Shown here piece after piece: positions 1 to 36,806 of a stretch of 36,806 bases of DNA. The position numbers and the translations under genes are program-made. Position 1 is the stretch's first letter; each line of letters starts with the position of its first letter. The notes under the pieces are model-generated. The model made no database searches, was not told the DNA's origin, and saw nothing but the letters and a program-made list of their open reading frames with translations. The stretch covers positions 1 through 36,806 of the forward strand of contig WRJO01000007.1 of NCBI GenBank assembly GCA_009778545.1. Direction: 5' to 3'. The stretch comes from Treponema sp. (GTDB taxonomy: Bacteria > Spirochaetota > Spirochaetia > Treponematales > Breznakiellaceae).

Positions 1-1467
1 AACCCCGCTTCCGGCAAGCTGAACATGGGGTATGCCCGGAACCTGAGCGAAAAGGTATACTTGGGCGCATGGTACCAGGGGAACATCGTCCAGGTTACAG
101 GTCTACCTGATACCAACAGCAAACAGGCGACATGGAACACCACCACGCAGGAACAGTTAACCTATACGGAAACGACAACATATGCCGCCGGTTGGGTAAA
201 CAGCAACAACCACATTGAACTGCTGTTTGGCGTGGGAGGAAACGGATTTAAAATTGGTTTCCATGAATCCCTGTACAATAACCGCCATGACGGAAGTACT
301 CTTAGAAACCCAACTGTGGCAGATAACTTGAGCGGCACAATAACCTATACAAATAAAGTTGACGAATTTTCGGTGAACGGCGGATTTATCCGTCCGTATA
401 TCGGCTGGGGTACGGAAATAAAGCTGGGCGATGATATGGGCCTGCGACCCTATGCCAATTTCGGCCTGGGAGCGGTCATCAATTCCCAGATCGACAAATA
501 CAGCACTTATTCTGTTGTTAACGGCCAGCGGGGAAATGTGACTACTACCTATGGGGCGGGATATAACAACGGGTATGTTAACCCCTACGGGGATATTGGC
601 GCAAAGCTTGATTTTAAAACAAAGGGCGGCGCATCGGCGACTTTTGAACTGAAGTACGGCATCAGCGGGAACGCATGGAGCAACAGCGCCGATAATATCG
701 GTCTTGGCGGTACATATAACGGAACGGTCGGTTGGGCAGCCAACAGCTATGTCAACCGGAAAACCGAGTTTGTTGATCGCACCGAAACGGCAACCAATGC
801 GACTCTCTATATTAACGAACGGACGGACATTACCAACACCATTACACCGGCATACGTGATTACCAAAGAAGTCGCCGACGGCTTTAAGCTTGGCTTTATC
901 GCCAGTCTGCCGTTTACGTTCATCTCAAGCTCCAGCGACCAATATACCGAGACACGTACCAAAACGGTGACCGAATACAACCCCGGGTCTATCCTTATTA
1001 ACACCACTGCAACAACCTTGTCTCATGCCTATACCGGCGTTAACACCAATAATCCAACCGAAAATTCGTATTTTAACATGGCGCTGAACCTGGGTATTGG
1101 AGCAACTTATAAACTTATCCCCGATCGTTTTACCGTTAATGCCGGTATCTCTGCCACCCCGGCAAATTTTACCAATGAGACGGTAACAACCAAACCCCGT
1201 CAGTATACGGCAACTACGCAAAATAAAACGATAGATGCCCTTGGCAACGTAACCGCCGACACCACAACTGCGACTGCCAATCCTACCACAACGGACAGTG
1301 TTGCCGTTGCCAATACTTGGACCCCCTATACCGGCAATTTCCTGGGCGGCTTTATGTTTAATTTTACCCCAAATGCGGCGCTGGATATGTCGGTAAGCGT
1401 TCCTGCGGGATACGGTTTCAGGCTGGAATTAACGTATGTCCACCTCCTGTTATCGGTGAAATTTTAG
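1..1467 (+). CDS. Outer-membrane beta-barrel-like protein, 5' truncated
   Basis: The frame is open from the first base of the window, so the true start lies upstream; 488 codons are visible. Seen: alternating polar/aromatic short strands throughout, many Asn/Thr/Gly/Tyr residues, repeated patterns such as GxxxKLxFK and a C-terminus that is strand-like and ends in Phe (LLLSVKF), the usual terminal signature of an outer-membrane barrel recognised by BamA. No enzyme motif is visible. It is followed after 21 bp by a lipoprotein gene with its own strong Shine-Dalgarno, so the two are probably co-transcribed and may act together at the cell surface. Inference: a spirochaete outer-membrane porin-like or surface protein. 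The specific family is not recognised. It could also be a large autotransporter-type barrel, since the N-terminal part is missing. Confidence 0.6.
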   Translation, partial: NPASGKLNMGYARNLSEKVYLGAWYQGNIVQVTGLPDTNSKQATWNTTTQEQLTYTETTTYAAGWVNSNNHIELLFGVGGNGFKIGFHESLYNNRHDGSTLRNPTVADNLSGTITYTNKVDEFSVNGGFIRPYIGWGTEIKLGDDMGLRPYANFGLGAVINSQIDKYSTYSVVNGQRGNVTTTYGAGYNNGYVNPYGDIGAKLDFKTKGGASATFELKYGISGNAWSNSADNIGLGGTYNGTVGWAANSYVNRKTEFVDRTETATNATLYINERTDITNTITPAYVITKEVADGFKLGFIASLPFTFISSSSDQYTETRTKTVTEYNPGSILINTTATTLSHAYTGVNTNNPTENSYFNMALNLGIGATYKLIPDRFTVNAGISATPANFTNETVTTKPRQYTATTQNKTIDALGNVTADTTTATANPTTTDSVAVANTWTPYTGNFLGGFMFNFTPNAALDMSVSVPAGYGFRLELTYVHLLLSVKF

Positions 1468-1488
1468 TTTTTACAAGGAGAACGATGC

Positions 1489-3210
1489 ATGAAAACAGCG
1501 ATAAAAATTACCGCCCTTGCGGCGGTACTCATTCTGGCGGCGGTTTCCTGCGCGCCGGATGCGGACTTTACCAAAATGGACTGGGGCAAGGCAAATGACG
1601 CTGCCAGTCCCACATCGACATCGACAGCGGCAGACACAGCTGCTTACCGGGGGAATGGAAGGTTTGTGCCTACCATCCCTGGCACCGGCGGAACATCCAG
1701 TGATCCTCTTACAGCGACTACCGGAACCACCAATCCTGGAATCTTGTACGAATTTGACATTCGGTTTCCCGCTGAGGCGGATTTTTTAAGAAAGCAAAGC
1801 ATCGCGGAGATAGAAAACGCACTCAAGGATTTTATGACCCTATACAGCTATACCAACCCTGCTGGACATTCCAATACTCCGAGTGACAGGTCGACGGGCA
1901 TCGATTATACCCTTATGCGCCGGACGCCAACGACAGTTGGTTCAAATGGTTTTGTTGATATTACCATCCACCTCAACATACCGGCAAGCAATTTTGTAGT
2001 TAAAATTGATTCTACAAAATATACCGTTAAGGGGAACAAGCTGGACAGAAACGGCGACAGGAAACCCGGTGAAGAATTCTACGACGATGCATACATCCAG
2101 GTTTATGTGGATGAAAGTACTAACGGTACCTTTGTACCTCCCGGCGGGCCGCATACCAGCAATGGGTACCAGGCCTGGGCTTTGACCCTTACGAATGTTT
2201 CCGCATTTATTTCCACAACGGATGCCCATTTCACTCAGGAGCGTACCGTTTCGGTAGCTACTCTTGCTCCCAACGGAATAAATATTAACTTAGGTACCGC
2301 TGAATATAACGCGGTCATTGACGAAGAACTTGGGGCGCTGGTTGAAAAAATCAGTTTCGAGAAATTCGATCTTAATGACCGTACATGGAAACCCGTTGAA
2401 GCCAATATCAGGTATTTTGACGGCACAGAAGTCCTAACCCAGCCAACCGGTGTACTCAATCCTGCTGCCCGTTCAATAGTCCTGACCTATACTCCCGATG
2501 CCCTGGGGTATTACCGCACCGTTGCCACAGACATAGAGTACCTGGAAACGGTCAAACCATATCAGGGATGCATTCAAAAGATCGACGTAACCAGCGGTAT
2601 TGCCACTCGCGCGTGGAATGATACGGTAGTTACTACTCCGGTTCGTACCGCCAAAGATTATCTCTCGACTGGCACCGGTACGGGATGGAGGTTTATTACC
2701 ACTCAGGCATTTATTAACGGAGCACTGATGGATTCCGCCGTTGCCGGAAATAACATTACCGTCGAACTTTTCTTTAACCCCATTAATTATGGAACGGAGA
2801 CTACCCCAGATAGCGCGTTTGTTTGGCTGAAGGAGTTGTCTACAGCGGAATTTAACCGTAATGTGAAAATCTTACAGTCCGGTACTGCATTAACAAGCGG
2901 AAATTGGTATACCCCTGGCACCAGCACGTACAATTTTATCAAGGTTAAGGATGTTAGCTACTCGAGGTCAAACTATGTTAACCAGAATCAGCAGGGGTTT
3001 AACTGCATTACCCTTACCCTTGAACCCGGTCAGAATCTGGAGGATTTCCAATACCTTCTCATCGCCCCCGGCTTCCAGTACGCGCACGAAAACATACTCT
3101 TCGGCGATCATACGACCACTGGCCTTGCAAGAATAATTGACGGACAAAACCGCTGGGGCTTCTACGAAATTCCTGATACAGGACCCTCTATACATGCTGT
3201 GGTTGATTAA
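1489..3210 (+). CDS. Large lipoprotein of unknown function
   Basis: 573 aa. The start is set by AAGGAG at 1475-1480, 8 nt before the ATG. The N-terminus has Lys residues, a hydrophobic stretch and a lipobox ending AAVSC (Cys21), the relaxed spirochaetal form, so the mature protein is probably a diacylated lipoprotein anchored in the inner or outer membrane. The mature part is rich in Thr, Ser and Asn with predicted beta character, and contains an acidic loop with DRNGDRKPGEE near residue 185 that resembles a calcium-binding loop (inference only). No recognisable catalytic motif is seen. It lies directly behind the barrel protein gene and is ended by a strong bidirectional terminator, so the pair forms the end of an operon. 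The function is unknown. Confidence 0.7.
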   Translation: MKTAIKITALAAVLILAAVSCAPDADFTKMDWGKANDAASPTSTSTAADTAAYRGNGRFVPTIPGTGGTSSDPLTATTGTTNPGILYEFDIRFPAEADFLRKQSIAEIENALKDFMTLYSYTNPAGHSNTPSDRSTGIDYTLMRRTPTTVGSNGFVDITIHLNIPASNFVVKIDSTKYTVKGNKLDRNGDRKPGEEFYDDAYIQVYVDESTNGTFVPPGGPHTSNGYQAWALTLTNVSAFISTTDAHFTQERTVSVATLAPNGININLGTAEYNAVIDEELGALVEKISFEKFDLNDRTWKPVEANIRYFDGTEVLTQPTGVLNPAARSIVLTYTPDALGYYRTVATDIEYLETVKPYQGCIQKIDVTSGIATRAWNDTVVTTPVRTAKDYLSTGTGTGWRFITTQAFINGALMDSAVAGNNITVELFFNPINYGTETTPDSAFVWLKELSTAEFNRNVKILQSGTALTSGNWYTPGTSTYNFIKVKDVSYSRSNYVNQNQQGFNCITLTLEPGQNLEDFQYLLIAPGFQYAHENILFGDHTTTGLARIIDGQNRWGFYEIPDTGPSIHAVVD

Positions 3211-3224
3211 TCCGTAGCAAATGC

Positions 3225-3259
3225 CAAAAAAAACCGCTCCTCCGGGAGCGGTTTTTTTG
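3225..3259 (+). terminator. Strong rho-independent terminator
   Basis: An A-tract and AACCGCTCC (3232-3240), a TCCG loop, then GGAGCGGTT (3245-3253) running into seven T. The stem has at least nine pairs and extends through the A/T tracts, so it could work on both strands. It sits just after the lipoprotein stop codon and insulates the next gene. Confidence 0.9.
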
Positions 3260-3280
3260 TGATTTTTTGAATATGTATTC

Positions 3281-3309
3281 TTGACTTATAGTACTGAATA
3301 TGATACTAT
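3281..3309 (+). promoter_or_regulatory. Sigma-70-type promoter of the HicB-like gene
   Basis: TTGACT (3281-3286), a 17-bp spacer and TACTAT (3304-3309). An overlapping TATAAT at 3307-3312 has a longer 20-bp spacing. The predicted transcript start falls on or next to the ATG at 3316, and no Shine-Dalgarno is seen, so the message may be leaderless. Confidence 0.65.
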
Positions 3310-3315
3310 AATAAT

Positions 3316-3690
3316 ATGGCAACCATTAAGAATTTGATTCAGAAAATGAAAGTGAAAGATTACCTTGATTTGCCGTATCATATTGTCATACAACACCTTA
3401 ATGATGAGAGCGGTTCTTATTACTTCGCTACGGTCAGGGAATTTGACGGCTGCATGAGCCACGGCGATACCTATGGCGAAGCTTTTGAAAATATCCGGGA
3501 AGCAATGGAAGGCTGGATCGAGACAAAACTTGAAAATGGTTTCCCAATACCGCAGCCTGTTGATGGCAGCCAGTACAGCGGTAAATTTGTTGTGAGAATT
3601 CCCAAGACCCTTCATGCCCATCTGGCCATGGAAGCCGAGAAGGAAGGTGTCTCGCTCAACCAATACGCGCTATACCGGCTGAGTATGTAA
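3316..3690 (+). CDS. HicB-family antitoxin-like protein (orphan)
   Basis: 124 aa. Residues ~11-75 match the HicB N-terminal fold (DYLDLPYHIVIQ..., then YFATVREFDGCMSHGDTYGEA and the REAMEGWIE helix), a degenerate RNase-H-like domain that in known systems masks the HicA toxin. Residues ~91-124 (GKFVVRIPKTLHAHLA, then EGVSLNQYALYRL) form a ribbon-helix-helix DNA-binding domain of the Arc type. Such proteins repress their own promoter. No hicA gene (a short double-stranded-RNA-binding-fold mRNase) is found on either side, so this is either an orphan antitoxin or a repressor used for something else. The ATG at 3316 is kept because the promoter places the transcript start there; ATG 3346 (MKVKDYLDL) would fit family length better but lacks a convincing ribosome-binding site. 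Confidence 0.8.
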   Translation: MATIKNLIQKMKVKDYLDLPYHIVIQHLNDESGSYYFATVREFDGCMSHGDTYGEAFENIREAMEGWIETKLENGFPIPQPVDGSQYSGKFVVRIPKTLHAHLAMEAEKEGVSLNQYALYRLSM

Positions 3691-3749
3691 GAGTCTGCGG
3701 TTTTTTTGTGAAAAAATTGATATTATGTAGCCCATTCTGCGTTATTCTG

Positions 3750-3758
3750 TGATATAAT
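3750..3758 (+). promoter_or_regulatory. Extended -10 promoter for the 3787 gene
   Basis: TGATATAAT, a perfect extended -10 box (TGnTATAAT). No good -35 element is needed in this class. The transcript would start near 3765, before the Shine-Dalgarno at 3772-3777. This also rules out the in-frame ATG at 3757, which overlaps the -10 box itself. Confidence 0.65.
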
Positions 3759-3786
3759 GAATATTAGGGTCAAGGAGAGAAAACCT

Positions 3787-4278
3787 ATGGAAAATAAACA
3801 TTTTGTTGCCATCGGCAAAATGACTATTGACAACCTTAGTGCAGAGTGGAATATTCCCGATTTGCATTTTATAGTCAATAAAACGCCATCAGGACTTTTC
3901 GAGGTGACTAATATTGAACTCATTCTGGATTCATCCGGGGAAACCATAGAAGATGCTATAGAGGGGCTTATTGGCCTTACCATTCATTACATTACCGCAG
4001 CGATGGAAAAAGGCCGAGGCTATGATGAATTTATTGAAAAAGTCAACTCTCTGACTATGGAGGAGTATTGGCGTGAATACCGGAACATCGAATTCTCGCT
4101 GGCAAGAAACAGAAAAGACCTTAGCCATGATATAGCAAATAAGGTTAATGCGGCCATAAAAAATATGCTCGCTGAGGAAATAACACAGCAGATTAGAGAT
4201 ATGGCTGCCGGAGCTGCAAAAACTATCATTAGCAGTATCAATATTCAAATCGCTACCATGGACCTGGAAGCTGCCTGA
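3787..4278 (+). CDS. Hypothetical protein, 163 aa
   Basis: The start is fixed by AAGGAG at 3772-3777, 9 nt before ATG 3787, and by the extended -10 upstream. No family is recognised with confidence. Residues 1-75 suggest short strands then a helix (FVAIGKMTIDNLSAEWNIPDL, IELILDSSGETIEDAIEGLIGL), a layout loosely like the HicB or DUF1902 ribbon-helix fold. The second half is helical, with many Ala/Ile residues (DIANKVNAAIKNMLAEEITQQIRDMAAGAAKTI). No signal peptide or membrane segment is present, so it is probably cytoplasmic. The stop overlaps the next start (ATGA), an arrangement common in toxin-antitoxin pairs, but neither partner matches a known toxin. Base composition is more AT-rich than the housekeeping operon beyond it, which may mean acquired DNA. 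Confidence 0.6.
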   Translation: MENKHFVAIGKMTIDNLSAEWNIPDLHFIVNKTPSGLFEVTNIELILDSSGETIEDAIEGLIGLTIHYITAAMEKGRGYDEFIEKVNSLTMEEYWREYRNIEFSLARNRKDLSHDIANKVNAAIKNMLAEEITQQIRDMAAGAAKTIISSINIQIATMDLEAA

Positions 4279-4466
4279 TGACCGAATATTTACTTATTGA
4301 ATGTATCATTGACAATCTGATTTTGGGCAAGGTTATTGATCCCCCGGGTTTATGGAAAAAAACCGCAATTGGGACACAGTTTTATTATGCAGATTTTTTT
4401 CATGCCGGTACAAGAAGCCTGATTTCTTTTCGCATTTCTGTGATCAATGGAAATCATGTGATTTGA
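4278..4466 (+). CDS. Small hypothetical protein, possibly interrupted by an in-frame TGA
   Basis: 62 aa, starting at an ATG that overlaps the preceding stop (ATGA), so probably translationally coupled. Sequence: MTEYLLIECIIDNLILGKVI near the N-terminus, then a Gly/Tyr/Phe-rich middle (WKKTAIGTQFYYADFFHAG). No family is recognised. Reading past the TGA at 4464-4466 gives another 24 codons that look protein-like (FINQAKFFNISPVKILDE) and end at a TAA at 4539-4541. It may therefore be an 86-codon gene carrying a nonsense mutation. It could also be a spurious ORF. Confidence 0.35.
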   Translation: MTEYLLIECIIDNLILGKVIDPPGLWKKTAIGTQFYYADFFHAGTRSLISFRISVINGNHVI

Positions 4467-4550
4467 TCAACGGCATTTATCAATCAGGCCAAATTTTTTA
4501 ATATCAGTCCTGTGAAAATTCTCGATGAATGTAAACTGTAAACTTTGTCC

Positions 4551-6554
4551 CTAATTTACCAAAACCCCGCCGCTAACGGTTCCCTTTTCGGTGTGCAGCG
4601 TCCACCTGGAAGGATGGAGCCGGAAGACGGCAAGGAGTTTGCCGGTGCGGTTGTCGTGCCATGCTATGTTGCCGTCCCTGTCCAGGCTGATCAGGTGCTG
4701 GCCGCCGTCGGCAAGTTTCAGGGGAAAGCCGTTGGTAATTTCCAGTTTCTGGACGCGGCCGCCCGAGTAGATCGCGGCGCTTTCGCCGCCAATGGTTGCG
4801 GCAATTCCGTCGGGCGTTTCGGCAAGCGAAAATTGGGTGTCCTCTCCCTGGTAATCGACAAGCCTTGCGGAACTGGCGCTGTTCGCAAGGTTGAGCCGCA
4901 GGATCGATGTGCGGACGCCGTCGGCCTCGTTCGATTGCGATGTAATGACCGCCGCGTAGATGTTGCCCGTCGCTCCCCGGTGCACCATTATCCCTGCCTG
5001 GCCGGGGTAGGGAAGGGGAACCGTTTCTCCCGTGTTTACGTTGATTATCATAAACGGCGCGTTGCCCGAAACCGCGCTGCGCCCGATTATCAGCCGCTCG
5101 GAGTCGATAAAGGCGGCGTCCATTAAGCCTACCGAAAAAAAGGTAAAGAGGCCGTTCTTGCCCGTGTCGGAAGGGGTTACTACGGAAATGTTCCCCGTGG
5201 TATCGACAAACTGAACTTTTCCGCCGAACGAAGCCGCCGTGCTGATCGGGGATCGCATGGTTATTTCGCCTAACACGGCTTCCGGGCTGCCGGAAGCGGC
5301 CGATCGGATTACCGGCTTGGACTGGTTCCGGTCGTGCCAGAAGACAAAGCGGCCGGTTTCGCTGCTTCCGCCGGGATGCGCCGTTATGCGGTTATGGCCG
5401 CTGTCGTTTTTTTCCATGCGGACGAGCCTTCCGGCGGTAAGCTGGCTGTAATTAAGGGGAATGGAACCTATCGTTCCATTGTCGGCGAGGAAGGCGATGA
5501 TCTCGCCGGAAATATCGGCGTCGGTAATCATCGTTTGCTCGGTGGTGCTGAGGATCTGCGTCCTGCCGTCTGATCCGGACAGCGCCACCGATCCGCTTTC
5601 CGTTCCCAGCGCGATGGATCCGTAGCCGGAACCATACATCCCGATCGCCGTGTAGCGGCCGCCCGATTCCGCGCCCCGGACGGCAAGGCTCACCCTTCCG
5701 CCGATGCTCAGGCGCCCGTTGCGGTCTATCGAATAGCGGTGAAGTTCTGCCGATCCGTCTTTTTGAACCAGGGCAAGCAGCGCGTCGTCGGCAGGGCAGA
5801 GCAGGGCGCCTTCGGGGATGGCGGCGTCCCTCCCGAGAATTTCGCCCGATGCCGCATGGATCACCGCAAGCCCCTCGGCGTTTACCCCGGCAAGATAGCG
5901 GCTGTTGCTGAAAAGCACCGGAGAAGAAAGGCTCGCCGGTATCTGAAATTCGCTTATCTGGTTTCCCGTTTCAAGGTCCCAGTACGAAAGAATCCCCGAT
6001 GAAAGATAGACGGCCATGTTCCGTTCCGATCTGCCGGTAACGGCCAGCGCGATGTTTCCGGTAAGCGATTGCGGGGACTGCAGCACGTCGCCCGAGCCGG
6101 AGTCGATCAGGACTAGCCCGGTCCTTCCCGTTCTGGCGGCGATGATAAAGTTCCCCCCGGTCGAGTAGGTTATGTGGTTTATCGGATCCCTGAATTGCAG
6201 CGTAAAAATGTTCCGGCGTTCCCGGTAGTTCCAGGCGGAGATGCGGTACAGCCCCAGCCCGTCGTTTTCGACGATGCACACCTCGTTCCTGTTGGGCCTT
6301 CCCGCCATCGCAACGATGCCGTAGGGGCTGGCCTGGAAACGATCTGCGGCGGTCCCGCCGTTGGGATTCCAAATCTCAAGGTAGCCGTCTTCTCCGGCGC
6401 TGAGCACGGTGTCGCCACGGTGGACAATGGCGGTTACCGGCCCCCGGTGCTTGCCCGGCACCGCGCCAGTGAATACCCAGTCGTTTGCGCGGAGCATAGG
6501 CGCCGCCATTACCAAAGACAGAAAACATACCGCTACGCCGCGTTTTACGATCAT
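4551..6554 (-). CDS. Exported WD40-like beta-propeller protein
   Basis: 667 aa from ATG 6554; one base separates it from the rseP stop, so translation is likely coupled, and GAGG lies upstream. An in-frame ATG at 6596 is rejected because it lies inside rseP and would hide the signal peptide. Residues 1-24 (MIVKRGVAVCFLSLVMAAPM...) form a cleavable signal peptide. The rest is a chain of about ten beta-blade units with WD40-type ends, for example VTAIVHRGDTVLSAGEDGYLEIW, the SGILSYWDLETG region and the C-terminal NIAWHDNRTGKLLAVFRLH. Propellers of this kind usually serve as protein-binding platforms. The position as last gene of the cell-envelope operon suggests a periplasmic envelope role, perhaps with RseP (inference). 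The exact function is unknown. Confidence 0.75.
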   Translation of the reverse strand: MIVKRGVAVCFLSLVMAAPMLRANDWVFTGAVPGKHRGPVTAIVHRGDTVLSAGEDGYLEIWNPNGGTAADRFQASPYGIVAMAGRPNRNEVCIVENDGLGLYRISAWNYRERRNIFTLQFRDPINHITYSTGGNFIIAARTGRTGLVLIDSGSGDVLQSPQSLTGNIALAVTGRSERNMAVYLSSGILSYWDLETGNQISEFQIPASLSSPVLFSNSRYLAGVNAEGLAVIHAASGEILGRDAAIPEGALLCPADDALLALVQKDGSAELHRYSIDRNGRLSIGGRVSLAVRGAESGGRYTAIGMYGSGYGSIALGTESGSVALSGSDGRTQILSTTEQTMITDADISGEIIAFLADNGTIGSIPLNYSQLTAGRLVRMEKNDSGHNRITAHPGGSSETGRFVFWHDRNQSKPVIRSAASGSPEAVLGEITMRSPISTAASFGGKVQFVDTTGNISVVTPSDTGKNGLFTFFSVGLMDAAFIDSERLIIGRSAVSGNAPFMIINVNTGETVPLPYPGQAGIMVHRGATGNIYAAVITSQSNEADGVRTSILRLNLANSASSARLVDYQGEDTQFSLAETPDGIAATIGGESAAIYSGGRVQKLEITNGFPLKLADGGQHLISLDRDGNIAWHDNRTGKLLAVFRLHPSRWTLHTEKGTVSGGVLVN

Positions 6555-6555
6555 C

Positions 6556-7902
6556 TCACCGCCTCGATAGGTACAGTATATCACCAAAAAGGGCAAAAAG
6601 CATCAGCCCGCAGATAAGTACCACGCCGAGGGTTTGGAACACCCCGATGGCACGGGGGTGCAGGGGCTTGCGCCGGATTATTTCCACGGTGAACAAAATG
6701 ATCTGTCCGCCGTCCAGCACCGGCAGGGGCAGCAGGTTCATCACGCAGAGGGCGATGGAGATGAGTGCGATAAAATCGGCAAGGGAGCGAAGGCCCGTGC
6801 CGAAGCTCTGCCCGAAGCCCTCGGCGGCAACGTCGCCCACCATGTAGGTTATGCGGACCGGGCCGGAAACCGCCTCGGTTACATCGATCCCCTTAAAAAG
6901 CAAGGTAAGGCTTTTCAGCGAGACGAGCAGGGTATTCCAGCCTTCCGACACGCCTTTCGCAAGCGCTCCGGGGGGCGACAGGGACGGAGTCCGGTACTGC
7001 ACCCTCGGCCAGATTATCCCCAGGCTGCCATCCGCCGAGAGGACAAGTTCCGCCGTTTGCTCGGCGCCGTCCCTGATGTAGTCAATTTTTGCCACCGGAG
7101 GGCTGCTGTCTACCGCCTTCATAAAGTCGATGGTATGGGTGATTGTTTCGCCGTTTACCCGGATTATAAGGTCCCCCGGCAGAAGCCCTGCGATGGCGGC
7201 ATCGCTGCCGCTTACGATTTCGTCTACCAGCGGATCGGCCCAGAAATAGACGCCGATTCTTCCCGCGCCGGTGCTCTTGTCGAGGTCGGGCTTAACGAGG
7301 AGGCTGATGGTTTCGCCGCCCCTGTCCACGGTTACGGGCAGCAGCTTGTCGGGATTGGTCGCTATGTTTTGCTGTACTTCGTGATAATAATTTGTTTTCC
7401 TGCCGTTTACTTCGATTATCCTGTCGCCGGTCTTGAAACCCGCTGCGTCTGCGGGGAAGGTGGCATCGGCGCTGACATCCGACGCGAGCACGATGCGGCT
7501 GTCCAGCGTGTTTACCTCGAACCCGATGCCCCAGATCAGCGAGAGTATCAGCACGGCGAACAGCAGGTTGAACAGGGGCCCGGCAAAGCATACGACGATC
7601 CGCCGCAGGGGGCTTGTGCCGTAAAAAGTTCCCTTTACCGGTTCGATGCCGCTGGCGCGGTTTTCCCATGCCTCTTTGAATTCGTTATCGCCCCGCATCT
7701 TGCAGTAGCCGCCCAGGGGGAACATGCCCAGCCGGTATTCGACATCGCCGATTTTCTTTTTAAGAATGGGATTGCCCCAGCCGATGGAAAATGCTTCCAC
7801 ATCGATGCCCACCAGCCGCGCGGCAAGAAAATGCCCCAGTTCATGGATGAAAACGACAATGCCCAGGCCGAGCAGCCCAAGGGCTATTTTTACTGCAACC
7901 AT
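6556..7902 (-). CDS. rseP: Site-2 intramembrane zinc protease RseP
   Basis: 448 aa, the usual length of the RseP/YaeL family. The first membrane helix carries the zinc motif HELGH (residues 20-24), and the C-terminal catalytic motif is NLLPLPVLDGGQ, which gives the third zinc ligand. Two PDZ domains sit between: FKTGDRIIEVNGRKT and LLPGDLIIRVNGETI. Four membrane segments are visible. In known systems RseP cuts membrane-spanning anti-sigma factors and leftover signal peptides. Gene order dxr-rseP with a 9-bp gap is standard in spirochaetes. No Shine-Dalgarno is visible, so it probably depends on coupling to dxr. No anti-sigma substrate is encoded in the window. Confidence 0.95.
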   Translation of the reverse strand: MVAVKIALGLLGLGIVVFIHELGHFLAARLVGIDVEAFSIGWGNPILKKKIGDVEYRLGMFPLGGYCKMRGDNEFKEAWENRASGIEPVKGTFYGTSPLRRIVVCFAGPLFNLLFAVLILSLIWGIGFEVNTLDSRIVLASDVSADATFPADAAGFKTGDRIIEVNGRKTNYYHEVQQNIATNPDKLLPVTVDRGGETISLLVKPDLDKSTGAGRIGVYFWADPLVDEIVSGSDAAIAGLLPGDLIIRVNGETITHTIDFMKAVDSSPPVAKIDYIRDGAEQTAELVLSADGSLGIIWPRVQYRTPSLSPPGALAKGVSEGWNTLLVSLKSLTLLFKGIDVTEAVSGPVRITYMVGDVAAEGFGQSFGTGLRSLADFIALISIALCVMNLLPLPVLDGGQIILFTVEIIRRKPLHPRAIGVFQTLGVVLICGLMLFALFGDILYLSRR

Positions 7903-7911
7903 AGGGCAATT

Positions 7912-9054
7912 CTAAAACTTTGATTCTATAATTGCAATATTCGCCGTTTCTCTTGCTTTTTTGTCTGCTTCCATTACCGTGGCGATGTCTGCCGGTTCGG
8001 CGCTCCAGTCGCCGTCCAGTACGTGCCGCGTAACGCGCCCGATGTCCGTAAAGCCGATTCGCCCGGCGATAAAGGCGGCGACTGCGGCTTCGTTTGCGCC
8101 GTTGTACGCGCAGGGGTACAGCCCGCCGCGTTTTACCGCGTCATAGGCAAGGGCCAGCAGGGGGAATTTTTCCATGTCGGGCGGATAAAATTCCAGGGAC
8201 AGCGAGTCGAATTCGAGCCGCCCGAAAGGGGACGGCGCGCCTTCGATTAATGGCGCGGCATTCGGCGCGTCTATTAATGCGGCGGCAAGGGCGTCGTAGA
8301 TGGGAAGGCGCATGTCGGGGCGGGATAGCTGGGCGTATACGGCGCCGTTTTTCATCCGTATCATCGAATGGACGATGCTTTGGGGATGGATAACCACCTT
8401 GATTCGTTCCGGGCCGATGTTGAACAGCCGCGCCGCTTCAATTACCTCCAGCCCCTTGTTCGCCATTGAAGCCGAATCGATGGTGATCTTTCCCCCCATG
8501 TTCCAGGTTGGGTGGGCGAGTGCGTCCTGCACCGTCGCCTTTTCCATTTCTTCGATTGCGGCATTTCTGAACGGCCCGCCGGACGCTGTCAATATTATTT
8601 CATCCAGGGTATTTTTGCCGTGCGCCTTGAGCAGGTGATAGATCGCCGAATGTTCGGAGTCGACGGGGATTATCTGTACGCCTTTTTCTTTCGCGCGGGC
8701 AAGCACAAGCGGCCCGGCCATTACCAGGGTTTCCTTGTTTGCCAGGGCGAGGCTGCAGCCCGCCTTAATCGCCGCCATGGAGGGCTCAAGCCCCGCCGCG
8801 CCGGAAATGCCGTTCAGGACGATGTCTGCGCCGCAGGCGGCTATCGCGGAAAGGAGCCGGTGCTTCCCGTCTGCCGCCCCGCTAAGAACCGCGTCCGCGC
8901 CGGGCCAGTTTCGGGCGGCTTCGGCAAGGGCTTCGCCGCTGTTGTGGGCGCTGAGGAGGACTACGTCAAAATGATCCCTTGCCCGCTCCAGAACGTCCAG
9001 GGCGCTTTTGCCGATTGATCCTGTCGCGCCCAGAACGGCGGCCCGTTTTTTCAT
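7912..9054 (-). CDS. dxr: 1-deoxy-D-xylulose 5-phosphate reductoisomerase
   Basis: 380 aa. It carries out the NADPH-dependent rearrangement and reduction of DXP to MEP, the committed step of the non-mevalonate isoprenoid pathway. Seen: NADPH-binding GATGSIG (residues 9-15), ANKETLVMAG, metal-binding IPVDSEHSA with Asp132 and Glu134, TASGGPF (156-162), the HPTWNMGGKITIDSASM flap with NKGLEVIEA supplying the further metal-binding glutamate, and HPQSIVHSMI. All key residues are present. It starts 6 bp after the cdsA stop. It supplies precursors for the undecaprenyl carrier made by UppS in the same operon. Confidence 0.97.
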   Translation of the reverse strand: MKKRAAVLGATGSIGKSALDVLERARDHFDVVLLSAHNSGEALAEAARNWPGADAVLSGAADGKHRLLSAIAACGADIVLNGISGAAGLEPSMAAIKAGCSLALANKETLVMAGPLVLARAKEKGVQIIPVDSEHSAIYHLLKAHGKNTLDEIILTASGGPFRNAAIEEMEKATVQDALAHPTWNMGGKITIDSASMANKGLEVIEAARLFNIGPERIKVVIHPQSIVHSMIRMKNGAVYAQLSRPDMRLPIYDALAAALIDAPNAAPLIEGAPSPFGRLEFDSLSLEFYPPDMEKFPLLALAYDAVKRGGLYPCAYNGANEAAVAAFIAGRIGFTDIGRVTRHVLDGDWSAEPADIATVMEADKKARETANIAIIESKF

Positions 9055-9060
9055 CGATAG

Positions 9061-9936
9061 TTATGGTCGGACGAAGAGCAGGCGGAAGGCCATGTAGAAT
9101 ACCGGCGCGGCAAGGGCGATGGAATCGATCGAATCCAGCACGCCGCCCCGGCCGGGAATGGCATTCCCCGAATCCTTAAGGCCGGAGCTCCGCTTGATCG
9201 TCGATTCGCCAAGATCGCCCAGGGTCGCGGCAATGCCGGTTACCAGGCCGAGAATGGCGCCGGCGGCGGGGGTTAGCTCGCGGGGCAGGCCGTATTTGGG
9301 AATGAACGCTTCCGGAAAGATCAGTGCGGCGCCCAGGCCGACGAGGATCGGGGCGATGATTGCGCCGATAAAACCGGCGATGCTTTTGTTGGGGCTTGCC
9401 GGGATGATCCCCTGGTTTCCCTTGCCGAACAGCATGCCCACAGCCCATGCCATCGAGTCGGCGGCAAAGACCGATATAAGAAACGTTAAAATGATGATGC
9501 TTGCATAATTATCCCAATGGCTCATCCTGACTATCCACGCCATCAGCATCCCCGGGTAGATCAGCGCGGCGAAACCGGCTACCAGGCGGTTCAGCGAACT
9601 GTCCAGGGCGTCGCCCCGGGAAAAAATGCGCGACAATAGCAGCCACGAAACGGCGCCGGCAATGACCGCCGGAATTAAAAGCCCGTTAAAGCCGAAACTT
9701 TCGGTGAGGATCATTGCCGCCGGGATCGCCGCGCCCAATGCGGCGGCTTCCGCTTTTGAGATGCACAGTTTTTTCTGGGCCAGCAATACGGAAAATTCCA
9801 CTGCGCCCAGGGCGCTGAAAATGACCGTCAGCACATTGAACGCAAGGTGGTGGTACCATGGAAGCAATACCACCATCGCGACAATGGCAGGAAGGCCGAG
9901 GAAGAAGATAAGCAGGCGCTGATATACCTTTTTCAC
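9061..9936 (-). CDS. cdsA: Phosphatidate cytidylyltransferase (CDP-diglyceride synthase)
   Basis: 291 aa from a GTG at 9936, preceded by GGAG at 9946-9949 inside the last codons of uppS; the longer frame from 10020 would overlap uppS heavily and is rejected. It makes CDP-diacylglycerol from phosphatidate and CTP in the membrane. About eight hydrophobic segments are visible. The family signature is intact near the C-terminus: STIKRSSGLKDSGNAIPGRG followed by GVLDSIDS. It belongs to the uppS-cdsA-dxr-rseP cluster found across bacteria, with 4-6 bp gaps on both sides. Confidence 0.95.
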   Translation of the reverse strand: MKKVYQRLLIFFLGLPAIVAMVVLLPWYHHLAFNVLTVIFSALGAVEFSVLLAQKKLCISKAEAAALGAAIPAAMILTESFGFNGLLIPAVIAGAVSWLLLSRIFSRGDALDSSLNRLVAGFAALIYPGMLMAWIVRMSHWDNYASIIILTFLISVFAADSMAWAVGMLFGKGNQGIIPASPNKSIAGFIGAIIAPILVGLGAALIFPEAFIPKYGLPRELTPAAGAILGLVTGIAATLGDLGESTIKRSSGLKDSGNAIPGRGGVLDSIDSIALAAPVFYMAFRLLFVRP

Positions 9937-9940
9937 AATC

Positions 9941-10669
9941 CTATTCTCCGTTGGCCGCGATACCGCCATAGCGGCGGTCCCGGTTCCGGTATTCGCCGAC
10001 AGCCGCCGCCAGATCGGCATCGGTCCATTCGGGCCAGAGTTTTGCCGAAACGTACAGTTCCGCGTAGGCCCCCTCCCACAGCAAAAAATTGCTCATCCGG
10101 TACTCGCCCGCGCTGCGGATGATCAGGTCGGGGTCGGGGATGTCGGGGTTGTCCAGGCAGGCGGCAATGTCCTCTTCGGCTGCATTCAGCAAACCGCCGT
10201 CCGCCGCACCTTTTGCGACAAGCCGCCGCACCGCCCGCACCAGTTCGTCCCTGCCGCCGTAGTTAAGGGCGAGGATCACCTGCATGCCGCCAAATTCTTT
10301 CGTATCCTCCACCGTTTCGGCAATTTCGGCGGCAATGTCCTCCGGCAGCCCCGCCGCATCCCCCGCATGGCGCACGCGGATATGGTTTTCGCGGCAAAAG
10401 TCCATCTCGCCGCGCAGGTACTGCCTGACCAGCCCCATGATAAAGCCCACCTCGGCGGCGGTGCGCTTCCAGTTTTCCGTCGAAAAGACGTAGAGGGTCA
10501 GATACCCAATCCCCATGTCGCTAGCGGCTTTAACGATTCGCTTCGCCGCCTTTAATCCTTCAAGGTGCCCCTGGGTCCGGGCCATCCCGTGCCGCTTTGC
10601 CCAGCGGCCGTTGCCGTCCATTATGATTCCGACATGGCGCGGAATGCCGCGTCCGCTGAAAGCGCCCAT
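9941..10669 (-). CDS. uppS: Undecaprenyl diphosphate synthase (cis-prenyltransferase)
   Basis: 242 aa. It condenses isopentenyl-PP onto farnesyl-PP to make the C55 lipid carrier for peptidoglycan and other surface polymers. Seen: HVGIIMDGNGRWAKRHG with catalytic Asp18, TLYVFSTENWKR (58-68), and the C-terminal isopentenyl-PP site RSAGEYRMSNFLLW (184-197), followed by AELYVSAKLWPEW. The RSAGE form differs slightly from the common RTSGE or RTGGE. Its ATG overlaps the frr stop by one base (TAATG), so it is translationally coupled. Confidence 0.96.
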   Translation of the reverse strand: MGAFSGRGIPRHVGIIMDGNGRWAKRHGMARTQGHLEGLKAAKRIVKAASDMGIGYLTLYVFSTENWKRTAAEVGFIMGLVRQYLRGEMDFCRENHIRVRHAGDAAGLPEDIAAEIAETVEDTKEFGGMQVILALNYGGRDELVRAVRRLVAKGAADGGLLNAAEEDIAACLDNPDIPDPDLIIRSAGEYRMSNFLLWEGAYAELYVSAKLWPEWTDADLAAAVGEYRNRDRRYGGIAANGE

Positions 10670-11223
10670 TACACTTCCATTATTTCTTTTTCTTTTTCTT
10701 CAAGAACCTGGTTTACCTTGCTGATGTAGCTGTCCGTCTGCTTCTGCATATCGGCGATGCCCCTGCTTTCGTCGTCCTCGGTTATTGAAGATTCTTTTAA
10801 CAGTTTTTTCAGCTCGTCGTTGCCCTCGCGGCGTATGTTGCGAATGGAAACGCGGGACTGCTCCGCCTGGTTTTTTGCGAGCTTTACCAGTTCCTTGCGC
10901 CGTTCTTCGGTAAGGGGAGGAACGGCGATGCGGATTACCTTTCCGTCGTTGGACGGGTTCAGCGACAGCTCCGACGAGCGTATCGCCTTTTCGATCTCGC
11001 CGATAAGGTTCTTGTCCCACGGCTGGATCACGATAAGCCGGGCTTCGGGAATCGAAATGTTCGCCACCTGGTTGAGCGGCGATTTTTCGCCGTAATAGTC
11101 AACCCTGATCCGGTCGAACAGCGCCGCCGAAGCCCGCCCGGTACGCAGCGCGGCGAAGCCATCTTTAAGGCTCGCCACGGTTTTTTTCATTTTTTCTTCG
11201 GTTAAGTCAATGACTTCCTGCAT
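10669..11223 (-). CDS. frr: Ribosome recycling factor
   Basis: 184 aa, standard length. It splits post-termination ribosomes together with EF-G. Seen: the three-helix-bundle pattern, FAALRTGRASAALFDRIRVDYYGEKSPLNQVA near residues 23-55, IRIAVPPLTEERRKELVKLAK, and SRVSIRNIRREGNDELKKL, all typical of the family. It begins 3 bp after the tsf stop and its own stop overlaps the uppS start. Confidence 0.97.
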   Translation of the reverse strand: MQEVIDLTEEKMKKTVASLKDGFAALRTGRASAALFDRIRVDYYGEKSPLNQVANISIPEARLIVIQPWDKNLIGEIEKAIRSSELSLNPSNDGKVIRIAVPPLTEERRKELVKLAKNQAEQSRVSIRNIRREGNDELKKLLKESSITEDDESRGIADMQKQTDSYISKVNQVLEEKEKEIMEV

Positions 11224-11226
11224 CGA

Positions 11227-12087
11227 TTACACCACTCCCACTTTAAAATAAGCGTAGTCGGCGATTTCGAGCTTTGCCCCGGCTTTTTTCGCCGCTTCGT
11301 CAATGGCTTTGGCGACGGTAAGTTTTTCGTCTTTCACATACCCCTGCTCAAGCAGGCATATTTCCGAAAGGTGCTTGCTTACCTTGCCCTTGAGTATTCC
11401 CTCCAGCACGTTGGCCGGCTTGCCCTTGAGCTTTTCGTCCTGCTCCATCTGCTTGCGGAAAATTTCTTCCTGCTCGGCAATGTAGGCGGGATCGATCTTG
11501 CCCTTGTCCAGCGCGTAGGGGTTGAACGCCGCGATATGCAGCGCCAGCGAAAAGACGAAGCCCTTTACCTCGTCGTCTTTGAAAATTTCCGGCTTGTCCG
11601 ACGAACATTTGACCGCCACGCCGATGTTGCCGTCGCCGTGAATGTACTGCGTGACATATTCGTTGGCGTTGGCGGCAAGCAGCCTGATCCGCTTAAGGCT
11701 CATGTTCTCGCGGATTTTGGTGGCAAGCTCGGTAACCTTGCCGTTCAGTTCGTCGTTGGGCGCCGTAATGCCGTTTTCCAGCGCCTTTGCGGCAATTTCC
11801 TCGCCAAGGGCGATAAATTCGGGGTTGCGGGCGACAAAGTCCGTCTCGGAGGAAAGTTCCACAAGGACGGCGGCGGTGCCTCCCGCTGAGGTTTTCACGA
11901 AAATTTTGCCTTCGCTGGTTGCCCTGCCGGAGCGTTTTTCCAGCGCGGCAAGGCCCTTCTCCCTGAGCAGCTTTTCCGCCTGATCAAAATCGCCGTTGGC
12001 AGAAACCAGGGCGTTCTTGCATTCCATCGGTCCCGCTCCGGTTTTATCCCGAAGCCTTTTAACATCTGCAGCGCTAATATCAGCCAT
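11227..12087 (-). CDS. tsf: Elongation factor Ts
   Basis: 286 aa. It is the nucleotide exchange factor for EF-Tu. The start is ATG 12087 (MADISAADVKRLRDKTG), with AAGGAG at 12094-12099 six bases upstream; a longer in-frame ATG at 12186 adds 33 residues of non-family sequence and is rejected. The N-terminal UBA-like domain (ADVKRLRDKTGAGPMECKNA) and the EF-Tu-contacting SETDFVARN motif are intact. The 111-bp gap to rpsB is the longest inside this operon and could hold a regulatory signal, but no clear hairpin with a T-run is seen there. Confidence 0.97.
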   Translation of the reverse strand: MADISAADVKRLRDKTGAGPMECKNALVSANGDFDQAEKLLREKGLAALEKRSGRATSEGKIFVKTSAGGTAAVLVELSSETDFVARNPEFIALGEEIAAKALENGITAPNDELNGKVTELATKIRENMSLKRIRLLAANANEYVTQYIHGDGNIGVAVKCSSDKPEIFKDDEVKGFVFSLALHIAAFNPYALDKGKIDPAYIAEQEEIFRKQMEQDEKLKGKPANVLEGILKGKVSKHLSEICLLEQGYVKDEKLTVAKAIDEAAKKAGAKLEIADYAYFKVGVV

Positions 12088-12198
12088 GTTTTTCTCCTTC
12101 AATAATATCGCCCTGTCGATTTTACTCTGCACAGCGGCTTTTTTGGGGCTCTTGACGTTCGGCATAAAGCCCGTCAACGCGCTCAACGTTTCGCGCGC

Positions 12199-13116
12199 TT
12201 AAGATTCGTCATCAAAGAATTTATCTACGTCCACCTGGATTTGGGTTTCCTTTTCGTCGGCTTCGTCGTCAGCGGCTTCGTCTTTTATCGCGTCAGGCGG
12301 AATTTCGGTGGAGTACTTTTCAATCGCAGCGGCAATGTCCACTTCCTGATCGTCTTCCTTGCTGGACATGTCGGACATGAGGCTTTCCTGATCCTCGTCC
12401 TCGTCTCCCAGCGTCTCGATGATCTTGAGGCCGACCTCGTTGTCCGCTTCTACCACCGCGTTGGCGATGATCTGGGTAAAGAGGGTGATGGCCCGAATCG
12501 CGTCGTCGTTGCCGGGGATCGGGTAGTTGATGCCGTCGGGGTTGCAGTTGGTGTCCACCACCGCGACAATGGGGATGCCCTGGCGCTGCGCTTCGGCGAC
12601 GGCGATGGCTTCCATGCGGGTGTCGATGATGAACAAAATGCCCGGCAGCTCCTTCATTTCCTTGATGCCGCCAAGGTTCTTCTGGAGCTTGGTCCGCTCC
12701 TTGCCCAGCGCGGCGATTTCTTTTTTGGTGAGGTTTTCAAAGGTGCCGTCGACTTCCATTTTCTCCAGCTTTTTCAGCCGGAGCAGCGATTTTTTAATGG
12801 TGACGAAGTTGGTGAGCATCCCGCCGAGCCAGCGGTTGTTCACATAGTACATCCCGCAGCGTTCAGCCTCTTTCTGGATGGCCTGCTGCGCCTGTTTCTT
12901 GGTACCCACAAACAGCACCGACTTGCCCGACGCAACGGTCTTGCGGACCGCTTCGTAGGCGTCCTTGATCGCCTGGATCGTTTTTTGCAGATCGATGATG
13001 TGGATGCCGTTCCGTTCCGCGAAGATGTATTTTTTCATCCGCGGATCCCATCGCTTCACCTGGTGGCCGAAATGCACTCCCGACTCCAGGAGACTCTTCA
13101 TGGTAACTACTGCCAA
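12199..13116 (-). CDS. rpsB: 30S ribosomal protein S2 with acidic C-terminal tail
   Basis: 305 aa from a TTG start at 13116. Residues 1-~235 are a normal S2: [79 protein letters not shown]. Beyond residue ~240 a tail of about 65 residues is dominated by Asp and Glu ([24 protein letters not shown], ending FFDDES), which E. coli S2 lacks. It is the first gene of the operon; no convincing -35/-10 pair is seen in the repeat-filled region upstream. Confidence 0.96.
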
Positions 13117-13127
13117 AGTTTCCTCCT
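13116..13127 (-). promoter_or_regulatory. Ribosome binding site fixing the rpsB TTG start
   Basis: On the minus strand AGGAGG (13122-13127) lies 5 nt before the TTG codon. The nearest in-frame ATG (MKSLLESG) is 20 nt from it, too far, and the family N-terminus [11 protein letters not shown] agrees with TTG. Confidence 0.8.
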
Positions 13128-13154
13128 GACTTACACAGACAACAAGAATAAAGA

Positions 13155-13278
13155 TCAACGAATGACGCGAATGAACGCGAATAAAAAGTAGGAAGGAGGA
13201 AGAAAACCAACTCCTAACTCCTACTTCCTACTTTATTTCCCCCCATTCGTTTACATTCGTGTAATTCGTTGACTCTTC
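13155..13278. repeat. Compound inverted repeat (modules B-A-A'-B')
   Basis: Two modules lie on each side of a centre near 13210. Inner arms AAAGTAGGAAG (13185-13195) and CTTCCTACTTT (13224-13234) pair perfectly. Outer arms start TCAACGAATGACGCGAATG (13155-13173) and return as the inverse at 13245-13272, imperfectly. The same modules recur at 29401-29461 and, in part, at 36481-36510. The structure occupies nearly all of the 240-bp space between rpsB and maf, where a promoter for rpsB would be expected. Confidence 0.8.
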
Positions 13279-13356
13279 TTAATTCGTCTGCATCCAACCC
13301 TATGTCTCGTTGTTCCGGGGGTAAGCCGGTGCAACGGAAATTTGCCTACCAGGGGC

Positions 13357-13956
13357 TCAAGCCCCTATTCGGTAGCCATTATCCCTGAGCATGGCATAAA
13401 AATCGTATAATGGCAAGCCCGCCACGGCGCTGGGAGACCCGTTTATTGACTTAACCAGGCAGCCCCCCAGGCTTTGCAGTTGGTAGCCCCCGGCCGCCCC
13501 CTGCCATTCGCCGGTTTTCAGGTACCATTCGATTTCGGCGGGGGAAAGCGCGGCGAACGTTACCTCGCAGGTAACGGATCGGCAGTCTATTTTGTTTTCA
13601 TAGCCGTCGTACAGGGCCATCGACGTGACGACTTCGTGCCTTCGCCCCGCCAGCGAGCGGAGCATGGCCCCGGCATCGATGCGGTTCTTGGGTTTGCCGA
13701 AGATTTTTCCGTCCAGGACGATCATCGTATCCGCCGAAAAAATCCATTTGGCCGCTTCTTCCTGTTTCTTCTTTTTGAGCCGTTCAATGGTTATCTGGAT
13801 TTTGCGCTTGGCCAAATCCTCCGACGCCTGCCTGGGGCTCATGCCCCGCGCGGGCGTTTCGTCAATTTCAGGCGCCATTACGGCAAAAGGCAGTCCCAGC
13901 AGCCTGAAAAAGTTCTGCCGCCTCCGGGAACTTGAGGCTAAAATGATAGATTCCAT
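13357..13956 (-). CDS. maf: Maf-family nucleotide pyrophosphatase
   Basis: 199 aa. Maf proteins hydrolyse non-canonical or modified nucleoside triphosphates to the monophosphate and have been linked to septum formation arrest. Seen: the N-terminal ILASSSRRRQNFFRLLG (the usual Pro after Ser is replaced by Arg), the IDETP motif, AKRK, SADTMIVLDGKIFGKP with the conserved Asp, and the C-terminal GGYQLQSLGGCLVKSINGS followed by AGLPLYDF. Length is normal. The ATG is preceded by TACAGT only 6 nt upstream and no Shine-Dalgarno, so a leaderless message is possible. A short palindrome overlaps the stop codon but has no T-run. Confidence 0.9.
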   Translation of the reverse strand: MESIILASSSRRRQNFFRLLGLPFAVMAPEIDETPARGMSPRQASEDLAKRKIQITIERLKKKKQEEAAKWIFSADTMIVLDGKIFGKPKNRIDAGAMLRSLAGRRHEVVTSMALYDGYENKIDCRSVTCEVTFAALSPAEIEWYLKTGEWQGAAGGYQLQSLGGCLVKSINGSPSAVAGLPLYDFYAMLRDNGYRIGA

Positions 13957-13985
13957 GGGTTTACTGTATCACATTTCAGGCTCTA

Positions 13986-14014
13986 TTGACACACCGCCTC
14001 CGCCGGTATATTGT
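13986..14014 (+). promoter_or_regulatory. Promoter of the tRNA-Arg gene
   Basis: TTGACA (13986-13991), a 17-bp spacer and TATTGT (14009-14014); an alternative TATATT at 14007 gives 15 bp. Transcription would start about 12 bp before the mature tRNA. Confidence 0.7.
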
Positions 14015-14032
14015 TTTCTTGGATTAAGTATT

Positions 14033-14106
<74 letters not shown>

Positions 14107-14133
14107 AAAAATTTCGAGACTTCGAAGGCAATT

Positions 14134-14147
14134 TCCCGCGTCTGTCA
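14134..14147 (+). repeat. Direct repeat of the tRNA-Arg 3' end
   Basis: TCCCGCGTCTGTCA, identical to tRNA bases 14093-14106 and 41 bp downstream. Its last three bases are the stop codon (minus strand) of the leucine-rich-repeat gene. It looks like an attachment-site or slippage scar; no integrase gene is present. Confidence 0.6.
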
Positions 14148-15545
14148 TCTGTTGTACAGGTTGCTGTCGTCCGCAAAATGTTTCAGTTTGGGCAGCTTTT
14201 TCACTACACCGGGATATACGGCAATCTCGTTGTGGGTGATGTCCAGAGTCACAAGGTTATTCAGATTTTCAATCCAGTCCGGCAGCTCCCTTATCAGCGT
14301 ACTGTGCAGGTTAAGCTTCTTGAGTTTTTTCAGATTGGCGATATAGCCCGGTAACACTTCAAGTTTGTTGTGGTCAATGTCCAGCACGGTCAGGTTTTTC
14401 AGTTCCCCGATAAATTCGGGGAGATGGGTAAAGCTGCTGAATGCAACTTTTCTCAGCGATTTGAGGTTTTTCATGGAAGGCGGAAAATAAAAATCGTCTG
14501 ATATGGTTTCCAGAATGGAGAGCGTTCTTAACGATTGCAGATTCCCGAAAGAATTCGGCAGCCGCGTCATCCTCGTATCGCTTATGAAAAATTCCTTTAG
14601 CGAAGCAAGGTTTCCGAATGAGGCGGGAAGAAGGGTAAACCATGAACCCTGGCCGTGCATTTCTTCAAGGCCCGGGTGGTTATGCCTTTCGCACAAATAA
14701 AACTTTTCAAGCGATGCAAGATTGCCGAACGAATCGGGCAATGTTTTGATGCGGTTAAATGAAAGAACGATTTTTTTCAGATTTTTCAGGTTCCCGATTG
14801 ACTGCGGCAATGAGGTTAATTCGTTTGTGTCCAGAATTAGTACCTTCAGATTTTTAAAGTTGCCAATCCATTGGGGCAGTTTTTTAAGGTTGTTGCATGT
14901 TAGATCCAGTTCTTCCAGCCAGTGCAGTTCCGCAAGCTCTTCCGGCAAAGCGCCGGCATGGAGGTACGATAAATCAAGTTTTTTGCTGCGGCGTTTCTTG
15001 CAGATGTTAATGTGGCGCACACATTCCTGCATGTTGAGTTTGTGCTGTTTTGCCGCCAGGGCGGGAAAGTGGCTTATGTCGCAGCCCCTTGTTTCAATGC
15101 GCCGTAAATTGGGCAGGTCGATGATGCTCTTCGGTATTACTTCCGCGTCGTACAAATCTATTTCCAGCAACTCCAGCGAATGGATATCGCCGATAAAAGG
15201 CGGGATCTCTTCTATGTCGGTATTGTCAACAATGAGTTTTTTAAGGTGCTTTAAATTGGCCAGGCTGGAAGGCAAATTTTTAATATTATAGTTTGAGCTT
15301 ATATCAAGCACCCGCAATTGTTTCAGTTCGTCTATCCAGTCTGGCACTGCGTTTATGGCGGTGCATACCACAGAAAGGCTCGTAAGCCACGTTAATTGCC
15401 GTATTTCCTCCGGAAAAGCCTTGATATGCAGATTATAGCCTATTTTGAGCGATTTTAAACGCGAAACGCGGCAATTTTCTATTTCAATAAGAATTTCATC
15501 CAGTGCGTCTTTCTCCAGTTCCCTTACTTCATGTGCTTTCCGCAT
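14145..15545 (-). CDS. Leucine-rich-repeat protein
   Basis: 466 aa. The start is supported by AGGAGG at 15553-15558, 7 nt before the ATG. After a charged N-terminal helix (MRKAHEVRELEKDALDEIL) the protein is almost entirely LRRs of about 23 residues with the consensus LxxLxxLxLxxNxLxxLPxxIGNLxN, some 15 to 16 units with one break near residues 165-205. No signal peptide or membrane segment is present, so it is cytoplasmic. No Roc GTPase, E3-ligase or kinase domain is attached. It is the last gene of an operon with a PP2C/kinase sensor and a STAS protein, 27 bp behind the sensor. Inference: a protein-binding target or scaffold of the partner switch. The gene looks more AT-rich than its neighbours and abuts a tRNA-end repeat, which hints at acquisition. 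Confidence 0.85.
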   Translation of the reverse strand: MRKAHEVRELEKDALDEILIEIENCRVSRLKSLKIGYNLHIKAFPEEIRQLTWLTSLSVVCTAINAVPDWIDELKQLRVLDISSNYNIKNLPSSLANLKHLKKLIVDNTDIEEIPPFIGDIHSLELLEIDLYDAEVIPKSIIDLPNLRRIETRGCDISHFPALAAKQHKLNMQECVRHINICKKRRSKKLDLSYLHAGALPEELAELHWLEELDLTCNNLKKLPQWIGNFKNLKVLILDTNELTSLPQSIGNLKNLKKIVLSFNRIKTLPDSFGNLASLEKFYLCERHNHPGLEEMHGQGSWFTLLPASFGNLASLKEFFISDTRMTRLPNSFGNLQSLRTLSILETISDDFYFPPSMKNLKSLRKVAFSSFTHLPEFIGELKNLTVLDIDHNKLEVLPGYIANLKKLKKLNLHSTLIRELPDWIENLNNLVTLDITHNEIAVYPGVVKKLPKLKHFADDSNLYNR

Positions 15546-15572
15546 AATCCTGCCTCCTATGGTAATTATTTG

Positions 15573-17864
15573 TTACTTCTTCACTTTCTTGGTCATTATC
15601 AGGACGTTCTTGTCGTCCATGCGATGGTAATTTACCGTATCCATGAGCTTTTTCACGAGGAAAATTCCCAGACCGCCTATTTCGCGCTGCATCAGCGGCT
15701 TGTCCAGATCCGGGTCCTGCGCTTCAAGGGGGTTATACGGTCTGCCGTTGTCTACAAACCGGATCAGTATTTCGTCTCCGGCCGCGATGCCGATGGTAAC
15801 TTCGCCCGTTTCCGGGGCATAGGCGTAATGTTCAACGTTTACGAATATTTCTTCGACCGCCTCGAATATCAGATCCTCCAGTTCGGGCGGGTAACCATAG
15901 CCGTCAAGCTCCTCTCCGATAAAGTCCAGGATTTTTCCGAAATTTTCCATCTTTGCCACTACCGTAAGCTCATTAATCACGGCCTCCCGGTCCAGCACGC
16001 CGTAGTGGCGGCTTTTTTCCAGGGCAAGCATGGTTATGTCATCCGACTGCTCGGTTTCTCCCGTAAATATGTCAATATCCCTTTTTATTGAGGAAAGCAT
16101 ATCCTTTGGGGGGAATTCCTTGCATCTGTTTATCGATGCCAAAAGCCGCTTTTCGGAAAAAAGCTCCCTGTCCGCGTTCATCGCTTCGGTTACGCCGTCG
16201 GTGTAAAAATAGATGGCATCCCCCGGTTCCAGCATTATTTCCACTTCGCGGTAGTCGGGGTTTTCGATAAATCCCAGGACGATGCAGGGTTTTGTGCTAA
16301 AATAATTAAAATCGCCATCGCCTCTTCGCAGCAGGGGCGGGGTATGCCCGGCATTGACATACACAAACCTTCCGCTCGGTATGTTAAAGATGCCCATTAT
16401 CGCCGTTACGAACATCCGCGAATCGTTGTTCTCGCAGAGTTTTTTGTTGACTATCTCAAAAACGCTTTTGGGGCTGTCGCTGAAAGTGCAGTCCCGTATT
16501 ATGGTTTTGGTAATGACCATGAACAAAGCGGCGGGAATTCCCTTGCCGGAAACATCGGCTATTACTACCGCCAGATTGTTTCTGTCGAGCATGTAGAAAT
16601 CGTAAAAATCTCCGCCTACTTCCCTGGCTGGAATCATCGTGGCGTATATGTCGAATTCCGATCGGGTGGGGAAGGCAGGAAAAATACAGGGAATCATGCT
16701 GCTCTGTATCTCTGCCGCAACACGCAGTTCTGTGGCTATACGCTTTTTTTCTTCGCGTTCCCGTTCATGGGCTTCGATGGCGTTTTTTAAATCTTCGGTC
16801 ATTTTGTTAAAGGTTCCGGCAAGCATGCCAAATTCGTCTTTGGTGGTCTCCTTTACATGCATGTCAAGGTTGCCAATGGCGAGGTGGGCGACATCGGTGG
16901 TGAGCCGCCGCAGCGGCGTGTTGATAAGTTTTGATACCAGAAAATACGCGGCGGCCATTAAAAAAACCAGAGAAAAAATAATCGTCATCGAGTAGCAGGT
17001 GTTGCGCTTTTCCACTTCGGCGAAAATTTCGTTCTCGGGAATCTGTACCGACAGCAGCCAGCCGTTGTCCAGCCGCCTGCCAAAGTTTAAATAGTTTACC
17101 CCCCCAAGGGTAAACGAACCGGCGTTTATGTCCCATGGAATGATTTTGGCGGGTGCGCCCGTCAGGTTGGGCAGGTATGTGGCAGAAATGATGTAGTCTT
17201 TTTCGGGAACGCAGAGCACGACAAAGCTGTTTTCGGTGGGGCGGATGGCGGTTAATGCCTTTACCGCCTTTTCCATCCCCCAGTCCACAACCGATATTCC
17301 AATCATGGCGCCTTCGGAATCGAAAATGCCCGCTCCGGCTGCGGTTTTGAGATTCTGCGTAATGTCGCCGATAAAAGGCTTTGCCCACGCAACCTGGTAC
17401 GGCTGCGTTATTTCGTCAACAATGTCGCGATACCAGTTTCTGTCGTAAAAATCGTAGTTTTCAATGTCGCCCAGGCGCAGTTCGCCGGTGTCCCTGTCAT
17501 AGAACGCGTAGATGCTGACCTTGCGCGTTTCGTTGTTAAAGGCATGAGGCTCAAACCACAGCCCCCCTCCGACGGCAGCCGGAAAGCTGCGGAGAAATTC
17601 CAGCACCGACGTTTCGCCGATACTGCGCGACTGCGACTGGTAAAACAACAGGCCGCTGGTCACCATGTTGATGGCGCTTCGTTCAATGCCCCCGATTTCC
17701 TTGTTGAATTTTTCCGTTTCCAGTTCAACCGTTTTTTCGATGTCTTCAAGGCGCAGGCGTTTGTAATTTTTCGTCGTTGCCATTGAATACAGTACAAAGG
17801 CTGTACCCATGAATATCAAAGAGACAAATGTTATTGCAAGAATTTTTGTCCGTATCGAATACAT
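15573..17864 (-). CDS. Membrane sensor with SpoIIE phosphatase and RsbW-like kinase domains
   Basis: 763 aa. Order: TM1 (~7-29), a large periplasmic Cache-type sensor (30-288; FYDRNWYRDIV, SVVDWGMEKAV), TM2 (~291-311), HAMP (312-364), a short coiled linker, a PP2C/SpoIIE phosphatase (~403-616), then a GHKL ATPase like the RsbW/SpoIIAB anti-sigma kinases (~632-759). Metal-binding acids are in VGGDFYDF (Asp419), IADVSGKG (Asp437), YTDGVTEA (Asp556) and QSDDIT. The kinase part has the N-box pair Glu672/Asn676, VDNGRPYNP and GGLGIFLVKKL. A single protein could therefore dephosphorylate and rephosphorylate its STAS partner, whose gene ends 2 bp upstream. The ligand is unknown. Both catalytic domains look intact. 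Confidence 0.92.
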   Translation of the reverse strand: MYSIRTKILAITFVSLIFMGTAFVLYSMATTKNYKRLRLEDIEKTVELETEKFNKEIGGIERSAINMVTSGLLFYQSQSRSIGETSVLEFLRSFPAAVGGGLWFEPHAFNNETRKVSIYAFYDRDTGELRLGDIENYDFYDRNWYRDIVDEITQPYQVAWAKPFIGDITQNLKTAAGAGIFDSEGAMIGISVVDWGMEKAVKALTAIRPTENSFVVLCVPEKDYIISATYLPNLTGAPAKIIPWDINAGSFTLGGVNYLNFGRRLDNGWLLSVQIPENEIFAEVEKRNTCYSMTIIFSLVFLMAAAYFLVSKLINTPLRRLTTDVAHLAIGNLDMHVKETTKDEFGMLAGTFNKMTEDLKNAIEAHEREREEKKRIATELRVAAEIQSSMIPCIFPAFPTRSEFDIYATMIPAREVGGDFYDFYMLDRNNLAVVIADVSGKGIPAALFMVITKTIIRDCTFSDSPKSVFEIVNKKLCENNDSRMFVTAIMGIFNIPSGRFVYVNAGHTPPLLRRGDGDFNYFSTKPCIVLGFIENPDYREVEIMLEPGDAIYFYTDGVTEAMNADRELFSEKRLLASINRCKEFPPKDMLSSIKRDIDIFTGETEQSDDITMLALEKSRHYGVLDREAVINELTVVAKMENFGKILDFIGEELDGYGYPPELEDLIFEAVEEIFVNVEHYAYAPETGEVTIGIAAGDEILIRFVDNGRPYNPLEAQDPDLDKPLMQREIGGLGIFLVKKLMDTVNYHRMDDKNVLIMTKKVKK

Positions 17865-17866
17865 GA

Positions 17867-18181
17867 TTACTTGATCAGCATCTCATCCAGCGCGGTCATG
17901 CCCAGGACATTTCTGACATTTTGCGATGGCATTTCAATGCCGAATCTGCCCCCTGTGTCATTGAGATCCTGATACGTTTTAAGGATTACACGTATCCCGG
18001 CGGAACTCAGAAATTTTACCCATAGCATGTTCAGGACGATATTTTTTTGCCCGTCATGTATAGCCTTGTGCAACCAGTTTTCCAGCTTGTCCGCAGTCCC
18101 TGAATTAACATGGCCCTTGATGGTTAATTTAATGCCTTCCATGGTTGTCTCTTCAGTAATTTCCAGGTCTTCATTTCGCAC
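17867..18181 (-). CDS. STAS-domain anti-sigma factor antagonist
   Basis: 104 aa, starting with GTG 18181 behind AAGGAG, 8 nt away. It is a single STAS domain of the SpoIIAA/RsbV type. The phosphorylation loop is FLSSAGIRVILKTY; Ser60 aligns with the phosphoserine of SpoIIAA. When unphosphorylated such proteins bind the anti-sigma kinase and free its target. It is first in the operon, directly before the SpoIIE/kinase fusion, which is its obvious phosphatase and kinase. No sigma factor gene is nearby, so the output may not be a sigma factor. Confidence 0.93.
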   Translation of the reverse strand: MRNEDLEITEETTMEGIKLTIKGHVNSGTADKLENWLHKAIHDGQKNIVLNMLWVKFLSSAGIRVILKTYQDLNDTGGRFGIEMPSQNVRNVLGMTALDEMLIK

Positions 18182-18223
18182 GAAATTGTCTCCTTATGAT
18201 GCATATTTACGGTGCATATATAA

Positions 18224-18252
18224 AATATATTCGATATTTGGAAATTTGTAAA
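18224..18252 (-). promoter_or_regulatory. Sigma-70-type promoter of the partner-switch operon
   Basis: On the minus strand: TTTACA (18247-18252), a 17-bp spacer and TATATT (18224-18229), about 40 bp before the GTG start, with AAGGAG in the leader. The surrounding DNA is very AT-rich. Confidence 0.7.
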
Positions 18253-18435
18253 CATTTCCTCTTTTTTTTTAAATTGGTTGCCTCTCGCCGGTTTTATTTT
18301 TATATTGTAGTTTAGGGGTAAAAATATGGAGAATCCTCTTTAAAAGGGCAAATTTGGCAGGCCATGCCCCATTTTGATGCAGAAATGGGGGCAGATATGG
18401 CTGTGGGGCCATTTTTGGAAGATTTGTCGGAGATA
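18253..18435. other. Divergent intergenic region with hairpins
   Basis: There is no gene between 18182 and 18526. Besides the two promoters it holds CCCCATTT (18367-18374) facing AAATGGGG (18383-18390), an 8-bp hairpin, and just after it ATGGC/GCCAT around a TGTGGG loop ending in five T. Both lie upstream of the plus-strand promoter, so they are more likely DNA-level regulator sites or the tail of an unseen small RNA than part of the kinase leader. No riboswitch motif is recognised. Confidence 0.4.
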
Positions 18436-18464
18436 TTGCAGATGCAGAGCCAATGCACTATACT
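18436..18464 (+). promoter_or_regulatory. Sigma-70-type promoter of the hybrid kinase operon
   Basis: TTGCAG (18436-18441), a 17-bp spacer and TATACT (18459-18464). It leaves a leader of about 55 nt ending in GAGGGG before ATG 18527. Confidence 0.75.
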
Positions 18465-18526
18465 ATAAGTACATATTTCTGCGGTGCTTCATTCGACTGT
18501 GAATTTGGTGTTAGAGGGGTAGGATA

Positions 18527-21500
18527 ATGAACCGTACCGGGTCGAATAACCGGAAGCAGAAAAACAGGCTCGCCGCACATACCAGAATTGTCAACATGGT
18601 GCTTCTTTTCCTCGTCCTTGTCCTGCTCACGGTGGTGTCGGGCGTGATAATCAACAGGATTAACAACGAGAACGCCAGGAATATCGTCCGGACCTATTCG
18701 ATGGAGGCTGCGGACAAGTTCTTTTCGTATATTAGCCAGGACCTTACCCTGGTGCGAAAGGCGGCGCACTCAAGGGCCATTACGGCGTGGTTTGCCAACG
18801 AGGGCGACCAGCAGAAAAAATTCGACGCGATGGACGAGCTGTCGGACTATGCCGCCATCATGAACGGCAATCATTTTTACCTCGGCATCCATGAATCAAT
18901 GAACGAATACTCCCTGATGCACGGCCATGGCCACGAGCATGAAACCGGGCCGATGTTTATGGACGTTGGCCCCCATGCGCGGCTCGATCAGCAAAACCCG
19001 GACGACATCTGGTATTTTGACTGCATAAATTCCGATAATGTGTATTCCCTGAATATCGACGTAGAAAAAGCCACCAACATGTGGCATTTGTGGATAAACC
19101 ACAAGGTTCTGCTGGACGGGAAATTCCTGGGGATATTCTGCTCGGGACTGGGCATCCCCGACGTGTTCTACGAAATATTCAGCGAAGAAAAGTACAACCA
19201 GAATATAGTGCGGGGATACATTATCGACAGGCGCGGCGTTATCCAGTCGTCCAGCATCGATCCCCGCATTTACCACGAAGAAGACAACCACATTCACGAA
19301 GAAAGTTCCGATCCCGCTTTTGCTGCGGCACTCGGTATGCACATAGCGGGCATTCAGGGGGTTTTTGGCCCCCATTCCCGCCCGCAGGTGCTCAGGACCA
19401 GCAAAAGGCCGTTTGAATACGTCGCCATCGAGCCTATCGGCAGCACGGACTGGTCGGTCGTCGTTTTTTACAACGGCCATTCGCTTGCCGGCGTCGCCAA
19501 CCTCGTGCCGCTGCTGGTTGTGATGCTGTCCGCCCTGTTCCTCTATGTGGTGGCGAGAAACGCCATCGTGGGCAGGATCATATTCACCCCGCTGGATAAC
19601 CTTATTCAGAGCGTGTCAGAAGGCAAATCAAATGATGCCGATTTTTTCGGCAAGGACCGCGACGACGAAATCGGCGACCTGGCCCGGGTCATACGGGACG
19701 CTTCGTATCAGGAGGAGCGCCAGGAGCAGCTTTTGCAGGCGGTTAACAGCGCCGCCGCCGTCCTGCTCGCCCCGGCAAACGAGGAGGATTTTGACACTTC
19801 GCTGATGGAGGGGCTGGACCTCATCGGCCGCTGCGTAGACGTCGACCGCCTCCATATCTGGCGGAACGAGATGATTGAAGGGGAATTAACCTACATCAAC
19901 CAGTTCAGCTGGGTCAGAAGCGATTGTTCCAGGTGGAGAAAGTCCGCCGCAATACAGCGCCGCTACAGCGAAGTTCCCGAACTGGAAAGAAGGTTCCTCC
20001 GGAATGAATATATAAACGGCCCGGTTTCCCAGATGCCGGCAGAAGAACAGGCAATATTCATAGATCAGGGCGTAAAGTCCTTTTTGGGAATACCGCTGTA
20101 TTTGCAGAAAAAGTTTTACGGCTATTTCAGCTTTGACGACTGCCACGAGGAACGGGTCTTTACCAACGACGAGGTTAACATCCTCCGTTCCGCCGGTCTG
20201 ATGCTTGTCAGCGCCGTTAACCGCAACACCCACGCGGCGCAGCTTAACGAGGCGCACCAGCAGACGCGGCTTTTGCTTGACGCGATGCCCTTTGCCTGCA
20301 ACCTGTGGGACAAGAACCTTAAGGTTTTCGGATGCAACGAAGAAAACGTCAGGCTGTTCGATCTTAAGGACAAGGATGAATTTATCAATTGTTTTGAAGA
20401 GCTGTCTCCGGAATACCAGCCCAGCGGAGTGCTTTCCACGGTAAAGACCGAATATGTAAAAAGGGCGTTTGCCGAAGGCAGGTGCGTCTTTAACTGGATG
20501 CACCAGAAGCGGGACGGCACCCCAATCCCCACGGAGATGACGCTTGTCCGCGTCGACTACGACGGGGACTATGCCGTTGCCGGGTATGTGCGGGACCTCC
20601 GCGAACAGAACCGGATGTTGAACGAAATCCAGCGGCGGGACAGCCTCCTCCATGTGATGAACCACACGGCGACCGCGCTGCTCTCGCCGGTGGACGAGTC
20701 GGATTTTGAGGCTTCGCTGCTTCAGGGCCTGGAGCTCATCGGCCGCTGCGTGGACGCGGACCGCATCAACATCTGGCGGAATGATACAATCGACGGGGTC
20801 TTTTGCTACGTCAACCAGTTTCAGTGGCTGAGAAGCGACGCCAGCCGCAGGGGGAGGCCCGCCATCGGCAGCCGCCCGTACAGGGATAACCCCGAATGGG
20901 AAAAGGCCTTTATTAAAAATGAATGTATCAACGGGCCTGTTTCTGCACGGACAAAATCCGAGCGGGACCTTTTGGGACCCCAGGGCGTCAAATCAATTTT
21001 GGCGATTCCGCTGCATTGGAACAGGCAGTTCTACGGTTTTTTCAGCCTGGACGACTGCCATCAGGAGCGTACCTTCAGCGAAGACGAGGTGAACATCCTC
21101 CGCTCCGCCGGCCTTATGATGGTCAATGCGTTTAACCGCAACACCCAGGCAACCCAGCTTCGCGAAGCCCATGAGCATACGACCCTTCTGTTGGACACGA
21201 TGCCGATGACCTGCAACCTGTTTCACCGGGATGCGCAGATATTTGACTGCAACGAAGCTGCGGTCAAGCTCTTTGAAACTAAAGACAAGCAGGGCTATCT
21301 GGAGCATTTTTGGGATTTTTCTCCATTTTACCAGATGGACGGACAGCTCAGTTCCGAAAAAGCCGCCATGTTAATTAACAAGGCTTTTAACGAGGGCAGG
21401 GCTGTTTCCGAATGGACGCACAAGCTGCCCGACGGCACGTTGATGCCGGTGGAAGTAACGCTTGTCCGCGTCAAATTCGGGGACGACGATATCGTCGCCG

Positions 21501-24349
21501 GCTATTCATGGGACTTGCGCGAACATAAACGGATGGTGCACGAGATCGAGCAGGGCGCGAGCCTTCTTAACACGGTGAACCACGCCGCCACGATTCTTTT
21601 GCAGTCGGAGATCGATGAATTCAACAGCAACCTGCACCGCTGCATGGGCATGATGGCCGAATCCGTCGTTGCCGACCGGGTATGCATCTGGAAGAACCAC
21701 ATTAAATCGGGCAAGCTGTACTGCACCCAGATTCACGAATGGCTGGGCGATGCCGAAAGCCAGATAGACCTTGATTTAACGATTGACGTATCCTATGGCG
21801 ATACGCTCCCCGGCTGGGAAAGGACCCTGTCGCGGGGGGACTGCATCAACAGCCTGGTGCGCGACATGTCGCCGGAGGAGCAGGCCCAGCTTGCGCCGCA
21901 GGGGATAAAGGCCCTCTTTGTCGCGCCGGTGTTCGTGCATGATAAATTCTGGGGCTATGTCGGCTTTGACAATTGCCACAGCGAAAAAATCCTTTCCGAA
22001 AGCGAAGAATTTACCCTCCGCTCCGGCAGCATGCTCATAGCCACCGCCCTCTTGCGCAACGAAATGACGCTGAGCATCCGCGACACCGCCGCCAAGCTGG
22101 AAGCGGTTATCGCCGGTTACGCGGGCATTATCTGGTGCGTGGATACCGAAAACAAAATTACCCTGTTCAACGGCATGTACCTCAACGAGCTTGGGTTCCC
22201 GCCCGACTACTATGAAGGCATGAAGATCGAAGCCGCCCTGCTGGACAGGCGGTTTTTCGGCATCCACGAAACCGTGCCCAAGACTTTTGCCGAAGGGCCG
22301 CAGGACCTGAGCACCGAGATCGAAGGAAAGGTGTACCGGACCCGTACCACGCCCATCTACAACGACAAGGGCCGTGTGGTTAACGTGGTGGGGACTTTCG
22401 ACGACGTTACGGAAAGAAACAAGATGCAGATGGAGCTTAAGGCGGCGCTGAAGGAGGCGCAGGAAGCGAACAACGCCAAGACGAGCTTCCTTGCCAGGAT
22501 GAGCCACGAAATGCGAACGCCGCTGAACGCGGTAATCGGCCTTTCCACGCTGATGATGGAGGATAAGTCCCTCGTCGAAGAAGTGCTTTCAAATCTTGAA
22601 AAGATCAACAGCGCCGGATCGACCCTCCTTTCCACGGTGAACGACATTCTGGACATCTCCAAAATAGAAGCGGGCAAATTCGAAATTATCCCCGTGCAGT
22701 ACGACATCCCCAGCCTTATCAACGACGCCATTACCCAGAGCATCATGCGGATCGGCGACAAGCCGATCCAGTTCCGCCTGGACATAAACGGGAACCTGCC
22801 CTCGCGGCTGTACGGCGACGATCTGCGGGTAAAGCAGGTTCTGAACAACCTGCTGTCCAACGCGTTCAAGTACACCTGGGACGGCTCGGTGGAACTGGGG
22901 GTGAACTGCGAACGCGACGGCGACACGGTGTGGATGACCATTACCGTCAAAGACACCGGCATGGGTATTCGCAAGGAGGATATGGACAGCCTCTTTGCCG
23001 ACTATGTGCAGATGGATACATCGGCCAACCGGAAAATAGAGGGGACCGGCCTGGGGCTTTCCATCACCAAAAAGATCGCCGTCATGATGGATGGCACGGT
23101 AGACGTGCAAAGCGAATATGGCAAAGGGAGCGTGTTTACGGTAAAGCTCCGGCAGGGGTATGTAAACGATTCCGTAATCGGGGATGAAGTGGTAAACAGC
23201 CTCAAGGGCTTCCATTACTCCGATCAGAAGCGCCGCCGGAGCTTCCGCACGGCAAGGGTCAATCTGTCCTATGCGCGGGTGCTGCTGGTTGACGACGTGA
23301 CGACGAACCTCGATGTCGCCAAGGGCATGATGAAGCCCTACGGCATGCAGATCGACTGCGTTACCAGCGGCCAGGACGCCATCAACATGATCCGCGCCGA
23401 ATCGGTCAGGTACAACGCGATCTTCATGGATCACATGATGCCCGATATGGACGGGATCGAAGCCACCAGGATTATCCGCGAGGAAATCGGGACGGAATAT
23501 GCCAAAAATATTCCCATTATCGCCCTTACCGCCAACGCGATCCTCGGCAACGAGGCGCTGTTCCTCGACAAGGGCTTCCAGGCGTTTTTAACCAAGCCCA
23601 TCGAAATCGAACGCCTGGACATGGTGATTCGGGAATGGGTGCGGGACAAGGAGCTGGAAAAGAGTCTCGCGGGCCAGAAGATCAACATAGACGGGCAGGA
23701 GTATTTGGATGTCCGCAGCGGGGACGAGCGGCGCACCGATTCCGACAGGAGGAGCGGCGGCGACCGGCGTACTTTTGGGAAGAGAATCCACGGGCTGGAC
23801 ATCGGCAGGGGAATAGAGCGCTTCAGCGGCGATGAGGAATCGTTCCTCCAGGTGCTGCAATCCTACGCGAACAACACGCCGCCGCTTCTGGAGAAGATCG
23901 TCTCGGTGAACAAGGACAATTTGTCCGAATATGCCGTTACCGTTCACGGAATAAAGGGGGCAAGCAACGGCATCTGCGCGGAGGCGGTGGGCGCCAAGGC
24001 CGAAGCCCTGGAAAAAGCGGCAAAAGACGGGGATATCAGCTATGTGATGGCATATAACGTCGATTTTATGGATTCCGCCAAAAAGCTCATAAAAGACATA
24101 ACCGGTATGCTGGAGGATATTGCCCGCGAGAATCCCAAGCCTAAAAAGGAGAAGCCGGACAGCGAGGCGCTGGGCAGGCTGCTGGCCGCCTGCGATGCCT
24201 ATAACATGGACGGGGTGGACGCGGCCATGGAAGAAATTGAATGCTATGAATATGAATCCGACGGCGGCCTTTCCGTCTGGCTGCGCGAAAATGTCAACCA
24301 GATGAACTTCGCCCAGATTACAGAACGGCTTTCGGCCCTGGCAGGGTAG
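18527..24349 (+). CDS. Giant hybrid histidine kinase (Cache-HAMP-3x(GAF-PAS)-HK-REC-Hpt)
   Basis: 1940 aa; GAGGGG lies 7 nt before the ATG. Order: TM1 (24-43), a periplasmic sensor (~44-322) with two histidine clusters (HGHGHEH 132-138 and HEEDNHIH 250-257), TM2 (~323-343), HAMP (347-400), three GAF-PAS units of about 300 residues each (405-706, 707-1009, 1010-1305), HisKA with phospho-acceptor His1327 in RMSHEMRTPLNAV, ATPase with N-box NNLLSNAFK (from 1440), VKDTGMGI and GTGLGLSI, REC with DD at 1589-1590 and phospho-acceptor Asp1635 in FMDHMMPDMDG, a charged Arg/Asp linker, Hpt with His1807 in VHGIKGAS, and a C-terminal domain of about 65 residues. All phosphorelay residues are present. 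It is first in an operon with a paralogous kinase and an HD-GYP regulator. The signal is unknown. Confidence 0.95.
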   Translation: MNRTGSNNRKQKNRLAAHTRIVNMVLLFLVLVLLTVVSGVIINRINNENARNIVRTYSMEAADKFFSYISQDLTLVRKAAHSRAITAWFANEGDQQKKFDAMDELSDYAAIMNGNHFYLGIHESMNEYSLMHGHGHEHETGPMFMDVGPHARLDQQNPDDIWYFDCINSDNVYSLNIDVEKATNMWHLWINHKVLLDGKFLGIFCSGLGIPDVFYEIFSEEKYNQNIVRGYIIDRRGVIQSSSIDPRIYHEEDNHIHEESSDPAFAAALGMHIAGIQGVFGPHSRPQVLRTSKRPFEYVAIEPIGSTDWSVVVFYNGHSLAGVANLVPLLVVMLSALFLYVVARNAIVGRIIFTPLDNLIQSVSEGKSNDADFFGKDRDDEIGDLARVIRDASYQEERQEQLLQAVNSAAAVLLAPANEEDFDTSLMEGLDLIGRCVDVDRLHIWRNEMIEGELTYINQFSWVRSDCSRWRKSAAIQRRYSEVPELERRFLRNEYINGPVSQMPAEEQAIFIDQGVKSFLGIPLYLQKKFYGYFSFDDCHEERVFTNDEVNILRSAGLMLVSAVNRNTHAAQLNEAHQQTRLLLDAMPFACNLWDKNLKVFGCNEENVRLFDLKDKDEFINCFEELSPEYQPSGVLSTVKTEYVKRAFAEGRCVFNWMHQKRDGTPIPTEMTLVRVDYDGDYAVAGYVRDLREQNRMLNEIQRRDSLLHVMNHTATALLSPVDESDFEASLLQGLELIGRCVDADRINIWRNDTIDGVFCYVNQFQWLRSDASRRGRPAIGSRPYRDNPEWEKAFIKNECINGPVSARTKSERDLLGPQGVKSILAIPLHWNRQFYGFFSLDDCHQERTFSEDEVNILRSAGLMMVNAFNRNTQATQLREAHEHTTLLLDTMPMTCNLFHRDAQIFDCNEAAVKLFETKDKQGYLEHFWDFSPFYQMDGQLSSEKAAMLINKAFNEGRAVSEWTHKLPDGTLMPVEVTLVRVKFGDDDIVAGYSWDLREHKRMVHEIEQGASLLNTVNHAATILLQSEIDEFNSNLHRCMGMMAESVVADRVCIWKNHIKSGKLYCTQIHEWLGDAESQIDLDLTIDVSYGDTLPGWERTLSRGDCINSLVRDMSPEEQAQLAPQGIKALFVAPVFVHDKFWGYVGFDNCHSEKILSESEEFTLRSGSMLIATALLRNEMTLSIRDTAAKLEAVIAGYAGIIWCVDTENKITLFNGMYLNELGFPPDYYEGMKIEAALLDRRFFGIHETVPKTFAEGPQDLSTEIEGKVYRTRTTPIYNDKGRVVNVVGTFDDVTERNKMQMELKAALKEAQEANNAKTSFLARMSHEMRTPLNAVIGLSTLMMEDKSLVEEVLSNLEKINSAGSTLLSTVNDILDISKIEAGKFEIIPVQYDIPSLINDAITQSIMRIGDKPIQFRLDINGNLPSRLYGDDLRVKQVLNNLLSNAFKYTWDGSVELGVNCERDGDTVWMTITVKDTGMGIRKEDMDSLFADYVQMDTSANRKIEGTGLGLSITKKIAVMMDGTVDVQSEYGKGSVFTVKLRQGYVNDSVIGDEVVNSLKGFHYSDQKRRRSFRTARVNLSYARVLLVDDVTTNLDVAKGMMKPYGMQIDCVTSGQDAINMIRAESVRYNAIFMDHMMPDMDGIEATRIIREEIGTEYAKNIPIIALTANAILGNEALFLDKGFQAFLTKPIEIERLDMVIREWVRDKELEKSLAGQKINIDGQEYLDVRSGDERRTDSDRRSGGDRRTFGKRIHGLDIGRGIERFSGDEESFLQVLQSYANNTPPLLEKIVSVNKDNLSEYAVTVHGIKGASNGICAEAVGAKAEALEKAAKDGDISYVMAYNVDFMDSAKKLIKDITGMLEDIARENPKPKKEKPDSEALGRLLAACDAYNMDGVDAAMEEIECYEYESDGGLSVWLRENVNQMNFAQITERLSALAG

Positions 24350-24362
24350 GGCGGTACCTCGA

Positions 24363-27194
24363 ATGTCGATGCGTGCAAGAGCCGGTCTGATAATAATGTC
24401 GATCGTTTTTATTATAACGGCGGCATACTTTTTTCTGAGCCTGTCCTTTACCAGGCAAAACATTGTTAAAACCATTGAACAGGATTTGACGCTGGCCATT
24501 GACATTGCAAATGATCTGGTTGCCACAAAGATCAAATTATTAAAATCAGAAGCCGATACGGTTGCCGAACGCCTTCTTCAGACAGATTCCATAGAGGGCA
24601 TGGCGGAACTCATGGAGTCTCAGTTGGCAGAATTCCCGGATTTTATTTCGCTGACCGTTTATGACTCGCACTCCATTGTCGCCAATTCGGGCGAGCCGGT
24701 TTCCCATGATGTTTTGCGGACCGAGAACAGCTACATACAGGTTGCGTTTAACGGGGAGCGCATCATTTCGTCGGCGCATTTCAACAATTTGTCCGGCTCG
24801 CTTGTCATGCATGTGTTCGTACCCATGGGAAACAGCCTGGTATTGTCGGCAACCTTTCCGGGCATGCTTTTTGCCGACCTCGTTACCGACTACCGGCTGT
24901 GGCGTACCGGCAACATTTTTATGCTCGACGGGACGGGGACCACCATCGCCGACGTCCAGCGCGAACTGGTAATAGACCAGCGCAATTTTATTTTGGAACC
25001 CGATACCGGCCCGGATTTTTCCGGCCTGCGGGATTTTCTCCAAATCATGATAACAACCGAAGACGGCATGGGGACGTACTTTTTCAACGGCGTAGAACGC
25101 CTTTGCATTTACAAGCACGTTACAGGCTCGCTGGCCGGCTGGCGCATCGCAATAGCGGCCCCCCTGAGCGAAAGCCCGCTTTTAACCCTGCGCAACGACC
25201 TTTTATATTCGGCCCTGTGTTTTTTGCTTGCCGGAATCGTAATATCAATCCTGCTCTCTGGAATAGTTTCGCGTCCTTTTTATCAGATTGAAGAACAAAA
25301 CCGCCATCTGGAGGAACTAAACGAGCAGGTAATGTCCGCTTCCGAAGCGAAGTCCACCTTTCTTGCCAGGATGAGCCACGAAATGCGCACCCCGCTTAAC
25401 GCCATAATCGGCCTGTCCGACCTGTCCCTGGAAGGGGAAACGCTCAGCGAAGACGACTACATAAACCTTGAAAGGATATACAGCGCCGGAGAGACGCTGC
25501 TCAGCCTGGTTAACGACATCCTTGACATTTCCAAAATAGAGGCGGGAAAATTCGAGCTCATTCCTATTGAGTACGACATCCCCAGCCTGCTGAACGACAC
25601 CATTACCCAGAACATCATCCGGAAAGGGGAAAAGCCCATCCGGTTCATCCTCGATATCGACAAGAACCTGCCGGCGCGCCTGTACGGCGACGATCTGCGC
25701 GTCAGGCAGATTTTCAACAACCTGCTGTCCAACGCCTTCAAATATACCAGGGAAGGGACGGTGGAAATGAGCATTGGCTGCGTAAAAACAGGCGACGCAG
25801 TCTGGCTGACTGCGGCCGTAAAGGATACCGGCATCGGCATTAAAAGCGGGAACATTGGCCGCCTGTTTGAAAATTTTGTCCAGCTTGACACAACCTCGCA
25901 CCGCACGATTGAGGGAACCGGCCTTGGCCTGTCCATCACCAAAAAAATGGTTGAGATGATGGACGGCTCGATCAGCGTGGAAAGCGAATTCGGCAAGGGC
26001 AGCACTTTCCGGGTTCGGCTGAAGCAGGGATTCGTATCCAATGCGGTAATCGGCGAAGAAGTGGCGGAAAGCCTGAAGAACTTCAACTATTCCGATCAGC
26101 GGCGCAGAAAATACTCGCGGATGTCGCGGGTTAGGATGCCCTACGCAAAGGTGCTGGTGGTAGACGACGTAACGACAAACCTGGACGTGGCAAGGGGCAT
26201 GATGAAGCCCTACGGTATGCAGGTGGACTGCGTTACCAGCGGCCAGGAGGCCATCACCCTGATTAGAGCCCAGGATGTGCAATACAGCGCGATATTCATG
26301 GACCACATGATGCCCGAAATGGACGGGATAGAAGCGACTCGGATTATCCGGGAAGAAATTGGAACCGAATACGCCAAAACCATTCCCGTAATCGCCCTTA
26401 CCGCCAACGCCATTGTGGGAAACGAGCAGATGTTTTTGGAGAAGGGCTTCCAGGCGTTTTTATCCAAGCCCATCAATGTCAAGCGGCTGGATGCGGCGCT
26501 GAACGAATGGGTGCGGGACAAGGAAAAGGAAAAGCTCCTCGACGAATGGCAGATTCATCCCGCTTCGGAGCGGCGCGCAAGGGTCGATCGCAGAAGCAAA
26601 ATCGACAGGCGGATATTTGACGACATCTCGCAGCTTATCGACATGGAAAAAGGGATTGAACGGTTCGGCGACGAGGAATCTTTCTACAGCATCCTGCGTT
26701 CCTTTGCGGTAAATACCCGCCCGCTGCTTGAGGTTATTAAGCGGGCAAGCAGGGAAAGTATGCACGAATATGCGATAACCGTGCACGGGATAAAGAGTTC
26801 CAGCCGGGGAATTTGCGTGGAAGCGGTGGGTTCTCTGGCAGAAGCTCTTGAAAAAGCGGCGAAAGAAGGGAACTATGACTATATCGAAGCGAATAACGCC
26901 GTTTTTGTCGAAGCGGTGGAAAGACTCATCGATATATTAAATGATATGCTGGCAGAAGTGGCCTCGGCTGCCTCCAGGCCCACAAAAGACATGCCCGACG
27001 GGGAGCTGCTCAAGAAACTTGCCGTCGCCTGCGAGGCATTTAAAATGGATGATGTGGACGCGGCCATGGAGGAGATAGAGCGTTTTGAATACGAAGCGGG
27101 CAAAGGGCTTGTCGCCTGGCTGCGGGAGAACGTGGAACTGATGAATTTTTCTGAAATAGTTGCTAGACTTTCAAATGAGAGTACCGGAGGATGA
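24363..27194 (+). CDS. Hybrid histidine kinase (Cache-HK-REC-Hpt), paralogue of the preceding gene
   Basis: 943 aa, 13 bp after the previous stop. TM1 (8-28), a periplasmic Cache-like sensor (~30-278; MLDGTGTTIADV, GTYFFNGVERLCIY), TM2 (281-302), then a short coiled coil directly to HisKA, with no HAMP, GAF or PAS. His339 is in RMSHEMRTPLNAI, followed by ATPase boxes NNLLSNAFK, VKDTGIGI and GTGLGLSI. REC has DD 601-602 and Asp647 in FMDHMMPEMDG; Hpt has His808 in VHGIKSSS; a C-terminal domain ends the protein (~878-943). From the H-box on it is closely similar to the first kinase, so the two arose by duplication followed by replacement of the sensor half. The start could also be ATG 24369. 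Likely shares the downstream HD-GYP output. Confidence 0.94.
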   Translation: MSMRARAGLIIMSIVFIITAAYFFLSLSFTRQNIVKTIEQDLTLAIDIANDLVATKIKLLKSEADTVAERLLQTDSIEGMAELMESQLAEFPDFISLTVYDSHSIVANSGEPVSHDVLRTENSYIQVAFNGERIISSAHFNNLSGSLVMHVFVPMGNSLVLSATFPGMLFADLVTDYRLWRTGNIFMLDGTGTTIADVQRELVIDQRNFILEPDTGPDFSGLRDFLQIMITTEDGMGTYFFNGVERLCIYKHVTGSLAGWRIAIAAPLSESPLLTLRNDLLYSALCFLLAGIVISILLSGIVSRPFYQIEEQNRHLEELNEQVMSASEAKSTFLARMSHEMRTPLNAIIGLSDLSLEGETLSEDDYINLERIYSAGETLLSLVNDILDISKIEAGKFELIPIEYDIPSLLNDTITQNIIRKGEKPIRFILDIDKNLPARLYGDDLRVRQIFNNLLSNAFKYTREGTVEMSIGCVKTGDAVWLTAAVKDTGIGIKSGNIGRLFENFVQLDTTSHRTIEGTGLGLSITKKMVEMMDGSISVESEFGKGSTFRVRLKQGFVSNAVIGEEVAESLKNFNYSDQRRRKYSRMSRVRMPYAKVLVVDDVTTNLDVARGMMKPYGMQVDCVTSGQEAITLIRAQDVQYSAIFMDHMMPEMDGIEATRIIREEIGTEYAKTIPVIALTANAIVGNEQMFLEKGFQAFLSKPINVKRLDAALNEWVRDKEKEKLLDEWQIHPASERRARVDRRSKIDRRIFDDISQLIDMEKGIERFGDEESFYSILRSFAVNTRPLLEVIKRASRESMHEYAITVHGIKSSSRGICVEAVGSLAEALEKAAKEGNYDYIEANNAVFVEAVERLIDILNDMLAEVASAASRPTKDMPDGELLKKLAVACEAFKMDDVDAAMEEIERFEYEAGKGLVAWLRENVELMNFSEIVARLSNESTGG

Positions 27195-27197
27195 TGT

Positions 27198-28310
27198 ATG
27201 GAAGAAACGCGGCACAAGATCATAATGGTTGACGACAACATGGCAAACCTCACCATGGGCAGGAACATGCTCAAAACTTTCTATGAGGTGTACCCTGCGC
27301 CGTCGTCGGCAAAATTTTTCGAGATTCTTGAAAATGTCACCCCCGATCTGGTCCTTCTGGACATAGAAATGCCGGAAATGAACGGATACGAGGCCATCAA
27401 AAAACTTAAAGCCGATGAGCGCTTTGCGAATATTCCCGTTATCTTTCTCACCGCCAAAAGCGATGAAAACAGCGAGCTTGAAGGGTTCGACCTTGGCGCG
27501 GTGGACTATATCTCCAAGCCCTTTTCCGGCCCCCTGCTGCTCAAGCGAATTGCCAACCAGCTTTTAATAACGGAACAGAAAAAGGAACTCCTGGCAAACC
27601 AGGCCGTCCTGCAGGATTACGCGGATAATCTGGAAGAAAGGGTGCACTCCAAGACAAAGGAAGTAATCAATTTGCAGAACGCCGTGCTGAGCACCGTCGC
27701 CGATCTGGTGGAATACCGCGACCAGCTTACCGGGGGCCACGTTACCCGCACCCAGATGTACCTTAAGGCCCTGACGGACGAGCTTATCAGGGAGGGGCTA
27801 TACCAGGACGAGATGGCAGGATGGGACATTGATTTTTTCCTGTCCTCGGCGCAATTGCATGACGTTGGCAAAATTGCCATCAGCGACATGATACTGAACA
27901 AACCGGCGAAGCTTACCATGGAAGAATTTGAGATAATGAAATCCCACGTAACCGTGGGTGTGGACGCCATCGAACGGATTATGAGAAATACCGAAGAGCA
28001 CGCCTTTTTGAATCACGCCCTTTTAATAACGGGGACCCACCACGAAAAATGGGACGGCACGGGATACCCCATGGGGCTCAAGGGCAAAAACATCCCCCTG
28101 GAAGGCCGACTGATGGCGATCGCCGATGTGTACGACGCGCTGATTGCGGTACGTCCGTACAAGGAGCCGTTCAGCTGCGAACAGGCCCGCAAAATAATTT
28201 TGGAGAGTTCGGGAACCCATTTTGATCCCATTCTGGTGGAAGTGTTCAAGAATGTCGTCAGCGAGTTTGAAAGGGTTTCGCGGGAAATCGGCGGCAGCGT
28301 CAATGGTTGA
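27198..28310 (+). CDS. Response regulator with HD-GYP cyclic-di-GMP phosphodiesterase domain
   Basis: 370 aa; GGAGG precedes the ATG by 7 nt, and the gap to the kinase stop is 3 bp. REC domain (~7-123): acidic pair DD 12-13, phospho-acceptor Asp55 in LLDIEMPEMNG, and the Lys in ISKPFSG. A coiled linker follows (124-160), then HD-GYP (~162-360) with HDVGK (221-225), THHEKWDGTGYP (GTGYP 287-291) and DVYDAL. HD-GYP enzymes degrade cyclic-di-GMP to pGpG or GMP. Inference: the Hpt domains of both upstream kinases pass phosphate to Asp55, so two membrane sensors would control one c-di-GMP phosphodiesterase, likely affecting motility or attachment. No c-di-GMP synthase (GGDEF) is in the window. Confidence 0.94.
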   Translation: MEETRHKIIMVDDNMANLTMGRNMLKTFYEVYPAPSSAKFFEILENVTPDLVLLDIEMPEMNGYEAIKKLKADERFANIPVIFLTAKSDENSELEGFDLGAVDYISKPFSGPLLLKRIANQLLITEQKKELLANQAVLQDYADNLEERVHSKTKEVINLQNAVLSTVADLVEYRDQLTGGHVTRTQMYLKALTDELIREGLYQDEMAGWDIDFFLSSAQLHDVGKIAISDMILNKPAKLTMEEFEIMKSHVTVGVDAIERIMRNTEEHAFLNHALLITGTHHEKWDGTGYPMGLKGKNIPLEGRLMAIADVYDALIAVRPYKEPFSCEQARKIILESSGTHFDPILVEVFKNVVSEFERVSREIGGSVNG

Positions 28311-28335
28311 ATAATACGCCGCTTCAACGTATACT
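28307..28335 (+). promoter_or_regulatory. Promoter of the UPRTase-like gene, with inverted repeat
   Basis: TTGAAT (28307-28312), a 17-bp spacer and TATACT (28330-28335), ending 9 bp before ATG 28345, where no Shine-Dalgarno is seen. GTTGAA (28306-28311) and TTCAAC (28323-28328) form an inverted repeat over the -35 and spacer, a possible operator. Confidence 0.65.
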
Positions 28336-28344
28336 TTCACCATT

Positions 28345-29421
28345 ATGAAAAAAATCATTCTCAAAGCCGAAGACCTTGACGGTTATTTGACCGCAGCCGA
28401 CAAGGACTGCCTTGCCCGGATGGACGACCTGTACAAAAAGCTGATGAAGTCGTATTCCCAGCTTGAATCCGGCCTGCAGGAGGAACGGCGGAGCGGCGAG
28501 GACAGCCTTATCTCGCTGTACAACGAGATGGGCGACATGATGCAGGACATCTGCCTTAAAACGCCGAATATCAACGTGTACACCTTCCTTATCCCCCAGG
28601 AAAGCTATCCCGAAGCGTCGCGCCTTACCGCCAAACTGCGGGACGTGCGGACGGGGAATCAGGAGTTTATCTATTACATACAGCGGGCCTACGAAATGCT
28701 GTTCAAACTGGCCTGGGGTGGCAGCACCGGCAAGAACAAAAATTATCTGATCATAAAAACCCCGGTGACCAACCCGGTGCAGAATTACGCAGTGCACAAG
28801 ATCACCAACATCGACAGCCAGATCGAAAACACCGTCATGTGCGTAATGCTGCGCGGCGCGCTTCTGCCCTCGATGATCATGAGCAAGGAGATACAGGAAT
28901 ATTCTTCGCACGGCTATGTAACCCCTTTTGCCCTTTTCAGCATCAAGCGCGACGACACCAAAAAAGAAACCGACATGGAGTACATCCTGGACCTGGAACG
29001 CTCCTTTTTTGACCTTGGCGCGCTGGACGGCAAAGACCTGGTTTTCGCCGACCCGATGAATGCCACCGGCGGCAGCCTGGTAACGGTGGTAAAATACCTG
29101 CTGGATGCGGGCATTGAGCCGAAGTCGATACGTTTTTTTAACGCCATCGCCGCGCTTAAAGGAGCGCTGCGGGTCGTCCGCGCCCTGGACAACTGCGAGG
29201 TGTACACCCTCTGGATGGACCCCGTCCTTAACGAACATGCGTACATCATGCCCGGACTCGGCGACGCGGGGGATCGCATCAACGGCTGCGACCGGGAATT
29301 CCGCCCCCGGAATATCATCCAGCTTATAGCGGACTACGGCGACAACATCGCCCGGCTGTACCGTTCCCAGCTCAGGGAAATCGAAGACACGGTTTTGAAT
29401 AAAGTAGGAAGCAGGAGTTAG
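28345..29421 (+). CDS. Uracil phosphoribosyltransferase-like protein with N-terminal extension
   Basis: 358 aa against about 210 for ordinary Upp. The C-terminal ~200 residues carry the UPRTase features: [13 protein letters not shown], the PRPP loop DPMNATGGS (236-244), [17 protein letters not shown] with the uracil-binding GLGDAGDR (304-311). The first ~150 residues are additional: an acidic helical stretch ([17 protein letters not shown]) and a domain I do not recognise. The region between the PRPP-pocket strand and the loop ([17 protein letters not shown]) is also longer than usual. It may salvage uracil (uracil plus PRPP to UMP) or have another PRTase activity. The last codons (KVGSRS and stop) are encoded by a dispersed repeat. 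It has its own promoter and probably a leaderless message. Family assignment is firm, substrate less so. Confidence 0.82.
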
Positions 29422-29461
29422 GAGAAGAGTCAACGAATTACGCGAATGTAAACGAATGGGG
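29401..29461 (+). repeat. Dispersed repeat, modules A and B
   Basis: Module A (29401-29424, AAAGTAGGAAGCAGGAGTTA...) is followed by module B (29425-29461, with GAGTCAACGAATTACGCGAA). The inverse of both modules is found at 13211-13278 in the other order. Module A overlaps the end of the UPRTase-like gene. Confidence 0.8.
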
Positions 29462-29490
29462 AATGAGATAAGGAGATGCAGAGGTTTGAG

Positions 29491-30540
29491 ATGAAACGTT
29501 GCGGTGGTACGATAAAAATGATTTATCATTTCTCATTTTTCCTTCCTGCAGTTTTTTGTCTTTTAGTTGTCATTTCAGCTCTTTGCGGGTGCGTAAGCTC
29601 GGGGGCGGCGGCGGAGGAATATTTTTCCATCGGGATGGCGTATTTTGACATGGGGAAATATGCCGAGGCGGAAAAGTGGCTGAACCGGGCAAGGGCCAGG
29701 GACAGAACCATGACCGCATCCGAGTACAACCTGGGGCGCATTGCCTTTGAGACCGGGCGCTTCGAGGAAGCGGCGAGGCATTTTGAATCAGTCCTGAAGC
29801 GCGATCACGACAACGTGCTGGCCCTCCGGGCAGCAGCCTATACGCGGATACGGAACGGCGACATTGAAAAGGCGGAGGAACTGTACGGCAGGCTGCTGGT
29901 CCTGGTTCCCGAAAGCGCCGACGACGGCTACAACCACGCCCTTGTGCTGTTTGCCATGAAAAAGTTTCCCGAAGCGGAAGAGGTTCTGAAAAACAACGAA
30001 TTTGCCCTCCTTGAGAACAACGACGTTCTGCTGCTCTATGCCCGTACCCGCAAAGAGCAGGGCAAGGTAGAGGCAATTGACGACTACGCGTCCTGGCTGT
30101 CCAACAACAGCGACGCGAAGGTGCGCTATGAATATGCCCAGTTGCTTGAAATGCACGAGCACTACGCCCGCGCCCTGGAAGAGTACCACGCCGCCCATGC
30201 CGCGCTTCCCGCCGGCAGCACAGACCCTTCAAAGCCGGAACTCCGTTTTACCATTGCCCGCCTGCTCTTTATCGCCGACAGCGAAAAAAACGAGGGCGTT
30301 ACCGAGCTTCGCGGCGCGGTTGCAGACGGCTTTGAAGATACGGAAGCGCTTGAGGCGCTGCTTGACGATAAGCGTATCAGCGATGCCAATAAGGAAGAGA
30401 TACGCATGATCGCCGCCGACATGAAACGTGCCGCCGAGGCCGCGCGGGCCGCCGAAGAAGCCGCCCAAAAGGCCCTTGAAGCGGAAGCAGCAGACAGCAT
30501 CGGCGCGGACGAATATGACGCCGCCGAATTCCCGGAGTAA
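29491..30540 (+). CDS. TPR-repeat lipoprotein
   Basis: 349 aa from ATG 29491, chosen because AGAGG lies 6 nt upstream; the earlier ATG at 29476 directly touches an AAGGAG. The signal sequence is hydrophobic (FFLPAVFCLLVVISAL) with lipobox LCGC (Cys34). About five to six tetratricopeptide repeats follow (YFSIGMAYFDMGKYAEAEKW, YNLGRIAFETGRFEEAARHF, AAAYTRIRNGDIEKAEELY, YEYAQLLEMHEHYARALEEY), a protein-binding solenoid. The C-terminus is an Ala/Glu coiled coil ending in an acidic tail. Probably an envelope assembly or scaffold protein. It is followed 2 bp later by a DUF503 gene. Confidence 0.85.
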   Translation: MKRCGGTIKMIYHFSFFLPAVFCLLVVISALCGCVSSGAAAEEYFSIGMAYFDMGKYAEAEKWLNRARARDRTMTASEYNLGRIAFETGRFEEAARHFESVLKRDHDNVLALRAAAYTRIRNGDIEKAEELYGRLLVLVPESADDGYNHALVLFAMKKFPEAEEVLKNNEFALLENNDVLLLYARTRKEQGKVEAIDDYASWLSNNSDAKVRYEYAQLLEMHEHYARALEEYHAAHAALPAGSTDPSKPELRFTIARLLFIADSEKNEGVTELRGAVADGFEDTEALEALLDDKRISDANKEEIRMIAADMKRAAEAARAAEEAAQKALEAEAADSIGADEYDAAEFPE

Positions 30541-30542
30541 CG

Positions 30543-30830
30543 ATGGTAGTTTCCATGATGCAAATGATATTTGAGATTCCCGACATTGGCAGCATAAAGG
30601 AAAAAAGGCAGATCATCCGCCCGGTGATAGACAAGCTGCAGCGCCGTTTCCGCCTGAGCGCCGCCGAGGTCGATCTGCAGGATTCCCTGTCCTTTGCCCA
30701 GATAGGCGCCGCGCTGGTTTCCAATTCCCGGGACTTCGGCGAGTCGATTTTGCGCAAGGCCTTTGCCATGATAGAAGACGAAACGCCGGTCCGCATTCAG
30801 GACATGAGGATCCACTCGGAGGAATTTTAG
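30543..30830 (+). CDS. DUF503 (YlxP-like) protein
   Basis: 95 aa, usual length. Seen: EIPDIGSIKEKRQIIRPVID, RFRLSAAEVDLQDSL, IGAALVSNSRDFGESIL, matching the DUF503 family, whose members resemble small ferredoxin-like folds and often lie near rbfA or nusA; the molecular role is not settled. GGAG lies 5 nt before the ATG, inside the end of the TPR gene. Its stop overlaps the next start by one base. Confidence 0.88.
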   Translation: MVVSMMQMIFEIPDIGSIKEKRQIIRPVIDKLQRRFRLSAAEVDLQDSLSFAQIGAALVSNSRDFGESILRKAFAMIEDETPVRIQDMRIHSEEF

Positions 30831-31474
30831 TGAAGATAGCTAAATTGTTAATTTTGGGCATTGCCGTTATCGCCATGAATTCCTGCATCGGCGTTTCGGC
30901 GGACATCAGCATAAACGCAAACGGCTCGGGGAGGATCACCCTTGAGTACCGTCTTTCCCAGATGCTGGAATCCCTGGGCAGGCTGGACGGCAACGAACGC
31001 AAGCCGATAATCCCCGTCGGCAGGGAGGACTTTGAGCGCGGCGTTGCCCGCATCCCCGGCCTGAGCCTCAGATCATTTTCCTCGAAAGAGGCACGAGGCG
31101 CGGATGGCGGCAGGGACACCGTTATCAAGGCGGCGCTGGACTTTAGCGACACTGCCGCCCTGCTCGCGTTTCTGGACATCACCGGCAGCCATGTATCCCA
31201 CGCCGGCGACAGCGGAAATTCGCTGCGCCTTGTCCTTTTGGAACCAGCGTCCCAGGCTCTGAACGCCGACCTTGTCTCCCTGCTGCAGGAAGCCTATGCG
31301 GGCTATGAGCTGCGTATCAGCCTAAGCGCGCCGAAAACCGCGACCCTTGCCGTTTCCCCCCCGTCCGTTAAGACGGCGCAGCTTGTTTCCCAGGGAAAGA
31401 AAGTTACCTTTGCCATCGACATCGGCGACCTGCTCACCCTCACTGACGGCCTCGCCCTGGAGATTGCATGGTGA
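30830..31474 (+). CDS. Small lipoprotein (LppM-like)
   Basis: 214 aa. It starts with a GTG that overlaps the DUF503 stop by one base; GGAGG lies 7 nt upstream, which supports GTG. Signal: MKIAKLLILGIAVIAMNSC, Cys19 being the lipidation site. The mature part opens with GVSADISINANGSGRITLEY, a pattern seen in LppM/DUF3153-type proteins, and has a long mixed alpha/beta domain with no catalytic motif. It is co-transcribed with the TPR lipoprotein and DUF503 gene. The perfect hairpin AATTTTT-TCG-AAAAATT (31474-31490) begins at the last base of the stop codon but has no following T-run. Confidence 0.78.
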   Translation: MKIAKLLILGIAVIAMNSCIGVSADISINANGSGRITLEYRLSQMLESLGRLDGNERKPIIPVGREDFERGVARIPGLSLRSFSSKEARGADGGRDTVIKAALDFSDTAALLAFLDITGSHVSHAGDSGNSLRLVLLEPASQALNADLVSLLQEAYAGYELRISLSAPKTATLAVSPPSVKTAQLVSQGKKVTFAIDIGDLLTLTDGLALEIAW

Positions 31475-31491
31475 ATTTTTTCGAAAAATTT

Positions 31492-31616
31492 CACACAGAG
31501 GCGCGGAGGCACGGAGAGCGATTCGTTGTTCGCAGGCTACTCGCAATCTTCAAGCCATGCGTTAAAGTAGGAAGGGGAAGGGAATAGGGAATTCCGTGCC
31601 TCTGTGCCTCTGTGTG
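31492..31616. repeat. Inverted repeat with 23-bp arms (module C)
   Basis: Arm 1, 31492-31514 (starts CACACAGAGGCGCGGAGGC), and the inverted arm 2, 31594-31616 (CCGTGCCTCTGTGCCTCTG...), match at 21 of 23 positions with a 79-bp spacer. The spacer also holds a module-A-like AAAGTAGGAAG. A second copy of this structure lies at 34993-35061. It fills most of the 170-bp gap between two lipoprotein genes. Confidence 0.8.
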
Positions 31617-31644
31617 AGGAATTGGGAATATAAGGAAAAGGTTT

Positions 31645-32304
31645 ATGTATCGAGTTAACTTGAAAATTGTTGTTGTTTTCTTTGTGGTTGCGGCGGTTTT
31701 GTTTGGCGGCTGTTCGCGAACGGAGCCGAAGATTGCCTTTGGCTTTATTGAGTTGGTCTACTATCAGGACAGGGACAGGCCGCTTGAGCGGTTTTCGTTT
31801 TTCGTGCTTGCCGAAGACGAAGACGGGCTGGAAAACCTCGCCGATCTGTACCTCTACCACGACCGCGAACAGCTCAGGTGGCATATCACCAGCGAAGACT
31901 GGATAAGCCATATCCAGGACGGCAAAACGTGGATCGGCACAAGAAGCATCGCCATTGGCGACGATGAAACCCTTCCCCGGGGCCAGTACCGGGCTGTGCT
32001 GATAAACAAGGGTGGGGAAAAATCAGAACGCAATTTCAGTTTTGACGCGCCGGAGAATCCCGTCCACCCATTTCCCACTCTGGAGATACGGGCCGGCAAT
32101 TATACGATAAGCTCTGCATATCCGGAAAACAGCCTTGTCTTTTATGACGAACAGGGTAATTTTCTGAACACCGCCGGTATCGCCGGCCAAAGCGGTTCCT
32201 TGGAGGAACTGGGCGCGCCTTCCAACGCGCAGACCGCCGCGCTCTGGGCGCAGGACCCACAGCGTTTTACCTCTGCCTATACCGATGTCGCAGCCATCCA
32301 CTAG
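31645..32304 (+). CDS. Lipoprotein of unknown function upstream of trmB
   Basis: 219 aa. AAGG lies just before the ATG. Signal MYRVNLKIVVVFFVVAAVLFGGC, Cys23 lipidated. The mature part has several predicted strands (IAFGFIELVYYQDRDRPLERF, IGTRSIAIGDDETLPRGQYRAVL) resembling a beta-sandwich domain, and conserved-looking acidic/aromatic residues, but no recognised family. Its 3' end overlaps trmB by 20 bp, so it is translated with trmB and ligA, although an envelope lipoprotein is not an obvious functional partner for them. Confidence 0.78.
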   Translation: MYRVNLKIVVVFFVVAAVLFGGCSRTEPKIAFGFIELVYYQDRDRPLERFSFFVLAEDEDGLENLADLYLYHDREQLRWHITSEDWISHIQDGKTWIGTRSIAIGDDETLPRGQYRAVLINKGGEKSERNFSFDAPENPVHPFPTLEIRAGNYTISSAYPENSLVFYDEQGNFLNTAGIAGQSGSLEELGAPSNAQTAALWAQDPQRFTSAYTDVAAIH

Positions 32305-32983
32305 CGGCGCGCCGGGATCGTCCGGCCGGATAAAGAGCTTTGTTCTGCGAAGCGGGCGGAAAACCGCCGCCCAGCAGCGCGCCTACGATTCATTCGCCGA
32401 CAAATTTATCGTCCCCTGCGATAACCGCGAAATACATTTTCAGGACATTTTCGGCAACGATAACCCCGTCGTGGCGGAGATTGGATTCGGCATGGGACAG
32501 GCTACGGCAAAGATCGCCGCCAGCAACCCCGAAAAAAATTACATCGGCATTGAAGTGCACCGGCCGGGAATAGGAAAGCTCCTCTGGGAAATTGAACAAA
32601 AATCACTTGCCAATATCAGGATCATCGAGCATGACGCGGCAGAAGTTTTTGAAACGATGATTCCGCCCTGTTCGCTGGAGGGGATTCATCTTTTTTTCCC
32701 CGATCCCTGGCCGAAAAAACGGCACCACAAGCGACGGCTTGTCAAACGGCCGTTTACCGATACGCTTGCCTCCAGGCTGCGTCCCGGCGGTTATCTGTAC
32801 ATGGTCACCGACTGGGAGGATTACGCCGCCTGGGCGCTGGCGGAACTGGAAGCCACCGCCGCCCTTGTCAATACTTGCGATGGTTTTTCGCCGTCGCAAA
32901 GCTGGAGGCCCCGCACCCGTTTTGAGACAAAGGGGCTGGAGAAACAACACGAAGTGAGGGAACTGTTTTTTGAAAAGCGATAA
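32285..32983 (+). CDS. trmB: tRNA (guanine-N7-)-methyltransferase
   Basis: 232 aa. It methylates G46 in the variable loop of tRNAs using S-adenosylmethionine. Seen: a SAM-binding strand AEIGFGMGQAT (64-74), YIGIEVHRPG (86-95), the family hallmark FFPDPWPKKRHHKRRL (137-152), TDWEDYA, and the C-terminal RTRFETKG. The start overlaps the upstream lipoprotein gene; there is no clear Shine-Dalgarno, so it relies on coupling. Its 3' end overlaps the proposed ligA start by 14 bp. Confidence 0.95.
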   Translation: MSQPSTSGAPGSSGRIKSFVLRSGRKTAAQQRAYDSFADKFIVPCDNREIHFQDIFGNDNPVVAEIGFGMGQATAKIAASNPEKNYIGIEVHRPGIGKLLWEIEQKSLANIRIIEHDAAEVFETMIPPCSLEGIHLFFPDPWPKKRHHKRRLVKRPFTDTLASRLRPGGYLYMVTDWEDYAAWALAELEATAALVNTCDGFSPSQSWRPRTRFETKGLEKQHEVRELFFEKR

Positions 32984-34976
32984 AAACCACGCTGTATCTG
33001 AACGACAAAAAACATTGGAAAAATTGATTGCCAAATACCAGCAATCGTATTACGGCGGCGAGGCGGAAATTTCCGACGGGGAATTTGACCTGCTCTGGGA
33101 CGAATTAAGATCTCTCGCGCCGGACAGCCCCGTCATACAAAAGGTGGGGACAGGCGATTCACCCGATGTTGACGGGTTTCCCAAGGCAAAACACCTAATC
33201 CCCATGGGCAGCCAGGACAAGGCCGCCAACCCCGAAGAATTCCGCGCATGGGCGCGCAAAACCGCCCTTGCGAAATTTGTCGTGCAGTACAAGCTCGACG
33301 GGGCAAGCCTGGAACTCCAGTACGAAAAGGGCGCCCTTGTACGCGCCGTCACACGGGGCGACGGGATCACGGGCGACGAGATTACCGCGAATGCCCGGCG
33401 CATGGCCGGCGTGCCGGTTAAGCTCGACCTGCCGTTCACCGGTGGGGTGCGGGGAGAGGTGGTGATGGCCCGCGAGGTCTGGCGGAGCAAGTACGCGTCC
33501 AAGGCCAACTGCCGCAACGCTGCCAACGGGATCATGCGCCGCAAGGACGGCGCCGGCTGCGAAGACCTCAGGCTCATCGCCTACGACGCCGCCGCCTTCG
33601 GCAACGACGGCTATTTTCCCGACGAAATGCAAAAGATCGCATGGCTCGGCAAGCGGGGCTTCCAGACCGCCTTTACAAAAATGTTCGCCGATGCCGAAGA
33701 CGTTATCGCCTGCCGGGAAGAAGTCGCCGAGGCGCGGGAAGGGCTTCCCTTTGACATTGACGGCCTGGTGGTCAAGGACTTTGCCACCGACATGGCCGAC
33801 CTGCGCCGCGCCCGCCCCGAGCGGCAAATCGCCTTTAAATTCGAGCTGGAAACGGCGTTCAGCATACTCAGGCAGGTGGAATGGAGCGAATCCGGGGCGA
33901 CTTACACCCCCATTGGCGTGGTCGATCCGGTGCGGCTTGCCGGAACCACCGTGCAGCGGGCAAACCTCAACAACCCCGGCATGATCCGCGCCCTCGGCCT
34001 GAAAATCGGCTCGGCGGTAAGCGTGGTAAAGCGCGGCGAGATCATCCCCAAAATCGAGGGCCTCGCGCCGGATGGTGCGCTGCCGGTAAATTCCCCAATG
34101 CCTCACGCGGAGAACGCAAAGAATTGCAGGGAGCGGGAAATTGAAATCCCCAGCCGATGTGCTGTTTGCGGCGCGGACCTGGTTGACGCGGATACCCGCC
34201 TGTACTGTCCAAACGCCGCCTGCCCCAAGCGGCTCCTGCACCGGTTGGAAAAATGGGTTTCCGTGCTGGACATACGCGAACTCGGGGAAAAGCTGCTGCG
34301 CCAACTGTTTGAAAAGGGGAGGGTGCGGAAAATCGCCGACCTGTACACCCTGGAAGCGGAAGAACTGGCCGCGTATGAGCGTATGGGCGAGCTTTCGGCG
34401 GCGAAAGTGATACGCCACATCAGGACAAAGCGCGAACTTTCCCTCGCCGCCTTTGTCGCCGGCTTTGATTTTGAGGGCGTGGCGGAAACAATCATGGAAA
34501 AAGCCGCCGCCGCCGGTTTCAATACCATGGAAAAGCTCCGCGCCGCCTCCGTAGAAGACCTGGCCGCCGTCTACATGCTCGGCGAGATCACCGCGAAGGC
34601 CATCGTCGAGGGCCTTGCCGCCGCCGCCGCCGAGATGGACGCCGTTCTGGCGGCGGGCATTATCGGCATCGCCGCGCCGCCGGCGGAGGGGACGCAAGCC
34701 CTGTGCGGCCTGTCGTTCTGCTTCACCGGCGAGCTGGCCTCAATGAAGCGCGGCCAGGCCGAACAGCGGATAAAGGCGCAGGGGGCCTCGGCAAAATCGT
34801 CGGTGGTAAAGGACCTCTCATACCTCGTCACCAACGATCCAAAATCCGGCTCGGCAAAAAACAAAAAAGCCCGCGAACTGGGCATCCCCATCATCGGCGA
34901 GGAAGAATTCCTGTCCCTGATCGCCAAAGCCGAAAACGCCGCCGCCGAGTCGCCAAAGCAAGGCGAATTGTTTTGA
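32970..34976 (+). CDS. ligA: NAD-dependent DNA ligase
   Basis: 668 aa from a TTG at 32970, with GAGGG about 10 nt upstream. It seals nicks in replication and repair. Order: the Ia and adenylation domain with active-site Lys108 in KLDGASLE, RGDGITGDE, RGEVVM; the OB fold (KRGEIIPKIEG); a four-cysteine zinc finger (CAVCGADLV...CPNAACPKR); helix-hairpin-helix repeats (~430-560); and a C-terminal BRCT domain (GLSFCFTGELASMKRGQAE...). Length is normal. The adenylation-site start looks complete, so TTG is the best start in this frame. Confidence 0.96.
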   Translation: MKSDKNHAVSERQKTLEKLIAKYQQSYYGGEAEISDGEFDLLWDELRSLAPDSPVIQKVGTGDSPDVDGFPKAKHLIPMGSQDKAANPEEFRAWARKTALAKFVVQYKLDGASLELQYEKGALVRAVTRGDGITGDEITANARRMAGVPVKLDLPFTGGVRGEVVMAREVWRSKYASKANCRNAANGIMRRKDGAGCEDLRLIAYDAAAFGNDGYFPDEMQKIAWLGKRGFQTAFTKMFADAEDVIACREEVAEAREGLPFDIDGLVVKDFATDMADLRRARPERQIAFKFELETAFSILRQVEWSESGATYTPIGVVDPVRLAGTTVQRANLNNPGMIRALGLKIGSAVSVVKRGEIIPKIEGLAPDGALPVNSPMPHAENAKNCREREIEIPSRCAVCGADLVDADTRLYCPNAACPKRLLHRLEKWVSVLDIRELGEKLLRQLFEKGRVRKIADLYTLEAEELAAYERMGELSAAKVIRHIRTKRELSLAAFVAGFDFEGVAETIMEKAAAAGFNTMEKLRAASVEDLAAVYMLGEITAKAIVEGLAAAAAEMDAVLAAGIIGIAAPPAEGTQALCGLSFCFTGELASMKRGQAEQRIKAQGASAKSSVVKDLSYLVTNDPKSGSAKNKKARELGIPIIGEEEFLSLIAKAENAAAESPKQGELF

Positions 34977-34992
34977 TTTTTCCCTGATATCT

Positions 34993-35061
34993 CACACGGA
35001 GGCACAGAGGCACGGAATTCCCTATTCCTCTATTCCCACCGTGCCTCAGTGCCTCTGTGTG
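34993..35061. repeat. Inverted repeat with 23-bp arms (module C), second copy
   Basis: Arms 34993-35015 (CACACGGAGGCACAGAGGC...) and 35039-35061 (CCGTGCCTCAGTGCCTCTG...) pair at 21 of 23 positions around a 23-nt loop. The arm plus the following AATTCCCTATTCC is shared with the locus at 31492-31616. It lies 17 bp after the ligA stop and could act as a strong RNA hairpin, but no T-run follows. Confidence 0.85.
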
Positions 35062-35111
35062 GATAATTTGGGAATAAATTCTGTTTACAGGCTGTCACCT
35101 CCAGCGAATCC

Positions 35112-35139
35112 TTGACAAACAGGAAATATGCGATATAGT
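35112..35139 (+). promoter_or_regulatory. Sigma-70-type promoter of the Hpt-REC gene
   Basis: A perfect -35 TTGACA (35112-35117), a 16-bp spacer and TATAGT (35134-35139). It overlaps an in-frame ATG at 35128, which therefore cannot be the start; the ATG at 35158 lies behind an AAGGG. Confidence 0.75.
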
Positions 35140-35157
35140 ATAATTAAGGGCTATTGT

Positions 35158-36474
35158 ATGGAATCAGAAAAGGAGGAAGCCGATCTTTCCGAAGAATTTT
35201 GGAAGGCGGTTGAGCAAATTGAAGGCCTCTCGCTGCAAACCGGACTGGGCAGGGTTTCCGGCGAACGGGAGGACTACAAAGAGCTGCTCCAACTGGTAAC
35301 AAAAGAGATTGACAAATGCGCCAAAAATACGAAAAACTTTTTATTTCTCAAGGATTATAAAAGCTTCCGCATAGAAGTACATGGGATAAAAGGCTCGCTC
35401 GCCAATATCGGCGCGGCGCAGCTTTCCTCAAAAGCGCTAGAGCTTGAAAATGCGTCTTTCAAGGAAGATGAAGCGTTTTGCTCGGCAAATTTGCCGCCAT
35501 TTCTGGATGCGCTTCAAAAATTCAAGTCTGACATTGCCGATGCCTTCGCGAAGGATAATGCAGGTCCAACCAAAGCGGGAGAACAGGACGAATTGCCGTC
35601 CGATGGCGGCGGAGACATGTATTTTGATCTGACCATCCTTCTGATAATGGGCGACGTGGACTTTCAGATTGTGATGAGGAGAAAACCGTCGATTAAGGTG
35701 AGCGATTATCTGTATTTGCTGGCGAAATTCGACAATATCGCCCTGAAGGGCGTGGACAGCCTGAACAGAATCGCCAACCGCGAAGCTGATGATAATGACG
35801 TAAAAGTATTATCGGATATTACGGATTTGCTTGGAAAACTTGGCTGCACAGGCATTATTTCGCTCATTGATAATACCATTTTGGCAGGCAAAAAAGGCCA
35901 CACCGCTTTTGCTTCCGACTGCGCAAAAAAAGCGCAGGGAGATTATGAAAGAAAGCAGGCGCGAATTCTCGCCTCAAAAAAAGAAGGAAAACCGGATTAT
36001 GGAGGGCGCGGCTCATCCCGGGAAGATTTTGAGGCGCTGCCCCTGAAAGACGCTTTGGAACAGTTGGAATTGACGGAATCTGCCCGCAAGCTGCGGGTTC
36101 TTGCCGTTGACGATTCCCCGGTAATGCTCAGCACCATCAATTCGGTGCTTGGCAGCGAATACAAAATATACTCAATGCCCAAGCCGTCACTGGTCGAAAG
36201 TTTTTTACGGCAAATAACGCCCGATTTAATTTTGCTGGATTATGAAATGCCCGAAATCAACGGATTTGAGCTTGTACCCATTATCCGCAGCTTCGAGGAA
36301 CTGAAAGAAACCCCGATCATTTTTATTACATCCATGGGAACCATTGATCATATTTCGGCGGCAACGGTACTCGGAGCGAGGGATTTTATCGTCAAACCGT
36401 TCCAGGCGGATAATCTGCGTAAAAAAGTAGCCAAACACATAGTACGAAAAAAAATTAAAACCGGCGGATTCTGA
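35158..36474 (+). CDS. Hpt - unknown domain - REC signalling protein
   Basis: 438 aa, cytoplasmic. Hpt domain at ~25-125 with phospho-acceptor His75 in EVHGIKGSLANIGA. Residues ~150-285 form a domain I do not recognise (YFDLTILLIMGDVDFQIVMR, SDITDLLGKLGCTGIISLID). REC at ~313-435 with DD in AVDDSPVML, phospho-acceptor Asp361 in LLDYEMPEING, Thr/Ser site FITSMG and Lys in IVKPFQ. There is no histidine kinase domain and no DNA-binding or enzyme output. It has its own promoter and stands alone between repeats. Inference: a phosphorelay intermediate that passes phosphate between a hybrid kinase and a regulator; it may connect to the kinases at 18.5-27.2 kb, but no sequence evidence shows this. 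Confidence 0.85.
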   Translation: MESEKEEADLSEEFWKAVEQIEGLSLQTGLGRVSGEREDYKELLQLVTKEIDKCAKNTKNFLFLKDYKSFRIEVHGIKGSLANIGAAQLSSKALELENASFKEDEAFCSANLPPFLDALQKFKSDIADAFAKDNAGPTKAGEQDELPSDGGGDMYFDLTILLIMGDVDFQIVMRRKPSIKVSDYLYLLAKFDNIALKGVDSLNRIANREADDNDVKVLSDITDLLGKLGCTGIISLIDNTILAGKKGHTAFASDCAKKAQGDYERKQARILASKKEGKPDYGGRGSSREDFEALPLKDALEQLELTESARKLRVLAVDDSPVMLSTINSVLGSEYKIYSMPKPSLVESFLRQITPDLILLDYEMPEINGFELVPIIRSFEELKETPIIFITSMGTIDHISAATVLGARDFIVKPFQADNLRKKVAKHIVRKKIKTGGF

Positions 36475-36480
36475 AAAGAA

Positions 36481-36510
36481 TCAACGAATTGCGCGAATGT
36501 AAACGAATAT
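36481..36510 (+). repeat. Dispersed repeat, module B alone
   Basis: TCAACGAATTGCGCGAATGT and following bases, nearly the same as module B at 29430-29457. It begins 6 bp after a stop codon. Confidence 0.75.
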
Positions 36511-36570
36511 TGATCCTGTATCCAGCCCTCTTGCCACTCCTCCTGTTTTTTTGCTAACATTTTATTTCCT

Positions 36571-36687
36571 GGAGAAAATTGACTACGGCAATTTTCTCCG
36601 AGTCGCCTTTGAAAAAGGCGACCACCCTCTTTTCCGGCGAAAAAAAGCGCCGGACAGGGTTTAAACCCAGGCCTTTATAACAAGGCC
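36571..36687 (+). other. Five-hairpin leader region upstream of rpsF
   Basis: Consecutive perfect inverted repeats: GGAGAAAATTG/CAATTTTCTCC (36571-36599, 11-bp stem); GTCGCCTTT/AAAGGCGAC (36602-36622, 9-bp stem, 3-nt loop); TCCGGCG/CGCCGGA (36633-36654); the palindrome GGGTTTAAACCC (36657-36668); GGCCTT/AAGGCC (36670-36687). The last ends 7 nt before the Shine-Dalgarno of rpsF. Together they may be a structured mRNA leader, or partly the end of the previous transcript. No promoter was clear within it. Confidence 0.6.
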
Positions 36688-36705
36688 AGTCCGCAAGGAG
36701 GACCT

Positions 36706-36806
36706 ATGCGTCGATACGAGCTGACGGTCATCTTCCCCGTGGAAGAAGACCAGCACACAGCGGGGCGGCAGCAATTGCTGAACGACCTCGCTGCCAACGG
36801 AGTCGA
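36706..36806 (+). CDS. rpsF: 30S ribosomal protein S6, 3' truncated
   Basis: 33 codons visible before the window ends. AAGGAGG (36695-36701) lies 4 nt before the ATG. MRRYELTVIFPVEED matches the conserved N-terminal strand of S6, which binds the 30S platform next to S18. The gene is expected to continue with ssb, rpsR and rplI beyond the window, as in other bacteria (established gene order, not seen here). Confidence 0.93.
   Translation, partial: MRRYELTVIFPVEEDQHTAGRQQLLNDLAANGV

Follow-up and report, generated by a model that had tools for sequence, protein, structure and literature searches.

In the RpfC/RpfG system of Xanthomonas, as extracts of its literature describe it, a hybrid kinase with a REC and a C-terminal Hpt domain is encoded beside a REC-HD-GYP protein, and a phosphorelay has been proposed to activate the phosphodiesterase (PMC3749722, PMC5391125). 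RpfC senses DSF, spans the membrane with five segments and has a short juxtamembrane segment instead of a HAMP domain (extracts of PMC3749722, PMC5391125). A module found across the genus of the organism studied here has the order HHK - HHK(Hpt-tail) - REC-REC - REC - (REC-GGDEF) - REC-HD-GYP (for instance at loci L115, L120 and L159). Tripartite kinases of the ArcB/BarA/TorS type follow the order HisKA-HATPase-REC-Hpt, and their output is a transcription factor.

The window, a 36,806-nt stretch of contig WRJO01000007.1 from a gut spirochete (Treponema sp.), places two related membrane sensor kinases, K1 and K2, next to one enzyme predicted to degrade c-di-GMP. Its kinases have the RpfC-like REC and C-terminal Hpt domains and neighbour a REC-HD-GYP gene, but they are two in number, have two-transmembrane Cache-type inputs (with GAF-PAS pairs in K1) and continue into a tail after the Hpt domain. 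Neither has a five-transmembrane, DSF-sensing input free of HAMP and Cache, and Pfam returned no crotonase-family match (DSF synthase rpfF) among the 25 open reading frames of the window that were scanned. ArcB/BarA/TorS-type kinases are their best NCBIfam matches, all far below the cut-offs; K1 and K2 share the domain order of these proteins but differ in their inputs, the tail and a c-di-GMP-type enzyme as predicted output. Like the genus-wide module, the window has tandem Hpt-kinases and a REC-HD-GYP gene in last place, whereas that module adds single and double REC proteins, in some cases also REC-GGDEF, and its HD-GYP belongs to a different clade. Each part is of a known kind; new are the swapping of sensors and a cassette found across a habitat, and in the literature, as far as our partial coverage reaches, we found no description of such a kinase and HD-GYP cassette or of its transfer in the termite gut.

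Organisation of the locus

The features are as follows (all on the plus strand unless no strand is given).
18527..24349, +, K1, hybrid histidine kinase of 1940 aa (ORF, Pfam, transmembrane and motif scans)
19814..22426, +, K1 GAF-PAS array, approximate (Pfam), missing from the K1-type kinase of the closest relative
22397..24334, +, K1 half common to K2, residues 1291-1936 (BLASTP, 60% over 646 aa)
22505..22507, +, K1 HisKA phosphoacceptor His1327 (motif scan)
23429..23431, +, K1 REC phosphoacceptor Asp1635 (motif scan)
23945..23947, +, K1 Hpt His1807 (motif scan; alignment column invariant in 33 sequences)
24137..24334, +, K1 C-terminal tail domain, helical, ~65 aa (in-house HMM)
24363..27194, +, K2, hybrid histidine kinase of 943 aa (ORF, Pfam, transmembrane scan)
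25278..27173, +, K2 half common to K1, residues 306-937 (BLASTP)
25377..25379, +, K2 HisKA His339 (motif scan)
26301..26303, +, K2 REC Asp647 (motif scan)
26784..26786, +, K2 Hpt His808 (motif scan; Hpt fold in model)
26976..27173, +, K2 tail domain (in-house HMM; model of Hpt plus tail)
27198..28310, +, REC-HD-GYP response regulator of 370 aa (Pfam Response_reg 85.6 bits, HD_5 98.2 bits)
27360..27362, +, HD-GYP REC phosphoacceptor Asp55 (motif scan; invariant in 12-sequence alignment)
27858..27863, +, HD dyad His221-Asp222 (motif scan; alignment)
28038..28070, +, HHExWDGxGYP motif, residues 281-291 (motif scan; alignment)
28345..29421, +, UPRTase-like protein, possible operon member (Pfam UPRTase 86.8 bits; 34-nt gap)
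35128-36474, Hpt...REC protein elsewhere in the window

The three open reading frames claimed in the earlier note (1940, 943 and 370 aa, all forward) lie exactly where it had placed them, and Asp55 proved to be the right residue. Because the genes are closely spaced (13 nt between K1 and K2, 3 nt between K2 and the HD-GYP gene, 34 nt to the next gene), K1, K2 and HD-GYP are presumably co-transcribed; terminator-like sites (16 versus 17.6 in shuffled sequence) and promoter-like sites (18 versus 9.3, scattered over both strands) carry no information on this point. The HD-GYP protein had been called the only classical response regulator nearby, which holds within the operon but overlooks the second, Hpt...REC protein.

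K1 reads TM - dCache-like sensor - TM - (HAMP-like) - 3x(GAF-PAS) - HisKA - HATPase - REC - charged linker - Hpt - tail, and K2 reads TM - dCache-like - TM - HisKA - HATPase - REC - linker - Hpt - tail. Pfam recovers HisKA, HATPase_c and Response_reg in both, and in K1 also three GAF stretches and PAS matches at residues 580-693, 889-931 (under the cut-off) and 1202-1297. The earlier view of the input halves, Cache-HAMP-3x(GAF-PAS) in K1 against Cache only in K2, stands for the GAF/PAS array; the Cache-like loop between two transmembrane regions scores under the Pfam cut-offs in both kinases, and a Pfam search of K1 returned no HAMP match. The putative HAMP-like element of K1 was assigned from a motif that follows the second transmembrane helix.

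Downstream of the inputs, the HisKA histidine, the N and G boxes, the REC aspartate and the Hpt histidine are all present in both kinases by motif scan. The Hpt family (PF01627) scores under its curated cut-off in both (16.0 and 20.6 versus 24.6 bits), and an AlphaFold model of the domain in K2 matches a solved Hpt with a Z of 15.7; as modelled, the domain is Hpt-like despite its Pfam score. The tail matched no Pfam or NCBIfam family, and in its structure comparison the aligned part is mainly model residues 1-115, that is, the Hpt. With the K2 tail as query, matches were found in 33 of the 39 genus genomes searched.

A proposed phosphorelay with two entry points

How might two kinases serve one output? 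We favour, with a probability of roughly 65%, a four-step phosphorelay that resembles RpfC/RpfG and can be entered at two points, so that K1 and K2 both feed the HD-GYP protein. With its own Cache-type domain, each membrane kinase would sense a ligand in the periplasm, K1 receiving further input through its three GAF-PAS pairs. Phosphate would pass in each from the HisKA histidine to its own REC aspartate and on to its own Hpt histidine, and both Hpt domains might then phosphorylate Asp55 or, in phosphatase mode, drain it; the state of Asp55 would set a cyclic-dinucleotide phosphodiesterase activity, most likely on c-di-GMP. Domains, residues, gene order, spacing and relatives are observed directly; from these we infer the phosphotransfer and its direction of control.

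That two inputs converge on one HD-GYP protein, as the earlier note proposed, is partly supported and the most economical reading of the sequences: gene order and intact residues fit, and the same HD-GYP subfamily is found with a K1-type kinase alone as well as with a K2-type kinase alone. In the closest relative (G007), a K1-type kinase with a similar Cache (57%) and core lies directly upstream of an HD-GYP gene whose product is 75% identical, and a K2-type Cache (63%) lies at a separate locus. The G007 K1-type kinase has no GAF-PAS array, which a tblastn alignment of K1 with this locus (L071) skips, and a frame change in the Hpt region splits its gene, a point against the proposed scheme.

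Alternatively, only one kinase might serve the HD-GYP protein, be it K2 as the cassette type or K1 as the type kept in G007, while the other, though in the operon, acts in trans on a different regulator. The K2-type kinase is the usual neighbour (31 loci among the best 80 of 583+ relatives ranked by HD-GYP identity), G007 keeps the K1-type, and the two Hpt domains share just 51% identity. In addition, the window encodes another REC protein, and K3, a third family member in the source genome, has as its downstream neighbour a different regulator that consists of REC only, so HD-GYP need not be the target of every Hpt domain in this family. We consider this alternative the less probable one, given that K1, K2 and HD-GYP form one tight gene string and that tandem Hpt-kinases precede REC-HD-GYP in 7 of 68 genes examined across the genus, counting the window.

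Substrate of the HD-GYP protein

The HD dyad and the HHExxDGxGYP motif are both intact, and we infer c-di-GMP to be the most likely substrate. The best sequence match among the solved relatives, which include 4r8z, 5z7c and 4mcw, is the c-di-GMP enzyme 4r8z. The source genome contains 2 GGDEF, 4 PilZ and 9 HD_5 matches; the GGDEF and PilZ matches imply that a c-di-GMP network exists, and both families occur in 39 of 39 genus genomes. The main substrate might instead be another cyclic dinucleotide, 3'3'-cGAMP, as the 3'3'-cGAMP phosphodiesterase 5z7c among the closest solved relatives and the paucity of GGDEF relative to HD_5 matches (2 versus 9) could suggest. Also in its favour, HD-GYP proteins of jumbo phages are predicted counter-defence enzymes (PMC7824862, in extract). 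With 4r8z as the best match and GGDEF and PilZ in every genus genome, however, we consider it unlikely.

Distribution of the kinase and HD-GYP pair

A kinase lies directly upstream of HD-GYP in 41 of the 80 kept loci; 36 of the 41 encode the tail, and 31, spanning 8 phyla and mostly metagenome-assembled genomes (MAGs) from termite guts, also the K2-type Cache. Across 35 cassettes, the distances of kinase and HD-GYP are correlated (r 0.42-0.68), and none of 2000 permutations reached the observed value in any of the comparisons. Two Treponema MAG loci, L171 (~9 kb on each side) and L172 (~9 kb upstream), have HD-GYP without a flagged kinase; an HD-GYP of this kind can thus occur unlinked to a kinase, which speaks against a strict pairing. 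tRNAs lie near the cassette in 3 of 45 loci scanned, forming no pattern.

Because the same pair recurs across several phyla in the termite gut, it appears to be a signalling module that is shared and mobile, not the product of a fresh duplication. Yardsticks of composition, tree and marker gene favour a presumed cross-phylum transfer over vertical descent, with the caveat that HD-GYP identity was the basis for ranking these loci. Nearly all matches are MAGs, whose bins foreign contigs can enter, and the apparent spread might therefore be an artefact of misassigned bins in which every contig is spirochetal. This is quite improbable, because contig GC spans 35 to 70%, cassette GC3 tracks its flanks (r=0.77, 37 loci) and EF-G from the flank of L183, the single contig examined in this way, reaches no more than 41% full-length identity (50% over fragments) with any of the 39 genus genomes, against 63% for HD-GYP. 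Moreover, the Cache domains of K2-type kinases differ from that of K2 by 60-73%, too much for the loci to have been copied from a single set of contigs.

From a wider perspective, K2 and HD-GYP may represent an old cassette common to termite-gut bacteria of several phyla. We suggest tentatively, at somewhat less than even odds, that horizontal transfer has carried the cassette of Cache hybrid kinase and REC-HD-GYP through termite-gut bacteria of at least 8 phyla, that phages may be among the carriers of HD-GYP, that unrelated members of a single gut community thereby lower c-di-GMP with a common switch on a shared host or diet signal, and that the window has gained a second sensor. If so, distant genomes of one community would offer dozens of natural combinations in which the same Hpt and REC go with varied sensor halves, a ready set for testing how phosphorelay specificity persists through sensor swapping and transfer, and equally whether a gut-wide signal steers c-di-GMP.

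Relationship between K1 and K2

The common half of K1 and K2 is 60% identical over 646 residues (E=0.0), far above chance, and 68.3% identical in nucleotides; the earlier note was right that it is shared, but "nearly the same" is too strong. Its description of the kinases as duplicated fails if read as a recent event. Adjacency, the common C-terminal half and a pairing that is not rejected (AU p=0.171), although the best tree does not make them sisters, would suit a recent tandem duplication with an exchanged input half, but near-saturated four-fold sites (50.3% identical versus 40.1% expected at saturation), the lack of any high-identity tract between K1 and K2, which also speaks against gene conversion, and a K1 core closer to the G007 kinase (73%) than to K2 (64%) make it highly improbable. 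K1 may rather be an older relative of K2 whose sensor half was swapped and which was brought into, or kept in, the operon.

Possible phage and plasmid carriers

The best match in the plasmid collection reaches 43.8%, hence no close copy is present there, and a plasmid vehicle was rejected. Named phages were likewise set aside, the best full-length matches (~33%) lying on unannotated human-gut contigs. A first viral scan gave four loci. In L268 the HD-GYP is 40% identical; L269 has an HD-GYP fragment ~7 kb from an integrase-like gene, and L270 has one at a contig edge, beside what resembles the end of a tRNA, past which lie phage genes for lysis and structure. The latter two were read as host flanks of prophages and not counted. 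A second viral scan gave no locus beyond L267 itself, a Mu-like phage contig with an intact HD-GYP of the window's clade within its late operon. Such a phage-borne protein would pose the question of whether a virus joins the host relay or clears the host cyclic dinucleotide.

Predicted relay and its closest counterpart

Every single part of the system encoded here is ordinary. Two things are new: the coupling of a pair of sensor halves to a single relay and, to a greater degree, the habitat-wide cassette of kinase and HD-GYP protein. The genes involved are:

18527-24349, + strand: K1, membrane hybrid histidine kinase, 1940 aa
24363-27194, + strand: K2, membrane hybrid histidine kinase, 943 aa
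27198-28310, + strand: REC-HD-GYP regulator, 370 aa

The intergenic gaps measure 13 nt (K1/K2) and 3 nt (K2/regulator), and a UPRTase-like gene starts 34 nt past the regulator. Genes for a STAS protein and a SpoIIE-type phosphatase lie upstream of K1 in the opposite direction, with 342 nt between. The phosphatase gene (15573-18184, - strand), which adjoins the STAS gene and is divergent from K1, encodes a PDC sensor, HAMP and a fused anti-sigma-like ATPase domain.

Pfam matched HisKA, HATPase_c and Response_reg in K1 and K2 alike, and Response_reg and HD_5 in the regulator. The earlier note had assigned the kinases Cache-HAMP-3x(GAF-PAS) and Cache-only inputs; three GAF stretches and PAS matches in K1 bear out part of this, whereas dCache, like Hpt, matched both kinases below curated cut-offs and HAMP was unmatched by Pfam. 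Two hydrophobic transmembrane regions flank the sensor in both proteins. Phosphorelay residues are in place in K1 (His1327, Asp1635, His1807), K2 (His339, Asp647, His808) and the regulator (Asp55), the latter also carrying an HD dyad at 221-222 and HHEKWDGTGYP at 281-291. The Hpt, only weakly matched by Pfam, was modelled together with the tail, the domain C-terminal of it, on a 33-row alignment (mean pLDDT 94.8), and in structural comparison it fits a Shewanella hybrid-kinase Hpt (Z 15.7 over 113 residues, rmsd 2.2). The tail is predicted to form a separate helical region of ~65 aa, for which no family was found. An Arg-rich linker with repeated [DE]RR/DRR joins REC and Hpt in K1 (~residues 1732-1757) and K2 (~residues 735-753), and also at loci L085 and L166. 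Elsewhere in the window, 35128-36474 encodes a 448-aa protein with Hpt and REC at opposite termini and an unassigned middle.

By its genes, the predicted relay has its closest described counterpart in RpfC/RpfG, where a hybrid kinase with REC and Hpt acts on a REC-HD-GYP phosphodiesterase and phosphorelay is proposed to relieve REC inhibition (PMC3749722, PMC5391125). It would work like RpfC/RpfG but is not a member, because the window kinases lack the DSF-type input of RpfC and no rpfF was found within the window. The review among these sources (PMC3749722/PMC5391125) also raises the idea that RpfG receives input from further sensors, so two inputs converging on a single HD-GYP protein would not be a foreign notion.

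Origin of the two kinases

The earlier note took K1 and K2 for duplicated kinases with nearly the same C-terminal half. That half does align over 646 aa, but at just 60% identity; nucleotide identity is 68.3% over 625 aligned codons, a codon alignment in which no tract stands out. Four-fold sites (n=173) are 50.3% identical, against 40.1% expected at saturation. K1 and K2 are not sisters in a 13-row tree, although a constraint keeping both together was not rejected (p-AU 0.171), and by segment the K1 core is 73% identical to the kinase core of G007, the closest same-genus genome, and 64% to K2. Because of these saturation-like sites, tree positions and segment identities, we read the pair not as recent duplicates but as probable old members of one family bearing different sensor halves. 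The K1 GAF-PAS array most resembles the array of a further kinase encoded in this genome; the second half of that kinase belongs to another type, which suggests domain shuffling.

In G007 a K1-type kinase gene stands directly before an HD-GYP gene that shares 75% identity with the one in the window. This kinase has a Cache 57% identical to that of K1 and lacks a GAF-PAS array, and a frame change in the Hpt region splits its gene. For K2, the best-matching Cache in G007 (63%) is encoded elsewhere in the genome, with no HD-GYP alongside within the 11 kb read (L164). A third paralog in the window's genome, K3, is split across two contig ends (41 identical overlapping residues) and is followed by a REC protein, not HD-GYP. 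This REC protein (L096:4131-4736) bears part of the tail domain.

Among 68 genus REC-HD-GYP genes, in stretches taken around top matches by rank, not randomly, and some too short to judge, an Hpt-kinase lies immediately upstream in 18, a kinase anywhere in the upstream gene string in 25, and at least two Hpt-kinases upstream in 7 (window, L084, L115, L119, L120, L123, L136). A larger string recurs: kinase, kinase with Hpt and tail, REC-REC, REC, sometimes REC-GGDEF, then REC-HD-GYP. In L115, L119, L120, L123, L150 and L159 the string opens with two tandem hybrid kinases, the second having one or two Hpt matches plus the tail, and it often includes REC-GGDEF and REC-HD-GYP; enzymes with opposite effects on c-di-GMP may thus depend on a common relay. 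HD_5, GGDEF and PilZ matches are present in 39/39 genus genomes (9, 2 and 4, respectively, in the window's genome, which is 68% complete).

The cassette beyond the genus

A genome_contigs scan confirmed at least 583 HD-GYP relatives, and the best 80 of these, analysed here, carry 10 phylum labels. Within these best 80, a kinase lies within the set distance upstream in 41; the other 39 have no such neighbour, some being cut by contig ends. The tail is found in 36 of the 41 kinases, and tail plus a K2-type Cache (at least 250 aa aligned at 27-40% identity) in 31 (Spirochaetota 7, Bacillota 6, Synergistota 5, Myxococcota 5, Pseudomonadota 4, Planctomycetota 2, Thermodesulfobacteriota 1, Actinomycetota 1); a full-length K1-type Cache was found in none of the 41. 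MAG sample codes stand in the titles of 71 of the best 80 records, nine being otherwise named. Beyond the codes traced below, we take those of the same style to be termite-gut MAGs too. Six codes (14 of the 80 loci) match termite samples in Table 1 of PMC7024585, and the codes Roe453 and Pcl387 denote termite MAGs in PMC11707648 and PMC12887300. In a Desulfobulbaceae MAG, a DAC (DisA-like) protein with DACND/DACNH domains is encoded ~1 kb from the cassette (L195:2743-4212).

Transfer or descent

Mapped onto an HD-GYP tree of 149 rows, the ten phylum labels require 32 changes, against a minimum of 9 and a shuffled mean of 53.2; they are thus clustered yet much intermixed. The window falls in a 7-row clade (SH-aLRT 99) of 4 Spirochaetota, 2 Bacillota and 1 Acidobacteriota. 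As a yardstick, the window's ribosomal protein S2 was searched in 15 of the 16 genomes sought (L188 left out), and 12 matched. HD-GYP identity (56-70%) exceeds S2 identity (43-62%) in 11/11 other-phylum genomes, by just 1-2 points in L180 and L192, in a comparison biased toward transfer, HD-GYP identity having been the criterion for ranking the loci; against this ranking bias counts that three same-order, other-family genomes among the matches listed reach only 43-44%. The same-genus pair is reversed (S2 84%, HD-GYP 74%).

Misbinning is the chief worry for a reading as transfer. Contig GC ranges from 35 to 70% across loci, cassette GC3 tracks flank GC3 (r=0.77, 37 loci), and for L183, the single contig examined in this way, no genus genome matches its EF-G at more than 41% identity full-length or 50% over fragments. 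Across 35 of 41 cassettes (six were excluded because domains were missing or short), kinase distances correlate with HD-GYP distances (r 0.42-0.68; 0/2000 permutations as high in each comparison), the pattern to be expected if both genes move and evolve as a unit.

A viral-collection scan yielded four loci, one of which, L267 (14.3 kb), is a Mu-like phage contig with an intact REC-HD-GYP gene (6534-7616) within its late structural operon. The encoded protein is 59% identical to the window's and groups in the same clade as the latter (8 rows, SH-aLRT 98). The gene lies between head-tail genes and a baseplate gene and overlaps neighbouring phage genes at both ends; PHROGs names around it are portal, minor head, protease, major head, adaptor, baseplate, sheath and tape measure. 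Because it is one contig, we treat this phage-borne copy as a lead. Jumbo-phage HD-GYPs have been predicted to counter nucleotide-based defence (PMC7824862). Unannotated human-gut phage records encode near-full-length REC-HD-GYP homologs at ~33% identity.
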